A stretch of 64,000 nucleotides of DNA from a virus. Positions 1 through 64,000 of this stretch are shown here, in pieces (positions within the stretch are counted from its first letter, which is position 1; each line of letters opens with the position of its first letter). The translations under genes and the position numbers were made by a program. The notes under the pieces are model-generated. The model was not told where the DNA came from. It ran no database searches and was given only the letters and a program-made list of their open reading frames with translations. The stretch spans positions 1 to 64,000 of the IMG/VR virus record IMGVR_UViG_3300042475_004859. The stretch is one strand, 5' to 3'.

Positions 1-1213
1 CTTTACATCCTTGGGGCACATAAGCTGTTGTCCCATCATCTGTTAAAAACCAATTCCACTTTTTTTTCTGATCTTCTGGGATGTGGGCTCCATATCCCCA
101 ACCATCTGTAAGAACCCATACGAAAGGTTTTGCTTTATGTTTATTATAAATAAAATCCGTAATACAACGAAAACTTGTGCCACCACCGCCATCAAGTTTT
201 TGTTTCTTTAAATCTACTTCGTATACCATGGTATCAAAGGCAAAATATTTGACATCAAATTTTTCTGGATCTAGGCTTTTCGCAGCCTGAAAAAATCGTG
301 GGGCTAACCCCCAACAAGATCCGCTAGTATCCATAAAAAACCAAGTTGCAATTTTTTCACTTTCGGTTTTTCTTAATGTTTGCTCTATATCAGAAGGTAG
401 AAAGATATTAAAATTAAGATTAAATAAACGACGATCTTTCATTACCCAGTGCGATTCAAGCCCTTCGTCTTTGGACATTTTCTTTTCAAAACGCCTAATA
501 ATATTTTCCCATTTCTTTTTATATTGAACTGGTTTATTTTCAATTTTTTGAATTAACCCGCCACGCACATTACCAATATTTTTATCATCATTTTTACGAG
601 CATTTTTTTCTGCATCTTCGGTAATATTTTTAAGACTTTCCGCGTCTTCTTCAGAAAGATTATTAATAATTTCTTGAACAGATTGTTCGGGAAAATCGCC
701 AAGACCGCTATGGTCATTCACAAGACGTTTATTTTTTACAAACTTTGTATCTTTTAAGAGACGATTATAATAGTATTCAAAATTATTCCAAGGAAGGATA
801 TTTGGGTCTTTATCAAATGAATTATCCATCCAATAGTATTCTGTTTTAGGATCTATTTCTTTACGATTAAATTTAAAATATTTAACAAGACTTTCGTTAA
901 CAACAATATCCATTGCTTGGTTAGCGAGGTTAGACATCTTTTTGCCAGCACGTTTACCGTGAGAATTAATCACATGCAAACATTCATGTGCAATAATAAA
1001 CTTTTTATTGTGACTATTTTGTTTATCCCAGAATTTTTTATTAATTAAAAATTCAATACAATTGCCTTCTTTATTAAAACCAACACATGCTGTAGGAACA
1101 GCATTACTATAAACTGGTTTTACCAATCGCCAAAATTGATAAAATACCCCATGATGTTCGAGTAGAGATTCTAATACTTCTCTATATTCATCGTATGTAA
1201 GATTTTGGTTCAC
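1..1213 (-). CDS. Metallopeptidase-like / vWA-like protein (DUF2201 type), C-terminus cut by window edge
   Basis: About 404 residues are visible; the gene continues beyond base 1. Residues 76-80 read HECLH, an HExxH zinc-peptidase motif, followed by VINSHG. At about residue 294 there is MDTSGSCWG, matching a vWA MIDAS motif (DxSxS), and further on TDGWGYG. A zinc-metallopeptidase-like domain followed by a vWA-like domain is the layout of the VWA-like metallopeptidase families, which often work with a MoxR-type AAA ATPase; no such ATPase lies in the window. The start is GTG at 1213-1211, giving a GTGA overlap with the stop of the upstream gene, so the two are translationally coupled. No ATG lies near this N-terminus. 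The architecture is clear. The substrate and role in the phage are unknown, and activity is inferred only from motifs. Confidence 0.75.
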   Translation of the reverse strand, partial: MNQNLTYDEYREVLESLLEHHGVFYQFWRLVKPVYSNAVPTACVGFNKEGNCIEFLINKKFWDKQNSHNKKFIIAHECLHVINSHGKRAGKKMSNLANQAMDIVVNESLVKYFKFNRKEIDPKTEYYWMDNSFDKDPNILPWNNFEYYYNRLLKDTKFVKNKRLVNDHSGLGDFPEQSVQEIINNLSEEDAESLKNITEDAEKNARKNDDKNIGNVRGGLIQKIENKPVQYKKKWENIIRRFEKKMSKDEGLESHWVMKDRRLFNLNFNIFLPSDIEQTLRKTESEKIATWFFMDTSGSCWGLAPRFFQAAKSLDPEKFDVKYFAFDTMVYEVDLKKQKLDGGGGTSFRCITDFIYNKHKAKPFVWVLTDGWGYGAHIPEDQKKKWNWFLTDDGTTAYVPQGCK

Positions 1214-1494
1214 AGATATTCTTTATCGGCAGCTTTTCCGAGTTCTTCTGCGTCAGTATAATATCCAGCATTTGCTAATATATGGGGGGTATAAAGAACT
1301 AAATACTCATCTTCACTTTTCATTTTATTATGATGGAGAATAAGAATAGCCCCGAAATCAACATCCTCTTCATCTTCTAGCCCATTAATTAGATTTTCCA
1401 CGCATTGTGTGGCAATTTCTGTAGGATTAGAGTTAATACTAGCTTTAATACTTTTTTGCCAATTAACTCCCTCAACTGTCCATGTTACTATCAT
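1210..1494 (-). CDS. Small hypothetical protein
   Basis: 94 residues, acidic, with no family I recognise. It has an EDEEDVDFG segment near the middle and no signal peptide, membrane helix or cysteine cluster. It is the first gene of a unit with the downstream metallopeptidase/vWA gene, which it overlaps by 4 nt. A good sigma70-like promoter lies just upstream (1504-1532), supporting ATG at 1494 as the start and the gene as real. It may assist the downstream protein; that is inference from coupling only. Confidence 0.6.
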   Translation of the reverse strand: MIVTWTVEGVNWQKSIKASINSNPTEIATQCVENLINGLEDEEDVDFGAILILHHNKMKSEDEYLVLYTPHILANAGYYTDAEELGKAADKEYL

Positions 1495-1503
1495 ATAATC
1501 AAT

Positions 1504-1532
1504 ATGATAGGACTATTTTATTTATTGGTCAA
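1504..1532 (-). promoter_or_regulatory. Sigma70-like promoter, near-leaderless
   Basis: On the minus strand: TTGACC (1527-1532), a 17-nt spacer beginning AATAAATAAA, then TATCAT (1504-1509), with 9 nt to the ATG at 1494. The spacer start resembles those of the promoters at 24569-24597 and 29288-29316. Confidence 0.6.
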
Positions 1533-1538
1533 TAAAAA

Positions 1539-2420
1539 TTACCAACTCTTACAAGCCCAATATCTTGCTTTCCATTTTGGGCCAGGATTATCGCAGTTAT
1601 GTCTTGCGCGAAAACTTTTTCTACGAGCGGGAATATTCTTTTTAATCTTCATGTTGGGATCGCCAAACCTGACAATAACAACATTACCACTTTCATTTTT
1701 TGTATATACTGCAAATTTTTTAGGACCGCTTGGGGTTCTAAATGGTTTGTTTAAAGTTACTTTTCTCCCTTGATATTCCGATCCTTGGGCTTTTTTCCAA
1801 GCTTCTTTGGAAGGGCGATCTTTATCTCCAGGTTTTGCTGGTTTATAATTTTTGCCTTCTCTTTGTTTTTTACGTCTGATGTTTTCCCAAAGTCCAGGTC
1901 TTGCCTTGGCAATATCGTATTCAAGAACATCTGCTTGATCGAAAGCGACTTCTTCTGCCGTAACATATTCAGATTCTTCTGGAATGTAAAGATTATCCAC
2001 GGTAAGATCTTCTCCCGAAGCGTCAACCTCAGACTCTTCCATTTCTTCATCGTTTTCCTGTACGAACATTACGTAATTATGAATAGTCAACATGTAATCT
2101 TCCGTAATGGCGATTTTGCCTTGTAGCCAAGATTCGGTTAAATTTTCTTTAACCATCGGATCATTTAAAGATTGTAAGATATTGTCTGCATGCTTTTTAA
2201 TTGAATTTATAGAACCAACCGACATTTCATAAAAATCATTTTTATATTCCTCTAAACTATCAGACGCTGCAATATTCGCATCGGCTTTTTTAAATTGGGA
2301 ATAGCATACGGCCGCACGTTGTTTTTGATCGGGGAATTCTTTATTCATTGTTTCGTCGCCCATACAACGAGAAACAAACTCTCCTTGTTTTTCTGATTTT
2401 CTAGGATTGGGAATTGGCAT
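1539..2420 (-). CDS. Composite phage structural/head-associated protein
   Basis: 293 residues with three separated patches of a kind I remember from many marine and cyanophage virion or head-assembly proteins. The N-terminal patch has [15 protein letters not shown] at about residues 29-43. A middle basic patch, [12 protein letters not shown], is at about 174-185. The C-terminal patch has [10 protein letters not shown] and ends with [10 protein letters not shown]. Between them lie a helical segment (about 65-120) and a very acidic stretch. The combination suggests a scaffold, prohead-core or other head protein, but no catalytic motif is visible and I cannot assign a precise role. The gene has its own upstream box (2427-2434) and is divergent from the virion genes at 2482 and 3278. 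The family memory is from general knowledge and has not been searched. Confidence 0.6.
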
Positions 2421-2426
2421 ATATAA

Positions 2427-2434
2427 TATTTACA
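2427..2434 (-). promoter_or_regulatory. Candidate late-type promoter box TGTAAATA
   Basis: Minus strand reads TTAATGTAAATA, then 6 nt, then the ATG at 2420. It resembles the boxes at 30659, 37480 and 43346 and forms a divergent pair with the box at 2462-2473. A single box of this size could occur by chance. Confidence 0.45.
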
Positions 2435-2461
2435 TTAATTATAAAATTCTGTCACATAATA

Positions 2462-2473
2462 TTAGTGTAAAAG
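2462..2473 (+). promoter_or_regulatory. Candidate late-type promoter box TTAGTGTAAAAG
   Basis: TTAGTGTAAAAG ends 8 nt before the ATG at 2482. The GTGTAA core is shared with boxes before 30652, 37457, 43336 and 63455 on the other strand. This supports 2482 as the start rather than an upstream in-frame ATG at 2407, which would lie on the other side of the box. Confidence 0.45.
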
Positions 2474-2481
2474 TATATAGA

Positions 2482-3276
2482 ATGTACGGAAGAACAACAT
2501 ATAAAGATAATAGGCTATTTCTTAATAACCAAGAAGTTTCTGGAGTAATTGGTTTTGAAGGGGGCATGGAAATACCTTTAAATTATATTAACGTCTTAGG
2601 TGGATATTACGATACAGTAGAAAAAGAAGGTCAAGATACCAAAAATATTACAATAACGAAATATTTAACACCAAATGATCCGATTAGAAATTTTACGGGA
2701 GAAGCTTTTTGTAATGGTTTGTTAACATATAATAATAAAAATTATTCTTTTAGTAGTGGCTATTTAACAAATTATTCGATTAATTGTTCGGCTGGAGAAA
2801 TCTCGACGATAATTGCAAATTTTGATGTATATGGTTTAATTGGTGGTCAAGTATTGCCTAATTTTGTTTCTAATTCACAAATAGATTCTTTGCCGGTTTC
2901 GCATTTTGGAAATATCCACATTACAACTGAAGAAGGCACAACAAACAGAATCGTAGGGTTTACTTTGAATATTACGTCAAATAGATTACCAATGTTCTTA
3001 CTAGGGTCCCAACTTCCAAAAGAGGTTCACTTGACTAAACCTATAGAATTAAATTTAGAACTTGAGGTGGAAGTGGATGATTACGAGTGTAATAATATTC
3101 AAACAGTTCTTTGTGGTCCTAAAAAAAATATAATTTTAGAACTCAAGAATTGTGATAACACGGTAACTATGGAAACTTTTAATATAAACAATGCAAGGCT
3201 AGTTTCAGAAAATTTTAATTCTGATCTAGAAAGTTCTAACACTGTAACCTTAAACTATAAATCTTATTTAATATAA
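2482..3276 (+). CDS. Probable virion structural protein
   Basis: 264 residues from the ATG at 2482 (MYGRTTYKDN). The in-frame ATG at 2407 is less likely because it overlaps the divergent gene at 2420 and would place the promoter-like box inside the gene. The sequence is beta-rich, with evenly spaced glycines and aromatics and no membrane segment, and contains a few cysteines (CNGLL, INCSAGE, YECNN). It sits 1 nt ahead of the tail-tube-like gene at 3278, so both are probably made together late in infection. I infer a tail or baseplate role from context; no family is recognised with confidence. Confidence 0.55.
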   Translation: MYGRTTYKDNRLFLNNQEVSGVIGFEGGMEIPLNYINVLGGYYDTVEKEGQDTKNITITKYLTPNDPIRNFTGEAFCNGLLTYNNKNYSFSSGYLTNYSINCSAGEISTIIANFDVYGLIGGQVLPNFVSNSQIDSLPVSHFGNIHITTEEGTTNRIVGFTLNITSNRLPMFLLGSQLPKEVHLTKPIELNLELEVEVDDYECNNIQTVLCGPKKNIILELKNCDNTVTMETFNINNARLVSENFNSDLESSNTVTLNYKSYLI

Positions 3277-3277
3277 T

Positions 3278-4048
3278 ATGAGTGTACAAGCCGCAGGAGT
3301 AACAGTATCCATTGACGGAAAAAAAGTTTATGCTAGAAGTGCTAGCGCCAGCTCAACAATGAGTACTGAAGGTGTTAGAACCCTTGGTTTCGCAGTTGCC
3401 CAGGGTCAAGTTCCATCAGGTCCACAGGAAACTACCGTAAATGTAGAATATTATATTCAAGGTTCAGATCCTGTTTATAGTATTGGTCAATCAATTGCGG
3501 CGAATCCAACCGCCCATAAAGGGATAACCGTGCAAGTTGGTGGGGCTAGTGTTAGTAAAGCACACTTAACTTCTCATAGCGTTACTGCCGAACCGGATGG
3601 ATTAGTTACTGCTAGCGCATCTTTTGTTAGTTACGAGCCAAGTCAAAATTTAAGTATCGGACAAGGAACTCCAAACTCTCAGCCTAACACTCTCCCCTTT
3701 GCCCATGGGCAAGGAAGTACCGTTGGTGGCGGCGCTCAATCAGTAGGTTTTACTTATGAAGCAAATTTTGAATGGGAGCCTATTTTATTAATGGGTGCTG
3801 CTGGAAAACCAAATTCTGAAGGTTATATTTTTAATGGGGGAACAGTTTCTTTAACAACTAGAACCGTAGGTGGTGGTGGTAACGTCTCTTATTGCTTATC
3901 TGATGGAACGGCTACCGCATCAGCTAATGCGGTTTGTGCTGGTGGTGGTCAAACCTATAGCGTTAAGGGCAAACTAACTAGTGCTGAAGTTAATGCCGAA
4001 GTTGGAGGGTTTGCGGAAGGCGGAACTACTGTTACTCAGACTTTATAA
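3278..4048 (+). CDS. Tail-tube-like virion protein
   Basis: 256 residues, rich in Gly, Ala, Ser, Thr and Val, with repeated alternating beta-strand patterns. The N-terminus (VTVSIDGKKVYARSAS) and the mid-region resemble phage tail-tube or other self-assembling virion subunits. The sequence is strikingly low in Lys and Arg after the first 25 residues and has less biased codon use than its neighbours, as expected of a highly expressed structural gene. There is a Gly-rich loop at about 148-152 and another, VGGGGN, at about 202-207. ATG follows the previous stop after a single base. It ends 3 bp from the convergent polymerase gene. The assignment rests on composition and context, so it is moderate. 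Confidence 0.45.
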   Translation: MSVQAAGVTVSIDGKKVYARSASASSTMSTEGVRTLGFAVAQGQVPSGPQETTVNVEYYIQGSDPVYSIGQSIAANPTAHKGITVQVGGASVSKAHLTSHSVTAEPDGLVTASASFVSYEPSQNLSIGQGTPNSQPNTLPFAHGQGSTVGGGAQSVGFTYEANFEWEPILLMGAAGKPNSEGYIFNGGTVSLTTRTVGGGGNVSYCLSDGTATASANAVCAGGGQTYSVKGKLTSAEVNAEVGGFAEGGTTVTQTL

Positions 4049-4064
4049 GTTTTATTTTAAGTCT
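4038..4064. terminator. Possible bidirectional terminator hairpin
   Basis: A perfect inverted repeat AGACTT (4038-4043) / AAGTCT (4059-4064) with a T/A-rich loop lies at the tail-to-tail junction of the tail-tube-like gene and the polymerase gene. The stem is only 6 bp and lies partly in the coding ends, so support is weak. Confidence 0.3.
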
Positions 4065-6586
4065 CTCATATTTTTATATATCTTACAATCTTGCTTTACG
4101 ATTTCGTCTGCAAAGATAGCATCTGTTCCTTTTATTCGCCCTTTGACAATAACAATATCCCCCTCCTCTGGAAATTGTCCGCCATTTTTAGCTTTACAAT
4201 CTTCAAAAAGATTAAAACGACCATCAAACATTAAGACTGAAACTTTACCAGTATCATCTGTAACCGTAGCTTTAAAAAATTTATTACCATTTCTTGATTT
4301 TGATTGTCTTGGGGGCTCAACAATTTCCCCAATTAACAATACTCTATCATTATCTTCTTTAGTTTCAAAAGCGTCTTTAATAGTAATAAAATTATGGTTA
4401 CCTTGTTTAAAGATCTCTGTAAGGTTTTGACTATAACTAAAACCCAAACAATTCTTTTCGTAAAAATAATTAGTGAGAGCCTCATTTCTTGAATTCAATT
4501 CAAATATCTGTCTATATGGCATATATTTTTTCTTAAATGTCTCGAATCGAGATTCTTTAATTTGTTTTTTTTCAACAAGTAATTGAATAATACTAAGAAT
4601 ATTTTTTACTTCCCCTTCGTCGTGTAGTGTTTTAACAAGACGTTTTTCTTTATCTGTAAGAAGGTTAAAAGCTTGGGCTTGTAATACTAAATGTGGCCTT
4701 GAAGATCCAAGATCATCCAAAGACCCAGCTTGAATTAATGCAGAAACGATGCCAATATTTAACCCAGCCTGTTTGGCTGCCATGAAACAATCAATCTTAT
4801 TATCATATTCCCCACGGAACTTAATAAGTTTTTCAATAGAGCTATCTGAAACACCTTTAATGGCACTCAAACCATATCTAATATTTTCTCCTTCGACTGT
4901 AAATCCTATGTCTGATTTCAATAAGCTTGGCGGAAGCAATTTTATATTAAAATGCGGTAGCTCACGCTCTATCTGCCGGATCTCTTCCATCGGATCGGGA
5001 AGCTTCTGAATGGCATTAAGACAAGCTGTAAAAAACTGTAGCGGATACTTATACTTGAGATAAACCGTCAAAGCACCAAGGTAAGCCACACAATATGAGT
5101 GTGATTTATTGAATGAGTAGTCAGCGGAATCCAACATGACTTTCCAAATTGCTTCTGCGACCTGTTCGCCAAAATTATTCTTCTCGCAAGTTTCGAAAAC
5201 CTTGTCTTTCCATTTAGGCATTTCGTCACGTTTCTTTTTACCGATAATCCGACGAATGTATTCAGATTCATCTGGAGTAAAGCCAACAGTAACAAGCGCT
5301 TGAATTAGTTGTTCTTGGTAAAGGGGAAGGTTGCGTGTTTCTGCAAATACTGGCGCAAGTTTTTCATGCGGAGCTTCTCCTGTAAAATTAATATAATCTT
5401 TTTCATATGCCAAAGCCCCAGGTCTGGCTATAGCATTTACGTCACTTAAATGTGCAATATTGGCTGGGCGAATGTTTTTACAAACACGATAAGCGCAATC
5501 AGCACTAATTTGATAAAGACCGTAAGGCATTAAATCTTCACGCTGAAGATGAGTGTAAACTTCTTCATTATCATCCAAATTAATATCTTCAAATTTTTCT
5601 GGTATCAATTCAAATACATTTTTAATAATCTCATTACTAATAAGTCCAAGAAGGTCAAGTTTAATTCCAAACTTAGCTGCCGTATTCATTTCATATGAAA
5701 TAGTAAGCTCGCCTTCTTTATTGATTTCCACCGGAACAAATTTATCGAGCGGATAATAAGAAATAAAATATCCACTAGCATGTGTTGACTTACCGCGAAT
5801 AAGACCACGCAATTTTAAAGCAATTTGATAGGTTTCTGGATAACGATCCGCCCAATCACGGAACTTTTCACTATTCTCGTATGAATCTTCAATATCTTCA
5901 ACAACTCCAAAATGCTTACCAATTGTGTCTGCCAAATGACTAGCGTCTTCTTCATTGGCTTCATTTACAATTTTATAAACGTCTTTGACAAGAATCTTTC
6001 CAGAAAATGTAGACACGGAAGAAATTTTACAAACTTTATTGGGATAACATTTTTTAAGCCATTCAATAATTTCGTCACGAACACCACCTAAGTTAATATC
6101 AACATCTGGGGCAAGATCACCTTGAATATAAGTAACCCCATCAATCACTTCTTTTTTAGCTCGAATCTTAGAAATAAACCGAGTGAAGAAAAGATTTTTA
6201 TCAACTGGATCAACACCAGTAACCCCGATCAAGTAGAATATTAAACTGCCAGCAGCGGAACCACGGCCCCAGTCAATAAAAGCTCCAAGCTGACGAGCCT
6301 TGTTAATAACACGCCATACAAGAAGATAATAATCAATAAATCCAAGATCTTTTACAATTTCAAATTCCTCTTTAATACGGTCAAGATAAACCGCTTTTTT
6401 ATTTTCTGGAATCTTATCACGAAATTTTTTCCAACCTTCGTTTACAAGCTGTTGAAGAAATTGCTCATTATTTTCAGCTTTTTCTGCAAAAATTCCTTTC
6501 TCTTCTTTTGTAAAAGAAATGTTAGGTAACCTTACAAGGTTGACGTTTTTCATTTCAATATTTTTAAATTGTTCTAAAAATTTCAT
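4052..6586 (-). CDS. dnaE-like: DNA polymerase III alpha subunit, polymerase core without PHP domain
   Basis: 844 residues matching bacterial C-family polymerases from just after the PHP domain onward. GRGSAAGS is at 107-114 and the palm catalytic pair DVD at 161-163 (in PDVDIN). The third Asp is in LDLLGL at about 311, so all three catalytic acidic residues are kept. The fingers include SHSYCVAYLGAL, and an OB-fold-like C-terminus occupies about 745-835 (VLLIGEIVEPPR onward). The PHP domain is missing here and is encoded two genes upstream, with the proofreading exonuclease between them. ATG overlaps the exonuclease stop by 4 nt (ATGA). The C-terminal OB position is DnaE-like rather than PolC-like. 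No obvious clamp-loader-binding tail follows. This is the phage replicative polymerase. Confidence 0.93.
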   Translation of the reverse strand: MKFLEQFKNIEMKNVNLVRLPNISFTKEEKGIFAEKAENNEQFLQQLVNEGWKKFRDKIPENKKAVYLDRIKEEFEIVKDLGFIDYYLLVWRVINKARQLGAFIDWGRGSAAGSLIFYLIGVTGVDPVDKNLFFTRFISKIRAKKEVIDGVTYIQGDLAPDVDINLGGVRDEIIEWLKKCYPNKVCKISSVSTFSGKILVKDVYKIVNEANEEDASHLADTIGKHFGVVEDIEDSYENSEKFRDWADRYPETYQIALKLRGLIRGKSTHASGYFISYYPLDKFVPVEINKEGELTISYEMNTAAKFGIKLDLLGLISNEIIKNVFELIPEKFEDINLDDNEEVYTHLQREDLMPYGLYQISADCAYRVCKNIRPANIAHLSDVNAIARPGALAYEKDYINFTGEAPHEKLAPVFAETRNLPLYQEQLIQALVTVGFTPDESEYIRRIIGKKKRDEMPKWKDKVFETCEKNNFGEQVAEAIWKVMLDSADYSFNKSHSYCVAYLGALTVYLKYKYPLQFFTACLNAIQKLPDPMEEIRQIERELPHFNIKLLPPSLLKSDIGFTVEGENIRYGLSAIKGVSDSSIEKLIKFRGEYDNKIDCFMAAKQAGLNIGIVSALIQAGSLDDLGSSRPHLVLQAQAFNLLTDKEKRLVKTLHDEGEVKNILSIIQLLVEKKQIKESRFETFKKKYMPYRQIFELNSRNEALTNYFYEKNCLGFSYSQNLTEIFKQGNHNFITIKDAFETKEDNDRVLLIGEIVEPPRQSKSRNGNKFFKATVTDDTGKVSVLMFDGRFNLFEDCKAKNGGQFPEEGDIVIVKGRIKGTDAIFADEIVKQDCKIYKNMRDLK

Positions 6587-7215
6587 ATCTCAATAGTCAA
6601 AATTTGCTTTTTAAAAATCTCAAGGCATTTTTCATTATCATAAACAGCATCATGTGCTTTCAAATCATTATATTCAATATCATAAAGTCCACAAAGATGT
6701 TTAACAGAAGTCTTTACGCCCTTTTTAACATAATGATACATTTGATATTGCCAAGCTGTTCGATTTTCTGGAATAGTCTTCAATCCCATATATATACCTT
6801 TTTGAATGCATTGTATATCTAAAACGCGATCAAGATATGAAAAATCTGATTTGAGCCCTAGTAATCGGCGTAATGTGTTAATAACATAAACATCAAAACC
6901 AAAAAGATTTGCGCCAACAATTAAATATTCCGGATTGTAAAGATATCTTTCAAAAAGTTCAAGAACTTCTTTTGGATCCTCAGATCTTTCTTTCCAGTTG
7001 TTATAATCAAATCTAGTAATTCGCGCAGCATCAGCAGAAACATTCAGGTCTTTCCAATAAAGCATATGGTCTTCATTTTTAACAATTTTATGATCTTCAT
7101 AGACTAACCAAGAAAGTTGCCAAGGTCTTGTCAACGCGAGTGCTAAAGATTCTGTTTCCGTGTCGAAAACAATATATTTTTGCTTCTTATTAAAACGTAA
7201 AAGATTACTCTGCAT
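6583..7215 (-). CDS. dnaQ-like: DnaQ-like DEDDh 3'-5' proofreading exonuclease
   Basis: 210 residues from the ATG at 7215 (MQSNLLRFNK). A start at 7254 would overlap the PHP gene by 50 nt, whereas 7215 has a GGAAAG purine stretch upstream and overlaps by only 11 nt. ExoI is FDTETE (DxE), ExoII is GANLFGFD, and ExoIII is HDAVYD near the C-terminus, giving a full DEDDh set. The protein presumably proofreads for the polymerase encoded immediately downstream (ATGA overlap). The order PHP, exonuclease, polymerase core recalls PolC, in which the exonuclease is inserted within PHP, but here each part is a separate polypeptide. Confidence 0.9.
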   Translation of the reverse strand: MQSNLLRFNKKQKYIVFDTETESLALALTRPWQLSWLVYEDHKIVKNEDHMLYWKDLNVSADAARITRFDYNNWKERSEDPKEVLELFERYLYNPEYLIVGANLFGFDVYVINTLRRLLGLKSDFSYLDRVLDIQCIQKGIYMGLKTIPENRTAWQYQMYHYVKKGVKTSVKHLCGLYDIEYNDLKAHDAVYDNEKCLEIFKKQILTIEI

Positions 7216-7957
7216 TTTCTTTCCATGCCTCCATACAAAATTCTTGACTACCAAAATGTCTTAATTCTGGTTTTTGAAACGTGCTTCTATTAAGAATACA
7301 ACGATATGTCATATATGATTTAAAATCTTTGCGGTCACGATAATAAATAGTTTTTGATGGTACAATTTCATGATCTTTAATTGTTTCTTGTATATGTTTA
7401 ATAAGTAATCCGTCAAATGGCAATCCATTATTTTCAATGAAATAAGTTGGCTCTGTAAAGTCTAGTTCCGGCACGCATTGACGACCATACAAAAGATTAT
7501 AGTAAACATATGAATCATAAAATGGAATCGCTAAAGCAAGGTTCTTACCCCAGTTTTCTTTCAAAGTTTTAAAATCAAGCCTTGGGCGACTACTGTAAAT
7601 CCCATCCGTAGAAGAAATATTATGCAATTTAATTAAGTCTGTGAAAGAACTTTTTGTAGCAAATATAATAAACTTGCTTTCAGTAATCTCTGATTCTGGT
7701 GTTTTGTTGGCGATGTCCCTACAAACACTTACCCTATAACCAAATCGTAAATCAAGTTTTGCTTTCTTTGCGTTTTCATAAGCTTCTACTAGTCCAGTTA
7801 GAGTATTATCTACAATAAATACTTCAGATAAGTTATAATCATTACAGATATCAAAAATAGAATCTGGTTGATTATGTAAACGATTTTCTTTTTCTGTAGC
7901 TTGGTCTAAAGTCAATACAGAAGTAAGAGAATAATTTGATCTAAAGATAGGTAGCAT
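7205..7957 (-). CDS. Stand-alone PHP-like N-terminal domain of DNA polymerase III alpha, metal ligands lost
   Basis: 250 residues from the ATG at 7957. It aligns by pattern with the N-terminal PHP domain of DnaE. FRSNYSLTSVLT replaces the usual HxHSxYSLLDG, NTLTGLVEAYENAKK replaces TDHGNxxGxxxFYxxAKK, and a later stretch (ATKSSFTDLIKLHNISST...YSSRPRLD) matches the conserved region that follows. The HxH and DH metal ligands are absent, so this domain is probably structural rather than catalytic. It heads the polymerase operon, with a sigma70-like promoter 8 nt before the ATG (7966-7994). The family assignment is by my own pattern matching. The fit with the two downstream genes makes it likely. 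Confidence 0.75.
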   Translation of the reverse strand: MLPIFRSNYSLTSVLTLDQATEKENRLHNQPDSIFDICNDYNLSEVFIVDNTLTGLVEAYENAKKAKLDLRFGYRVSVCRDIANKTPESEITESKFIIFATKSSFTDLIKLHNISSTDGIYSSRPRLDFKTLKENWGKNLALAIPFYDSYVYYNLLYGRQCVPELDFTEPTYFIENNGLPFDGLLIKHIQETIKDHEIVPSKTIYYRDRKDFKSYMTYRCILNRSTFQKPELRHFGSQEFCMEAWKENAE

Positions 7958-7965
7958 CAAAACAG

Positions 7966-7994
7966 ATAGTATCAGAACTTTTTCTAAAAGTCAA
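7966..7994 (-). promoter_or_regulatory. Sigma70-like promoter of the polymerase operon
   Basis: Minus strand: TTGACT (7989-7994), 17-nt spacer, TACTAT (7966-7971), 8 nt to the ATG at 7957. The expected start of transcription lies 1-2 nt before the ATG. The -35 overlaps the end of the upstream nuclease gene. Confidence 0.6.
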
Positions 7995-8973
7995 AGTCAT
8001 TATTTGATTTTTTCCAAGCCGGGCAACCGTCATATTTTCTTACTTCTATTCTATACTCAGGTTTCAAATCTTTATCTTTAAATTCTTCATTTGCAAAAAT
8101 TGATTTAATAATTTTACCTTCTTTATCTAAGAGGACTTTGTATTCAAATTCATTTAAATAAGGGCAACGCCATCCGGATTTTGTTTGACACATCCATTTA
8201 CGACTATACTCACCAGAAGCAAAATTTGAACGAGCTTTTTTATCATCAAAGTTTTTTAAATACTCGCTAATATATTCTAAATAATGTTCAAAACCAACTA
8301 ATTCTTCCTCGCTAAAATGTGGACATTCTCTTTCTGGATCGTCTGGGTATCTTAAAAATAAAAATCTAACCAAAATATCTTTTTGTTTTTTATATTTTTT
8401 TCTAAGAGCTAGTGAGTACATCATACCCTGTAGATTACTTTCTAACTCTTCGCCTTTAAAGGCTTTTTTACTCGATTTAAAATCACGAATAATCATTTGC
8501 TTTTTATCTTTAAAGATACGATCAACAAACCCGCCAATTCTATATTTCGGCTGATCACTTGTGATATCGAATTCCCATTCAGAACCAATAAGTTTATAAT
8601 CTCCAATAAAATCAAATTTTAACCCAACAAGAATCATTTCATCAATACACTTAAGATTGCTTATTTCTTGACCACTCTTCTTTAATGGCGGAACCATCTC
8701 GTCTAAATTTAATCCTTCGCGCTTGGCTGCTTTTATAATTAATTTAAAAATAGCAGGCTCTTTCAGACACGTTTTGTTTTTTACAATTTTTTTAACGTAA
8801 TGCTCGTGCCTAGGATTGGCTAAGACTTCAAAGATTAAATGTGCTACAGTGCCACGCATTGCCCCAGAGTTATTTTTTTGTGGTAGCTTAAGATTATAAT
8901 TGCAATAATACATCCAAGAACATGATTGTAATGTCTTGATTCTACTAGCTGATAGTTTTACTAATTCACTCAT
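7984..8973 (-). CDS. PD-(D/E)XK superfamily nuclease (Cas4/RecB-like)
   Basis: 329 residues from the ATG at 8973, which overlaps the deaminase stop by 4 nt; an in-frame start 30 nt upstream lies inside the deaminase gene. The N-terminus has SASRIKTLQSCSWMYYCNYNLKLP and then MRGTVAHLIFE, the usual opening of RecB/Cas4-type nucleases. GGFVDRIF supplies the motif II Asp and IIRDFKSSKK the DxK of motif III. Downstream cysteines (CPHF, CQTKSGWRCPYL, GCPAW) could ligate an Fe-S cluster as in Cas4/AddB-type enzymes, which is an inference. It lies between the replisome genes and probably processes DNA ends for recombination or packaging. Confidence 0.82.
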   Translation of the reverse strand: MSELVKLSASRIKTLQSCSWMYYCNYNLKLPQKNNSGAMRGTVAHLIFEVLANPRHEHYVKKIVKNKTCLKEPAIFKLIIKAAKREGLNLDEMVPPLKKSGQEISNLKCIDEMILVGLKFDFIGDYKLIGSEWEFDITSDQPKYRIGGFVDRIFKDKKQMIIRDFKSSKKAFKGEELESNLQGMMYSLALRKKYKKQKDILVRFLFLRYPDDPERECPHFSEEELVGFEHYLEYISEYLKNFDDKKARSNFASGEYSRKWMCQTKSGWRCPYLNEFEYKVLLDKEGKIIKSIFANEEFKDKDLKPEYRIEVRKYDGCPAWKKSNNDFDF

Positions 8974-9392
8974 AATGGATATGTTGGATCTACTTGATGA
9001 CAAGAAATTCCATAAAATTTAAAAATATCTACTGATTTTGTATCTCTATTATAGATATCTTTAAAAATAACATGCTTAATTCCATAAGCAGCAATATTAG
9101 TAGCGCATGCGGAACATGGTAAAAGAGTACAAGCTAAAAGTTTGCCTTCGCCCATTTTAATTCTAGCAAGGCAGTTACTTTCCGCATGAATCATATATGG
9201 TCGTCTCGCGTCACGATTACTCCAAAATTCCTGTGTTACATTGACTCCAGCAGCAAGACCGTTATAAGCGACAGCCAGAACTTCGTTATGATGTCCTAAA
9301 ACACAAGCCCCTACTTGTTGATATGGATCTTCTGAACGCTGCATGGCAATAGCAGCTAAATTCATTGCATGTTGTTCCCAAGTGCTTCTCAT
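8970..9392 (-). CDS. dcd-type: Deoxycytidylate (dCMP) deaminase
   Basis: 140 residues. The zinc-deaminase signature is complete: HAES at about 69-72 (HAE, with the catalytic Glu) and PCSACA at about 92-97 (PCxxC). The opening AIAMQRSEDPYQQVGACVL matches dCMP and related deaminases. It converts dCMP to dUMP, feeding dTTP synthesis, and fits with the dNMP kinase and ribonucleotide reductase also encoded here. It overlaps both neighbours by 4 nt within a replication/nucleotide operon. Confidence 0.9.
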   Translation of the reverse strand: MRSTWEQHAMNLAAIAMQRSEDPYQQVGACVLGHHNEVLAVAYNGLAAGVNVTQEFWSNRDARRPYMIHAESNCLARIKMGEGKLLACTLLPCSACATNIAAYGIKHVIFKDIYNRDTKSVDIFKFYGISCHQVDPTYPL

Positions 9393-10282
9393 ATATTAGA
9401 ATACCACTCCTTGTTCTCTTCTATAGTTTGATCCCCAAAATCATTCTTAAATGGATGATAAATTTGAATTTGGGCGGGGTCAAAAAACTCTACAAACGTT
9501 GAGCGTATTTTTGTAGCCGCTTTTTGCCCCGCCCTATTCTCGTCATTGTTGGTAGCAATGACGATTTGATCAGGATCAAGGCGAATTATCGCTTTCAATA
9601 GGCCTCCACCAGCCTCGGTCCCAAAAGTTATTCCAGTATTTTTAATTCCACTTTCCCAGAGCGATAACATGTCCCCGATACTTTCAACGAGAATTAATTG
9701 TTTTTTTTCTTTAATATATTGATGATTAAAAATAAATGGATAAGCCCATTCGTTTTTTCTTCCTATATGCTTCCATTTAATTTTAGATTGTCCTGTTACG
9801 TCACGACCAGAAAACCCTTGAATTTTTTTACGTGCGTCAAAAATAGGAAATACATATCTTTGATACATCTTACCTTCTGTGCATAGCCCACCTTCAAAGA
9901 TTTTTAAAGTCTCTTCGCTAACCCTTCTTTTATTCCAATATGAATAATCTGGTTTTAAATCTACGATATCTTCATTAGAAAAATATTTAGCACTTTTATT
10001 AAAAGGATCTTCGGTATCATTATTGAATCCAGTATAATATTTAGCTTTATCTTCTAAAATTTGCTCGACTTGTTTGATGTCTTTTAATTTTAAAGTCAGC
10101 TTCAAAAATTCTTCTAAAGAAAAACTGTGCCCCGTAACGAAATCTTTAACCATGTTCGTTTGCAAATAAATAGCTACAGATCCAGGGTCATCACCACCAC
10201 GATAGCGAGCAGTACAAGTAAGATAACTACCATAGTTCCTAGGATTACACCCAGCATCTTTTAAAAGTTCTAAAAGTCTCAT
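9389..10282 (-). CDS. dnaG-like: DnaG-type primase with TOPRIM domain
   Basis: 297 residues, shorter than cellular DnaG (about 580) and similar to compact phage primases. The N-terminal part resembles a degenerate CHC2-like template-binding region (CTARYRGGDDPGS...DFVTGHSFSLEEFL), but a complete zinc-ligand set is not visible. The core has YVFPIFDARKKIQGFSGRDV. The TOPRIM domain has VESIGDMLSLWESG with the catalytic Glu and then IATNNDENRAGQKAA in place of the usual DxDxAG block. The gene follows the DnaB-type helicase with a 4-nt overlap, as expected of a helicase/primase pair. Confidence 0.85.
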   Translation of the reverse strand: MRLLELLKDAGCNPRNYGSYLTCTARYRGGDDPGSVAIYLQTNMVKDFVTGHSFSLEEFLKLTLKLKDIKQVEQILEDKAKYYTGFNNDTEDPFNKSAKYFSNEDIVDLKPDYSYWNKRRVSEETLKIFEGGLCTEGKMYQRYVFPIFDARKKIQGFSGRDVTGQSKIKWKHIGRKNEWAYPFIFNHQYIKEKKQLILVESIGDMLSLWESGIKNTGITFGTEAGGGLLKAIIRLDPDQIVIATNNDENRAGQKAATKIRSTFVEFFDPAQIQIYHPFKNDFGDQTIEENKEWYSNI

Positions 10283-11751
10283 ATGATTTCTTCTTGAGCC
10301 TGATTATTTTCACGGTCAAAGATGTTCACATTAACACCATTTTGGTGGTTTACAATATCTTGTAAAGTACCCTTTTCTTCTACATTAAAATTATCCACAT
10401 TAAATGAAATAAAATTTTTACGATATTGGGCCCGACCATTTTCAATAACACGGACAAGATCATTATGACCATGAGCATGTTGACCTTGATAACGAGATGC
10501 AAGTTCAATCATCTTATGAGTACCAAACTGGGCGCCATCTTCGGCCTGTTCTTCAAGAGTCTTACGTCTAAAAATTCCAACATAAGCAGCAAACCATTGA
10601 AGGCGATCTGATTGAGCAATAGCGCTAGAATCATCAGCCCCATTTTCAGCGCTACGATTCAATTGACAGGCCGTTAAAATAGGAATATTCATACGAACAG
10701 AAAGTTCTTTAAGACGATCTACTTTATCACCGATAAGTTGATACTCCTGTTTACCTTTTTCTATTTCTCCTGTTAGTTTAATATAGTCATAAACAACAAT
10801 AGCGGGATTGCCACGCCCGACTTGGCCAAGATACCAACGCTGAATAATTGATTCAATTTCTGCGATTGGTTTTCCGGCAACCTGTAAATGTTTAACTTTG
10901 CCTTGCGCTTTAGCAAGTTCAGATTTTTTACTATTCCATTTAGCAAGAAGTTCTTTATTGTTTCTGAACTGTCCTGTTTCAAGCCACCACATTGGAATGC
11001 CAGTAATGCTACTAGCAATACGAAAACGAATTACGTTTGTTTGCATTTCGGTATCCAAAATAAGAGCCTGCATGTTTGGATTAACCAGCGTTGCTTTTGA
11101 ACAAATATCGCTAAGAATAGTTGATTTACCATGTTTTGGACGACTCACCCATGCGTAAAGCTCTCCTGGCCTCAACCCTCCATACATTTTATTAAAAAGT
11201 TTATATGGGGTAAGATATCCTGTTTCTGTAATAGGATTATTAGCTCTTTCTTCAACCATCTTTTCGATGTCTTGGAAAAGATCTTCGGGATTAGATTCTA
11301 AATCATAAGCGGTAATCTTATCATTGTACATCTTATCTGCAAATGAAATAATTTCGTCTGGAGACTTATCCCCAGAGTTCTCCATGGACTCTGCGATAAG
11401 AGATGCTGTTTCCGCAATCTCACGGCGGATAGTGATTGTTTTTAAATTTTTACAAGCATCAATCAGTGATTTTTGGCTAATCTTTAAAAACGCAATGCTC
11501 TCAAGATAGTCAAAAATATTAAAATCTTGTTTAAAGTTAATTCCTAGGTTTTTAATTTTCTCCCCAAGGATTACTGGGTCAAGTGGCTGACTCTTCATTA
11601 TCTGACCTTTAATCACACTAAAAATAGTTTTATGACCATTCGAAAAATCATTCTCATTGATAAAGTGAGAAACTTCAAAGTATACCTGTGGGTATTTAAG
11701 AAAACCAGCGAGAACGTGTTTTTCTATTTGTACACTACGAATAGAATTCAT
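10279..11751 (-). CDS. dnaB-like: DnaB-type replicative helicase
   Basis: 490 residues. The N-terminal domain (SVQIEKHVLAGFLKYP) matches the DnaB primase-interaction domain. The RecA-like motor carries Walker A SRPKHGKST at about 207-215 (usual GRPxMGKT), the DnaB-type arginine/glutamate region LDTEMQ, and Walker B IVVYDYIKL. ACQLNRS is the conserved Gln-containing H3 motif, and QSDRLQ follows. The C-terminus has a low-complexity tail. It is the probable 5'-3' replication-fork motor acting with the adjacent primase and polymerase genes. The Walker A residues around GK differ slightly from the norm but retain GKST. Confidence 0.93.
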   Translation of the reverse strand: MNSIRSVQIEKHVLAGFLKYPQVYFEVSHFINENDFSNGHKTIFSVIKGQIMKSQPLDPVILGEKIKNLGINFKQDFNIFDYLESIAFLKISQKSLIDACKNLKTITIRREIAETASLIAESMENSGDKSPDEIISFADKMYNDKITAYDLESNPEDLFQDIEKMVEERANNPITETGYLTPYKLFNKMYGGLRPGELYAWVSRPKHGKSTILSDICSKATLVNPNMQALILDTEMQTNVIRFRIASSITGIPMWWLETGQFRNNKELLAKWNSKKSELAKAQGKVKHLQVAGKPIAEIESIIQRWYLGQVGRGNPAIVVYDYIKLTGEIEKGKQEYQLIGDKVDRLKELSVRMNIPILTACQLNRSAENGADDSSAIAQSDRLQWFAAYVGIFRRKTLEEQAEDGAQFGTHKMIELASRYQGQHAHGHNDLVRVIENGRAQYRKNFISFNVDNFNVEEKGTLQDIVNHQNGVNVNIFDRENNQAQEEII

Positions 11752-11752
11752 A

Positions 11753-12349
11753 TTAAATTTTATCTTTAATTACCGCATTAAAAGCTTTTTCAGCAAACTC
11801 TCTCATATTTTCCTGTTTATTTTCGTCAGTAAAAGTTGGCCAAATTATTTTATAATCCGCGCTATTTTGGATAATTGAATCATTGATTGATTCGTCCATA
11901 TTTGCTGGTGGTACTATTTCACCATTAATTGCAATTCTTTGCAAGTGAATAAGAATATTCTTTTCCTTAGCTTTTAACCAGCTAACTTCATCCTGCTCGT
12001 ACTGTTGATAACGAACATCTGGGATAATACATACATCTGGTTGAAACTTGTCAACTCTTTCATCTAAAAGATTAGTCCAATATTTTCCTTCTGTTTGTTG
12101 ACGTTTTACTTTTCCGTACCAAACTAAAAATTCACGAAAGGTTGCTTTTTCTTCATTGTTATCAGTAAAGACATTCAACCCAAGATATTTTTTAATAAAA
12201 TCTTTACAATCTTCTTTAAGAGGCTGGGCTAAAGAAGTTCTATAAATTGTTAAACCTTTAGAGGCTCTAATAAGATTTTCTATTTCAAGTGCCAAACTAT
12301 CTTTTCCAGATCGGGCGACACCAGCTATCCCAATATGTAATACGCTCAT
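11753..12349 (-). CDS. Deoxynucleoside monophosphate kinase
   Basis: 198 residues from the ATG at 12349; another ATG two codons upstream exists, but the promoter geometry favours 12349. The N-terminus has the P-loop GIAGVARSGKDS. A conserved DVRYQQYEQDEVSWLK segment at about 119-134 resembles phage dNMP kinases of the T4 gp1 type, and MDES/INDS motifs lie near the C-terminus. The enzyme phosphorylates dNMPs to dNDPs for phage DNA synthesis. It is the first gene of a unit that continues into helicase, primase, deaminase and nuclease. It begins almost exactly at the predicted transcription start. Confidence 0.8.
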   Translation of the reverse strand: MSVLHIGIAGVARSGKDSLALEIENLIRASKGLTIYRTSLAQPLKEDCKDFIKKYLGLNVFTDNNEEKATFREFLVWYGKVKRQQTEGKYWTNLLDERVDKFQPDVCIIPDVRYQQYEQDEVSWLKAKEKNILIHLQRIAINGEIVPPANMDESINDSIIQNSADYKIIWPTFTDENKQENMREFAEKAFNAVIKDKI

Positions 12350-12355
12350 ATACAC

Positions 12356-12384
12356 ATGATAGTCTAACTTATTTTGATATTCAA
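12356..12384 (-). promoter_or_regulatory. Sigma70-like promoter, predicted leaderless
   Basis: Minus strand: TTGAAT (12379-12384), 17-nt spacer, TATCAT (12356-12361), 6 nt to the ATG at 12349. The predicted +1 falls on the A of the ATG. The -35 abuts the end of the upstream nuclease gene. Confidence 0.55.
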
Positions 12385-12385
12385 G

Positions 12386-12799
12386 CTAAATTTCTATATC
12401 AAATTTTTCTTTTATCCATTCTGGTGTTAATAAATGAATTTCATTTTCAAAAACCTCGATTACTCGAAAACCGTTCATCTCTAACCATGAATATTTTTGC
12501 AAATCTCTTTTAACACTATTCTTAAAACCTGTTTTGGTTCTATGGAAGTGCTTAACGAATTTATCATGTTGCATCCCATGAGTTTCTACTGCAACTTTTT
12601 TTGTAAAATTAATAAGATCACATTTCATTCTTGTTCCAAAAACTGGAAATTCTTCAACGACAACATGAGCATACCAAAATGTTTCTAGAAATTTTTTAAC
12701 ATTAAATTGTACTTTGCTTTTACAAGGCTTGTTCCAATCTACCAAAAAACGATTGATTGTTTTATTAACTTCTTTACCAAAAATATTTTTAAATTTCAT
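12386..12799 (-). CDS. Vsr/DUF559-like endonuclease fold protein
   Basis: 137 residues from the ATG at 12799, which gives an ATGA overlap with the epimerase stop; the purine-rich GGAAGAA just upstream can serve as ribosome-binding site. The core FGTRMKCDLINFTKKVAVETHG has the spaced Asp and Glu of the restriction-endonuclease fold, and HDKFVKHFHRTKTGFKNSVKRDLQKYSWLEMNGF followed by VIEVFENEI is typical of Vsr and DUF559 proteins. These families nick or cut DNA. In phage it could act in repair, recombination or host DNA attack. The exact target is unknown, and catalysis is inferred from the fold pattern. Confidence 0.6.
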   Translation of the reverse strand: MKFKNIFGKEVNKTINRFLVDWNKPCKSKVQFNVKKFLETFWYAHVVVEEFPVFGTRMKCDLINFTKKVAVETHGMQHDKFVKHFHRTKTGFKNSVKRDLQKYSWLEMNGFRVIEVFENEIHLLTPEWIKEKFDIEI

Positions 12800-13791
12800 T
12801 TCTTCCAAAAACTATACATATTTTTATCTATTTCATAAGTCATATATTCTACCGCTCTTGGGTTTAAACTTAAATAGAATTGAAACATTTCTCTTATTAA
12901 AGATTCTAAATTTGTGTTATCATTAAAGCCAAGCAGTTTTTTAGCTTTTTCATGATCGCAATAAGCATGTGTTACTTCTCTTCTTTTTTCTAAGAAAATT
13001 AATTCAGATTTATTAAATCCAAATTCTTTTCCAATCTTTAATACTAATTCGGCGGCGTCTTTTATTGTTATAAAATTATCTGAACCAATATTAAACACTT
13101 CATCCTCAAACTCATAAAGTAGTTTTTCAATAGGTTCGCATAAAAACTTGCAATCTGAAAAGGCTCGTGTTTGCAGTCCATCCCCAAAAATAGTAATATT
13201 TTCATCTTGAGAACATTGTCTAATCCATATTGCAATAGCATTTCGATATCTATCCCAATAGTTTTGATATTTAGATACAACATTATGTGGTAAAACGGTC
13301 GAGTATTTTAAACCAAAATGATCATAAGCTTCTTTCAAATCCATCTCGACAGCTAATTTAGCTATACCATAACAATCTTTTGGTTGTCTAATATCCGACT
13401 CTTTAAATGGGGGAGCTCCTTCTCCATATGTAGCAAAACTAGAAAAATTAATTAATTTTTTAACTTCATAATTTACGCATGCATTAATTATGTTTATTGA
13501 TCCCAATAAGTTATTTGTATAATTATAATTTCTAATAAATGGGCTTAAAATTTCTGCGGCATAAGCGGCACAATGTATAACATAATCATACTGATCTTTT
13601 TTAAAAATATTATTTATAAGTTTAAAATCACGAATATCAACTTGATAAAAAATGACCCCCTCTGGAATATTTTCAGCGAACCCCCCTGTAAAATTATCTA
13701 TTCCATAAACAGTATAACCTTTATTTATAAAATAACGCGCTAATACGCTACCTATCATTCCAGCGATGCCTGTTATAAGAAGTTTTTTCAT
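12796..13791 (-). CDS. NAD-dependent epimerase/dehydratase (extended SDR)
   Basis: 331 residues. The Rossmann nucleotide-binding motif GIAGMIGS is at 8-15, and DNFTGG follows the second beta-strand. VIHCAAYAA matches the NAAxx region, and the active-site YGIAK (YxxxK) is at about 151-155, preceded by the FSSFATYGE serine region. The family includes UDP-glucose 4-epimerases and other nucleotide-sugar enzymes; the precise substrate cannot be read. With the GDP-mannose dehydratase at 19136 it suggests phage-directed sugar-nucleotide synthesis. It overlaps both neighbours by 4 nt. Confidence 0.85.
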   Translation of the reverse strand: MKKLLITGIAGMIGSVLARYFINKGYTVYGIDNFTGGFAENIPEGVIFYQVDIRDFKLINNIFKKDQYDYVIHCAAYAAEILSPFIRNYNYTNNLLGSINIINACVNYEVKKLINFSSFATYGEGAPPFKESDIRQPKDCYGIAKLAVEMDLKEAYDHFGLKYSTVLPHNVVSKYQNYWDRYRNAIAIWIRQCSQDENITIFGDGLQTRAFSDCKFLCEPIEKLLYEFEDEVFNIGSDNFITIKDAAELVLKIGKEFGFNKSELIFLEKRREVTHAYCDHEKAKKLLGFNDNTNLESLIREMFQFYLSLNPRAVEYMTYEIDKNMYSFWKK

Positions 13792-15008
13792 TTGCGAAAT
13801 AAAACTAAAACATCATCATATCTATTCTTTTGGAGTCTTAAATCCAAGATTTCAACATTATTATGTAATTCTTTAAAAACATGTAAATCTTTATCTAGTT
13901 CTTGAATATCTTCTATAATATATAAACCGTTATCTTTTAAATGTTTAAAAAATATTTTAAAAGATTTTAATTGATGATCTAAAATATGTGAACCATCATC
14001 TATGATAATATCGAACTGTTTCCCATCTAAAATAGAATTAACCTGATTTTCTTCCGTTGCGTCTACTTGATAAACTTTAAAACCTTTTGGTTCATATTTG
14101 AGTTTAGAAAGATTTATATCTAAACCAATTATATCTGAATCAATAAAATAATTTTTCCATAACATCATTGAATCGCCATCTTTTACTCCAATTTCTAATA
14201 TATTAATATTTTTTTTCTTATCTTTAAAAAGATCTGAATATATTTCAATATAGGAATGAACGGTTCCTTTATCACTGATAATATTATTCATTTTATTTCT
14301 AATATCTACTTCTTCCAAAGTTGGGGGCGTTAAATTATTATTTTCTTCTAAATAATTTAAAGCATCAGAGCCGCCGTGAAATCCAAAAGATGTTAATGTG
14401 GTTCGATCATAATGTGACTGATCATTAGCTTCTGGTATTCCCGTGTCTTCTATTGAAAATTTTGCAGCAATATTATTTGGAGCATATTTTAAATTGTGCT
14501 CTAAAAATATATGTCGATATTTTTGGCATACCAAATAATCTTCATTACCCCCTCCGTCATCTGGGCAGTATTTTTGAGATATCTCTAAAAACTTTTTACT
14601 TCTAAGTGTAAAACCGCCATTACCACATCTCCATTCTGGATTATTACTAGCTAAATGTAATGGCCATAAAGCTCCTATATAATCATAATTTAAAAATTCG
14701 TCTGTCCAAACGTGTGGATTTATTATAAATCCATCATTTTGAACATGTAATACGAATTCACTATTTATATAGTCATTATAGTTTTTAATTACAAAAGAAT
14801 TATATTGTTTATAATCTAATTCTGGTATTTTTATACATTTAATATCTGGCTCATCAAAATCTACCGATGATAATATTTGAACTTTATTAAATGGAATATT
14901 TTTTTTTGAAAAGCGTATCGCTTTAATAGTTTGTTCTAAATATTTTGGATTTCCTACTATTGCAGATAGGGTTACTTTATCGATTAAATTAGAAAATAAA
15001 TAGCTCAT
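13788..15008 (-). CDS. Fusion of DUF5672-like glycosyltransferase and SAM methyltransferase
   Basis: 406 residues in two parts. Residues 1 to about 215 match the DUF5672 glycosyltransferase-like pattern: FVLHVQNDGFIINPHVW, YDYIGALWPLH, GNGGFTLRSKKFLE and NNIAAKFSIED. Residues about 255-406 are a class I SAM-dependent methyltransferase: ILEIGVKDGDSMMLW is motif I, IGLDINLSK motif II and IIIDDGSH a motif IV-like acidic loop, resembling CmcI/sugar O-methyltransferase-type enzymes. A likely role is adding and then capping a sugar. The first half is a clear paralogue of the gene at 15878. It lies in a glycosyltransferase run with 4-nt overlaps. Confidence 0.75.
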   Translation of the reverse strand: MSYLFSNLIDKVTLSAIVGNPKYLEQTIKAIRFSKKNIPFNKVQILSSVDFDEPDIKCIKIPELDYKQYNSFVIKNYNDYINSEFVLHVQNDGFIINPHVWTDEFLNYDYIGALWPLHLASNNPEWRCGNGGFTLRSKKFLEISQKYCPDDGGGNEDYLVCQKYRHIFLEHNLKYAPNNIAAKFSIEDTGIPEANDQSHYDRTTLTSFGFHGGSDALNYLEENNNLTPPTLEEVDIRNKMNNIISDKGTVHSYIEIYSDLFKDKKKNINILEIGVKDGDSMMLWKNYFIDSDIIGLDINLSKLKYEPKGFKVYQVDATEENQVNSILDGKQFDIIIDDGSHILDHQLKSFKIFFKHLKDNGLYIIEDIQELDKDLHVFKELHNNVEILDLRLQKNRYDDVLVLFRK

Positions 15009-15877
15009 TTGAATAATTTTTGTAAGATATTATACATGAAAACTCTACTATTATCAATATTTCTAATCTGTCTATAGGCAGATTGTATAATATTAAAATC
15101 CATATTTAAAGATTTTTGATAGGCCTCTTCTATAGAATAGTCCTCTGAATATAAAAACATAAAATCTGGTAGATCTTCAAAACCTAACAAAGTTTTAGTA
15201 TTTCTTGACATGTAAACAGGAATACCATTATCTAGAGCTTTGCAAACAGAATTACAATTTGTTCCATAATTTTTTTCATGTACTAGTAGGGTAGTATGGG
15301 ATAAAATCTCCCAATCGTTTATAATACCGTCTGGAGCGGAATCATGGCCAGCAATAACTACGGGAATTCTTTGTCTTAAATTTAATAAAGTCATAAAATG
15401 CTCATTATAAAATTGAGTCATTAATTGGCTAATATATTTTTTCTCTTTATGTTTACCTCTTTGTGGTACAAAGTATGGCAGATATAAAGCTTTATAATCT
15501 TTATAATTTTGAACACTTGTTACTTTTAAAGCTTTTTTTGGAAAAATAGATTTTAGCTCTGGATGAACAACTCCATTCCACACAACATTATTTAAATTTT
15601 CATTTTGTGCTATCATTGGATGTATAGTAAAATACATGTCAAAATTTTCTATATCATTTGTAAAATTAATATTTTCCATATCTGGAAATAATTCTGATGG
15701 ATAATATAAATTTGTAATTAATTCAAATTTATTATCTGTTGTTTTTGTGGATGATCTATCACAAACTTTTAAAGTAGCTTCTTCTGTCGCAAAATAACAA
15801 TCAATATTTAAACTTTTTAATAGTGTCCAAATATGATGTAAGAAATCAGGATGATGATTAAATAATAATGCTTTCAT
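15005..15877 (-). CDS. Probable GT-B glycosyltransferase
   Basis: 290 residues. It opens with MKALLFNHHPDFLHHIW, a Rossmann-type first strand with an HH turn. A second Rossmann-like region follows (IPVVIAGHDSAPDGIINDWEIL, then LVHEKNYGTNCNSVCKALDNGIPVYMS), which looks like the nucleotide-sugar-binding half of GT-B enzymes. The family is not recognised with certainty. Its place between the two DUF5672-like genes, with an ATGA overlap on one side and immediate abutment on the other, supports a glycosyltransferase role. The donor and acceptor are unknown. Confidence 0.55.
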   Translation of the reverse strand: MKALLFNHHPDFLHHIWTLLKSLNIDCYFATEEATLKVCDRSSTKTTDNKFELITNLYYPSELFPDMENINFTNDIENFDMYFTIHPMIAQNENLNNVVWNGVVHPELKSIFPKKALKVTSVQNYKDYKALYLPYFVPQRGKHKEKKYISQLMTQFYNEHFMTLLNLRQRIPVVIAGHDSAPDGIINDWEILSHTTLLVHEKNYGTNCNSVCKALDNGIPVYMSRNTKTLLGFEDLPDFMFLYSEDYSIEEAYQKSLNMDFNIIQSAYRQIRNIDNSRVFMYNILQKLFK

Positions 15878-16585
15878 TTAAAATCTATGAAATCCAAATG
15901 TTTGATTTTTATCTCTACGTGGGTTAAATTCAGTTGGAGATTCAACAGAAAATTTTGCCGCAATTTCTATGGGAGCAATTTTCATTCCATTATTTTCGAT
16001 GTCTTCTTTTTCGTAAATTGAAATAATATTATCTTCTGGTTTCTCTGGGTATTTATTAGAATATTTTTTAGTAAATTCAGATAATTTTTTACTTCTTAGT
16101 GAGAAGCCGCCATTTCCAACTCTATAATTATGTGGATTATAATTTTTTAATTTTGGGGTGTCTTTAATAAATTTATTGTTATTTAAATCCACCCCATTTT
16201 CTAAATTAAACATTAATTGATTTTTTAACTCTAATTGCCATGGCGCTCCAATATAATCATATTTAAGAAAATCATCGGTCCACATGTTAGGATTAGATAT
16301 ATAACCATCATCTTGACATAAAAGAGCAAAATCTGTATCAAAATAGTTTCCAAATTGTGAAATTACAAATTCATTATATTCATTCCAATTCATTTTAGGA
16401 ATATTAATTACCTCAACCCTATCGTCTTGTGTAGAAAGATTTGCCGAAGTTAATAATATTGATTTTGCAAATTTGATTTTTTCGATAGAAGATCGGATTG
16501 CTTGCAGACCTTCTTGGAACTTACCAATACCATCAATACAAATTAATGTAACGTTTTTTAAGTTTAACATATCATTCATAGCCAT
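15878..16585 (-). CDS. DUF5672-like glycosyltransferase
   Basis: 235 residues with the same motif set as the first half of the fusion protein at 13788: FALLCQDDGYISNPNMW, YDYIGAPWQLE, GNGGFSLRSKKLSEF, PIEIAAKFSVES and a closing FGFHRF. The DDG triad-like segment is the likely metal/nucleotide-sugar site. Several in-frame ATGs lie at the N-terminus (MAMNDM); 16579 or 16585 both overlap the stop of the upstream gene. It is a member of a five-gene sugar cluster; the acceptor is unknown. Confidence 0.65.
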   Translation of the reverse strand: MAMNDMLNLKNVTLICIDGIGKFQEGLQAIRSSIEKIKFAKSILLTSANLSTQDDRVEVINIPKMNWNEYNEFVISQFGNYFDTDFALLCQDDGYISNPNMWTDDFLKYDYIGAPWQLELKNQLMFNLENGVDLNNNKFIKDTPKLKNYNPHNYRVGNGGFSLRSKKLSEFTKKYSNKYPEKPEDNIISIYEKEDIENNGMKIAPIEIAAKFSVESPTEFNPRRDKNQTFGFHRF

Positions 16586-17504
16586 GTAAATCTAAAAAAG
16601 ATTCACTCCAAAATGGATAGACCTCTCCATTAAAAGCTTTCTCTATATTTGTATACGTAAATTGTTTTACTAATTCTCCATCTTCGTCTTGATGTAGATG
16701 AACATTTTGTGGGTATAACCAATCTTGATCTGGTATATTAAGTTCTTTTAATGCGGGTAAATATAAATGTTTTGCGGATGGAAAGTTTATAATAATGATA
16801 CTTTTTTTACTAAGGGCTGCTGCTATATGCATTAAGCCATTATGAATGCCAAAAAAATACTCACATGAAGCAATTTCTGCTGTAGTATTTTGAATTCCTA
16901 AATTGGTTTTATTTTCTACATTTTCTAGCCCAGAAAAACTACGGCCAACCTCTACAAAAGAAAATTTGTTTAGGTTTTTATTAATAAAATCTTGAACAAT
17001 TTTTTTATGTTCTGGATATAATAGTCTAGCTTTTTTATGTATAGCACTTTGATCTACCGGCCCTTTATCAAAGGTTAGTACAACTTTATTTTTAATTTCT
17101 AAAATAGGTGTTGAAAGTAATGGTTGTGGTTTTATTTGTTTTGGTAAGTCAAAAGCATTTCTAATTTTTTGAATAAAATGCCCCCCACCACAGTTAAAAT
17201 TTGATTGTAACAAACAAACCCAAAAATTTTTAGGTTTCAAGTTCGGACTAAACACCGAATTTATATAACTATTATAAATATTAAATTCTTCTGCTATGGA
17301 TTTATTGAAATAAAAATTAATATTTTTTTTATTATCTTCTGGTTTATCAAACAGATATAAAGCTAAACTATCACCTACGCCAAAATTATAGTTTAGTAAA
17401 GTATAATCAGATTCTTCTTTTAAGAAATCTGGGGTCGGCGGAAGATTTTTTATTAAATCAGTATGCTTATAAAAATTTACTATAGTATCTTTTATAGATT
17501 TCAT
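16572..17504 (-). CDS. GT9-like (heptosyltransferase-type) glycosyltransferase
   Basis: 310 residues. The C-terminal half has CEYFFGIHNGLMHIAAALSKKSIIII, the GT9 nucleotide-sugar-binding pattern (usually GxDSGxxHxAAALxxPxxxL). The N-terminal half carries NYNFGVGDSLALYLF, like the first GT9 strand and loop. Overall it is shorter and more divergent than bacterial WaaC/WaaF enzymes. It overlaps RecA by 4 nt upstream and the DUF5672-like gene by 14 nt downstream. A role in building a phage-specified glycan is likely. Confidence 0.65.
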   Translation of the reverse strand: MKSIKDTIVNFYKHTDLIKNLPPTPDFLKEESDYTLLNYNFGVGDSLALYLFDKPEDNKKNINFYFNKSIAEEFNIYNSYINSVFSPNLKPKNFWVCLLQSNFNCGGGHFIQKIRNAFDLPKQIKPQPLLSTPILEIKNKVVLTFDKGPVDQSAIHKKARLLYPEHKKIVQDFINKNLNKFSFVEVGRSFSGLENVENKTNLGIQNTTAEIASCEYFFGIHNGLMHIAAALSKKSIIIINFPSAKHLYLPALKELNIPDQDWLYPQNVHLHQDEDGELVKQFTYTNIEKAFNGEVYPFWSESFLDLHGYE

Positions 17505-18595
17505 TTGGATAAAATCATTTTAAATTTATCAAAAAGATATTGGCATATTTTAGTATTCGATTCTAAAAGAGAACGTAATTGATCCATTCCTTGAATTTTT
17601 TCTGGAAAGACTTCCGAAATGTCTTCTTTAATATCTTTAATTAAGCCTTCATCAAAAGAAATCCATGCACCGCTTTTTTTTGCGAAGCCCCACTGAATTA
17701 ACATATCGGCAATTTCATATTCAGTCCAAACACTCTTACCGTCAATCCTACCATGGCGAATTGGGTAAGTAATTTCAACCCCATCTTTTTCATTTGTCGT
17801 TTTGCGTAAAAGAATTTTAGACCAATGCCCTATAATTTTATCGCCTTCGGTAATTTGATCAGATTTATATCTCGGTTGAAATTCAAAAATCCAATCCGCG
17901 TAGTGCTGTAAAGCATTTCCTCCAGAGCTATTTGTAAGCTTAGGATCTCCTTTTGCATATGGGTTAATTTGCACATTCGATCTTACTTGAGAAATTAAAC
18001 CACAGATATGACCAAATGTGGACAAGGGTAACATAATTCTACGAAGAAAATTAGACGTTAATACGGCTCCAGCTGCAACTTTAGCGCTATCTTCAAACCC
18101 TTTATGTAAATCATTTTTAGAAATAAGAGCGTCCATACTATCTATTAAAAAATAATATCGAGTATTTTCGGGATTATTCTTAATCAGTTCTAAAATTAAA
18201 CTGGCGATATTTTCATAAACATTTGACCTGAGAACAAAACAAGTTCCATTATCCCATTTTTGGGGATCGTCTATAAAATTTACGCCAGATATTTTCTTAA
18301 CATTTGAATTAAGTCGTCCTTCGGCTTTAACTAAAAAGCCTTTTGAATTAGGAACGGACTTCAAAAAATTGTTCATTATAAGCAATGCCGCGCTAGTTTT
18401 TCCACCACCACTTACCCCTGTAAAACGAACAATTGCAGGAACTTCTAGTGAGCCACCAAGTTCTGAATCTAATAAGAGAGAGCCAGTAGATACTTGAAAA
18501 ACCTGCTCGTCTTCAAAATTATAGTGTGAATCTTTATTATCTTTTAAATGCGAAGATAATATATTTTTACCTGTTATAGTGTTTTCTTTTCCCAT
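17501..18595 (-). CDS. recA-like: RecA/UvsX-type recombinase
   Basis: 364 residues. Walker A GVSGGGKTS is at about 59-67, and Walker B is YYFLIDSMDALI. LTNSSGGNALQHYADWIFEF matches the conserved RecA C-terminal core (TxGGxALxxxASxxL), and GLISQVRSN is the L1-like region (usually NQxR). The protein likely performs strand exchange for recombination-dependent replication and repair. It is embedded in the glycosylation cluster, overlapping the gene on each side, and so is probably co-transcribed with it. The C-terminal domain is short, as in phage UvsX proteins. Confidence 0.85.
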   Translation of the reverse strand: MGKENTITGKNILSSHLKDNKDSHYNFEDEQVFQVSTGSLLLDSELGGSLEVPAIVRFTGVSGGGKTSAALLIMNNFLKSVPNSKGFLVKAEGRLNSNVKKISGVNFIDDPQKWDNGTCFVLRSNVYENIASLILELIKNNPENTRYYFLIDSMDALISKNDLHKGFEDSAKVAAGAVLTSNFLRRIMLPLSTFGHICGLISQVRSNVQINPYAKGDPKLTNSSGGNALQHYADWIFEFQPRYKSDQITEGDKIIGHWSKILLRKTTNEKDGVEITYPIRHGRIDGKSVWTEYEIADMLIQWGFAKKSGAWISFDEGLIKDIKEDISEVFPEKIQGMDQLRSLLESNTKICQYLFDKFKMILSK

Positions 18596-18936
18596 AGATT
18601 TAGAAAGTGTCTTAAATTAACAACTCTATCTATATCATATGATTTTTTGTCTTTTAATGCAATATTATTATTTTCTATTTCAAATTTTTTTACTTCTGCT
18701 AGATTTAAATTAAATTTTTTATACTCACGATTCAAAAATTTTCGGCCATCATCGGATAAAAACCAACATAAACTATTCAATTTAAAATTTAAATTTAATG
18801 TTTCCCAAAAACTATCGTTAGGAAAAATTTTGAATAAAGTTTTTACAACTTTAAGTTCTTTGGGCCAAACAATATTAATATTGTCTTTTAAAAATTTTTT
18901 AACAAAACTTTTTTTATTTAGATTCGTATTGGTCAC
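18574..18936 (-). CDS. Hypothetical protein
   Basis: 120 residues, basic and rich in Lys, Asn and Leu, with no family recognised. No membrane helix, signal peptide or cysteine cluster is visible. It overlaps the Cys-rich small gene upstream (22 nt) and RecA downstream (22 nt), so it is read in the same unit. Given its place it could be a recombination accessory factor, but nothing in the sequence itself shows this. Confidence 0.5.
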   Translation of the reverse strand: MTNTNLNKKSFVKKFLKDNINIVWPKELKVVKTLFKIFPNDSFWETLNLNFKLNSLCWFLSDDGRKFLNREYKKFNLNLAEVKKFEIENNNIALKDKKSYDIDRVVNLRHFLNLWEKKTL

Positions 18937-19126
18937 AAGCTTGGCAAAAATTTGGTTCTACTTTAAATATACTTCTTTTCAGACACAAAAAACCTTTTTC
19001 TGCATAATTACCGCCTTGGCATGAACATCTTTTTATCATTTTAGTTATTTCCTGTGGTGAACGGTGTCTACAAGTGTCAAACTTGTTAGAAGTTTCAGAT
19101 GGCATTAAAATATGGACTTCGCTCAT
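18914..19126 (-). CDS. Small cysteine-rich phage protein
   Basis: 70 residues with Cys at CRHR, CSCQGG, FLCLKR and FCQACDQ, arranged like a small zinc-binding module. The pattern with RCSCQGGNY and a C-terminal CxxC resembles small Cys-rich proteins I associate with many phage genomes, of unknown function. It overlaps the next gene by 22 nt. A GTGTAA box lies 6 nt before its ATG, but that box coincides with the end of the gmd gene. Confidence 0.6.
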   Translation of the reverse strand: MSEVHILMPSETSNKFDTCRHRSPQEITKMIKRCSCQGGNYAEKGFLCLKRSIFKVEPNFCQACDQYESK

Positions 19127-19132
19127 AATATT

Positions 19133-19140
19133 ATATTACA
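19133..19140 (-). promoter_or_regulatory. Weak late-type box TGTAATAT
   Basis: Minus strand reads GTGTAATAT with 6 nt to the ATG at 19126. GTG TAA here are also the last codon and stop of gmd, so coincidence is likely. Confidence 0.2.
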
Positions 19141-20185
19141 CTTTTAAATTATTAATATCAAAAAAAACCATTTCTTTAACAAGCTCTTTAAAAGAAATTT
19201 CTGGCTTCCAGTTTAAGTATTCTATGGCTTTTTGGGGATCTCCCATTAATAAGTCTACTTCTGCGGGTCTATAAAATATAGGATTTATTCTAACTAAAAC
19301 TTGTCCTTTTTCAGAATGGAATTGTTCATTTATTTCAATTTTTTCTTCTGAAGAGTGGGTCCAAAAACCATTGATCTCAGCAAACTCAAAAGCTTTTTCT
19401 ATAAATTCTTTTACAGTGTGTGTTTCTCCAGAAGCTAATAAATATTCTTTTGGCTCTGACTGGTTCAACATTAACCAAATTCCTTTAACAAAATCTTTCG
19501 AATGACTCCAATCTCTTTTAGCATATATATTTCCAAGTTCCAAAGGTTCAAAAGGATATCCATAATTAATAGATTTTTTGATTCTGGCAACTTCTTTTGT
19601 AATTTTTCTTGTTACAAACTCTTCTCCCCGTCTGGGACTCTCATGATTATATAACAATCCTTGTATAGCAAATAAATCGTAACTTTCACGATATACTTTA
19701 ACAATATGCCTTGCCGCTGCTTTAGCTGCTCCGTATGGACTCCTTGGTTTTAAAGGGTGCTTTTCGTCTTGTGGGCTATAATCTACATTACCTAGTTCTT
19801 CTGAAGATCCGGCATTATAGAAACGACAATTTGGCGCATGTTTTCTAATTGCTTCTAAACATCTAATAACGCCGATAGCGTCAATATCGAATGTTTGTTC
19901 TGGTATTTGCCACGAAGCACCAACAAAACTTTGGGCTGCCAAATTAATAAAATAATCTGGACGTATTTCTCTAACAATATTATCAATTGATTGGGAATCA
20001 GTTAAATCGCCAGTTATTAGTTTGAATCTATCGCTATTTAATAAATGTTTTATGTTATGATGATTATTCGTAGAAGATCTTCTTACCATTCCATATATTT
20101 CATGACCAGTTTCTTCTAAAAGAAGGTCTGACATATAACTTCCGTCTTGACCAGTAACACCGGTAATAATAACTTTTTTAGGCAT
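19136..20185 (-). CDS. gmd: GDP-mannose 4,6-dehydratase
   Basis: 349 residues from the ATG at 20185 (MPKKVIITGVTGQDGSY); earlier in-frame ATGs fall inside the upstream gene. GVTGQDGSY is the Gmd-specific nucleotide-binding motif. MVRRSSTNN follows the second strand, NAGSSEELG is the catalytic Ser/Thr-Glu region, and YGAAKAAA contains the active-site YxxxK. NHESPRRGEEFVTRKIT and RDWSHSKDFVKGIW are both hallmark Gmd blocks. It converts GDP-mannose to GDP-4-keto-6-deoxymannose, the precursor of fucose, rhamnose and perosamine-type sugars. Length equals the family's usual length. An 8-nt overlap couples it to the upstream gene. A matching reductase or epimerase could be the SDR at 12796. Confidence 0.95.
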   Translation of the reverse strand: MPKKVIITGVTGQDGSYMSDLLLEETGHEIYGMVRRSSTNNHHNIKHLLNSDRFKLITGDLTDSQSIDNIVREIRPDYFINLAAQSFVGASWQIPEQTFDIDAIGVIRCLEAIRKHAPNCRFYNAGSSEELGNVDYSPQDEKHPLKPRSPYGAAKAAARHIVKVYRESYDLFAIQGLLYNHESPRRGEEFVTRKITKEVARIKKSINYGYPFEPLELGNIYAKRDWSHSKDFVKGIWLMLNQSEPKEYLLASGETHTVKEFIEKAFEFAEINGFWTHSSEEKIEINEQFHSEKGQVLVRINPIFYRPAEVDLLMGDPQKAIEYLNWKPEISFKELVKEMVFFDINNLKV

Positions 20186-20612
20186 ATTCTTCATCATCGT
20201 CATCATTATCTTCTTTGGACTTAAATTCTTTTTGGTTGCTTAAAGTTTGTAAAAAAAATTGCTCAATTTTATTTAGCATATTATTATATTTTTCTTGATA
20301 GATTTCTGTACTTTCTGTTACTTCATTACTGTTTTGTAGCGCAGAATAAAATACATTTTTAGGAGAATTTAGAATATTGTTAATTATTTCCAAATCTATT
20401 TTAGAAATATTATTATGTGCAAAACTTTTCCATGTTTTTATAAATTCCTTATGTACATAATTTTTTGTAAAATCATTCTCTTCATTAATTGAATTTGCTA
20501 TATGATTAAAACAAAAAAATAACATAGACCATTGAAGATTCGACATAAATTTTTGCTCTAGGCTTGTATCCATAGAATCTCTTACTGATTTATGTATATC
20601 TTTATTTTTCAT
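20178..20612 (-). CDS. Hypothetical protein with acidic tail
   Basis: 144 residues, helical, with many Asn, Lys and Glu and a C-terminal run EDNDDDDEEYA. There are no recognised motifs. It starts within the RNR stop (TAATG) and overlaps gmd by 8 nt. The acidic tail may be a protein-interaction tail, but the function is unknown. Confidence 0.5.
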   Translation of the reverse strand: MKNKDIHKSVRDSMDTSLEQKFMSNLQWSMLFFCFNHIANSINEENDFTKNYVHKEFIKTWKSFAHNNISKIDLEIINNILNSPKNVFYSALQNSNEVTESTEIYQEKYNNMLNKIEQFFLQTLSNQKEFKSKEDNDDDDEEYA

Positions 20613-22591
20613 TATTTAATAGGGCAAGACCCACCTTCGCACTCGATACCTTCTAAAGCTTCATTCCCAATATTTTGATTTAAAACTGTCATTTGTTTTA
20701 CTTTAGATTTTTTCATCTCATACTGTTCTTTTGTAATTTCTTCATATGGAGCTTGTTTAAACCCATGTTTTTGTCTCAATAAAAAGCTTACAGATTTAAT
20801 ACCGTTTTCATAATTATCTGATAGCCATTGTTTTAAAGAAGAAAGTTCTTCTTCCGAATAATAAGCTGTAACACTAACCGCATTATCTGACCAAACTTCT
20901 TGAAGTTTTTTAACCATGTCAAGTTGTTTAATTACGCCCATATCATCAGCAAACAAAGCTCCATCTGGAGTTTCACAAGGAAATTCAACAACTACAGTAT
21001 CATGATTTTCAGAACCGTCAAAGTTAACTACGTATTCAATATAATAACCAAGATCTCTACAATAAGACACGAGAGGATCATTGCTAGCCATACGAATTCT
21101 ACGAGTGTAATATTTAGAATAAGCAGGATGGACGCCTGGAGTCGCTCCAGCAAGCAAACTCAATGTTCCGCTTGGTTTTACAGTTGTAAGTTTTATACTA
21201 CGATTCCACCCACGTTCTTTACTCCACTCTTTATCAAATTTACGAAGTTCTTTATAACAAGCGTCAAGCCAATCAATTTTATCAAGTGATTGGCAAATAC
21301 CTGTAACCCCCAAGCCAAGGCGCATATTTTTATGTACAATTTTATTTGTTTCTTCGTGAATAAAAGGTAGCGCAGCTATAGCTTTTTGAGTTTTATATAA
21401 AAGTTTAGCGCAAAGAGCTAGCTCTTCTTTTGAACTTATATTATTTAAATATAGTTCTGAAAGATTACAACACTCATAAGAAGCGAGACTAATTTCTCCG
21501 CAAGGGTTTGTACCTACAACGTTATCTTCGTCTGTAGGATAAAGATTGCTATCTTTCATTGGTCCATCTTTAAGACGGCCATATTTTTGAGAAAGAGGTA
21601 GATTAAAAAACCCATAAGGCTCACCTTTAGCAAAACCCGTTTGAGTATCTAATATATAACCATTACTCCATATCTCATTTGAAATATGAGAAAAATCGTC
21701 TGCATAAATTGTATTATTAGACATCGCTCTCCAATTTGGAATATTTCCAAGAGACCAATTCTTAGCACGGAGAAAAAGATAATCATCTGGATCGCCAATA
21801 GCAATCTGAGCGCTACGACGAACATTTCCAGACACAACGATTCCGCCAATAATATTACAAATATCTAAGACATCAATAGAACGAAGTTTTTTACCTTCTC
21901 TTGTTTGAAAAATTTTATTAATTTTTTCAATACCATCTATAAGAATTTGCGGTCCACTAGCGATACCGCCGAAACCACTTATTCTTTCTCCCGCTCCACG
22001 AATAAGAATCGTAGAATAATTAAAAGATTTACCATTAACAAAAAATGCATTAAATACATTCTCAAGAAGTCTTATCCAGCCTTCCCTGCTATCAGATACA
22101 ATAAAATCTGCATCTTTAGTATTTTTATGAATTATATTAACACCTTTTTTAACTCTAGGTAATTCATGAATGTCTTCACGGCGAATAGAAAATCCTACAC
22201 CGCCTCCAAGCATCAAGTTTTCAAAAAGGAAAAGAAATGATTTAATACTGTTAATACTAACGTTCCAACAGTTCAGAAGAGAATTTGCTCCAAAACGATC
22301 AATAGTTGGAGTTCCAAGTTGCCAAAGCATCCGTCCTGCAAAATTACATTTAAGGTTAAAGATTAAATCAAAAAGTTGTTCGGCTTCTTCTTGAGAATAG
22401 TTTGCACCAATTTTTTGAGCACCATTAATACAACGACGAATTGTTTCATGCCATTCCTCTGTTTTTCCATCGTCTTTAAGTCTAGCATAGGTTCTTTTAT
22501 AAACAATATATCCTAAACCATTAAACCCCCAATTAGGCTGCTTGTTTGCATATTTGCTTGCGAATTTTTCTGAAATAACTTCTGTAATCAT
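20612..22591 (-). CDS. nrdJ: Adenosylcobalamin-dependent (class II) ribonucleoside-triphosphate reductase
   Basis: 659 residues, the size of monomeric B12-dependent reductases. NPCGEI at 362-367 carries the catalytic Asn, Cys and Glu. The motifs NSLLNCWNVSI (active-site Cys 108) and KPSGTLSLLAGATPGVHPAYSKYYTRRIR match the RTPR family, and the C-terminus ends CEGGSCPIK with the redox CxxxxC pair. It makes deoxyribonucleotides and needs adenosylcobalamin from the host but no separate radical-generating subunit. A promoter lies at 22603-22631. It probably heads a long unit through gmd and perhaps the sugar genes. Confidence 0.93.
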   Translation of the reverse strand: MITEVISEKFASKYANKQPNWGFNGLGYIVYKRTYARLKDDGKTEEWHETIRRCINGAQKIGANYSQEEAEQLFDLIFNLKCNFAGRMLWQLGTPTIDRFGANSLLNCWNVSINSIKSFLFLFENLMLGGGVGFSIRREDIHELPRVKKGVNIIHKNTKDADFIVSDSREGWIRLLENVFNAFFVNGKSFNYSTILIRGAGERISGFGGIASGPQILIDGIEKINKIFQTREGKKLRSIDVLDICNIIGGIVVSGNVRRSAQIAIGDPDDYLFLRAKNWSLGNIPNWRAMSNNTIYADDFSHISNEIWSNGYILDTQTGFAKGEPYGFFNLPLSQKYGRLKDGPMKDSNLYPTDEDNVVGTNPCGEISLASYECCNLSELYLNNISSKEELALCAKLLYKTQKAIAALPFIHEETNKIVHKNMRLGLGVTGICQSLDKIDWLDACYKELRKFDKEWSKERGWNRSIKLTTVKPSGTLSLLAGATPGVHPAYSKYYTRRIRMASNDPLVSYCRDLGYYIEYVVNFDGSENHDTVVVEFPCETPDGALFADDMGVIKQLDMVKKLQEVWSDNAVSVTAYYSEEELSSLKQWLSDNYENGIKSVSFLLRQKHGFKQAPYEEITKEQYEMKKSKVKQMTVLNQNIGNEALEGIECEGGSCPIK

Positions 22592-22602
22592 TGTAATTAT
22601 AA

Positions 22603-22631
22603 ATTATACATCAATATGATTAAAGATGCAA
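22603..22631 (-). promoter_or_regulatory. Sigma70-like promoter of nrdJ
   Basis: Minus strand: TTGCAT (22626-22631), 17-nt spacer, TATAAT (22603-22608), 11 nt to the ATG at 22591. A second TATAAT lies at 22596-22601, only 4 nt from the ATG, without a good -35. Confidence 0.55.
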
Positions 22632-22660
22632 AAATTAAAAATTATAAAATAAAAAAATAT

Positions 22661-22999
22661 TTATTGAAGAGGTTTCGGTGTATGCTTTAAATTGCGTTTT
22701 TGTTTCCAATCTTTCACATAACTCTTTTTTACCGGATCATTTTTTGAACCGCCACGTTTTTCACTTAATTCTTTTGATAGGTCCATCATTTCACCAAAAG
22801 TTCCTGCTTTATTTGTTTTATCCATAAAAGCACGTTTAGAATATGGATCTATATTTGCATCTATACTTGCCTGCGGAACTGTAAACTCTCTGTTCCATTT
22901 AACTCCATTATTATCAATGAATACTTTTTCATCATTCATATGAAAAAATATATCTTGAACTTCTCCTGTTTCTGGATTACTGAATATATAATAAGGCAT
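22661..22999 (-). CDS. Small phage protein, FmdB-like N-terminus without zinc ligands
   Basis: 112 residues. The opening (MPYYIFSNPETGEVQDIFFHM) resembles the small phage proteins related to FmdB zinc-ribbon proteins, but it lacks the cysteines. The middle (DPYSKRAFMDKTNKAGTFGEMMDLSKELSEKRGG) and basic tail agree with cyanophage-type homologues I recall. A GGGG ribosome-site-like stretch lies 7 nt ahead. Its function is unknown. Confidence 0.45.
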   Translation of the reverse strand: MPYYIFSNPETGEVQDIFFHMNDEKVFIDNNGVKWNREFTVPQASIDANIDPYSKRAFMDKTNKAGTFGEMMDLSKELSEKRGGSKNDPVKKSYVKDWKQKRNLKHTPKPLQ

Positions 23000-23006
23000 A
23001 TACCCC

Positions 23007-23147
23007 TTATTTTATTTTCTTTTTATTGTTTTTTCTGATTTGATGGGGGCGCGGTGACATTCTGCGTAATTCACCATTTGGCATTCTCATATACTCAGTT
23101 CCATCTTTAAACTTAAGTTTTTCACCTATATTTTTATTAATGTCCAT
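23007..23147 (-). CDS. 46-residue small protein
   Basis: An ATG at 23147 opens a 46-codon frame ending at 23007. It starts MDINKNIGEKLKFKDGTEY, then has RMPNGELRRM, and ends in a Lys/Arg-rich tail. It fills the space between the glycosyltransferase stop (4 nt upstream) and the next start (7 nt downstream), which argues for a real operon gene. No family is recognised. Confidence 0.5.
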   Translation of the reverse strand: MDINKNIGEKLKFKDGTEYMRMPNGELRRMSPRPHQIRKNNKKKIK

Positions 23148-23151
23148 AATA

Positions 23152-24234
23152 CTATTTTAAATTTGAAATAATTTGGTTAACCATTTTTTCAAATGTAAAT
23201 TTTTGCTGTAACTCTAGACCTTTTTTATTAATTGGATTTTGTTTAAAACGCTGCTCGACTTTTTCAAAACCATCAATTAAATCATTTTCATTCCAATCAA
23301 ATATATTTCCTTGATTATATTCCATTCCCTGTCTAAAAAACATATTATCATAACATGGTATTTTACTTGAGGGGTTAATTAAAACAGCGTTATCTTCATT
23401 CATCCATTCTTTGTAAGCATGGGCGTTCAAACCTATACAATGTTTACCAAGAGCTACTGACTGAAACTCTGGTAACCCCCAGCCTTCTCCACCACTCATT
23501 GCCATAACAATATCTGTATTATTTAAAGTATTATTATATACAGAATTTTGTTGCATATAACTTAAGAAGTTTATGTTCCAATATGTTTTGCCTTCTAAAG
23601 CTTGTCCCAAAATATTATTTTGAATTTTGGGGTCAATAAATGGATTAAAAATAGCGCAATTTAAATAATAGCCATGCTGATTTCCGTATTTTTTTACCCA
23701 AGCTTGTAGAGCTTTGATATGCCTTTTTCTTTGTGGCTCTAACTTTCCGAATAATCCAAAATAAATTCCATCTTTATCTTTTGGTTTTTCTAATTTAAAA
23801 TGAGTACTATCAAAAGCCAAAGGCAAATAATCAACATTATCAATTGAATAATTTTTATATACAGAAATTGAATAATTACTAGAAAATAAAACTTTTTTAT
23901 TATTTTTTATAATATTGAGTTCTGTCAAAGTCGGAGAATCAACTTCATAAAAAGTAAATAAAACCTGATTATTTGAATAACTTTCTAAACTACCATTTAA
24001 ATGCCATAACTTAAATATGGGCCAATCTCTAGAAAACTTTTCTGTAGAAATTCTAATAGAATTTTGGATCCAATTAAAAAATTCTGGATCCTGTTCTTGT
24101 GTAGAAGCGTCTACATTTCCAATAGGAAATAGAATTATCTCTTCTTTCCTTTTAAAGAGTTCTCTTAAAATTCCAAAAGAGACCTGTCCAAAAGAGGTTG
24201 GATTTAAAGGTAGATTAAAAGCTAATTTAGACAC
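23152..24234 (-). CDS. GT-B glycosyltransferase (GT4/GT1-like)
   Basis: 360 residues. The N-terminus has FNLPLNPTSFGQVSFG, a GT-B glycine loop. The C-terminal half contains GIYFGLFGKLEPQRKRHIKAL and MAMSGGEGWGLPEFQSVALGK, the E(x7)E donor-binding region of GT4 enzymes. CIGLNAHAYKEWM follows. It is the fifth glycosyltransferase-type gene in the minus-strand block. It shares an operon with the SSB-like gene, whose stop is 3 nt upstream of its start. Confidence 0.78.
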   Translation of the reverse strand: MSKLAFNLPLNPTSFGQVSFGILRELFKRKEEIILFPIGNVDASTQEQDPEFFNWIQNSIRISTEKFSRDWPIFKLWHLNGSLESYSNNQVLFTFYEVDSPTLTELNIIKNNKKVLFSSNYSISVYKNYSIDNVDYLPLAFDSTHFKLEKPKDKDGIYFGLFGKLEPQRKRHIKALQAWVKKYGNQHGYYLNCAIFNPFIDPKIQNNILGQALEGKTYWNINFLSYMQQNSVYNNTLNNTDIVMAMSGGEGWGLPEFQSVALGKHCIGLNAHAYKEWMNEDNAVLINPSSKIPCYDNMFFRQGMEYNQGNIFDWNENDLIDGFEKVEQRFKQNPINKKGLELQQKFTFEKMVNQIISNLK

Positions 24235-24237
24235 AAC

Positions 24238-24558
24238 TTAAAATGGAATCTCTTCGTTCTTACTTTCTTGCTTTACTGCTTCTTTTTGAGGGGTTGATTT
24301 CTTAGTAGAAATTGCTTTTTCTACAGAAGCTGGATTCATAACTGAATCCCCATTCTTTGGCAAGTTATTGTCAAAATAAATTCGGTAATCGGGTTGTTTA
24401 GAACCTTCTTCTTTGTATTTATTTTTAAATACCATTACATTAATTTCTTCTCCAGACTTTGATTTAATCTTGCCTGTGAGGAATTGGTTTCCGGTTTTAG
24501 AAGTCTTGATCCAAAAGGCTCCAGCTTCTTCGAGTTTAGGTTTATCGTTTGTTTCCAT
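24238..24558 (-). CDS. Small SSB-like protein with IPF tail
   Basis: 106 residues. The core GAFWIKTSKTGNQFLTGKI, then VMVFKNKYK and PDYRIYF, looks like a short OB-type beta-barrel of the DUF736/phage ssDNA-binding-like kind. It ends KNEEIPF, strikingly like the acidic DDDIPF tip that bacterial SSB uses to recruit partners. That tail makes a role at the replication fork plausible. It has a strong promoter of its own. Assignment is by pattern, with moderate uncertainty. Confidence 0.5.
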   Translation of the reverse strand: METNDKPKLEEAGAFWIKTSKTGNQFLTGKIKSKSGEEINVMVFKNKYKEEGSKQPDYRIYFDNNLPKNGDSVMNPASVEKAISTKKSTPQKEAVKQESKNEEIPF

Positions 24559-24568
24559 AATGCTTATT

Positions 24569-24597
24569 ATAGTAGAATATATTTATTTATTTGTCAA
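24569..24597 (-). promoter_or_regulatory. Strong sigma70-like promoter
   Basis: Minus strand: TTGACA (24592-24597), a 17-nt spacer starting AATAAATAAATA, TACTAT (24569-24574), 10 nt to the ATG at 24558. It overlaps the 3' end of the sigma-factor gene. Confidence 0.7.
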
Positions 24598-25152
24598 TTT
24601 TTTTTTAGCAAAGTCTATAAATTTGTTATGCCAATTCAAAACTGTCTGAGGAGTTACTTTTAGTATATTCGCAATTTCAGCATAATTTAAAATACGATCT
24701 TTATTATAGAAGTATCTATAATAGATAGCATTTTTAGTGTTTGGATCTGATATCTGATGAAATAAATCTGTAATTTTATTTATAATTTCTTTTTTATTAA
24801 CAACGTTTTCTTTTTTATGAAAATCGTTAATAAAATATTCTAAGATATCATTCTCTGTTGTTACAAATTTATTATTTTTATTCTTAAAATTTAAACAGAA
24901 AAAACGAATTTGATTACCAAGCCAAGTTGAAAATTTACTACCCTTTTTAGGATCAAAAGATTTTGCAGCGTTAAAAATAATCCAGTATCTGTTGTCATTT
25001 AACTCATTGAGATCAAGGTTACATGAAGAACAGTATTTTTTTCCAATATTAAAAATCATACCACCATGCCTGTTTACTAATTCTTTTAAACTATCATCAC
25101 ATTGATTTTCAATGATTTTTTTTATTAAAATATCATCTTTTAAAGATCTCAT
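24583..25152 (-). CDS. Phage RNA polymerase sigma factor (sigma70 family)
   Basis: 189 residues. The segment from DDSLKELVNRHGGMIFNIGKKY through NAAKSFDPKKGSKFSTWLGNQIRFF (about 18-90) is sigma region 2, containing the -10 recognition and core-binding helices. The C-terminal NYAEIANILKVTPQTVLNWHNKFIDFAKKK (about 157-186) is a region 4 helix-turn-helix. Region 1 is absent and the middle is short, as in ECF and phage late sigmas. It probably redirects host RNA polymerase to phage late promoters; the TGTAAATA-like boxes in front of virion genes are the natural candidates. It has its own TTGACA promoter with 7 nt to the ATG. Confidence 0.8.
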   Translation of the reverse strand: MRSLKDDILIKKIIENQCDDSLKELVNRHGGMIFNIGKKYCSSCNLDLNELNDNRYWIIFNAAKSFDPKKGSKFSTWLGNQIRFFCLNFKNKNNKFVTTENDILEYFINDFHKKENVVNKKEIINKITDLFHQISDPNTKNAIYYRYFYNKDRILNYAEIANILKVTPQTVLNWHNKFIDFAKKKLTNK

Positions 25153-25159
25153 TTTAATG

Positions 25160-25188
25160 AAAATAGCACGTATTTATTTAACTGTCAA
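25160..25188 (-). promoter_or_regulatory. Sigma70-like promoter of the sigma gene
   Basis: Minus strand: TTGACA (25183-25188), 17-nt spacer with TAAATAAATA, TATTTT (25160-25165), 7 nt to the ATG at 25152. Confidence 0.6.
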
Positions 25189-25240
25189 ATAAAAAATTTG
25201 ATTTTTTTAAAAAACATAATATTATTTTTGTGAGCAAGGC

Positions 25241-25290
25241 GAACAAAATCGAGACCGAACGAAGTGAGGTTTCGAAATACAAGAATGTTC
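25241..25290. other. Nested hairpin in a GC-richer intergenic island
   Basis: Between the divergent sigma and membrane-protein genes lies a GC-richer patch. The inner stem is CGAGACC (25250-25256) with GGTTTCG (25268-25274), containing one G.T pair, around an 11-nt loop. The outer stem is GAACA (25241-25245) with TGTTC (25286-25290). It could be a structured 5' leader, operator or small RNA. No long T-run follows immediately, so it is not a typical terminator. Confidence 0.4.
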
Positions 25291-25315
25291 CTTTAGTTTA
25301 GTTTTTTTTATACTT

Positions 25316-25714
25316 ATGTCAAGTTTATTATTTATTTTACTCTGTTCTATTGGGGCGTTAATTATTCATTTATGGTTTTATTCAGATTTTTTTGCATACT
25401 ACGTAAAATCTTTAAAATTAATAATTCCAACCCCAATTTATAATTGGCTTTTAATTGAAGATTATTTTAATAATAACGATCCTAATTTAATCACAAATAG
25501 TTATATTGAATTTCTTTTTATTAAAAGAGCTTTTGAGCCGTCATTTAAAGTGCAATTTTTTTTAAAACTATTTTCTTGTATTACTTGTTTTTCTACGTGG
25601 GTCGCATTAGTAATATCATTATTTTTCTTTAATATTTTATATATAGGTTTAATTTTTATTGTGTTACGTGTTTTAGATTTTATTCTTAGATTTGTATCGC
25701 AAAAAACAATATAA
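25316..25714 (+). CDS. Integral membrane protein with CxxC, DUF1360-like
   Basis: 132 residues with an N-terminal membrane helix (about 3-26) and two closely spaced hydrophobic segments toward the C-terminus (about 83-128). The sequence KLFSCITCFSTWVALVISL has a CxxC before a tryptophan-containing helix, a pattern I know from DUF1360-type and phage inner-membrane proteins. Its role is unknown; a host-envelope effect is possible. It is the first plus-strand gene after the divergent junction. No convincing ribosome site or well-placed promoter is visible. Confidence 0.55.
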   Translation: MSSLLFILLCSIGALIIHLWFYSDFFAYYVKSLKLIIPTPIYNWLLIEDYFNNNDPNLITNSYIEFLFIKRAFEPSFKVQFFLKLFSCITCFSTWVALVISLFFFNILYIGLIFIVLRVLDFILRFVSQKTI

Positions 25715-25715
25715 T
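25686..25715 (+). promoter_or_regulatory. TATAAT box with exact leaderless spacing
   Basis: TATAAT (25710-25715) ends 6 nt before the ATG at 25722. The -35 is poor (TTAGAT at 25686-25691, 18-nt spacer). The box overlaps the end of the membrane-protein gene. Confidence 0.4.
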
Positions 25716-25721
25716 ACAGAT

Positions 25722-26156
25722 ATGAAAAAATTAGAATTTTGTAAACCTACGAAATCAGTAACTGGTTCGTGGATAACTTTTGGGTTAACACAAGACCAAG
25801 AAGATCAAAAGAAAAATGGTTTTTATGTAAATATGATTCGTCAAGCGGGTTGGAATGATGAAACTAAAAATGGAACGTTTAAAGATAATGTAAACAATCC
25901 TGAAAAGCATAAAAGAATTAAACTAAGTGAAAACGATATTGCAGAAACATTGCTGGTCTTACAATCAAACGGGACTAAAAAGTGGTCAACTGTTCATGCT
26001 GGTAAAACTCCTATTTTTTTAGAGCCTTTTATTAGAGAAGACAAACATGTAGGATATTTAATTAAATTAGGCGGGATCGGAATTGCTCTAAATTTTGCAG
26101 AGACGCTTCGTTTACAAGAATATTTAAAATTGACTTTACAACAAATGTATTTATAA
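25722..26156 (+). CDS. Possible ssDNA-binding protein (PC4/Whirly-like pattern)
   Basis: 144 residues from the ATG at 25722; an in-frame ATG 30 nt upstream overlaps the previous gene and would exclude the TATAAT box. Two similar halves are visible: SWITFGLTQDQ...FYVNMIRQAGW, and TPIFLEPFIREDKHVGYLIKLGGIGIALNFAETLRLQEYLK. The second half resembles PC4/Whirly-type ssDNA-binding modules found in phages. This is a tentative reading. Position next to the sugar genes gives no help. Confidence 0.35.
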   Translation: MKKLEFCKPTKSVTGSWITFGLTQDQEDQKKNGFYVNMIRQAGWNDETKNGTFKDNVNNPEKHKRIKLSENDIAETLLVLQSNGTKKWSTVHAGKTPIFLEPFIREDKHVGYLIKLGGIGIALNFAETLRLQEYLKLTLQQMYL

Positions 26157-26157
26157 T
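26130..26157 (+). promoter_or_regulatory. Sigma70-like promoter
   Basis: TTGACT (26130-26135), 16-nt spacer, TATAAT (26152-26157), 8 nt to the ATG at 26166. It lies within the last codons of the preceding gene. Confidence 0.5.
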
Positions 26158-26165
26158 ACATTAAT

Positions 26166-28085
26166 ATGCGTAAAAAAAGAGTTTTATTTTTAACAGATTA
26201 CGCTGGAGCTTTTACTGGGTTCGGTAAACAATGCAAATTATTATTATCTTATTTATATAGTCAAAATAAATACGAAATTATTAATATAGCGCAAGGCGTC
26301 CCTAAAGAAGGACCTCAGTTAAAAAAATATCCCTGGATCACAGAAGGTGTTGTTCCAACAGATCCAAACCAAATTCAAAGAATTAATCAAGATCCGAATT
26401 TAGCTAGAAATGCTGCATATGGAGCCCTAGAGATTGAAAACTATGTAAAAAAATATAAACCAGATGTTGTTTTTTCAATTAATGATACTTGGGGGTCACA
26501 ATTCGTTGTTGACATGCCTTTCTTTGAAAAGATTCCGACTGTTTGTTGGAATACATTTGATTCGCTACCATTATTGCCAGACACAATTCAAAAAGCTCCA
26601 AAAATTAAAAACTATTGGACATGGAGTGATTTTGCTAAAAAAGAATTCCACAAACATGGATTTAATCATGTAAAAAATCAATACCCATTAGTTAATACAA
26701 AAAACTTTTATAAACTTCCGGATTTTAAGATTTTAGAAATAAAAGCACGTTTTGGCATACCTCAAGACGCATTTATTATTGGCTTCGTGTTTAGAAACCA
26801 ATTACGCAAATTAATTAACACCCAAATCGAGGCATACGCTCTTTTTAAAAAGCACAATCCTGAAATTAAAAATACATTTTTATATACACATACTCATTAT
26901 GGCGAAGGTTGGGATATACATCGCCTATGTCAACAATACGGAGTAGATCCAAAAGAAGTTCTGTGTACATATGTATGTAAAGAAACAAAAAATTATTTTA
27001 TTGCACCGTTTCATGGTCAAGATATCGAGAACCCAATAACAAAAAGAAAAACGTTAATTACCCCAAATGTTAATTTTGGAGTAACCGACGAACAATTAAA
27101 CGAAATATATAATATATTTTCATTGTATTCTCATCCGGCGACGTCTGGTGCTTGCGAACTTCCATGTATGGAAGCAGCTTTGACAGAGAAAATTATTGTA
27201 ACTTCATCTTATTCTTTTGGTGAGGATATTATAGAATTAAATAAAGGTAGTATTGATGTTAAATATACCTTTTACACAGAACATGGAACTCAATTTTTAA
27301 AGTCTCAACCGTCTGCATATGAACTTTCCAAAGTATTTAAAAAAGTTTATGAAATGAAACCTCAGACTAAGCGTCAAATGGAATTAAACTCTAGACAATG
27401 GGCTTTAGAAAATTATTCTATAGAAAACAATGGTAAAAAAATAGAAGAATTTATTGACAGCTGCGAATTGTTAGATGAGTCTGTTTTTAACTTTGAAGAC
27501 AATAAAACTTTACCAAACCCAGAAGCTGTTATCCCATCTAATAATGACGATAGAGAATGGATAAAATCTTTATATAAATTAATTCTAGCAAGAGAAGTTA
27601 CTGAAGAAGATGAGGGGTTACAGCATTGGTTACATAAATTATCTCAGAATGCTCCTAAAGAGCAAATTGAAAATTATTTTCGACAAGTAGCATCAGAAGA
27701 AATCAGTAAAAACCAAAAATTAGATTTAAGTTCATTTTTTGATAATGATCCAAAATATAAAAAAGTATTAATAATACAACCAGAAAGTATTGGGGATATA
27801 TTTTTACTTACCGCCACATTTGAATCTTTAAGAGACCGATATCCTATAGAAGAATATAAACTATATATAGCAACAAAACCAGAATATAAAGATCTTATAG
27901 ATGGAAATCCATTTATAGATAAATGGGTTCCTTATCATCCAGCAATGGATTCCATTTTATTAATGGAAGGTAATGACCAAAATAATGGGTATTGTGATAT
28001 TGTATATTACCCATATTTTTCTACACAAAGACTTCTTGATTATATGCACAATGGAATTGATAAAATTGATTTAGAATTAAAATAA
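26166..28085 (+). CDS. Multidomain glycosyltransferase: GT4 + DUF4214 + N-terminal half of GT9
   Basis: 639 residues. About 1-435 is a GT-B enzyme: FLTDYAGAFTGFGKQ is the N-terminal glycine loop, YSHPATSGACELPCMEAALTEK the donor-site acidic region. About 458-515 matches DUF4214, with WIKSLYKLILAREVTEEDEGLQHWLHKL (a domain often fused to glycosyltransferases and surface proteins). From about 530, VLIIQPESIGDIFLLTATFESLRDRYP is the first half of a GT9 domain, which stops at the end of this protein. The second GT9 half begins in the next gene, 1 bp downstream in another frame. Promoter at 26130-26157. Probably builds a phage-specified glycan. Confidence 0.8.
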   Translation: MRKKRVLFLTDYAGAFTGFGKQCKLLLSYLYSQNKYEIINIAQGVPKEGPQLKKYPWITEGVVPTDPNQIQRINQDPNLARNAAYGALEIENYVKKYKPDVVFSINDTWGSQFVVDMPFFEKIPTVCWNTFDSLPLLPDTIQKAPKIKNYWTWSDFAKKEFHKHGFNHVKNQYPLVNTKNFYKLPDFKILEIKARFGIPQDAFIIGFVFRNQLRKLINTQIEAYALFKKHNPEIKNTFLYTHTHYGEGWDIHRLCQQYGVDPKEVLCTYVCKETKNYFIAPFHGQDIENPITKRKTLITPNVNFGVTDEQLNEIYNIFSLYSHPATSGACELPCMEAALTEKIIVTSSYSFGEDIIELNKGSIDVKYTFYTEHGTQFLKSQPSAYELSKVFKKVYEMKPQTKRQMELNSRQWALENYSIENNGKKIEEFIDSCELLDESVFNFEDNKTLPNPEAVIPSNNDDREWIKSLYKLILAREVTEEDEGLQHWLHKLSQNAPKEQIENYFRQVASEEISKNQKLDLSSFFDNDPKYKKVLIIQPESIGDIFLLTATFESLRDRYPIEEYKLYIATKPEYKDLIDGNPFIDKWVPYHPAMDSILLMEGNDQNNGYCDIVYYPYFSTQRLLDYMHNGIDKIDLELK

Positions 28086-28086
28086 T

Positions 28087-29286
28087 ATGCACTTATTAGA
28101 TACATACGCATTAAGAACTGGTAGTAAAGTTAAAAAACCTTTTATAGTCAAAAAATTTTTTCCGCTACCTGTAGAGAAATACATAACTATACAAAATAGT
28201 AGTGGTATGGCAGCAAAGTGTTATGATTATTTTCAGGAAGTACTTTTATATTTAATTGATAAGCTAGACGCCCAAGGGTATAGAATAGTCCAAATTGGTA
28301 ATAAAGACGATAAAGGGTTAGCGGGAGCTATTAATCTCTGTGGTCAAACAAATATTAACCAAACAGCCTTTATATTAAATAATTCTTCATTGCATATTGG
28401 GAATGATAGTTTTGCTATTCATATGGCTAGCGCATTTAATGTCCCATGCGTTGGTTTATATGGGATTACATATCCAAATATTGCTGGACCGTATTGGAAT
28501 AAAGAAAATTCTATTTGTATAACTCCGGAAAATTTTAAAGCAAGTTTTAATCCAAACGAGTCACCTAAAAAAGTTAATTCTATTAAGCCAGAAATTATTA
28601 TTGAAGCCGTTAATAATTTATTGCTAAAAAATAGTGAAAATATAAATTTAAAAACCAAATTTATTGGCCCAAGATACTTAAATCCAGTTTTAGAAGTTTT
28701 TCCAGATCAAGTTGTTCCACCAAATTTATTACCAAATCAAATGGCTAATATTCGTTTAGATTATAAAAATGAGCTAACAGAAAACGATTATAACAGTATT
28801 TTTAGTAATTTAAATATACGACCATCCGCAATTATAACAGATAAAAAATTTGATATTAGTTTATTTTTAGGGGTCAAGGATCGTATTACTCAAGTAATAT
28901 ATAATATTACAAATTCTATTGATATGGAATTTATTAGTAATTTATTTAATTTTAATATTAACTGTACTTTTGTATTTGAGAATAATGGTAAAAATATTGA
29001 TATTTTAAATCAAAGAAAACTAGATTTAATTGAATATCCAGTATTGATACAAGAAATTGAATCTATTAATGAAAATATAATTAAAGATCTTTCCAAAGAA
29101 GACAATTTATTATATAGCTCAAAAAAAATATTATTTGCTAACCAAAGAATGTATGCAAGTAAACATGCGTTTCATAAAAATCAGGAATTAGGAAACAATC
29201 TTAGATTATTAGATATACCCCTTTCTAAAGACGATCTCGTTGATGTCGGTCTAGAATTAGGAGAATTTTTTATATATACAAAATAG
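28087..29286 (+). CDS. GT9 C-terminal half with extra domain
   Basis: 399 residues. Residues about 40-150 carry the donor-binding half of GT9: KYITIQNSSG, GYRIVQIGNKDD, FILNNSSLHIGNDSFAIHMASAFNVPCVGLYG. It lacks the N-terminal GT9 half, found at the end of the preceding gene; the two lie 1 bp apart in different frames, so together they make one enzyme. About 200-399 is an extra region with no recognised family. ATG follows the previous stop directly (TAATATG). Either a natural two-chain enzyme or a frame break; the reading frame is intact on both sides. Confidence 0.7.
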   Translation: MHLLDTYALRTGSKVKKPFIVKKFFPLPVEKYITIQNSSGMAAKCYDYFQEVLLYLIDKLDAQGYRIVQIGNKDDKGLAGAINLCGQTNINQTAFILNNSSLHIGNDSFAIHMASAFNVPCVGLYGITYPNIAGPYWNKENSICITPENFKASFNPNESPKKVNSIKPEIIIEAVNNLLLKNSENINLKTKFIGPRYLNPVLEVFPDQVVPPNLLPNQMANIRLDYKNELTENDYNSIFSNLNIRPSAIITDKKFDISLFLGVKDRITQVIYNITNSIDMEFISNLFNFNINCTFVFENNGKNIDILNQRKLDLIEYPVLIQEIESINENIIKDLSKEDNLLYSSKKILFANQRMYASKHAFHKNQELGNNLRLLDIPLSKDDLVDVGLELGEFFIYTK

Positions 29287-29287
29287 T

Positions 29288-29316
29288 TTGACAAATAAAT
29301 CATTTTTTACTATACT
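29288..29316 (+). promoter_or_regulatory. Strong sigma70-like promoter, predicted leaderless
   Basis: TTGACA (29288-29293), a 17-nt spacer starting AATAAAT, TATACT (29311-29316), then TCTGCC and the ATG at 29323. The predicted +1 is the A of the start codon, and there is no Shine-Dalgarno sequence. Confidence 0.7.
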
Positions 29317-29322
29317 TCTGCC

Positions 29323-30075
29323 ATGTCAGATAAAATAGTATATCGTTATAAAGATACAGTAAATAAATTTAAAAGAGACGTTAATGGTCTTTTAGAATGT
29401 ATTGATTATACTTTTAACGAAGACAATACAATCAATTGGAGATCAATGATTAATAAAGAACATCTTGTCCCCAACCGAGATTCTTTTAAGAGTCAAAAAG
29501 ATATAAATCTTAAAGAAATTGATGTTTCAACATTAGCAGATAATCAATTGCTTATCCTCCTTGCTGGAATAAAAGAGCTTGCTCAAATTCGTGGATATAC
29601 AAATGTAAATTACGATGTTATTCAAGCCCAACCTGACTATGTAGCTGTAAAATGTACTATTAATTGGTTCCCAAACTACGAAACTGGGATGGAGTCTGTT
29701 TCATTTTCGGCTCTCGCTGATGCCCATCTTGATAACACAAAAGATTTTGCTAAAAACTTTTTGATGGCTATCGCAGAAAATAGAGCTTTCATCCGTGCTG
29801 TTCGTAGTTTTCTTAAAATTAATATTGTCGGAAATGACGAAATGGGTAAAACTACACATGTAGATATAGATGTAGAACCTAACACGTTTGTTACTCAACC
29901 CGTATCTTTATTACAAAAAACAATGGAAGAACACAATATTACTTTTGAACAAATTAAAGACAGGGCAATTCAAAAAAATATGGATGGAGCAGGTTTGTGG
30001 TCAAATATCAATGACATTCCACCTTTATCAATGTTTACTATTATTAGTGGCATCAAGAATAAAAACAAAAAATAA
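29323..30075 (+). CDS. Possible single-strand annealing / recombination protein
   Basis: 250 residues. The core LLILLAGIKELAQIRGY...VKCTINWFPNYETGMESVSFSALADAH, followed by NRAFIRAVRSFLKINIVGNDE, resembles phage annealing proteins of the Rad52/Erf-like groups, in which a beta-sheet is followed by an alpha-helix with conserved Lys/Arg. I do not see enough to be sure. It has a strong leaderless promoter, stands alone on the plus strand, and ends 4 bp from the convergent virion block. Confidence 0.35.
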   Translation: MSDKIVYRYKDTVNKFKRDVNGLLECIDYTFNEDNTINWRSMINKEHLVPNRDSFKSQKDINLKEIDVSTLADNQLLILLAGIKELAQIRGYTNVNYDVIQAQPDYVAVKCTINWFPNYETGMESVSFSALADAHLDNTKDFAKNFLMAIAENRAFIRAVRSFLKINIVGNDEMGKTTHVDIDVEPNTFVTQPVSLLQKTMEEHNITFEQIKDRAIQKNMDGAGLWSNINDIPPLSMFTIISGIKNKNKK

Positions 30076-30079
30076 ATAT

Positions 30080-30652
30080 TTAAGATTTTCTTTTCGGTGG
30101 AGGAGTCGGCCCTCTTTTAAAATTTCTTAAAGCATTTTTAAGTTTCCGTTCTTCCTCTCTCGTATCTTTAAAATTTTGAGATTTCTTAAAATTTCCAGAC
30201 ATCACACCATCGTAAATAATATCAGACTTTTCTTTTTCGCTTGCTTGATCATAATCTCTTTTTCTATCATTATCTTCTAATGCTTGATTTAGATAATTAT
30301 CAGTATCTCTAATTGCGTTTTCTATTTTAAGATTACCTTCGTTTACTAATTTTAAATTTGCTAAAAATTTAGCGCGCTCATCTGGTGATTCGCCTATTAT
30401 ATCACTAAAAAGATCATTTACTAAACCTTGCACATCTATCTGGATATCATCATTAGCAGATAGGTTTTCATAACCTTCATATGAACAAGCTTTACTAAGA
30501 GCGTCATTATAAGCCTCTTCTCTATCAACACCTAAACCTTCTAAAGTATTTGCTACAGCGTCAACGGCCGTTTTTACTCCAATATTATTTCCACAGTCTC
30601 CTTGATCGCAAGCCCTTGATTTTTTCTCAAAATAAAATCTATAACAACTCAT
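30080..30652 (-). CDS. Hypothetical protein, probably structural or assembly
   Basis: 190 residues, helical and strongly charged, with a basic Pro-rich tail (FKRGPTPPPKRKS) and N-terminal cysteines (CDQGDCGNN). No family is recognised. It is the last gene of the minus-strand virion block and has a TGTAAATA box 6 nt before its ATG, so late expression is likely. Head or tail assembly is possible. Confidence 0.45.
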   Translation of the reverse strand: MSCYRFYFEKKSRACDQGDCGNNIGVKTAVDAVANTLEGLGVDREEAYNDALSKACSYEGYENLSANDDIQIDVQGLVNDLFSDIIGESPDERAKFLANLKLVNEGNLKIENAIRDTDNYLNQALEDNDRKRDYDQASEKEKSDIIYDGVMSGNFKKSQNFKDTREEERKLKNALRNFKRGPTPPPKRKS

Positions 30653-30658
30653 ATTAAA

Positions 30659-30670
30659 TATTTACACTAA
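30659..30670 (-). promoter_or_regulatory. Candidate late-type promoter box TTAGTGTAAATA
   Basis: Minus strand TTAGTGTAAATA, then 6 nt to the ATG at 30652. The TAG is also the stop of the upstream gene, which lowers certainty. Confidence 0.4.
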
Positions 30671-31599
30671 TTTGAAGAACTTGACGAAGAATCTTGTCCG
30701 ATAGACACGCTTCCAAAAATTGCAAAAGTATTTAAATTTCCTCCACCAAATAATGGAATAACATTACCAAGAAAATTTATCCCTCCAATAGTGGGGGAGG
30801 ATAATGGTGCGCTAGTGGAGATAAGATCAAAAGCAGTAGCATTATCTGCATTTGTTAAAGCGGCTGAAAATAATGGGTCTTGAATTACAATTGCAGATTG
30901 AAAAGAAACAGAGCCCCCTAATAAAATACCTCCAACACCCCCCGCACTTTGATTAACAGGACTTCTTAAAAATATAAGAATCTTAGGCCAATACTGTCTT
31001 TTTACATAAACGATATCAGCAAAATTTATAAGGACCGCGCCTTGAGAAGATAAAAACCTATGATATAAACCTGGGGTAACCAACGAACCTTCTGTTGGAT
31101 TCTTATTTCTAGAAACTAGATAATTTTTTTTTATTTCTAGGTCAAGATCTAAAGCATTTGGGGTTTTATTATTTCCATTAGATGACGAGGTAGAATTAGA
31201 ACCCCCATTTGAATCAAAAAATTCTGATTGTGTTTGATTATAATAAACACCATCTCTTGATTTACGAATTTTTTTACTAAAAATTGAAATAGCTTTAGTA
31301 TCTCCGTTTAAAAATGCTGGAATTGGAGTTGCTGCAGCAGCTGAAGCCACACCAGCAGTTGCTCCAAGAATCGTACCTGTTGCACCCCCTCCTAATAAAA
31401 AAGCTTCAAAAGTAAAATCAAGCAAGGGCACGGCAGCAACAGCTACTTTAAATTTTTTTACAGTCCAGTATAGTTTAGCAAGTAACTCTAAGTTAACAAA
31501 GCCTGCCGGTCTTTCTGTTCCAGGTCCTACCGCTAAACCTCGTTCTGGTAAATTATCTGGGTTATATGGTATAACTTGTCCGTATGTATGAATATTCAT
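30667..31599 (-). CDS. Virion protein with Gly/Ala-rich segment
   Basis: 310 residues. A Gly/Ala-rich hydrophobic stretch at about 69-95 (GGGATGTILGATAGVASAAAA) could be a membrane or assembly helix, and a Ser/Asn-rich linker occupies about 131-146. The C-terminal part is beta-rich (VRQYWPKILIFLRSP onward style) and it ends in six serines and Asn. The Ser-rich end matches the linker style of the downstream fibre genes. Structural role inferred from place and composition. Confidence 0.45.
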   Translation of the reverse strand: MNIHTYGQVIPYNPDNLPERGLAVGPGTERPAGFVNLELLAKLYWTVKKFKVAVAAVPLLDFTFEAFLLGGGATGTILGATAGVASAAAATPIPAFLNGDTKAISIFSKKIRKSRDGVYYNQTQSEFFDSNGGSNSTSSSNGNNKTPNALDLDLEIKKNYLVSRNKNPTEGSLVTPGLYHRFLSSQGAVLINFADIVYVKRQYWPKILIFLRSPVNQSAGGVGGILLGGSVSFQSAIVIQDPLFSAALTNADNATAFDLISTSAPLSSPTIGGINFLGNVIPLFGGGNLNTFAIFGSVSIGQDSSSSSSN

Positions 31600-31601
31600 T
31601 A

Positions 31602-32219
31602 TTATGTATTAAAAATAGATTGTATATGCGTGAGCCCTCCATAGAAATATGGAACGGCAATTAAACCCGGAGCAGAATCAACAATACTACCAAGTAATAT
31701 AATGTTTTCTCTTAAAATTTGAATTGCGGAAGTATTTTCATCGAGTCCCATTGGTGAATTTCCGTTTTTATTTGAATCATCGCCCCTGTATCCTATCAAT
31801 ATATATAACTTTGTTTGTCTTCGATTATCGGGAAGTTTTAAAATTCTTCCTGGATTCCAGGGGAATTGGTCTTGTTGCTCTCTTTCTTCTGTTGTAAGGT
31901 CGGGCTCTATTAAGGCTGGAAATGGATAATATTTCCAATTCTCATCGGTATTAACTTCAGTACATTTTATTTCTGCATAGTATGGTTGTAAATATTCATC
32001 TATATCTATATCTATATAAACCTTATGATTTGGTTTTAAATCGAATTCTTCTTGCAGACCTTGAATTCGAACACTACTACTATAGTTTAATGAAAAAGTG
32101 CTAAAGACAAACCCAAGAGAGACATAATATGGGTTATCGAATCCATCATCTGACCCACCCACAAGTTCAAAAGCTGGTCTCTCATAAATTTTTTCCCAAG
32201 TATGTTTAGGATAGCCCAT
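31602..32219 (-). CDS. Virion protein, paralogue of the gene at 32226
   Basis: 205 residues. It shares its plan with the next gene: PYYVSLGFVFSTFSLNYSSSVRIQ, KVYIDIDIDEYLQPYYAEIK, WKYYPFPALIEP, KLYILIGYRGDDSNKNG, ILRENIILLGSIVDSAPG and PYFYGGLTH. It has no known catalytic motif. The two look like a tandem duplication and are probably small decoration or fibre-attachment proteins. Confidence 0.5.
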   Translation of the reverse strand: MGYPKHTWEKIYERPAFELVGGSDDGFDNPYYVSLGFVFSTFSLNYSSSVRIQGLQEEFDLKPNHKVYIDIDIDEYLQPYYAEIKCTEVNTDENWKYYPFPALIEPDLTTEEREQQDQFPWNPGRILKLPDNRRQTKLYILIGYRGDDSNKNGNSPMGLDENTSAIQILRENIILLGSIVDSAPGLIAVPYFYGGLTHIQSIFNT

Positions 32220-32225
32220 GATTTA

Positions 32226-32897
32226 TTATGTATTATTCTCCTCGTTATTCCCACCTTCTCCATTTTCAGATTCTTGAGCGCCTGCTTCTAAATCAGTTTT
32301 TATTGCAAGCAAATGCGTTAATCCCCCTTTAAAATAAGGGAATGGAGCTAAACACGGAACGCCACTTACGATAGATGGAACCAATAAAATATTTTCTTTT
32401 AAAATTTGAACAGGGTCATAAGCATCTGAATTACTGCTTTCTGATTCGTCACCACCAATACCATCTCCATTTTTATTACTATCATCGCTTAAATAACCTA
32501 TTAAAACATAACATTTAAGTTGTCTTTTACCGTCTCGAACTTTAGTAACACGACCATTATTAAAATCATCTTGTGGCTCAATTTTATAAAAATATGGATA
32601 GTTTTTCCACCCATCTTCTGGAGCCGCTTCTCCTACAAACTCATTTTTTATAACTGCTTTTTTTGCTCCTAAATTCATTGCGACATCTATTTCAATATAT
32701 ATTTTTTGGTCTCTCTGCCAAGAAAAAGGGGTGTTTAAATTTTGTATATTTAAAAATGAACCAGTTTCAAGACTATATGTAGAATAACAAACCCCATCAC
32801 CAACATAAAATTCATTGTCAGCCTGTCCACTACTTTTAATAATCGGAAACGCAATTGGCTCCAAAGAAGATGGGAATGGTTGCTCAGGATATGGCAT
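32226..32897 (-). CDS. Virion protein, paralogue of the gene at 31602
   Basis: 223 residues with the same motif order as its neighbour: YSTYSLETGSFLNIQ, KIYIEIDVAMNLGAKKAVIK, WKNYPYFYKIEP, KCYVLIGYLSDDSNKNG, ILKENILLVPSIVSGVP and PYFKGGLTH. An acidic, Asn-rich tail (ESENGEGGNNEENNT) is unique to this copy. Tandem duplication; structural role inferred. Confidence 0.5.
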   Translation of the reverse strand: MPYPEQPFPSSLEPIAFPIIKSSGQADNEFYVGDGVCYSTYSLETGSFLNIQNLNTPFSWQRDQKIYIEIDVAMNLGAKKAVIKNEFVGEAAPEDGWKNYPYFYKIEPQDDFNNGRVTKVRDGKRQLKCYVLIGYLSDDSNKNGDGIGGDESESSNSDAYDPVQILKENILLVPSIVSGVPCLAPFPYFKGGLTHLLAIKTDLEAGAQESENGEGGNNEENNT

Positions 32898-32908
32898 ATA
32901 AATTATAA

Positions 32909-33715
32909 TTACCCTACGCCAGTTATTCTAAAAATAATTCCAGAAAGACGGCTTGCTGTAGGGGCATTTAAATCTCTAATTACCAATTCTCCGACATCAA
33001 TATTATCACTTTGAACCGCAAGAATGTTATTATAATTAATTTGAATTTTTATAGGAATTCGTGACCTACCTAATTCTGCATTATGAGAATAATAGTAACC
33101 GTTAAAATAATTATTTGCTTTAAAATTTACCAAATCTTTTTTTGTAACAAATCCAGTAGAGATATTCCAAATATCTTGAAAATTTCTTAAACCAACATAA
33201 GAATTAATATTTCCTTCTAAAAAGGCAGTACTGGCTAAAGAATAATAAAAACCGGTAACATAAAATTTATTAGAATAATTCCCACTAAAAATTGGAGATA
33301 CTAAATTTAAATTTTTTCTATTTAATGGGTATTGTGGTTTTTGTAATATTGAATAAATATTTTTTCCACCTTCCAAAGTAGAGTTGCTAAAAAAAACATT
33401 ATTATTATTAGAATTTAAAGTAATATTGTTTCCGCCATCTCCAGAAATTAAAGATTTAATAATAAATTTATTATTATTTAAACTAAGGCTTACTTGGTAA
33501 GTATCTGAATTATTATTGATATTTTCAATAAAGGTGCCAGTAGAATTAAAAAATTCAGTGCCATTAAATTCTGTTAGATCGGGATAATAATATATTTTGT
33601 TATCATTAATTACAATATAATCAAAATTATTAAATCCAGTGATATTAAAAGTCAACCATCCGGTAGCATTTTGATAACCAGTTGGAATTGGATAATATGG
33701 AACATTATATAACAT
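32909..33715 (-). CDS. Asn/Tyr-rich virion protein
   Basis: 268 residues, rich in Asn, Tyr, Ser and Thr, with repeated short beta-strands and no membrane helix or enzyme motif. It starts MLYNVPYYPIPTGYQNATG. The composition and neighbours suggest a tail or fibre-associated beta protein. No family is recognised. Confidence 0.45.
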   Translation of the reverse strand: MLYNVPYYPIPTGYQNATGWLTFNITGFNNFDYIVINDNKIYYYPDLTEFNGTEFFNSTGTFIENINNNSDTYQVSLSLNNNKFIIKSLISGDGGNNITLNSNNNNVFFSNSTLEGGKNIYSILQKPQYPLNRKNLNLVSPIFSGNYSNKFYVTGFYYSLASTAFLEGNINSYVGLRNFQDIWNISTGFVTKKDLVNFKANNYFNGYYYSHNAELGRSRIPIKIQINYNNILAVQSDNIDVGELVIRDLNAPTASRLSGIIFRITGVG

Positions 33716-33719
33716 AATT

Positions 33720-36700
33720 TTAAAATGGCCTAATAAATGGGTTTAAATTTGCTTCAAATACACCATTTTTAGCGAGACCGGTAACAATTCCAGATATATT
33801 ATAAATACCTGTAACATTATATGCTTTATAAGGAGTATTTCTAAGAGTGGTAGTAACTAAAGAATCTTGAGTTACTTGGTAATAATCAACAGGGGTATTA
33901 TATCTACCACCTACTAATAATTCTCTATTAATAACAGAAGGTTTTACTATAATAGCAGATCCGCTTACAACTCCAGTTCTATATACATCTCCAGAGTTAC
34001 AAAGATATTTTGTAAAAGATACTATTGTTGTTTCTGGGTCATAAAAATAATAAGGTGTTTCATCAAAATTATAACATAATAGGCCAGAAAGATAAATTGT
34101 TTCATTTAAAGCCCCCACTCCACTTTCATCATATATATACCCAGAAACTTTATTAAATTTAATCCATTTTTCATTATCTTCCACCTTTCTAATTAAAGGT
34201 ACATTTTGAAATCTGTATGATCCAGATTCGTTTTTTGAATCTCCTGTTACATATATATCATAAATACCAGTAAATCTTAAAGGAGTTAATCCCGAAACGT
34301 CCACTAGATAATCTGCTCCCAATAAACATTCGGGAGCAGCAACGTGACCACTAAAAGGTACGTTTAAAGCATCTGTAAAATTAATATTATGTATAAAAAA
34401 TTTATTTTGTGGGTATAATGGTAATAATTCTTTTGGTCCAGTAGCCGTTCCACCTCCACGCTTTTCGCGTTTTTCCTGAGGCATAAAAAAGTTAATTAAC
34501 CGAACTTTAAATTTTTTATATGACAGAAATAATAAATCTTCTCCACATAATAAATCAAGATTATCTTGGTTGTTATATGGGTCATTAAACCCTGCGTTTA
34601 TCGAAAAATTAGAACCAGTTCTAATAATTGTAAATTCTGTAGGAATAGGTGTCCGAGTATCTTGTTGAGTACGACCAGATGGCGCACAAGTAAAATAAGG
34701 ACACTCTCCAACGTCTAAATCGTCACCAGTCATTTTTTTGCTATAAAAACCTTCTGGACATGCTATTGGAATTGGTTCTGGACATATAGTCTTTTGTAGA
34801 GATTCTGGTTCGGGTTTACACCAATAAACATTATCAACTTCAATAATTTTGTTTCCAGATATTGCATATGGAGGACAATTATCGGGCCATATAAATTTTA
34901 CTAAAGTTTCTTGTCTAACCGGAGGACAATAAATATTTTTTGTAGTATTTGTTTCTTCAATTTTATTAAATTGAAATAAATCTCTATACGAACAAGTAGT
35001 TTGTAAAAAAGCTTCTAAGCCAAGTGGTTCTGGAGCCCCACTGCTTACAAAACTATCTATTAGATTTTGACTAATAGTACCAGTAATAAATTGATCAAGT
35101 TTAACTGTAATTTTATCTGTAGGCAAAAGATTTTCATAATCTTCTTTAAAATCAATAACATCTAACGTTTCCCATAAATTCGTGCTACGATTTAAACCTT
35201 CTAAAACTATATTGTTTGGAATCAAATATCTAAATCCTTGGTAACCTTTAGGGCCTCTTAATGTTTTATCAAAAGTGAGTACTTCAAATTGATAAGATGT
35301 ATCTAATATTGCGTTTACTGATTGAACAGCATTTCCGGTAGGTATTTTTTTTCCACCAGCATATTCCATTAACTCATTCTTTTTTGTAAGAAATTCATTT
35401 TTAATAGTGATTTGTGGTAAATTTCTATATGAAACAAAATCAATTCTATTATTTACATGGCTTAAAGGAAGACCATCTCCGGTTGTTCCTGTATTTTTCC
35501 AAAAACGCATTAAGGGTCCATTGATAAAAACCCCTGAAAATTCTCCACTCGTACAAGGATATGGATACCACACAGGGTACGAAACGGGGTCATTTAATTT
35601 ACTATTTAAGACATCAACAAGAGAATCTATCGAATTCCAATGATTCGGATAAGTTAGAGCAAACCCTGTAGAAGGGTATGGCGGGTTATTATTTTGATGC
35701 CATAGCTTATATGTTTTTGGAAAATCAAAATTGTATAAATTCCAAATAATTTGTTCACCTGTTACCCATGTATTGTATAATAAATATCCAGAGACCGTAG
35801 TAAAATACAATTCTAAACCTACAGTTTCTAAAAGGTCAACAGCTGCCTCTGGAGGTCTACCTATAATATCTATATTTTCTTCTAATTTTTGTTTTAACCA
35901 TTTTCTAAAATCGTCACTTTGAACATCTGTTCCGGTCCAACAAATTAAAGCTGTTTTCGGTTCAGGCTCGTCTATTTCTACGTCACAACCAATTTTAAAT
36001 TTACAAACAGTTTGGAAAGAATCAAAATAATTTATTAAATTTTTAGATATTTTGGGAGTAAATTTTCTAAGATATAAATCTACAGGGTCAACCAAACCCT
36101 GAGCGGCTTCTTCGAAAAAGATACCGCTAATACGCATATTTTCTACAATATTGTAGGACCATGAAAATGCATTATTACTATTCATCAACCCCGTTAATTC
36201 ATATTCCGCCCAAGATTCATCAAAAGCAAAAGTCGCTTTGAATCCAGTATTTTGATATTTAAACTGTTTAATAGTAACTTGTTGTTTCGTTCTATTATAA
36301 TTAAGAATAGGGTCATAAGGTTTTTTAGTTGCGTATTCTATTAAGTAAGATGAATAACCAGACATTCCAGAACCCAGTCCACTAAAAATATTTTCTTCTA
36401 AACCAGCTGTTACAAAAAATTCAGTATCGTTTTTTAAATTTAATATAGCTCCCGCTGTACTATTAGAAAAAAACTTGTTTGTGTAACCATATTGATTAAA
36501 TATTCCACTATTCGAAACCCAAGAAAAATTATTATCAATAAGATCCCCTCTTTCACTTATGATTCTTATTTCCGTATCGTTAGTTCCGTAATAATTAGTA
36601 AGACAACCGGATTCTTCAATTGGGAATTCAGAAATCGAATTACTACTACTGCTACTACTAAACAAATTACTACAATCGCTGATATTTGTTATAATGCCGT

Positions 36701-37457
36701 TTGCTACTTGATATGCTCTTCTTGGTGGGGGATTTAATACTGTTTGTTGCTCTAATACCGCATAAAAACCATCCGTAGCTAACTGGCAATTTTGATTTGA
36801 AAATAGATTACATCCGACATTAAGACCACACGATGCATCGTAATATACAACAACACGGATATCACTACCACATAAACCTTCTGGAGTATTTGAAAATTGC
36901 AAAGATCTAGCGGAAGACAATGTCGATAGACATGGACTCTGCGGATCCGTGTCTACAAAAAACTCATATACCGTACCATTTTGTCCAACCATATTACCAG
37001 CGACAATCGATCCTGCAGAATTAATTTGCATCACCGTAAAAGGAATGTTAAAAGTTAAAGTCGCAATAGCATTAGCTGCGGTGGACGTTCCGCTCCCTAC
37101 AAAACGTCCGTTAGAATCAATAGTATAAAAATTATTTGAAGCATTATTAAAAATTACTGATCCATTTGCAATTGCTGAATTTAAATTTAGCTGCACACCA
37201 TCGAGCACAAAAGTAATAGGTTCTTGATTTTCGGTTGCATTTATGCGTAGTCGCGCACCGGCTATTTTTACAGACATACTATGAGTATGAATTTCACCTA
37301 CGCCACCATTACTAATCCAAAATCCGTTAGTCAACCCCTCATAATTATATCCAGCAACTAATGTATTATTTGATGTAGCTGTTGCAATAATTTGACCCTG
37401 TCCATTAGTACCTTGTATAGTCTGATTCGCTGAAATTATTTTAACAAAATTACTCAT
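33720..37457 (-). CDS. Large modular virion/fibre protein
   Basis: 1245 residues, beta-rich. About 190-270 is a Cys-rich module (SCGLNVGCNLF...DGFYAVLE...YQVANGIITNISDC) that leads straight into a serine run; the same module recurs in the proteins at 38918 and 58404. The middle region is rich in Trp, Tyr and Pro (YPNHWNSIDSLVDVLNSKL, YPCTSGEFSGVFINGPLM). A later segment contains multiple Cys (CPPYAISG, CKPEPESLQKTICPEPIPIACPEG). Two late-type boxes and a mini-ORF precede it. Probably a long tail fibre or adhesin; no enzyme motif is seen. Confidence 0.55.
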   Translation of the reverse strand: MSNFVKIISANQTIQGTNGQGQIIATATSNNTLVAGYNYEGLTNGFWISNGGVGEIHTHSMSVKIAGARLRINATENQEPITFVLDGVQLNLNSAIANGSVIFNNASNNFYTIDSNGRFVGSGTSTAANAIATLTFNIPFTVMQINSAGSIVAGNMVGQNGTVYEFFVDTDPQSPCLSTLSSARSLQFSNTPEGLCGSDIRVVVYYDASCGLNVGCNLFSNQNCQLATDGFYAVLEQQTVLNPPPRRAYQVANGIITNISDCSNLFSSSSSSNSISEFPIEESGCLTNYYGTNDTEIRIISERGDLIDNNFSWVSNSGIFNQYGYTNKFFSNSTAGAILNLKNDTEFFVTAGLEENIFSGLGSGMSGYSSYLIEYATKKPYDPILNYNRTKQQVTIKQFKYQNTGFKATFAFDESWAEYELTGLMNSNNAFSWSYNIVENMRISGIFFEEAAQGLVDPVDLYLRKFTPKISKNLINYFDSFQTVCKFKIGCDVEIDEPEPKTALICWTGTDVQSDDFRKWLKQKLEENIDIIGRPPEAAVDLLETVGLELYFTTVSGYLLYNTWVTGEQIIWNLYNFDFPKTYKLWHQNNNPPYPSTGFALTYPNHWNSIDSLVDVLNSKLNDPVSYPVWYPYPCTSGEFSGVFINGPLMRFWKNTGTTGDGLPLSHVNNRIDFVSYRNLPQITIKNEFLTKKNELMEYAGGKKIPTGNAVQSVNAILDTSYQFEVLTFDKTLRGPKGYQGFRYLIPNNIVLEGLNRSTNLWETLDVIDFKEDYENLLPTDKITVKLDQFITGTISQNLIDSFVSSGAPEPLGLEAFLQTTCSYRDLFQFNKIEETNTTKNIYCPPVRQETLVKFIWPDNCPPYAISGNKIIEVDNVYWCKPEPESLQKTICPEPIPIACPEGFYSKKMTGDDLDVGECPYFTCAPSGRTQQDTRTPIPTEFTIIRTGSNFSINAGFNDPYNNQDNLDLLCGEDLLFLSYKKFKVRLINFFMPQEKREKRGGGTATGPKELLPLYPQNKFFIHNINFTDALNVPFSGHVAAPECLLGADYLVDVSGLTPLRFTGIYDIYVTGDSKNESGSYRFQNVPLIRKVEDNEKWIKFNKVSGYIYDESGVGALNETIYLSGLLCYNFDETPYYFYDPETTIVSFTKYLCNSGDVYRTGVVSGSAIIVKPSVINRELLVGGRYNTPVDYYQVTQDSLVTTTLRNTPYKAYNVTGIYNISGIVTGLAKNGVFEANLNPFIRPF

Positions 37458-37479
37458 AAATTCCCTATCCCTTTATTAT

Positions 37480-37491
37480 AATTTACACTAA
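37480..37491 (-). promoter_or_regulatory. Candidate late-type promoter box TTAGTGTAAATT
   Basis: Minus strand TTAGTGTAAATT, 22 nt before the ATG at 37457. A purine stretch AAAGGGATAGGG lies between, possibly a ribosome site. It lies in true intergenic sequence, so the box here is not a by-product of coding. Confidence 0.5.
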
Positions 37492-37495
37492 TTTT

Positions 37496-37549
37496 TTATA
37501 AATAATTTTTATTATAATTAAATTGTAATATTATATCTAAAACTTGCAC
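37496..37549 (-). CDS. Possible 17-residue leader peptide
   Basis: A GTG at 37549 opens 17 codons (MQVLDIILQFNYNKNYL) ended by TAA at 37496. AAGGAG (37557-37562) lies 7 nt upstream, one of the best Shine-Dalgarno sequences in the window, and a late-type box lies just before it. It may be a leader or a gene remnant. Confidence 0.3.
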   Translation of the reverse strand: MQVLDIILQFNYNKNYL

Positions 37550-37566
37550 CTTTATTCTCCTTTTAC

Positions 37567-37578
37567 AGATTACACTAA
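37567..37578 (-). promoter_or_regulatory. Second late-type box TTAGTGTAATCT
   Basis: Minus strand TTAGTGTAATCT about 85 nt upstream of the box at 37480, in front of the AAGGAG and GTG of the mini-ORF. The pair looks like a duplicated promoter unit. Confidence 0.4.
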
Positions 37579-37629
37579 TTATTTAAATTATTTTTATATT
37601 TTAATTGAATAAATTTTTCTATAATTAAC

Positions 37630-37649
37630 AGTTTTTAAAACCAAAAACT
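37630..37649. terminator. Possible terminator hairpin
   Basis: AGTTTTT (37630-37636) and AAAAACT (37643-37649) form a perfect 7-bp stem with a 6-nt loop just after the stop of the gene at 37660. The stem is AT-rich, so it is weak. Confidence 0.3.
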
Positions 37650-37659
37650 AATAGATTAC

Positions 37660-38907
37660 TTAATAGACAATTACGGTACCAAGGGGGCTATTGAAATAAG
37701 TGCCTGTCGGTGTATTTGCTGGCCCTTCTTTTTTGTATGTCCAAGAATCACCCCCTAGACATGGAGTTCCTCCAATAGTATTAGTATTAAATGATATATA
37801 CCATTCAGCTAACCTAGTAGGAGAATTAAGTGCGGAAGAATCAATAGAATTGTATTCTATTTCAACTGGATTACCGCAACTATCAGCTCCAGACCAGTAA
37901 CATGGACTTATACGTTCAACAATTACATTTTCATTAATAGAAGCTTCATAGTTGCCAATATTTTCGTAATTGAGTGCTACATTATAAGTACCAGAAAATT
38001 GGTCTTCTATTAAATTACTACCTTGTGTAAAAATTCCAGATCCACTAATTAAACAAGGGCCAATATTAATACTATTTTCGCTATCATTTAACGACCATAA
38101 GCTATTAATTACTTGTAATGTTAAATTTCCTGTTGCGTAAGCACTGCCAGTTTTGTTCATACTGCCCGTGAAATGACCTGACCAATTTACAGTAACGATA
38201 TCTGGTAAATCTTGGGCATTATAATAGCTACCCAGTCCCAATCCTGGATACATGCAGCAAGAAAGTTCTTCCGTTCCACCCCCTCCGCCCCCTCCGCCCC
38301 CTCCGCCCCCTGAGGACGAACTACTAGATGAACTTGAAGAGTTGGGACATCCTAATACTAAATTTATGGGCCCAATGTTCATACCAGTTATACGATAAAC
38401 AGCATCTAAAAGAACAACTTCATTAGGATTAATTTGTGAAGGGATACCGATATTAAGAATTAATACATTTTCTCCCAAAATAAAAGGTAAATTATTACCG
38501 CCTGGAGAAAGACTACCACCATAACCATCTATGAAACTTACCCCTACCATATTTAACCCTTGTTGCAAGCCAAAGAAGCTAATACTATTTCCTGGACCAA
38601 TAGAATATCTTTTTGCGTTAGAAGTAAAACCTGATACTATTTGACTATTACCCTGACTAGCTCCTAAAAATTGCCATTTATTTATATCGCAAGATGGTAT
38701 AGAAGAACTTGAAGAGCTCGAGGAGCTCGAGGAACTTGAAGAACTAGAGGAGCTCGAAGAGGAAGGTGGTGGCGGACATTGACTACTACTACTACTACTA
38801 CTTATAGGGGTCCCTTCACAAGAACAATTATTTAATAGGTCAAAATATTTTCTTTGACCAGGTGGTTGAAAAGATTCGCAAATTCCAAATCTAATAAATT
38901 CACTCAT
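37660..38907 (-). CDS. Polyserine/polyglycine-linked virion protein
   Basis: 415 residues. Short N-terminal domain, then serine runs (including 21 Ser from 38701-38763), a compact beta domain (CDINKWQFLGASQGN...), a second serine run, 12 Gly (38275-38310), and a C-terminal beta domain ending NSPLGTVIVY. Cys pairs (ELSCCMYPG, PCYWSGADSCG) occur in the last domain. A near-identical copy of the terminal codons survives as a remnant at 43411-43437. Probably a fibre or knob protein. Confidence 0.55.
   Translation of the reverse strand: MSEFIRFGICESFQPPGQRKYFDLLNNCSCEGTPISSSSSSSQCPPPPSSSSSSSSSSSSSSSSSSSSSIPSCDINKWQFLGASQGNSQIVSGFTSNAKRYSIGPGNSISFFGLQQGLNMVGVSFIDGYGGSLSPGGNNLPFILGENVLILNIGIPSQINPNEVVLLDAVYRITGMNIGPINLVLGCPNSSSSSSSSSSGGGGGGGGGGGGTEELSCCMYPGLGLGSYYNAQDLPDIVTVNWSGHFTGSMNKTGSAYATGNLTLQVINSLWSLNDSENSINIGPCLISGSGIFTQGSNLIEDQFSGTYNVALNYENIGNYEASINENVIVERISPCYWSGADSCGNPVEIEYNSIDSSALNSPTRLAEWYISFNTNTIGGTPCLGGDSWTYKKEGPANTPTGTYFNSPLGTVIVY
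38275..38310 (-). repeat. Polyglycine tract with 9-bp repeats
   Basis: Twelve Gly codons built largely of a repeated CCTCCGCCC-type unit (plus strand). It is GC-rich against an AT-rich background and lies beside a serine run. Confidence 0.8.
38701..38763 (-). repeat. Polyserine tract, 21 Ser codons
   Basis: Mixed TCT, TCG, TCC, TCA, AGT and AGC codons encode 21 serines in the protein at 37660. The codons are mixed rather than perfect repeats. Confidence 0.9.
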
Positions 38908-38917
38908 TTTAAAATAA

Positions 38918-41900
38918 TTAAATAAGATTGAAAGGACATGTACCTATTTGTTTAACTATGTAAGCATTGAAAGGTCTCCAAATACCATACCCAAATGTTA
39001 TATAATATATTGTACGAGAAGCTACCGTTCCATCTCCAGTATCAATATAATAACCTTGGTCAAGATACACTTCATTTGTACTTGTTGGATGCGCATAAAT
39101 ATAAGCACCAGAATATAGACCACCTACAGGACCATAAATAGTTTTTACCGCTGGCGGGTTCTCCGGTTTTACTGGTATTGTTGGTAAACAACAATCACTT
39201 GGCGAATAAGAAGCAATATCCAGCCATAAAAGATTATAAGGTTGCCTATTTAATCCTGGATCTGGAACATAAGGATCAATAAAGATCGAATTTATCTCTC
39301 GAGAGTAAAAACTATCCCCATATTGACCCACAACTTTATATCGTGCATAATAACGTTTACCAGCTTCAAATAAAGATTTAGGAATGTTAATATATATAGT
39401 ACAAGCTGATCCTCCGCAGCTAGTATTAGTACCGTTAGAAGTAATTAAAAAATTGTTAAAACCTGGAAGATATTCTTTATAAAAACCATCTGAAGAAATA
39501 TCCACTTTAATTGTTTGTACTCCTACCGGTAAAGTAACAGATACAGATATTTTTGTTGTATCTATAACATCATTAGGATCCCATCCATTACCAAAATTAA
39601 AATAAGGTTGATTACTTGGAGTGGTAGGAATGGTTCCGACAGTCAAAACTGTAGAATAAGGACTATTACCAGCCCTATTAACCGCTCTAACTCTTACATA
39701 ATATAACTGATTTGAACTTAAATTATTAAGAGTAATACTATTATTAAAAGCTTGGCTATTAAAAATAGTTGAACCTTGAGCAAAACTACTACTAGTACTA
39801 TAATCTACTAAATAACGTTTTGCATTAGAGACAGGAGACCATTTGAGAAGTATTGTATTTGATTCGACCCCCAAAGCTTTTAATCCTGTAGGGGTCGAAG
39901 GCGCTGAAGTAGGATTATTAATTAATGGCTTTGTTGATTCATAATTATTTTTTATTAAAGCAATTTTATTAGCCATTTCGTCATTAAAAGTAGTAAAATT
40001 GCCACCAATAAATAAACTATCACTAGTCTTATTTTTACTAATGGTATTTATAGGATTATTTGTTCCGTAAACAGTCATGGGAACATGAAATGGGTAAAAT
40101 GTATTATCAATAAAACCTTGTGGAGTTATTGCAACAATATTTTTAACATTTTCAGTTCTTATGTAAAGAGCGGCACTTCCATATTGGGAAAAGAATCCAC
40201 CAATTACGACAGATGAATGATTATCATCAATAAAAATTTTATTTACTAATCCGTTAATACCAGGTTGATAGCCAATTCTTGAATCTGGGGATTCTAATTG
40301 ACCATTTTGTGTGAGTTTAACTATACCCCTATAAAACGAAGCTGACCCATATGAAGTAAAATTACCACCGACATAAATAAAATTATCAGATGTATTAGTT
40401 AAAGTATTAACTGGGCCGGTAAACCCACCCTGTAAACAAGTATTGCATTTCCAAAAAGTGTTATCTGCAGAACCATCTGATAAAAGACGACCAATCTGAG
40501 TCCATCCACCCCAAGAACCGCCAACTAATAAAATTTTATCATCTTGTAATTTAATATCATTAATAAATCCATTTACTGAAACATATGGTAAAAATGTAGA
40601 ATCAACAGAACCATCAGAATTTAACCTAATAATATTACCATAACGAAAACGTCCATAATTAAACTTTCCACCAACTAAAACTTTTCCGTTTGGCTGCAAA
40701 GCTAAACTTAATATCATAGACGTAGTAGTACTATTGCCGGGGTCAAAGTCCGGTGGCCTGAAGGTGTGATCTATAGTTCCATTTGGGTTAAGACGAGCAA
40801 TTCCTGGACGGGGGGTTCCGTCAACCATAAAAAATCTTCCGACAATATAAAGTTTATTTATTGTATCATCATATATCATTGATTCAATTTGGCCATTAGT
40901 TCCAAAACGTCCAAAACTTAAGTCTACTTCTCCATCAGGGAATAACTTAACTAAATTTGAAAATTCTTGACCGTTTACGGCGCGGAAAAGTCCACCCACA
41001 TAAATATTTCCTTGTTGATCCGTATCAAGAGCACTAACATAACCCGGACCGTTAGGAATGTAATTAGACGCAAAATAAGGAGATACAAAACCAGTTATAT
41101 GCTCACCCCTATTTAAAAAGGTTCTAAATGATAATGGGCTTGAATTAAGACTTGTAAAAGTTGGGAATACAGACCTTACTCTCGCATAGTAACTAGAATC
41201 AATATCTAATCCACTAACAATTCCAGAAAATGTGGTAAACGTCCTATTATTTATAATAAGATCTGTAAAATTAGAATTGGTAGATACATCCATGGAATAA
41301 CTAGATGCATTATTTACTGGATCCCATAATAGAAAAGCAGCTCTAGAGGAAACCCCACTAACTCTAAAGTTAGACGGAATTGTACTATTTACATAGACAT
41401 TCGTAGCGCCAACATCTGTATTTACAGTATCATCTTTGGAATTACCAACAAAAACTACTAATCCATCATCTGTCATTTCAAGACCTCCAGCGCTAATACC
41501 ATATGTATTTGGAGAATTATAATTCCCATAAGACCCCATCATTCTTTGTACGTAAGACCAACCATTATTAGCATTTCCTTGGTATATAAATGAAGTTGGA
41601 GTATTTCCGCCTTGACCATAGTTTGTCGCCGCAACGGATATAACACTACCATCAAAATTTGTACTAACAGAGTCTCCAAAATAAAAAGTCGGACTTTCTG
41701 TAATTTTTTGTCTAAAAGTCCATCCATTATTTGGATCTCCATTAAAAATAGTTACTGCTCCCGCGCTTGGAGAAGATTGAGAATCTGTTTGAGATCCAAC
41801 TACAAAAATATTTCCATTTTTACTAAATTTTACGCTATGACCAAATTTGTCACCAGCCGTATCTGATAATAATTTTTGTTTTAAAGACCATCCGTTAGTA

Positions 41901-43336
41901 CTATTTCCAGTAAATAAAAATGCAGCTCCAGCGTCTTGTCCATTTGTAGAATCTTTGATAGCTCCTACACCTATAATGGAACCATCATTATTCATGGAAA
42001 CACTCCATCCTAATTCAGTAATATTTGGTACCGTATCAGCTAAAACTTGTTTCTCTACCCACCCAGCATTTTTATTTCCAGTAAAGATTTTTATAACCCC
42101 ACCTCTTAAATTTCCATTAATGTTCAAAAGACCCCCATAATTGGCACCCCCTGGGGTTCCGACAGCAAGTATTGTTCCTTGGTCATTTATAGCGATACTT
42201 TTTCCAAAATAAGCAAAACCAAAAGTAGTTCCTTCTTGGGAGACTGGATAGCTTAAATCTTGTTTAAGGGACCATCCATTATTTTTATCTCCAACATATA
42301 CACGAACACCGCCTGAGGTTCCATCTAAATGCCCACCCATCATTATTACAGTTCCATCACTATTGGTCGCAACGCTTGATCCATATCTACTACCATCATT
42401 TTTTCCTAAGAGTCTTTGTTTTAATGACCAGCCATTAGTTTTATTTCCAGTGAATACTAATGCAGCTCCAACCTTATTTCCTTGAGTGTCATCATCTGGA
42501 CCGCCAAGGATAACTACAGTACCATCAGAATTTGTAGCAACGCTTGTTCCCCACTCATCATGACCTAAAAATCCACCTTCATAAAACGGATTATCATCAC
42601 TAGTATTTCCTAATATTTTTTCTTTAAATACCCATGGATCAAGATTATTAGGACTACTACTACTACTACTACTACTGCTTGATGATGGCTCTCCTCCACC
42701 ACAATCAAATTTATTAATAATAACACCATTAACAACTTGATAAATTTTATTAAGATTTGCAGGTCCTACATACCATTGATAATAACCATTTGGAGCGGGC
42801 GACGGGTTTACAACATTACTTCCATAAAAATTACACCCGACTGGAAAACCAGCTGAATAACAAGCATTAGTAAAGGATATGCTTACTATTGAGCCGGTAT
42901 TACAAGTAATCGGAGTATTTGTATAATAATAAGCATTTGATCCAATAAGATTTAATGACGAAGATGACGAAGATGAGGAAGATGAGGAAGACGAAGACGA
43001 AGATGAGGACGAAGATGAGGAAGAAGACGAAGAACTAGATGTTGAAATCAATTGACCATTAGGGCCCAATCTTGCAAAATTATTTACTAATGGAATATTA
43101 TTATAAGTGTTAAAATTACCGCCTACCAGTATATCATTATTAGATTCAATAAAAACTGAATTAACAGAGTTGTTAAAACCATTACCTATATTAAAGGTTG
43201 TATCTATTGTTAAATTGTTATTTAAACGTATAATTCTATTATAATTTTGACCCAAATATTGTGTAAAGTCCCCCCCAACGAGAATTTTCCCGTCAGACTG
43301 TTTTGCTACGGCTCTAACAACATTATTAAAATACAT
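38918..43336 (-). CDS. Giant modular fibre protein: delta-60 propellers, FG-GAP-like repeats, FN3
   Basis: 1472 residues. Order: N-terminal delta-60 (DUF5122-like) repeats (GKILVGGDFTQYLG, DILVGGNFNTYNN); a 28-Ser linker (42956-43039); the Cys-rich module ending VVNGVIINKFDC; an 11-Ser linker (42653-42685); about seven FG-GAP/beta-propeller-like repeats each with the pattern TGN-x-NNGWSLKQ; an FN3 domain at about 680; a second delta-60 set (QGNIYVGGLFRAVNG, GKVLVGGKFNYG, FIYVGGNFTSYGS); another FN3 (ALGVESNTILLKWSPV). No enzyme motif. Such propeller and FN3 chains bind surfaces, so a tail-fibre adhesin is the best reading. Confidence 0.8.
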   Translation of the reverse strand: MYFNNVVRAVAKQSDGKILVGGDFTQYLGQNYNRIIRLNNNLTIDTTFNIGNGFNNSVNSVFIESNNDILVGGNFNTYNNIPLVNNFARLGPNGQLISTSSSSSSSSSSSSSSSSSSSSSSSSSSSSLNLIGSNAYYYTNTPITCNTGSIVSISFTNACYSAGFPVGCNFYGSNVVNPSPAPNGYYQWYVGPANLNKIYQVVNGVIINKFDCGGGEPSSSSSSSSSSSPNNLDPWVFKEKILGNTSDDNPFYEGGFLGHDEWGTSVATNSDGTVVILGGPDDDTQGNKVGAALVFTGNKTNGWSLKQRLLGKNDGSRYGSSVATNSDGTVIMMGGHLDGTSGGVRVYVGDKNNGWSLKQDLSYPVSQEGTTFGFAYFGKSIAINDQGTILAVGTPGGANYGGLLNINGNLRGGVIKIFTGNKNAGWVEKQVLADTVPNITELGWSVSMNNDGSIIGVGAIKDSTNGQDAGAAFLFTGNSTNGWSLKQKLLSDTAGDKFGHSVKFSKNGNIFVVGSQTDSQSSPSAGAVTIFNGDPNNGWTFRQKITESPTFYFGDSVSTNFDGSVISVAATNYGQGGNTPTSFIYQGNANNGWSYVQRMMGSYGNYNSPNTYGISAGGLEMTDDGLVVFVGNSKDDTVNTDVGATNVYVNSTIPSNFRVSGVSSRAAFLLWDPVNNASSYSMDVSTNSNFTDLIINNRTFTTFSGIVSGLDIDSSYYARVRSVFPTFTSLNSSPLSFRTFLNRGEHITGFVSPYFASNYIPNGPGYVSALDTDQQGNIYVGGLFRAVNGQEFSNLVKLFPDGEVDLSFGRFGTNGQIESMIYDDTINKLYIVGRFFMVDGTPRPGIARLNPNGTIDHTFRPPDFDPGNSTTTSMILSLALQPNGKVLVGGKFNYGRFRYGNIIRLNSDGSVDSTFLPYVSVNGFINDIKLQDDKILLVGGSWGGWTQIGRLLSDGSADNTFWKCNTCLQGGFTGPVNTLTNTSDNFIYVGGNFTSYGSASFYRGIVKLTQNGQLESPDSRIGYQPGINGLVNKIFIDDNHSSVVIGGFFSQYGSAALYIRTENVKNIVAITPQGFIDNTFYPFHVPMTVYGTNNPINTISKNKTSDSLFIGGNFTTFNDEMANKIALIKNNYESTKPLINNPTSAPSTPTGLKALGVESNTILLKWSPVSNAKRYLVDYSTSSSFAQGSTIFNSQAFNNSITLNNLSSNQLYYVRVRAVNRAGNSPYSTVLTVGTIPTTPSNQPYFNFGNGWDPNDVIDTTKISVSVTLPVGVQTIKVDISSDGFYKEYLPGFNNFLITSNGTNTSCGGSACTIYINIPKSLFEAGKRYYARYKVVGQYGDSFYSREINSIFIDPYVPDPGLNRQPYNLLWLDIASYSPSDCCLPTIPVKPENPPAVKTIYGPVGGLYSGAYIYAHPTSTNEVYLDQGYYIDTGDGTVASRTIYYITFGYGIWRPFNAYIVKQIGTCPFNLI
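42653..42685 (-). repeat. Polyserine tract, 11 Ser codons
   Basis: Eight identical AGT codons followed by AGC TCA TCA on the coding strand, encoding 11 Ser between the Cys-rich module and the FG-GAP-like repeats. Confidence 0.85.
42956..43039 (-). repeat. Polyserine tract, 28 Ser codons
   Basis: TCN-dominated tract (plus strand runs of gatgag/gaagac type) joining the N-terminal delta-60 propeller to the Cys-rich module. Codon choice differs from the tracts at 44591 and 47761. Confidence 0.9.
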
Positions 43337-43345
43337 ACCTGGATA

Positions 43346-43355
43346 GATTTACACT
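43346..43355 (-). promoter_or_regulatory. Candidate late-type promoter box GTGTAAATC
   Basis: Minus strand AAGTGTAAATC, 9 nt before the ATG at 43336. It lies in a true intergenic region. Confidence 0.4.
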
Positions 43356-43410
43356 TTTTAAAGGCTTATCAACAAAATAATTATACTTCTAACCCCCATC
43401 ACTAAATTAT

Positions 43411-43437
43411 TTAGTAGACAATTACAGTACCCAGGTC
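43411..43437 (-). pseudogene. Remnant of a gene end (DLGTVIVY-stop)
   Basis: Downstream of the gene at 43439 a nine-codon fragment reads D-L-G-T-V-I-V-Y-stop. Over 25 nt it matches the terminal codons of the gene at 37660 (positions 37660-37684) at 22 positions. It is out of frame with the gene before it and has no start. It is best seen as the tail of a lost paralogue left by recombination. Confidence 0.6.
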
Positions 43438-43438
43438 A

Positions 43439-45628
43439 TTAGCTAGATTGACATAATTTATAAACTAATGTTCCTCCAGCATATTGTAACCCATTCGAAG
43501 AATCAAAAACACCGCCAATAGCAAGAAAATCCCCATTATCAGACATATCTAAGCCCCATCCATATTCTCCGCTAGCACTTCCAGTTAATTTTTGATTAAA
43601 ATTCCAACCATTTTGAGCATTACCTGTATATATTAATGTTCCTCCGAAATTATTAATTCCAGCACCGTCTCTTGGGCCGCTCATAGATAAAATTGTTCCA
43701 TTATTATTTACATCAACGTTCCATCCATAATCACCAAACGAATTATTTTTTATAGCTTGTTTTAATTGCCAACCGATTTGAGAGTTACCAGTATAAATAT
43801 ATCCAGATTCTAATGTTCCATCTCCAATAAATAAAACGGTCCCATCATTATTAGAGCTAACACTATAACCAAAAGTAGAAGGGTTTGCCCCGGTAATTGT
43901 TTGTTTTAAAGTCCATCCATTTTGAGAATTTCCAACATAAGCTCTTGCGGCTCCATAGTATAATGGACTACGATCTTCCCTAGGTGATCCGATTAATATA
44001 ACATTTCCATTGCTACTTATACTTACATCAAAGCCAAACTGGTCAAATGCTTGAAAATTATTAAATTTTAATTGGTCTCTTAAAGTCCATCCATTTTGCG
44101 GATTACCCACATAAATCATTGCATACCCCCCACCTATTAAAGGATCATTTACAAAACCATATGGCGCACCAACAACAATTACACTAGCATCATTATTAGC
44201 ATGAATACGATAACCAAAAGTACCCCCTAAACCAGTAATTGATTGTTTTATGCTCCATCCATTTTGTTCATTTCCGGTATAAATTTTAATTGATCCATTT
44301 ATAGTTTCAAAACTATTTGTAATTAAAACTGTACCACTATTATCACTTGCAATACTTTGGCCTATAGCAGAATTAGAGAAATTTCCTTCAATTTTTTGTT
44401 TAAAACCCCAATTTTGACCTTGTGTTCCAGTATATATAAGTACCGCACCATAGTCTCCACCACCACCAAAATCATAATAAGGCCCACCTATGAATAAAAC
44501 CGTTCCATTCGTATTTATTTTAGCAGAAGTCCCGAATCTAGCTTCCGCACGATCCCCCATAATTTTCTGAGTTAAACAGTATAATCCTTGAGAAGAGCTG
44601 CTCGATGAAGAGCTGCTCGACGACGAACTGCTCGACGACGAACTACTCGACGACGAACTGCTCGACGACGAACTGCTCGACGACGAACTGCTCGAAGAAC
44701 TTATTGATAAATTTTTATTAAGTTTAACAAATCTGTCTACAGGCTGGTTATTAAATACAGTAAATGAACCACCCACGTAAATATTGTTATTATCAGCATC
44801 AATAGCAAAAACTTCTTTTTTAGGACCACCAAAGTCACAACAGCCAATTTTATTTTCTATAAAATTAATTAAATTAAATGGGTTCGAGTTAATTATTCCG
44901 ATGTTTCTACTATAACCATTACCAACTTTTGAATCTAAAGTTGTTTGTAATATAAGCGAATTATCAATCTGTTGTTGCCCTGAATTAGAAGTAATAATTG
45001 TAAATTCATCTAAAGCGTCATGTTGAACTGTATTACTAAAAATAGAGAATACTAAATCTATAGAAACTAAAGGGTCTTTTTCTAAAATTTCTATTAATAA
45101 AACTTGCTGATAATCATTATAACATTTATTTCCATTTGCTGAAATTAAAATTGATCCTGGACCAACTCTTTTTGTAAATATTCTATAAACATTTTTTGAT
45201 AATTCTGTTATTGTAAAATAATCTAAATTTAAAGGCAATAAAGAAATTTCTAACTCACTGTCTAAAGAAAACCTAACATCAAAAAATTTTTCATCAATCT
45301 TTTTTTTCACATCATTAATTAACACGGGCCCATCTTTTGTTAATTCCTCTATTATTAATTTTTGATTAGATGGTTCTACATATAAAGATCGACAAATTTC
45401 TAACTCTTCAAACTCGTCTGTCCCCAATTGTTTAGCAAATATATCTGTAGCCCCAGCACAAACAATAGATACAAAACCATATTCATTTACTCTCGCTACG
45501 GATTCATCGCTAACTCTATATAATATTTTTCCAGGATTTGTACTTTTAACGTTTAAACTGAACTCTGGAGATGAAACTTCTTTCAAATCTATAAAAGGAA
45601 AATCAATAGTTGGAAAAGTTTTATACAT
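43439..45628 (-). CDS. Modular fibre protein: Ig-like, delta-60, polyserine, FG-GAP-like repeats
   Basis: 729 residues. Residues about 12-60 are a Big2/Ig-like segment (LYRVSDESVARVNEYGFVSIVCAG). A delta-60 unit (NIYVGGSFTVFNNQPVDRFVKL) lies at about 286, then 37 consecutive Ser (44591-44701). The C-terminal 350 residues are about seven repeats of a propeller type (YTGNEQNGWSIKQ, YVGNSQNGWTLKQTI, YTGNSQIGWQLKQ) shared with the gene at 38918. Its original C-terminus may have been exchanged, since a foreign gene end follows its stop codon. Adhesin or fibre role. Confidence 0.75.
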   Translation of the reverse strand: MYKTFPTIDFPFIDLKEVSSPEFSLNVKSTNPGKILYRVSDESVARVNEYGFVSIVCAGATDIFAKQLGTDEFEELEICRSLYVEPSNQKLIIEELTKDGPVLINDVKKKIDEKFFDVRFSLDSELEISLLPLNLDYFTITELSKNVYRIFTKRVGPGSILISANGNKCYNDYQQVLLIEILEKDPLVSIDLVFSIFSNTVQHDALDEFTIITSNSGQQQIDNSLILQTTLDSKVGNGYSRNIGIINSNPFNLINFIENKIGCCDFGGPKKEVFAIDADNNNIYVGGSFTVFNNQPVDRFVKLNKNLSISSSSSSSSSSSSSSSSSSSSSSSSSSSSSSSSSSSSSQGLYCLTQKIMGDRAEARFGTSAKINTNGTVLFIGGPYYDFGGGGDYGAVLIYTGTQGQNWGFKQKIEGNFSNSAIGQSIASDNSGTVLITNSFETINGSIKIYTGNEQNGWSIKQSITGLGGTFGYRIHANNDASVIVVGAPYGFVNDPLIGGGYAMIYVGNPQNGWTLRDQLKFNNFQAFDQFGFDVSISSNGNVILIGSPREDRSPLYYGAARAYVGNSQNGWTLKQTITGANPSTFGYSVSSNNDGTVLFIGDGTLESGYIYTGNSQIGWQLKQAIKNNSFGDYGWNVDVNNNGTILSMSGPRDGAGINNFGGTLIYTGNAQNGWNFNQKLTGSASGEYGWGLDMSDNGDFLAIGGVFDSSNGLQYAGGTLVYKLCQSS
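44591..44701 (-). repeat. Polyserine tract, 37 Ser codons in 15-bp units
   Basis: On the coding strand the tract is built mainly of the five-codon unit AGC/AGT-AGT-TCG-TCG-TCG repeated with synonymous changes only. The 15-bp period differs from the 12-bp period of the tract at 47761. Confidence 0.9.
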
Positions 45629-45632
45629 AAAT

Positions 45633-46859
45633 TTATAGTGGATAAGATTCTGGTTTTAAAGTTGCCTGTTTGAAATTAAGAAAATCTGATCCAAGATTTT
45701 TAGGAAAATATGGTAAGATACCAGTTTCACCAATTGTTGAAGATCCAGAACTGATAATAAAATCAGCCTCTTCAAACTCCCCAATCTGAATTAGCGATTC
45801 TGGAATTCCGGTTTTATTTATAAAAGTAAATTTTAGTTTGCCAGCTGTATCCGATTCTGTTTTATTATTATAAAATAACGGTAATGTAAATAACAATTCT
45901 TGTTGAGTCGGGGGAAAAGATCCAGACCAAAATATTCCGCTTTCTAAAGCTAATTGCGAAGCATATTTATAACCATAATCCTCATTAAAAACACCTTGAA
46001 TAATAACATCTATACCATAATCTAAGAAACCCGAACGATTAATAATAAAAGATAAAAATTTATTTTGTTTATTTCCGCTGTATATTCCAGTAGAAAAACT
46101 ATAAAAAGTATTTAAAATACTAACCGCTTCTCCGCTTGAAATTGGTTCATAGTTGATAACTCCTATATATTCTCCGGTCAATAAAAATAAACCAGTATTT
46201 AGAGGATATTTAGAATCGCCAAAATATAACCCCCCACTAATTCTTCCAATATTTTCAAGTTGATTATTATTATTTTGATATAAACTAAATCTTATTAATG
46301 TATTTGTATTATTAGAAGTTAATGATAAACCGAATGGGTAATGCCTATGAGAAATTCCAAATTCGTTAATTACTTTGACATCTTCCCACTCAAAATTTCC
46401 TTCTTGATAAGCTTCGAATTGAGCTGTTCCGACATTATACATAAGAACATCACCTTTTTCTCCAATATTGGCAATATTTGGATTCAATGATCTGTATTTT
46501 ATAGGAAGACCACTACTAGAAAAAGCGTAAGAACTTAAAGAAAAATTGGCTTCTCCTAAATATTTATTCGGAATTAAAAAAAAGTTAATTGATTGTTTTT
46601 TCCTTTTTACATCGATTAAAACAAATTTTTCAACAGGATCCCAGCTAAAATTACCGCGATTAAAAATTTTTACTAGCGTCTTTCCAAAATTTACTATTTG
46701 TACATTTCCATCAGAATCTACATTTAAAACACGATTATTCTGACTTTCGTAAAATAATGGTAAATTGCTATCTACAGTAGCATTTAAATTAAATGGTGGA
46801 TCCATAGTAAACAATTCGTATGTATCGAAAGGTAAAAATATAGTTTGCTCTTGTGCCAT
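45633..46859 (-). CDS. Fibre protein with Ig-like domains
   Basis: 408 residues. Two tandem Big2-like segments occupy about 14-160: FYESQNNRVLNVDSDGNVQIVNFGKTLVKIF, and YRSLNPNIANIGEKGDVLMYNVGTAQFEAY, each with a x-N/S-V/I-x...G...G-T core. The rest is beta-rich without named motifs. It lies 4 nt from the next gene and has a box 11 nt before its ATG. Probably part of a fibre. Confidence 0.55.
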   Translation of the reverse strand: MAQEQTIFLPFDTYELFTMDPPFNLNATVDSNLPLFYESQNNRVLNVDSDGNVQIVNFGKTLVKIFNRGNFSWDPVEKFVLIDVKRKKQSINFFLIPNKYLGEANFSLSSYAFSSSGLPIKYRSLNPNIANIGEKGDVLMYNVGTAQFEAYQEGNFEWEDVKVINEFGISHRHYPFGLSLTSNNTNTLIRFSLYQNNNNQLENIGRISGGLYFGDSKYPLNTGLFLLTGEYIGVINYEPISSGEAVSILNTFYSFSTGIYSGNKQNKFLSFIINRSGFLDYGIDVIIQGVFNEDYGYKYASQLALESGIFWSGSFPPTQQELLFTLPLFYNNKTESDTAGKLKFTFINKTGIPESLIQIGEFEEADFIISSGSSTIGETGILPYFPKNLGSDFLNFKQATLKPESYPL

Positions 46860-46870
46860 ATATTATAATT

Positions 46871-46880
46871 TAATTACACT
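46871..46880 (-). promoter_or_regulatory. Candidate late-type promoter box TAGTGTAATTA
   Basis: Minus strand TAGTGTAATTA, 11 nt before the ATG at 46859; TATAATA lies between. The TAG is the stop of the upstream glycosyltransferase gene. Confidence 0.35.
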
Positions 46881-47721
46881 ATTTATTTTTCAATAAAAAA
46901 TTATTATTTAATAATTTATTATATACATCCGGAAATAAATCTTTAAGTTTATTTTCTATTTTTTTAGCCGTTTCGGGTTTGTTTTTTGCACCCATTAAAT
47001 GGGTATATTTAATTTTATCTTCATACTCGAGAAGTATTTCACCATTTTCTTCATAAGATACCATTGGAATGATTTCTTGTATTTTTATATTAAATTCTTT
47101 TACAAGAACATATAAAGCAAATTGTTCAACAAAAGTACAGTCAATGAATCTAAAGTTATTTTTATAATTATTATTTAAATCTATTCCAAAGTCTGTCCAT
47201 TTTTTAATAAAGTCAATATCTTTAGCATTTATAAATCCACAATTATAACCAGCAAAATCATTTTCTATCAAATGATTTATAAGAAAATCATGTTTATTTT
47301 CATTATTACTTATATAATTTACAAATAATTCTTTATAAAATCCTGGGAAAAAATTATCAAACTCAAAGCTTTGTACAACCAAATTGCTTTCCGTGCCAAT
47401 ATTTAAAACATTTTCCCACAAAAACACATCATGATCGATATGAACAAATGGTTTCTTCTGGTTGTTCATTACATATAACTTCGGTACAGCCCATCGGTCA
47501 ATTGATAAAGAGTTACAGTATATATTTAGTATTTCTGTATTAAAACTTACATCATCAAGAATTCTACTTAAAATAAATTTTCCGTAATAATCTGTATAAA
47601 TAATTATTTTTGAAGCGTAATTTTTGCTTAAAGAAACAGATAACAATAAATTAATAATATTATTATATAAATTATTTTTTAAAAAATATGGTTTTGTCCA
47701 AAAAGTATAAACAATTTTCAT
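46879..47721 (-). CDS. GT-A glycosyltransferase (DUF6734-like) inside the fibre block
   Basis: 280 residues. It opens MKIVYTFWTKPYFLK. HIDHDVFLW at about 94-102 is a DxD metal/nucleotide-sugar motif, FAGYNCGFINAKD resembles the GT-A acceptor/donor loop, and THLMGAKNKP lies near the end. The gene begins directly at the stop of the giant gene upstream (TAAATG) and so is translated from the same mRNA. Its position between two polyserine proteins suggests it may glycosylate a fibre, but that is inference. Confidence 0.7.
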   Translation of the reverse strand: MKIVYTFWTKPYFLKNNLYNNIINLLLSVSLSKNYASKIIIYTDYYGKFILSRILDDVSFNTEILNIYCNSLSIDRWAVPKLYVMNNQKKPFVHIDHDVFLWENVLNIGTESNLVVQSFEFDNFFPGFYKELFVNYISNNENKHDFLINHLIENDFAGYNCGFINAKDIDFIKKWTDFGIDLNNNYKNNFRFIDCTFVEQFALYVLVKEFNIKIQEIIPMVSYEENGEILLEYEDKIKYTHLMGAKNKPETAKKIENKLKDLFPDVYNKLLNNNFLLKNK

Positions 47722-50700
47722 TTAGTTCAAAAATTCCATGCCAAGACCCTGAGCGCCAGCAGAGCTCGACGAGCTACTCGACGAGCTACTCGACGAGCTA
47801 CTCGACGAACTACTCGACGAACTACTCGACGAGCTACTCGACGAGCTACTCGACGAGCTACTCGACGAACTACTTGACGAACTACTTGACGAGCTACTCG
47901 ACGAACTACTCGACGAACTACTTGACGAACTACTTGACGAACTACTTGACGAGCTGCTACATATATAGCAATTACCTGCACCAGCAAAAGGTCCGAAATC
48001 AAAGTCTCTTTGACCTGTATATAAATAGCACTCTTGGTCTATACATACAAAATAATCTTCACTTGAGGAAGACGAACATCTTATTCCCAAGGATAAACAA
48101 CAATTATAAATATAATCACCACATGGATTTGTAATACGAACATTTGTAATTCCGAAATGGGGACTATTATTTCCTGGGGATGGCCTGATTGCTACAAAAA
48201 ATGGTTTTTGATTACCATCACCATCTTTATCTCCGAAGATTTTACGACTTGTTTCTTCGCTAATAATAGCTGAACTATATCTATCATAAGGACCATTATA
48301 AGGATATGGTCCAGGACCATTATCTTCTGGACCGCTTGCATTGTTTAGATTCGCATTTAAAACTAATACACCACTTATTATATCTTCTGTAATTACACAT
48401 TCTGGTGCGTAGCCTATATATATATCAAATTTAGCTCTATTACAAACATGACCCCCACCACATGGAGCACCTGGGAGTTCGTCGCATGGACAAGGGCCGT
48501 TTTCTTCATTACATTCGACCGCTTTACAAGGATCTAAATCACCATTTCCAACGCTATCAGAAGGTCCAGATGGATCTGCATTTCCAGTACACATTATGGT
48601 AGATTCTGGAGGGTTATTACGACTAAATAAGTGAAGATAAATTGCTTCAACAGTATGATTTGCTAAAGTATCAGAAGCACATCCAGGATCACAAGAAGAC
48701 GAAGAAGAAACGCAGTCAATTTCTTCATAAAAATTATTTTCCGTAGGGATTTGACTACCAGAAGAAATAATATAAGCTTTCCCTCGATAAACAAATTCAT
48801 CTTTTCCAGAAATATATGTGAAAGGGGCTCCAAACAACCAATTATCATTATCATTAGATAAACTATAACCCAGCCCATTAAAAGGTGGTATACATAAAGT
48901 ATTGTTATATATATTTTTAATATTATAACTAATCTTTCCGCTATTTAAAAATATTGGTTCTACATCTTCAACAATAAGATTCGCATTTACTTTTAATTCT
49001 GCCGCCGCGTTACCACCATAACTTAATAATTCTAAAGATAAAGATTGCCCACTACTAAGATTTCTAGTATAAGGACGAATAGTATGAGCTCCATTACCAC
49101 TTGTATTTCCACTGCAAACATTACTGTAAAATGGATATCGACCACTTTCATAAACAAAACCATTAATTACCAAATCATCATCAACACTACCAGTGATAGT
49201 TAACCTTAATCTTCCATTTAAATTATTTGTATAATTTCTTAATAAAAATTTTGAACAAGTACCATTTTCATTTCCACTGAAAAAAGATAAATTTTCAACA
49301 AAAAAGTTTTCAATAGTAGTAAAATTTCTTTTTCCGGTATCAAATATATATCCACTTATAAAATAAACAGAATTTTCAGACGGACTACCATAATATAAAA
49401 AATTGTTTTGCTCATTCAAGGCGAAACTCATTCCATAATTCGGCACCAAATAATTTAAATTATAAACTTGTAAAAATGGACTAGTTCTGTATATATTTAA
49501 AATACCGCTATTTAAATAAGGCACTCCATATAGAAATCCAGAACCATTTTTAGACATATAAGTATATTGACTAAAATGATATTTTTTTCTTAAATCTAGG
49601 CTGGGAGAAACGTCTTCTCGAATAATTGATTCAAGAGTATTATTATTATAATAATGAATATTAAATTTTTGAGGAGATAATTCCGATATAATATATTTAC
49701 CCCCATTATCACTAATAGAAACACTATCGCCAAAAAAAGTATTTTCATCTTGACTTGATAAAACATTATTTGGAACCCAATTCGAGTCCTGTTTATTATA
49801 AATGAAAACTTTCGATTTGCTTAAACTTTTATTTTTATTAATGTCCAAAATTTTAAAATCATATCTATTAATCCACGTGTTTCCATAATCTTTCGAAATA
49901 GAAATAGCTGGAATATCACTAAAATTTATATGTCCAATGCCAATTTGATATTCTCCATTATAACTAATAATTTGGTCAGATAATTCTACAGCATTAACAT
50001 TTTTGTCTGTGAACGATAGCCCAAAATCGTTAGATACAGATACAGTATCGGAGAATTCTTTGGTTAAAAATTGGAATTGTACATTATTACTCACACTTAT
50101 TCCAATACCACCCCCCAAATTTAATTTTTCTATAAACCATGTATTTCCATAGTCTGTGGATCTAAATAAATGACCCGGAGAGCTACCTGCCATATCACCA
50201 TAGTAAGATGTCGCATATTGGTCTTTTCCATTATTAAAAATTTTAACAGATGTTGTTATATAACCACTAGGCAAAACCTTTTCCGTCCAACTTTGCCCAT
50301 AATCTTCTGATACAAATAAACTAAAATAACTTCCAGCAATTTGATATTTTCCATCCGTACTCATGTCTAAACATGAATTTATTAATAAGCTAGGAAATCT
50401 TGTTCGCCAGCTTTCTCCAAAATTGTTTGAATTACGAATTTTATATCTTAAGCTAGATTCTCTAATTGTTGTTAGTTGATATCTACCATCATCACTAAGA
50501 ATAATATTTTTTATGTTAGTATTTGATCTATCAAAATGATCATCTTTTTGAGACCATGTTTCTCCGAAATTATTTGAAACATATACATGACCACTATTAG
50601 GAATTGCAACTTGGTAACGACCATCTCCATTTATAGCGACAGACTGCCAATACCTATCATTTTCTTTTTTATTCCAGGTGATTCCAGTATTGTTTGAAAT

Positions 50701-51462
50701 ATAGAGTTTATCTAAACCCGTAGTAATTGCTATTTGATACTGCCCAACTTGATATTGATTCGATAAGACATTAAAACCTGGAGCCCCGACAATTAGCCTA
50801 TTACCATTTTTATCGGTATCTATTGAATACCCGAAGTTTGCATTATATTCTCCGAAACCGCTAAGAATAGTCTCTAATAACCATTCTTCAGCGCTCGTTT
50901 CATTGTTTCCAGACTTATTGAAAACGTATACTGCCCCATAACCACTTTCATATAAGAAAGTATTATTAACATTATTTACTCCACCATAAAATGGTTCACT
51001 AACAAATAATCTATTTCCACTATAGTTTAAAACTATATTATGACCAAAATGACCGAAAGGAGAAGATCCATACAATTTCTTGGTTAGCTCCCAATCCGTT
51101 CCAGAAATATGTTTATAAATATAAACAGCTCCCACATTTTTTTTATTATCGTTCAAGTTTTCTTGTGGAGCGGAAATGGCAACATAATTTCCTGAATTAA
51201 TATCTACATCAAATCCATAATAATTAAAATTTTGTTGAGGCCCCCAAAAGAAATTACCAGTTGGAATTTTTGGTCTACCAGCTAGATCATGCAATCGCTT
51301 TGGAGAAAACGGGTCTGTAGCGCAACCACTATCACAAGACAAATGATACCTAAAGAATTTTGTATTACAACTTGTAATACAATCAATATCATTAATTATA
51401 TAATTTCCACTAAAATAGTCACCACCTATTTTAACGAGCTCCCCTTGTAAAAAATTATTCAT
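47722..51462 (-). CDS. Giant fibre protein with BNR-like and FG-GAP-like repeats and 66-Ser terminus
   Basis: 1246 residues. N-terminal FG-GAP-like repeats contain GNRLFVSEPFYGG and GNRLIVGAPGFN. The middle has repeated Asp-box (BNR-like) units: SNNTGITWNKKENDR, SNNFGETWSQKDDHF, SEDYGQSWTEK, STDYGNTWFIEK, SKDYGNTWINRY. Further on is a compact module (SVDDDLVINGFVYESGRYPFYSN...GAHTIRP) shared with the gene at 58404, then a Cys-rich section (CKAVECNEENGPCPC). The C-terminus is 66 Ser followed by AGAQGLGMEFLN. Asp boxes occur in glycan-binding propellers. A surface-binding role is likely. Confidence 0.75.
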   Translation of the reverse strand: MNNFLQGELVKIGGDYFSGNYIINDIDCITSCNTKFFRYHLSCDSGCATDPFSPKRLHDLAGRPKIPTGNFFWGPQQNFNYYGFDVDINSGNYVAISAPQENLNDNKKNVGAVYIYKHISGTDWELTKKLYGSSPFGHFGHNIVLNYSGNRLFVSEPFYGGVNNVNNTFLYESGYGAVYVFNKSGNNETSAEEWLLETILSGFGEYNANFGYSIDTDKNGNRLIVGAPGFNVLSNQYQVGQYQIAITTGLDKLYISNNTGITWNKKENDRYWQSVAINGDGRYQVAIPNSGHVYVSNNFGETWSQKDDHFDRSNTNIKNIILSDDGRYQLTTIRESSLRYKIRNSNNFGESWRTRFPSLLINSCLDMSTDGKYQIAGSYFSLFVSEDYGQSWTEKVLPSGYITTSVKIFNNGKDQYATSYYGDMAGSSPGHLFRSTDYGNTWFIEKLNLGGGIGISVSNNVQFQFLTKEFSDTVSVSNDFGLSFTDKNVNAVELSDQIISYNGEYQIGIGHINFSDIPAISISKDYGNTWINRYDFKILDINKNKSLSKSKVFIYNKQDSNWVPNNVLSSQDENTFFGDSVSISDNGGKYIISELSPQKFNIHYYNNNTLESIIREDVSPSLDLRKKYHFSQYTYMSKNGSGFLYGVPYLNSGILNIYRTSPFLQVYNLNYLVPNYGMSFALNEQNNFLYYGSPSENSVYFISGYIFDTGKRNFTTIENFFVENLSFFSGNENGTCSKFLLRNYTNNLNGRLRLTITGSVDDDLVINGFVYESGRYPFYSNVCSGNTSGNGAHTIRPYTRNLSSGQSLSLELLSYGGNAAAELKVNANLIVEDVEPIFLNSGKISYNIKNIYNNTLCIPPFNGLGYSLSNDNDNWLFGAPFTYISGKDEFVYRGKAYIISSGSQIPTENNFYEEIDCVSSSSSCDPGCASDTLANHTVEAIYLHLFSRNNPPESTIMCTGNADPSGPSDSVGNGDLDPCKAVECNEENGPCPCDELPGAPCGGGHVCNRAKFDIYIGYAPECVITEDIISGVLVLNANLNNASGPEDNGPGPYPYNGPYDRYSSAIISEETSRKIFGDKDGDGNQKPFFVAIRPSPGNNSPHFGITNVRITNPCGDYIYNCCLSLGIRCSSSSSEDYFVCIDQECYLYTGQRDFDFGPFAGAGNCYICSSSSSSSSSSSSSSSSSSSSSSSSSSSSSSSSSSSSSSSSSSSSSSSSSSSSSSSSSSSSSSSSSSAGAQGLGMEFLN
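47761..47958 (-). repeat. Polyserine tract, 66 Ser codons in 12-bp units
   Basis: About 16 units of the four-codon AGC-TCG-TCG-AGT. Differences between units (AGC/AGT, TCG/TCA) are all synonymous, so serine is kept while the DNA drifts. It makes the antisense frames open. Confidence 0.95.
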
Positions 51463-51533
51463 ATATAATTCTATTATTATATTAATTTATTGTTAATAAT
51501 TATAAATATTATTATTTAAATTTAAAATCAGTT

Positions 51534-54500
51534 TCATATTGTTGTAAAATAACCGGTAACATAATCACTAACGCCATTAAGATTTTGATTTATAGATCTT
51601 AAACGTGTGTAGTATGTAGTGTTTGCACTCAGTCCAGTGATAAAAATACCACTCATTATAATTGCTCTATTTCTATTCCATTTTAAGCCCCATTCTATTT
51701 CTTGATATTGTTCAAGCGTCCAATACCCTGTTGGATTTGAAATTAAATCTTGAAAATTAATAATTTTGTTATTATAACCAGGAATAAAATTAAGAAAATT
51801 CGAGTTTGTAGAAACATCTAAAATATAATTTGTTGTTTTTTCGTTTATATAATAAAACATTCCAGGAATAGGCGTTCTTAATCTTTCTGACCTATCAAGA
51901 GTTATTAAATCTTCTGGTACCGAAGCAAGACTTGATCTTGGATTAGGAATATAAACAACTGGAGTATAACGACTATTTTCTATTCTTGCCCAATTTATAA
52001 AAGCTTTGTTAGTACTAATATTAGTAAATATAGCATGGCCAGGTTTTTCAATTACTGGTTGAGCAGTCATTTCTTTAATTAAAATAGTCTGTGGAAAATT
52101 ATTTTCAATAATTTCTATTCTATATCCGCTATTTATATTCAAAATATTTTCATTAATGTTATTATAAAATATAACTATATCATTTTCTTTAAAAATTCCG
52201 GATTGGCTATATGTTGTTAATTGTAAACCACACCCATTATTTCTGGGGGAATATATTTCATCATAAAATGCCGTATTTGACATTATTGCGCTAGATCCTG
52301 AAATAGCACGAATAAATAATGGGGTTGTAGGTCCATAAGAAATACTTCCATTACTATTTCCGGATTTTAACCCATTCAATGGTAAACATTTAGATTTAGT
52401 CGTAAAAATAAAACCAGACGAATAAGTATTATTAATTCCGCTACTTAGAACAAAAGTACTTTGCCCATTTGGATTTGAAAAATATGGATATACACATTTT
52501 GTTAGCGAAGACACTGAAGGTAAGTCACTTACAAACCCAGAATTTCCAGGATAATACCCACCACAAGCCCTATCAGATTTATATGGGTATACCACTTGAG
52601 AACTAGGCCAAGTTCTATTACTAGCCCAATAATATATTGGGCTATGCCATGCTTTTATCATAGATTTAAATCTAATATAATATGTAGTATTTTCTTGAAG
52701 ATTCGGTATTAGAATAGATCCATTTTTATTGTAATCTCCTTTTACAAATTCATAATCTTTATAAATAAAATTGGCAAAATTCGAATTTGTAGAAACATCC
52801 ACTAAATAATATAGCCCACTTGTAATATAAGTAGAATAGTCTTCTGTTATATAATATTGGTCACGAGAGTTTTTAAATGATATCCCAATCGAAGACGAAG
52901 TCGGTCTAGACGATTCAATATTTTTTAAAACGCTTGGGAGGGTATAAAAATATTTAATATATCCATTTGATTGACCAAAATTATTTTCTGGAACCACTTT
53001 AAAAAAATATAAAGTAGAAGGGTTTAAATTATTAACTATCTCAATATTTGATTGAATACTTTTGTTTTCATACCCACTAATATAATCAAATATATTATTA
53101 TTAAGACTACTTCTTCCTATACTCAATTTATAATTGTTAGCGCCTTGAATAAAATTCCAATTTATTGTAACACTATTTTCTGTTATATTAGATGTGGAAG
53201 TTTGATTTGTAAATAAATTTTGTGGAAGAGAAGTAAAAGTACATGTAGAGGAAATAAATTGAAAATTATTCAATGTATTTCCATAACCGATTCTTAAATA
53301 ATATGTAGTCCCTGGAGTTATACGTAATTCAGCCGTTTGACTTATTAATACTTCATTTAATGTTGATAAATATCTTTTATAACTGCTAGAATTTGTAAAA
53401 CTAGGATTTGTAGATAACTCTACTGTGTAAATTGTATAAGCAGGATTTGCATAAAAATTAACTGTAAAAGATTCTTGCCCTATATTTGTAACAAATGGCC
53501 CTACAATACTTACAGAAGCAGTTTTTATGGTTAATATATTTGAGTTTAGACTAGAACCATTATTATTTAAAGCTCTAATTCTTACATAATAAACTGTTCC
53601 GGGTTTTAAACCTGTTACAAATTCGTTTGTTATTTTTACTTCTTTATTTAAATATCCTGGTATAAAATTAGTAAAATTAATATTCTCAGAAATATCAATA
53701 CGATATTCGATAGCATTTTGAACAAAAGACCATTGAAGTGAGAATGTTGTAGGATTAATATCGGATACAGATAAATTATTTGGTGGTTGTAATACATTAC
53801 TAGAAGAGCTGCTAGAAGAACTGCTGAATAATTTTAAAGTTTTAGCTGATATAATTGGTGAGTTTATGCTAGTATTTCTAGAATCTATAGAACGAAAACG
53901 AATATAATAAGTTTTATCATTTTCTAAATTAACAATATTTTCTTGATAATTAGCATTTGCAAGTTTATTTTCGTAACCAGTTAAATAATTTATAAAGCTT
54001 GAATTAGAAGAAATGTCTAATCTATAGCCGGTAGCTTCATTTATACCCGTCCAATTAATTTGAAATGAATTTAGAGTAATATTTGAAATATTAATTTGCG
54101 TTGGCGGTCTTAAATCTAATGTTCTAACTAACTGTGTTGGAGAAAAAGTTTCATTTACACTGTATTCATTTGCTGTCCGTATTCTTACATAATAATTTGT
54201 ACTTGGGAATAATCCAGAAACAATATTAGAGTATCCAGTTACTATTTTATTTTGATAATTATTTACATAGTCTATAAAATTAGATCCAGTTGAAACATCT
54301 AAAATATAATAAGTAGCACCAAAAGTGTTAGCCCAATTAGTTTGAAAAGATTGGTGTTGAATATTTGAAAATGTAACATAGCCTAGATTTATTGGAGACG
54401 TTTTAATTTGAAACTTTTCTGAATATGGGCTTATATTTAAATTATCAATTGCGCCTCTTACACGGGTATAATATGTAGTGCCAGGAATAAGATTGTTTAT

Positions 54501-56732
54501 AAAAAGATTCGTATTTGTAATTTTATAATCTTTAAAGATATCTACAAAATTTGAAAAACCAGAATTTGTAGAAACATCTACTAAATAATAATTTACATTA
54601 CTAACAGGTGGCCAAGAAAAATTAAAACTGTTACTACTGATATTCGAAAAATTAAAATTTGAAATGTTATTTGTATATGTATAAAAATTTTTAATAGTAT
54701 ATTCACTTTCAGGATAGTTATCTTTATTTGCACATGATTTAACTCTTAAATAATATAAAGATCCTGCTGATAATCCTGTTATCGGATATGTAAGACTTTG
54801 AGAAGCGTAAAGTCCACTTATAACCCTATTTTGATAATCTCCCACAAAAGAATTAAAGTTAGCATTTTCAGAAACATCTAATTTATAAGTCAATAAATTA
54901 TTATTATTGAGACAGTAATCGTTTTTAGGAAACACAATGCTAATACCCGAGTTAGATATTGAATTTATTGATAAATTATTTGGTGGTAATGGTGTGGGTG
55001 TAACTATTAAAGTATTAGAAACATAATTTTTTAAATTTGTTGATATTACATTTGCTTTTATATAATAAGTTTCTCCTAGACGTACTCTTTTAAAACTATA
55101 TGAATTAAATCCTATTCTATAAATACCAGTTCCATTTAATAAAGCCGATCTTTCTAATAAAGACTTACTTGTTTCAGATATAGATCCATTAAAACCCATA
55201 CTTGCTGTTGTTGAGCACACTGGAGAAACATTACTTAAATTAAAACCGTTAAAATTAGAATAATTTGAAATATTTAAATTTACATCTTTAATGTTTGCTA
55301 AATCATTCCAAGAGACTTTTATTTCGTTTTCGTTTGCATAAGCTAAACTTAAAATAGGATTATAAGTTAAAGTAAACTGTAAAATTGAAGAATAATCACT
55401 ACTTATAGATTTTGTGTTAGCTTTGACCCTTATATAATAATTAGTATTATTAGTAGCATTATTTACTATAATATTATTAGATATAACATTTTTATTTTCC
55501 CACCCTACGAGATAATCTGTAAAACTAGAATCTTTAGCAATATCAATATTATAACTAACAGCTTGTGGAACAGGAATCCAATTTAAATTAAAACTCGTGC
55601 CCTCATTGATAGTATATGATATTTGACTTGGCGGATTTGGTTTTGTTAAAAATACTGTCGTTCCATATTCGCTATCTGAATTATTTTTGTTCGCTTTTAT
55701 ACGAACATAATAATTAGTACCGACCTCTAAAGAATTAACATTTTCAGTTGTTGAGTTAATAATTTTATTTTGATAGCCTGGAATAATATCTGTAAAAGTA
55801 GAATTTTTTGATATATCTAATGTATAATTAACGGCACCATTAATACTATCCCAACTTATGCTACAAGTAGATGTTTCTATATTAGATACTGAAATAGTTG
55901 GGGTTCCTAAAGTTAGAGTTACATCAAATACATATGAATTAATACTAGATCCAGAACTATTCGCAGATCTTATTCTAATATAATAAGTTCTATCGCTATT
56001 CCAAAAATCATTGGTGACACCACCCAAATTCACTGTATTTAAAAAAGTTTCTTGATTTTGGGTATTCGGTCCAAATGTTAAAAAATTTGGATCTGATGAA
56101 ATATCATAAAAATATTTTGTAGCACCGGGAGCTCTAGACCAAAACAATGTTAAACTATTTTGAGTTATATTCAAGGCCTGTATATTATTAGGAGGCTCAG
56201 GAATTGTTACTTTAGAAAAAATAGCCGAATTAATACTACTTTTATTATTTATGTTTACAGATCTAATTCTTACAAAATATGTACCCCCTGGCACTAAATT
56301 TGTGATAATAGCGCTATTAGAAATGACACTCTTGTTTTGGTTATCATTTACAAAATTTGTGAAATTAGAATTCGTAGAAATATCTAATTGATAACTTGCA
56401 GCTCCAATCATTACTGGCCAATCAATTTTAAAACTATCATTTGTAATGTTTGAAAAACTAATATTATTTGGAGGGTTTGCTAATGTAGACCTTATTACAG
56501 TATTAGAATTTGGTCCTTGACCTACAGAATTTACAGACCTAACACGAATATAATAAGTTGTTCCGACAGATAGTCCAGTGATTGTTATTTCATTTATCGT
56601 TACAACTCTATTACGGTAAGAAAAAACAAAATTAGTAAAGTTTGGATTTATAGCTACGTCTATTCTATATTCCAAAGCTTCTGGAACAGCGTTCCATTTA
56701 ACTTTTATACTATTTGTTGTAACATTTCCCAT
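51534..56732 (-). CDS. Fibronectin type III repeat protein (about 15 repeats)
   Basis: 1732 residues. I count about 15 FN3-like repeats of roughly 85-115 residues, each with a W in the second strand, LDIS/VDVS-x-N-x-x-F, a GYxNK turn, and ending YYxRIRSxN. Examples start ITNDSFKIDW, ITQNSLTLFW, INPTTFSLQW and ISTNKAFINW. A short serine linker separates repeats 10 and 11. The last repeats are longer and contain insertions rich in Cys and Pro. FN3 chains in phage tails bind carbohydrate surfaces. No catalytic motif is seen. Confidence 0.85.
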   Translation of the reverse strand: MGNVTTNSIKVKWNAVPEALEYRIDVAINPNFTNFVFSYRNRVVTINEITITGLSVGTTYYIRVRSVNSVGQGPNSNTVIRSTLANPPNNISFSNITNDSFKIDWPVMIGAASYQLDISTNSNFTNFVNDNQNKSVISNSAIITNLVPGGTYFVRIRSVNINNKSSINSAIFSKVTIPEPPNNIQALNITQNSLTLFWSRAPGATKYFYDISSDPNFLTFGPNTQNQETFLNTVNLGGVTNDFWNSDRTYYIRIRSANSSGSSINSYVFDVTLTLGTPTISVSNIETSTCSISWDSINGAVNYTLDISKNSTFTDIIPGYQNKIINSTTENVNSLEVGTNYYVRIKANKNNSDSEYGTTVFLTKPNPPSQISYTINEGTSFNLNWIPVPQAVSYNIDIAKDSSFTDYLVGWENKNVISNNIIVNNATNNTNYYIRVKANTKSISSDYSSILQFTLTYNPILSLAYANENEIKVSWNDLANIKDVNLNISNYSNFNGFNLSNVSPVCSTTASMGFNGSISETSKSLLERSALLNGTGIYRIGFNSYSFKRVRLGETYYIKANVISTNLKNYVSNTLIVTPTPLPPNNLSINSISNSGISIVFPKNDYCLNNNNLLTYKLDVSENANFNSFVGDYQNRVISGLYASQSLTYPITGLSAGSLYYLRVKSCANKDNYPESEYTIKNFYTYTNNISNFNFSNISSNSFNFSWPPVSNVNYYLVDVSTNSGFSNFVDIFKDYKITNTNLFINNLIPGTTYYTRVRGAIDNLNISPYSEKFQIKTSPINLGYVTFSNIQHQSFQTNWANTFGATYYILDVSTGSNFIDYVNNYQNKIVTGYSNIVSGLFPSTNYYVRIRTANEYSVNETFSPTQLVRTLDLRPPTQINISNITLNSFQINWTGINEATGYRLDISSNSSFINYLTGYENKLANANYQENIVNLENDKTYYIRFRSIDSRNTSINSPIISAKTLKLFSSSSSSSSSNVLQPPNNLSVSDINPTTFSLQWSFVQNAIEYRIDISENINFTNFIPGYLNKEVKITNEFVTGLKPGTVYYVRIRALNNNGSSLNSNILTIKTASVSIVGPFVTNIGQESFTVNFYANPAYTIYTVELSTNPSFTNSSSYKRYLSTLNEVLISQTAELRITPGTTYYLRIGYGNTLNNFQFISSTCTFTSLPQNLFTNQTSTSNITENSVTINWNFIQGANNYKLSIGRSSLNNNIFDYISGYENKSIQSNIEIVNNLNPSTLYFFKVVPENNFGQSNGYIKYFYTLPSVLKNIESSRPTSSSIGISFKNSRDQYYITEDYSTYITSGLYYLVDVSTNSNFANFIYKDYEFVKGDYNKNGSILIPNLQENTTYYIRFKSMIKAWHSPIYYWASNRTWPSSQVVYPYKSDRACGGYYPGNSGFVSDLPSVSSLTKCVYPYFSNPNGQSTFVLSSGINNTYSSGFIFTTKSKCLPLNGLKSGNSNGSISYGPTTPLFIRAISGSSAIMSNTAFYDEIYSPRNNGCGLQLTTYSQSGIFKENDIVIFYNNINENILNINSGYRIEIIENNFPQTILIKEMTAQPVIEKPGHAIFTNISTNKAFINWARIENSRYTPVVYIPNPRSSLASVPEDLITLDRSERLRTPIPGMFYYINEKTTNYILDVSTNSNFLNFIPGYNNKIINFQDLISNPTGYWTLEQYQEIEWGLKWNRNRAIIMSGIFITGLSANTTYYTRLRSINQNLNGVSDYVTGYFTTI

Positions 56733-56737
56733 AAATT

Positions 56738-58399
56738 TTATTCCTCTTCAATAGTTGGGGGTGAAACAAAAATAGTTTGTATGAGAGTAGGTGTATTTGG
56801 GCTTATTCCTAAAGAATTTTGAGATCTTATTCTTATATAATATGTATTTCCATCATTTAAATTTTCTATGTTTTCGCTATTAGTAAAAATTAGCTTGTTT
56901 TCGTAACCAGAAAGATAATTAGAAAAATTAGTATTTTCTGAAATATCTAGCCTATAATTTTCAGCACTGTTAACAATATCCCATGTTAATGTGAAACTTT
57001 TATCTGTTAAATTTGTTATGACTACATTCGTTGGCGGAGTAGGTATACTAGTAACAACACTCGACGAACTACTCGACGAACTACTCGACGAGCTACTCGA
57101 CGAGCTACTCGACGAGCTACTCGACGAGCTACTCGACGAGCTACTCGAAGAAATTAAATCACCAGCATACAAATTAAAAGTTTGCTCAAAAGCAGTAGAT
57201 TCTTGATAAGTATTTTTATTTATAACAATTCCTTTAAAAATAAAATTAATTACAGTTTGCCCATTATCTATTACTTCTAATATTCCATACTGCATCGCTG
57301 AACCCGTTCCGGAGTCATCCATAATTGGTCCAATAGTATAAGGACCACCTTTTGCTCTAATTTCTTGATCTAAAGGGGCCGCATGACACACTTTTAAATT
57401 ACCATAGTTATTAAAACTAGACCCGTCATCAAAAGCAAGCGCATGCATATCTCCAGAAAGAATTACTATACGATTATTTAGATTATTATTATTGATAAAA
57501 TCAACAATCTCCATTCTCGCAGCATGATAACCACCCCAATCATCTTTCCCATTTTCGACGGCAGAAATCCAAGGTTTTGTGTTTACCCAAACTATAATTT
57601 GATTACTATTTTTTGCAGATAACATTTCAGAAAAAAACCAGTTTTTCTGATTTGATGAAAATACCTCTTGTCTAATATCTGTAGATGGAAAAGTATTTTT
57701 TGGCTCTCTTTCGCTTCTAATATCTGTAAAAATAAAACGAACACGACCACGAACAAAACTATAATACGGGGCACTTAAACTTGCCGTATTCGCTAATAAA
57801 TGTTTATATGGAACCCTATTTCTAAATGCAGCAACAGCAGCATTCCTTGATGGATTATTTTTATCTGTGTCATTTGGTCCATAATCATGATCATCCCACA
57901 TATAATACATTGGTAAATTTTTCCAGCAATTATTTTGGCGCGGGGCGCTAAAAACTTTATTATATGCGTCATGAAATAAAGGTTCTATATTGACAGAGAT
58001 ATCGCTATAGTGCATATCCCCTAAATGAATAAAAAAATCTAAAGTATTGTTTATGGCTTTATTCGCAATATTATCATATATAATAGCATTTGATCCAGAT
58101 ATTTGATTTGACCAAGAACAAGAACCAAAACCAAATTTAAAATTATGATGCCCAACTTGTGAAGTTTTAAAACTGCCAGTAAAATTGTCAATTGGTATAT
58201 AGTTAGAATTTACTAATCTAACATAATATTTAGTGTCAGGTAAAAGACTATTATTACTAAATTTTATTAAATTATAATCAGAAATTATTTCTGATGGGAG
58301 TGATTCAGAATTTATGCTAGCAAAATTTTGACCAGTAGAGAATTGAGCTATATAGCCTGACTCAGGTCCAGTCATTTTAAATGTAATATTTGCTTTCAT
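56738..58399 (-). CDS. PhoD-like phosphatase fused to polyserine and FN3
   Basis: 553 residues. N-terminal FN3-like segment (1-80), then a PhoD-type metallophosphatase: FGFGSCSW at about 90-96, HLGDMHYSD at 125-133, YMWDDHDYGPND at about 166-177, and VILSGDMHALAFDD further on, the residues that bind metal in PhoD. A 31-Ser tract (57059-57151) and a C-terminal FN3 domain follow. PhoD enzymes cleave phosphomono- or diesters. Here it could open phosphate-containing surface polymers of the host or release adsorbed virions; that use is inference. Confidence 0.85.
   Translation of the reverse strand: MKANITFKMTGPESGYIAQFSTGQNFASINSESLPSEIISDYNLIKFSNNSLLPDTKYYVRLVNSNYIPIDNFTGSFKTSQVGHHNFKFGFGSCSWSNQISGSNAIIYDNIANKAINNTLDFFIHLGDMHYSDISVNIEPLFHDAYNKVFSAPRQNNCWKNLPMYYMWDDHDYGPNDTDKNNPSRNAAVAAFRNRVPYKHLLANTASLSAPYYSFVRGRVRFIFTDIRSEREPKNTFPSTDIRQEVFSSNQKNWFFSEMLSAKNSNQIIVWVNTKPWISAVENGKDDWGGYHAARMEIVDFINNNNLNNRIVILSGDMHALAFDDGSSFNNYGNLKVCHAAPLDQEIRAKGGPYTIGPIMDDSGTGSAMQYGILEVIDNGQTVINFIFKGIVINKNTYQESTAFEQTFNLYAGDLISSSSSSSSSSSSSSSSSSSSSSSSSSSSSSSVVTSIPTPPTNVVITNLTDKSFTLTWDIVNSAENYRLDISENTNFSNYLSGYENKLIFTNSENIENLNDGNTYYIRIRSQNSLGISPNTPTLIQTIFVSPPTIEEE
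57059..57151 (-). repeat. Polyserine tract, 31 Ser codons in 12-bp units
   Basis: The 12-bp unit AGC/AGT-TCG-TCG-AGT matches the tract at 47761 almost exactly, although the genes are about 9 kb apart. It links the phosphatase and FN3 domains. Confidence 0.93.
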
Positions 58400-58403
58400 A
58401 ATT

Positions 58404-61400
58404 TTAATCTACACTTATCCATATTGATTCCGTTTGGGTCAAGAGACTCGAAGAGCTTGAAGAACTCGAAGAGCTCGAAGATCCGCCTAAAACACCAGTA
58501 ATTACACATAAATCAGCAACCATATTTCCTCCGTAACTTTGAATACCAATCTTTAAAGAGTCCCCTGGCATAAGGGTTTGTGAGTATGGGGTTATTGTAT
58601 GGGCCCCATTCTTTGGAGTAGTATAATTGCAACCACCAGGCCAGAATGGATATTTGCCATCTTCATAAATCTGATCATTAAATAATACATCGTCATCTAC
58701 CCCACCAGACACATAAATTGTAATCGGGAAAGTATTGGTATTTGTATAAGTTTTAATTGGATTCATTGTCGCACAACTGCCAAAATGCGTTTGATATATG
58801 AATAAGTTTTCACCATTATTATCAGCACATTTCGGGAATGAAGACGAAGAAGAACTGCATAATCCACTATTCATAATTATACCACTATTTACATAAAACC
58901 ATTTAGGTTTAGCTCCAAAAATGTGACCATTCAATTCTGCGTAATATCCATCTTCAGCCGGATTTAAATATTTATCTTTATATAAAGGACAATCAATATT
59001 TAATCCACAATATTTATTTCTATAATAACGACGAATAGTTCTTGAAGAACACGATTCGTCTTTATAACATGAAAATCTTAGTGGAGTTAATGACGTCGGA
59101 TTTGGTATTATTTTAACAAAATTAGAAGTATATCCAGATAAAAAGCCGGTATACATAAAATCAGAATCTTTTCTAGGCCAGGAGCCGAAACAGTCAAAAA
59201 AGCAGTTTCTGTCGCTTGGATCACCAGAAACATAATATGTTGGTTTGATAACACTAAATTTTATATATGTAGAATCGCAAGGGTCAAAAAAGAAAGTGGG
59301 TGATCTTATAACTTCAATACATGGTGGAATCCCAGTATTATATAAAATATTATCTAAAGTTTTTAAACTTTCTTGCCATCCGGCAAATTGGGTGTCATTA
59401 GCTATTTCATGATAATCTGGAATAATAATTGGAATAAGAGATTTTTTAATACCAGAAAAATTTAAATAAACATTATCGCTATTAAATAATTCTTCAACAA
59501 TTTGATTCTTAATACGAAAATAATTTTTACCGAAAGGTAAATAACCAGTCAAAATTTTATTATTTAATAAAACTGGATCATTAATACTATTAACTATATA
59601 ACCAGAGACTTCTATTCCAGAGCTGTCAAACAAACCAAAAGCCGTCCAATTTCCATTTTCTTCCGAAGCTGTTTCCCAGTATATGTTTGTATTATAAACG
59701 AAGCCACTTAATTTAATATAAAAAGGGTTATCTGGATTTAATTTTATTTTATCCAAATTTGGATAATACCCATTTGATTCTGGTGATAAATTATTATACA
59801 CAACCAGCTCATCTTGGTAAAAATATTCTGTTAAGACATTCCCATTTATATCGACTTCTTCTTCACAGTCGTATGTTTGAACAGGATTGCCTTTAGTATC
59901 TAAAACTGGGTTTCCTTCCTCATCAAAACTATTAACTAATCTTAATGGAAGCTTTGGTATAGTAATAAAACCACCATATTCGTCCAAAACTGGATCCCCA
60001 TTTTCATTTCGTAAAACTTTACATTTTTTCTGTTTCTTAAATTCTGGTCTTCCTAAGAAATCCGTCCGTTGCTTGTATAATAAATTACCACTAATATCTG
60101 TTTTGTGAACTTTATAATCATCAAAATCACCGACTTTTTCTTTTTTACTTAACTGTGTTCCAATATAATTTGCAGACCCCTTTTCTTTTCCAGGTGCAAA
60201 AGGTAATTGGAATAAATTATTAAAGTATCCATCTCCAGATATAGTATAACCTAGTCTTGAGATACGAGTTCTCCCTCCAATGGGATAGCCAGAAAAGATA
60301 AAAATAAAACCAGATTTTAACTGAAACTCGCTACTTTCATATTGCCATTCAACCCCACTTAATAAAGGAGATACTGCAAAAGCATCTTTAGCGAATCTAT
60401 ATAATCTTGGGTCATATGGTTTTCCTACAATAGGTATTTGCCTAACAGCTGGTGGGGTGCCACTAATTTCAAAAACACCGGGAAATTTTAATAAATCTTC
60501 TGCGCAAAAATCTTGAAAAGTAATTTCTTTTTTTAAACCCGTTACTATATATCCAGAAGTAGGTATTTTTTTAACGCTCATGGTTCTTGGGTTAAAAGCC
60601 TCTTCGTCTAACAAATTTAAAAATTCTTCACCGCTTATATGTCCTGCCCATGGTTTTGTGATTGTCCAGGAACCAGGTTCAAAAAATTGTGCAAAATCAC
60701 CTAATATTTTTCCACTTATTCGACTTGGTACTCCGATGGCAGTGGCAAACCCAAAAACATCAAAAAATCCTGTCACACGACCCGTTACCGCTAACAGAGG
60801 TGATTTTAAATTTATAGTACTTAATTCTTCTGATTTGTAATCAGCATATATAACACCAGTATATTTAATAAACTGAGTGTCGATTCCAGTTACAAAACCT
60901 GTAATAGTAGATCTTCCTGCGTTTTCTGAACCTATAGTACTACAAATACTTAATTCGGGTCTATATTTACATAATATATTTAAAGTACTGTCACTTAAAA
61001 CCGTAGATCTTCTTAATATGCCTTCAGTATCATATTCCCAACCATAATAATCATCTCTTTTAAAACCAGTTCCTACGCCAGAATAATAACCTGTTAAAAA
61101 TCCACCTAAATACGTAACAGTTCCTTTATACTCAACATCCTTAACAAAAGATTTGGCGCTTATATCTGAAAATAAATCGGCGTCACCAATACCAGTTAAT
61201 GTAAAATCATATTTAAAAGAAACAAAACCTGGTGGATAATAACGATATAAATTAAAATAATATCCAGATGTAATACCTATAGTTGTAGAATCATGGGATG
61301 TAAACAAGCTACCATTGTTTAAAACTAAATCAATAGTATTATTTTCTATATAATTTGATAAATTATACTGGTTATAATTTCCAGTATATAAACTTATTTT

Positions 61401-63455
61401 GTTTAAATTTTGATCGGTAATGATTAAAGAGGACTCATTATCATTGATAGTAAATTTAGAATAATTTGTTCCTGTATAATTAACATTTTGAGTTTCAACC
61501 CATAGATTATCTATGTATTTATAAATAGATAAAACATTTTCTTGATTAAAATCTTTTTGAAAAACTCCCAATATTGTGCAATTCTTATTTGTATAAAAAT
61601 ACCGATTACCAGTATTAAGAGTATTAATAGTTTGTTTTAAAATCCATTCGCCCTCCTGTTCTTGAAAAACATGAATCAAATTTGTATAGTTATTGTAACT
61701 ATTTGTAAATAATTTGTTACCGCTATTATTTGTATAAATAAATTCTCCGAAATTTTTCAAACTTTCCCCAGAATAATATAACTCTCCAGTAATTTTTTTT
61801 TCAAATTTATAATTTTCAAACAATCCACTTTTTATAGAATTTAAACTTGTTGTATAAAGGCTGACAGATCCATGATCCGACACACCTAGCGACGGAGATA
61901 AATAAGAATCATTAATAGCGCTAATAAATAATCTATTTCCAGATGAATTTGTTGTTATATCATAACCAAAACAGTACCCACTAATATTAAAAGAATAAAA
62001 GTTTTCACCACTATATTGAATTTCTTGTTTAAATTTGAAACTTTTTTCTAAACCAGACTTTATGTAATAAAATACAGAGCCATAAAGATTGTTATTAATA
62101 TTATCTTTTTCACCAATAGACCCTATAAATAATTTATTATCAGAATTTAAAGATAAAGAAAATCCGAAATAGTTTTCGGCACTTCCGGTATTAGGGTTAT
62201 CAATTTTTTGAGATAATCTATAACCATTAATAGTATCTCCATTAAATATATTAACTGACCCATTATACAATAATTTGTTCGAATCTTTTGGAGCCCCAAC
62301 AAATATGTTTTCGTCACTAAAAATACTATCAAAACCAAAATCTGTATTAACTCCACTCATCTCTAAAATTTGAAACAATTCTAAATTATTATTTATTTGT
62401 GGTTCTACTGTAATAAAATTTCTAGCCTCTCCATAACCAATGCCAGATTCTAATTTATTATTAATCGGGTTAGCATAATTAATAAAACCGCTAATAGGTG
62501 CAGATAAATTTCCAGATCCAGTAATAAAACCTGAAACTACAATGTCTTTTATCATTGAATATTCATAATCATTAATTATAAAATCATCTTTTGTAAAAGT
62601 ATTTCGTATAAATTTTTTAGGTTTATATTCTCCAGTTACTCCGCTATAATGTTTAAATTCTATTACTAAACTAGTCCCCTTGATATTTAAATAATTTAAT
62701 GAGTAATTTTGACTTGTGTTGTTTAAAATAGTATTAACTCTTGGACCTACTGATAAATAGTATATAGAATCATCTATTTTAAATCCTGATAGGTTTAAAT
62801 CAAAATTTAAAGATCCTATTTCTGAATACAAAACAATTGGAACTTGTTTAAAACCATTTAAGAATTTTGAGTTAATTAAATCAAATGATAGACTCCCACG
62901 AGATAAAACATTTACTTCTTCTGGGATTGAGAGTTTAAAAGAATTTTCTAAAGATTTGCCTGAATAAATTTTAAATGGAAAATCTCCTAAATTAAAAAGC
63001 GTTATCGGAATACTAATTTCTGAAGATTCGAAAGTTTTAGTATAATCTATAAAATATTCTGGACGTTCGCCACGAATTTGTAAGCTTAAAAAATCGAACC
63101 CATTACCGTCCGATTTGAAAACAAAGCCATTAATTAAATTCTCTACAAAATACTCTGGAATATTTTTTCCTATTAAAAGAGTTTTATTATTATTATATAA
63201 ACTATAGTAATTTTGATTAATTTCTCCAGAAATATTAATTATAGAATTTGAGGTGATACCATCTAAAAATTCTTGGTTATTAGAATAAATTTTTTTATTT
63301 CTAATATTAAAAACCTCTAAAAAATTTCCGCTAACCCCAGAAAAAGAGAATGTAAAGTTAGTATTTTTAGATGTGGGTATATCTTTTAACGATAAAACCC
63401 AAGAAAACTCTTCTTGGGGATATATCTCTCTATACCTTAAACCTGAAATTACCAT
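58404..63455 (-). CDS. Giant fibre/virion protein with FG-GAP-like repeats and recurrent modules
   Basis: 1683 residues. Beta-rich N-terminal region; FG-GAP-like repeats at about 365-600 (NNLYGSVFYYIKSG, GNRLFISAINDSYLS). A central region has unit-like lines NENGDPVLDEYGG, DEEGNPVLDTKGN and DINGNVLTEYF, a YD/RHS-like rhythm. Near the end are the Cys-rich module (KYCGLNIDCPLY...DGYYAELNG...NSGIIMNSGLC followed by six Ser) and the GVDDDVLFNDQIYEDGKYPFWPGG...GAHTITP module shared with the gene at 47722. A 12-Ser tract (58446-58481) precedes the last residues. Large tail fibre or baseplate-wedge protein. Confidence 0.65.
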   Translation of the reverse strand: MVISGLRYREIYPQEEFSWVLSLKDIPTSKNTNFTFSFSGVSGNFLEVFNIRNKKIYSNNQEFLDGITSNSIINISGEINQNYYSLYNNNKTLLIGKNIPEYFVENLINGFVFKSDGNGFDFLSLQIRGERPEYFIDYTKTFESSEISIPITLFNLGDFPFKIYSGKSLENSFKLSIPEEVNVLSRGSLSFDLINSKFLNGFKQVPIVLYSEIGSLNFDLNLSGFKIDDSIYYLSVGPRVNTILNNTSQNYSLNYLNIKGTSLVIEFKHYSGVTGEYKPKKFIRNTFTKDDFIINDYEYSMIKDIVVSGFITGSGNLSAPISGFINYANPINNKLESGIGYGEARNFITVEPQINNNLELFQILEMSGVNTDFGFDSIFSDENIFVGAPKDSNKLLYNGSVNIFNGDTINGYRLSQKIDNPNTGSAENYFGFSLSLNSDNKLFIGSIGEKDNINNNLYGSVFYYIKSGLEKSFKFKQEIQYSGENFYSFNISGYCFGYDITTNSSGNRLFISAINDSYLSPSLGVSDHGSVSLYTTSLNSIKSGLFENYKFEKKITGELYYSGESLKNFGEFIYTNNSGNKLFTNSYNNYTNLIHVFQEQEGEWILKQTINTLNTGNRYFYTNKNCTILGVFQKDFNQENVLSIYKYIDNLWVETQNVNYTGTNYSKFTINDNESSLIITDQNLNKISLYTGNYNQYNLSNYIENNTIDLVLNNGSLFTSHDSTTIGITSGYYFNLYRYYPPGFVSFKYDFTLTGIGDADLFSDISAKSFVKDVEYKGTVTYLGGFLTGYYSGVGTGFKRDDYYGWEYDTEGILRRSTVLSDSTLNILCKYRPELSICSTIGSENAGRSTITGFVTGIDTQFIKYTGVIYADYKSEELSTINLKSPLLAVTGRVTGFFDVFGFATAIGVPSRISGKILGDFAQFFEPGSWTITKPWAGHISGEEFLNLLDEEAFNPRTMSVKKIPTSGYIVTGLKKEITFQDFCAEDLLKFPGVFEISGTPPAVRQIPIVGKPYDPRLYRFAKDAFAVSPLLSGVEWQYESSEFQLKSGFIFIFSGYPIGGRTRISRLGYTISGDGYFNNLFQLPFAPGKEKGSANYIGTQLSKKEKVGDFDDYKVHKTDISGNLLYKQRTDFLGRPEFKKQKKCKVLRNENGDPVLDEYGGFITIPKLPLRLVNSFDEEGNPVLDTKGNPVQTYDCEEEVDINGNVLTEYFYQDELVVYNNLSPESNGYYPNLDKIKLNPDNPFYIKLSGFVYNTNIYWETASEENGNWTAFGLFDSSGIEVSGYIVNSINDPVLLNNKILTGYLPFGKNYFRIKNQIVEELFNSDNVYLNFSGIKKSLIPIIIPDYHEIANDTQFAGWQESLKTLDNILYNTGIPPCIEVIRSPTFFFDPCDSTYIKFSVIKPTYYVSGDPSDRNCFFDCFGSWPRKDSDFMYTGFLSGYTSNFVKIIPNPTSLTPLRFSCYKDESCSSRTIRRYYRNKYCGLNIDCPLYKDKYLNPAEDGYYAELNGHIFGAKPKWFYVNSGIIMNSGLCSSSSSSFPKCADNNGENLFIYQTHFGSCATMNPIKTYTNTNTFPITIYVSGGVDDDVLFNDQIYEDGKYPFWPGGCNYTTPKNGAHTITPYSQTLMPGDSLKIGIQSYGGNMVADLCVITGVLGGSSSSSSSSSSSSLLTQTESIWISVD
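58446..58481 (-). repeat. Polyserine tract, 12 Ser codons
   Basis: Twelve mixed Ser codons just before the C-terminal residues of the giant protein at 58404. Confidence 0.85.
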
Positions 63456-63460
63456 TATTA

Positions 63461-63468
63461 TTATTACA
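63461..63468 (-). promoter_or_regulatory. Candidate late-type promoter box GTGTAATAA
   Basis: Minus strand TTGTGTAATAA, 5 nt before the ATG at 63455, inside a 20-nt intergenic gap. Confidence 0.35.
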
Positions 63469-63475
63469 CAAAATT

Positions 63476-64000
63476 TTAATGTCTAATCGTCTTTACTGAT
63501 ACCGATGTCATGGTACCTAATTTATTACCAAACGCGGCCCTACGACTAAATCTTAAATTCTGTTCGGTATATGAAACAGATGGGGGCTGAATTATTTTTG
63601 TAGATAAATTATAGGTTGTAAAAGCTCCATTTTCAGATACTTCTACAGACATTGAAGAAAGACCTTCCTTAACACTCCAAATCTTCGGTACGACACCTGC
63701 TAATTTAAAATTAATATCATATAATGCATTCGAATATGAATATTCACTAGTAGACCCTACGTCTAATAAATAATCAGATAATATATTTCGATCTGGCTGA
63801 CAGGAGTTTCCAAATATAGCAATATTTTCTTCAGAAAGTTGGTAGTCTACATAATCTACCTTTCGTACCACGCTAGCGTCTGGAGCATCAATTTTTACCG
63901 TATGCTCAAATTTTGATGTAAATTTGGGAAATTCGGATGAACATGAAGCAAAAATCCTATAACCAGGACCTGCATATGAAGTTGTTATTGGGTCATACAA
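63476..64000 (-). CDS. Virion structural protein, N-terminus beyond window
   Basis: 174 residues are visible and the frame is open at base 64000, so the start lies outside. The sequence is beta-rich: LSSMSVEVSENGAFTTYNLSTKI, SYTEQNLRFSRRAAFGNKLG and a closing VSVKTIRH. The phrase pattern is that of virion baseplate or tail proteins, but no family is certain. It is upstream of, and probably co-transcribed with, the giant gene at 58404, 20 nt away. Confidence 0.5.
   Translation of the reverse strand: MYDPITTSYAGPGYRIFASCSSEFPKFTSKFEHTVKIDAPDASVVRKVDYVDYQLSEENIAIFGNSCQPDRNILSDYLLDVGSTSEYSYSNALYDINFKLAGVVPKIWSVKEGLSSMSVEVSENGAFTTYNLSTKIIQPPSVSYTEQNLRFSRRAAFGNKLGTMTSVSVKTIRH

What the first reader, a model, noticed from the sequence alone, without database searches (positions are those of the whole stretch)
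47761..47958. 66-serine linker made of synonymous-only variants of a 12-bp tandem repeat
About 16 copies of a four-Ser unit differ only at synonymous sites (AGC/AGT, TCG/TCA). This points to tandem expansion followed by selection for serine, and such a repeat can change length quickly by slippage. The period and codons match the tract at 57059 and differ from the 15-bp repeats at 44591. The repeats are far more GC-rich than the rest of the genome. They could act as flexible spacers, glycosylation sites and recombination points for domain shuffling.
Basis: partly seen in the sequence, partly recalled or inferred. Interest (0 to 1): 0.7.

Follow-up and report, generated by a model that had tools for sequence, protein, structure and literature searches.

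The report
Poly-serine tail on phage tail adhesin
A large phage known only from metagenomes carries long runs of pure serine on its host-contact tail proteins; the runs mark places where protein domains are swapped between relatives, and in this phage lineage they go together with phage-encoded sugar-attaching enzymes, which suggests a sugar-coated flexible tail that has never been tested.

Summary
In detail: 47761-47958 encodes 66 consecutive serines in 16.5 copies of a 12-bp unit with only synonymous changes. It is not a linker. Only 12 residues follow, so it is a C-terminal tail on a 1,246-residue protein of a phage tail module. The genome has eight more such tracts (S9-S37).

Identical tract DNA in near-identical phages from different metagenomes argues against an assembly artefact; lengths change once flanks diverge by a few percent. 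Homology between relatives breaks at tracts far more than elsewhere (45% continuous against 89% at random positions), so tracts mark module junctions. Long tracts are TCG-rich (45% against 5%).

New link: the next gene (46879-47721, DUF6734, 'unknown function') has a GT8-like glycosyltransferase fold and DxD motif; another phage repeats this tract-gene/DUF6734 order. Eight of eight tract-bearing relatives carry DUF6734 or a second glycosyltransferase pair, against none of ten tract-less relatives. Searching by that pair recovered new tract-bearing contigs (4 of 6 of at least 50 kb, against 0 of 20).

Best reading: flexible poly-Ser spacers/tails on tail adhesins, probably O-glycosylated by phage enzymes. 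Glycosylation is inferred, not shown.

The parts
47761..47958 (-). 66-codon poly-Ser tract, 12-bp unit AGY AGY TCG TCR x16.5
47725..47760 (-). C-terminal 12-residue peptide after the tract (AGAQGLGMEFLN), loosely like IQGIGIDSFLNL at the end of the L398 tract gene
   Evidence: similarity read by eye only
47722..51462 (-). 1,246-aa tail-module protein: weak FG-GAP and BNR repeats, several modules, C-terminal poly-Ser
47959..48645 (-). domain just before the tract, 49% identical to part of a poly-Ser protein of relative G008 that has another module order
46879..47721 (-). DUF6734 gene directly downstream; predicted GT8-like GT-A glycosyltransferase (invariant HxDxD; C-terminal HL..K)
57059..57151 (-). 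S31 tract, same 12-bp unit, between PhoD-like phosphatase and fn3 domains (gene 56738-58399)
44591..44701 (-). S37 tract, 15-bp unit AGC AGT TCG TCG TCG, before FG-GAP repeats (gene 43439-45628)
42956..43039 (-). S28 tract, TCN codons mostly (gene 38918-43336)
42653..42685 (-). S11 tract (gene 38918-43336)
38701..38763 (-). S21 tract (gene 37660-38907)
38311..38340 (-). S10 tract followed by poly-Gly (gene 37660-38907)
53799..53825 (-). S9 tract inside the fn3-array protein (gene 51534-56732)
58446..58481 (-). S12 tract, again C-terminal, followed by LLTQTESIWISVD (gene 58404-63455)

Best explanation
The tract is a C-terminal poly-serine tail on a large tail-tip/adhesin-type protein of a tailed phage, one of nine Ser tracts in a hypervariable, mosaic tail module. 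SHOWN: pure-Ser tracts are spread over this module; they sit where homology between relatives starts and stops; they consist of 9-, 12- or 15-bp repeat units and differ in length between diverged relatives; in this lineage they co-occur with specific glycosyltransferase genes, and the gene directly downstream is a predicted GT8-like glycosyltransferase. INFERRED: in the virion the tracts are extended, flexible, hydrophilic spacers or tails that join or carry interchangeable binding modules; phage glycosyltransferases add O-linked sugars to the serines in the infected cell, giving a mucin-like segment that is stiffer, protease-resistant and possibly adhesive or shielding. The short peptide after the tract may be a docking tip.
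For: Tail module: in relative G008 a 3,121-aa tape-measure protein is followed, in the same direction, by the orthologues of the window genes with Ser tracts. Replication genes are mostly about 84-99% identical among G001-G005 and G008, while the Ser-tract module is about 25-55% identical and mosaic. Homology is continuous across 45% of tract/subject pairs against 89 +/- 5% at matched random positions, p<1/2000. In G001 two otherwise unrelated genes share a 65% identical C-terminal domain that begins right after a Ser block in both. DUF6734: AF2 pLDDT 79.8, pTM 0.84; the Foldseek hits shown are GT8/GT24-type and similar glycosyltransferases, best E 1.7e-5, including GlyE of S. pneumoniae. In a second phage (L398/L403) a tract gene is also followed directly by DUF6734, 41% identical. 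DUF6734 or the pair: 8/8 tract-bearing against 0/10 tract-less relatives (Fisher 2e-5). Only two ORFs segregate perfectly with tracts (5+/10-), with any of five reference genomes, and they are an adjacent GT4 gene and a DxD-bearing gene. Out-of-sample search by the DxD gene: 4 of 6 new contigs of at least 50 kb have tracts against 0 of 20 relatives without it.
Against: No biochemical evidence for glycosylation. In about 45 other poly-Ser contigs, mostly of other lineages, the DxD gene was found only in G058, and DUF6734 was absent from seven tested contigs, so poly-Ser does not need these enzymes. Two new contigs of 78 and 121 kb with the DxD gene showed no tract at the sensitivity used. The GT pair lies tens of kb from the tail module, and adjacency is seen only for DUF6734 and only in two phages. 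Phylogenetic contrasts are few and the Fisher tests ignore kinship. Tail location is by synteny with a relative; no virion proteomics. The DxD-gene model was poor (pLDDT 48) and unused.
Confidence: 0.5

Rival explanations
1. Plain, unmodified flexible spacer or tail, like polyserine linkers in secreted carbohydrate-active enzymes. The glycosyltransferases act on DNA, lipids or host surface sugars and co-occur for other reasons.
For: Polyserine linkers without a known modification separate modules in Saccharophagus degradans enzymes (PMC2386152). Poly-Ser is common in phages of many lineages that lack these GT genes. Phage GTs often act on DNA or host surfaces (PMC12619734).
Against: Perfect segregation of the two GT genes with tracts, adjacency of DUF6734 to tract genes in two phages, and the out-of-sample recovery of tracts. 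No other gene, such as a base-modifying enzyme, segregates with them.
Confidence: 0.37
2. The DNA repeat is the functional thing: a recombination or slippage hotspot kept to shuffle receptor-binding modules, with poly-Ser as the harmless read-out.
For: Homology breaks at tracts; the same 15-bp unit occurs in non-homologous genes of G000 and G002 (83-bp identical stretch); the tract strand folds better than dinucleotide shuffles, z -5.1.
Against: Domain boundaries alone would give the same break pattern. Units in different phages differ (9, 12, 15 bp). Unit fold-back energies rank only at 6%, 18% and 32% among all Ser units. C-terminal tracts have no downstream domain to swap. DNA-identical tracts in near-identical phages argue against a hotspot.
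Confidence: 0.1
3. Neutral slippage product tolerated in disordered regions, without function.
For: Tract-less close relatives G003 and G004 exist and are nested among tract-bearing ones.
Against: Purity for Ser over 66 codons in several different repeat units, recurrence at many positions of the tail module, and linkage to GT genes are not expected of neutral repeats.
Confidence: 0.07
4. Assembly artefact.
For: The array of 198 bp exceeds common short-read length; read data are not available here (inference, no tool result).
Against: Longest internal repeat 50 bp. Many contig pairs from different metagenomes with identical flanks have identical tracts, though these are other tracts.
Confidence: 0.03

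Closest known systems
Polyserine linkers (PSL) of Saccharophagus degradans / Cellvibrio carbohydrases
   Same: Near-pure Ser runs of 25-58 residues between modules of extracellular modular proteins (PMC2386152)
   Different: Here in phage tail-module proteins; several are C-terminal tails; co-occur with glycosyltransferase genes
Serine-rich repeat glycoproteins (GspB, Fap1, PsrP) and their glycosyltransferases
   Same: Long Ser-rich acceptor region with linked glycosyltransferase genes (PMC6973325); the DUF6734 model resembles GlyE, which I recall as a PsrP-pathway enzyme
   Different: Pure Ser instead of Ser-X repeats; no cell-wall anchor seen; phage-encoded; accessory Sec not looked for
Staphylococcal Ser-Asp repeat proteins with SdgA/SdgB
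   Same: Low-complexity Ser region glycosylated step-wise by two enzymes, which gives protease protection (PMC3794999)
   Different: Different repeat, different enzymes, bacterial cell surface
Virion glycosylation in mycobacteriophages Che8, Corndog, Myrna
   Same: Phage-encoded glycosyltransferases modify virion proteins, reported at C-termini of capsid and tail tube subunits (as cited in PMC12619734 and PMC12363180)
   Different: No poly-Ser tract described in the passages read; different phages and enzymes

Membership tests
Polyserine linker (PSL) | near-pure Ser run of about 25-60 residues | tested here: met
   S66, S37, S31, S28
Polyserine linker (PSL) | separates two folded domains | tested here: not met
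   S66 and S12 are C-terminal (12 and 13 residues follow); S31 and S37 do separate domains
Serine-rich repeat glycoprotein (SRRP) | alternating Ser-X repeats | tested here: not met
   pure Ser, translation
Serine-rich repeat glycoprotein (SRRP) | C-terminal cell-wall anchor (LPXTG type) | tested here: not met
   C-terminus AGAQGLGMEFLN
Serine-rich repeat glycoprotein (SRRP) | linked glycosyltransferase genes | tested here: met
   DUF6734 directly downstream, GT8-like fold; L398 same order
Serine-rich repeat glycoprotein (SRRP) | SecA2/SecY2 export cluster | not tested
   not searched
GT8-like GT-A glycosyltransferase (for DUF6734) | GT-A fold | tested here: met
   AF2 pTM 0.84, Foldseek best E 1.7e-5, query TM-scores 0.33-0.54 among the listed hits
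GT8-like GT-A glycosyltransferase (for DUF6734) | DxD metal motif | tested here: met
   invariant H94, D96, D98 in 7 members
GT8-like GT-A glycosyltransferase (for DUF6734) | sugar transfer activity | not testable with these tools
   needs an enzyme assay
Tailed-phage tail-tip/adhesin protein | encoded in the tail module downstream of the tape measure gene | tested here: met
   by synteny with G008: tape measure 47561-56926, then the orthologues
Tailed-phage tail-tip/adhesin protein | present in virions | not testable with these tools
   needs virion proteomics

The most novel reading that the evidence does not exclude
A phage-encoded protein O-glycosylation system (a GT8-like DUF6734 enzyme, plus a GT4/DxD-enzyme pair) decorates pure poly-serine tracts on tail adhesins, making mucin-like glycosylated tails and spacers whose length and position change between relatives.
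Probability: 0.4. Interest if true: 0.78.

Novelty: new variant of a known kind. Interest (0 to 1): 0.6.

Why it matters
It proposes a function for a Pfam family of unknown function (DUF6734) and for low-complexity Ser tracts that are normally masked out of phage analyses. If right, phages carry their own mucin-type modification system for host-contact proteins, which would bear on adsorption, protease resistance and shielding. It also gives a simple genomic marker (pure-Ser tracts) for module junctions in hypervariable tail proteins.

Tried and rejected
(1) The hairpin-slippage explanation of TCG enrichment: the 12-bp unit ranks high (15-20 of 336), but the 15-bp unit (18%) and 9-bp unit (32%) do not, so only weak support. 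(2) tRNA supply: G002 encodes tRNA-Ser(UGA) and tRNA-Ser(GCU), matching TCR+AGY, but so does tract-less G003; not causal. (3) A TCN scan of viral contigs returned mostly non-Ser frames, probably the antisense of acidic tracts. (4) Host search in GTDB with the phage polymerase: nothing. (5) Direct relatives of the S66 protein or of DUF6734 by pattern in viral contigs, or of the S66 protein in phage records: none. (6) A helix module GGQNAALML..LLE after tracts is real in G002/G005 but not found in G000 by HMM. (7) TCG enrichment is not clearly general in other phages with poly-Ser: no GC class shows a significant rise. (8) A first WSN pattern was too degenerate. (9) AF2 of the DxD pair gene gave a poor model.

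Full report
WHAT IS THERE. The window is 64,000 bp of a 67,146-bp IMG/VR virus record. The left part carries phage replication genes: DnaE-like polymerase, primase, DnaB helicase, exonuclease and ribonucleotide reductase. At 47761-47958 the minus strand encodes 66 consecutive serines: 16 full units AGY AGY TCG TCR plus AGC TCT, TRF 95% matches. Variation is confined to third positions of three columns and all changes are transitions. Since 8 of 36 single changes in the unit are synonymous, three synonymous columns by chance is about 0.01; this is suggestive only, because copies are not independent. GC is 0.52 against 0.31. The tract is near the end of ORF 47722-51462 (1,246 aa) and is followed only by AGAQGLGMEFLN, so it is a C-terminal tail and not a linker. 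Eight further Ser runs of 9-37 residues lie in six neighbouring genes. These genes include FG-GAP and DUF5122 repeats, fn3 arrays and a PhoD-like phosphatase.

NOT AN ASSEMBLY ARTEFACT, NOT HYPERMUTABLE. The longest internal repeat is 50 bp, and 69 bp with the 57059 tract. For other tracts of the same type, many contig pairs from different metagenomes with 100% identical flanks have identical tract DNA, up to a 229-residue block. When flanks differ, lengths often differ: S25 against S35 (flanks 98.8/93.4%), S20 against S16 (92.5/92.9%), S13 against S19 (81%); one pair (95/86%) kept S25 with different DNA. Between G002 and G005, homologous over 896 residues at 78.5% identity, one protein has tracts of 34 and 111 Ser and the other 13 and 13. 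No close relative of the S66 gene itself was found, so its own polymorphism is unknown.

RELATIVES. A ribonucleotide reductase query gave more than 80 related viral contigs. Replication proteins of G001-G005 and G008 are mostly about 84-99% identical to the window's, while proteins of the Ser-tract module are about 25-55% identical and mosaic. In G008 a 3,121-aa tape-measure protein precedes the module in the same direction, so these are tail-tip or adhesion proteins by synteny. Tracts of at least 8 Ser occur in G000, G001, G002, G005/G006 and G008 but not in G003 and G004, which are nested among them in a tree of conserved proteins (the node joining G003 to G001 is weakly supported), nor in the more distant relatives fetched.

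CODONS. Pooled over five phages, TCG is 5% of Ser codons in runs of 1-3, 12% in 4-9, 19% in 10-20 and 45% in runs of 21 or more; TCT falls from 34 to 12%. All ten long tracts exceed the background. The pattern does not generalise clearly to poly-Ser tracts of other phages. Hairpin-assisted slippage was tested and is only weakly supported.

TRACTS AS MODULE JUNCTIONS. After cutting the tracts out of all proteins, homology to other proteins was continuous across 45% of tract/subject pairs, against 89% (sd 5%) at random positions in the same proteins; 0 of 2,000 random sets reached this. A clear case: G001_51561 and G001_53947 share a 65% identical C-terminal domain beginning directly after a Ser block, while their N-terminal parts are unrelated. 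The domain before S66 (49% identical over the aligned segment) appears in G008 fused behind a region that in the window is a separate gene. This fits domain shuffling, but tracts at ordinary domain boundaries would also give it.

GLYCOSYLTRANSFERASES. The gene that starts directly after the S66 gene's stop codon is DUF6734 (Pfam E 9e-33). Seven family members share invariant HxDxD and a C-terminal HL..K. Its AF2 model (pLDDT 79.8, pTM 0.84) matches GT8/GT24-type glycosyltransferases in the PDB, best E 1.7e-5, including glycogenin, xyloside xylosyltransferase and GlyE of S. pneumoniae; that GlyE belongs to the PsrP serine-rich repeat pathway is from my own knowledge. In L398/L403 (the same phage type in two metagenomes) a gene with S36+S16 tracts is likewise followed directly by DUF6734, 41% identical. 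DUF6734 occurs in tract-bearing G000, G002, G005, G008, G038/G039 and G040, and in none of the tract-less relatives tested. A presence/absence profile over all ORFs found exactly two that are in all tract-bearing genomes (G001, G002, G005, G008, G058) and in none of ten tract-less ones; the result is the same with any of the five as reference. They are adjacent: a GT4 glycosyltransferase (Glycos_transf_1) and a protein with FIDADH.FVR, a DxD-like motif. G058 is a distant member (polymerase 64% identical to tract-less G026), a second independent contrast. Counting either kind of gene: 8/8 tract-bearing against 0/10 tract-less, Fisher 2e-5 without correction for kinship.

OUT-OF-SAMPLE TEST. Scanning viral contigs with the DxD protein gave 23 loci. 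Of six new contigs of at least 50 kb, four have Ser tracts (G099, G107, G108 by pattern; G110 by translation), against 0 of 20 relatives without the gene by pattern (Fisher 0.001). G109 and G112 show none at this sensitivity. The link holds in this lineage but is not perfect, and the DxD gene is absent from nearly all unrelated poly-Ser contigs tested.

WIDER PICTURE. Pattern scans found 69 viral loci with 213 Ser tracts of 10 or more, at GC 0.27-0.66; 54 lie within 60 residues of the C-terminus. Near-identical contigs are among them, so these are not 69 independent phages. Ser tails are thus a recurrent feature, apparently little described: the only paper found on phage low-complexity regions that mentions poly-Ser (PMC6821194) ties it to bacterial polysaccharide-binding proteins. 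My literature search is limited to open papers.

CONCLUSION. Shown: real poly-Ser tail in a mosaic tail module, tracts at module junctions, length variation between diverged relatives, and co-occurrence with phage glycosyltransferase genes. Inferred: spacer or brush function and O-glycosylation. The glycosylation reading is the most interesting and is directly testable.

Noticed in passing
window 30000-64000 against 1-30000: Sharp contrast in divergence: replication genes mostly about 84-99% identical to relatives, tail module about 25-55% and rearranged.
   Followed up: yes
window 56738-58399: PhoD-like phosphatase/phosphodiesterase domain joined by an S31 tract to an fn3 domain, in a phage tail module.
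   Followed up: partly
window 58404-63455, C-terminus; G002 84843 and G005 orthologues: Beside Ser tracts a short repeated motif LWIDPE(N) in G002/G005 and SIWISVD in the window, possibly a docking peptide.
   Followed up: partly
G002 and G005 (three genes each): A 26-residue amphipathic-helix module GGQNAALMLNILKLLE... follows Ser-rich stretches in unrelated proteins of one genome (HMM i-E 1e-13 to 6e-15).
   Followed up: partly
L428/L435, L012, L013, L422, L448, L459: Other phages carry poly-Ser tails at the end of several small virion-type proteins in one genome; one contig of 436 kb has a 229-residue Ser block.
   Followed up: no
G002, G003, G005: Large tRNA sets; G002 and G003 include both tRNA-Ser(UGA) and tRNA-Ser(GCU), G005 the latter.
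   Followed up: no
window 23152-24234, 26166-28085, 28087-29286: Three further glycosyltransferase-like genes conserved in tract-bearing and tract-less relatives alike.
   Followed up: no
window 38275-38311: Poly-Gly tract (12 Gly) directly after an S10 tract in gene 37660-38907.
   Followed up: no
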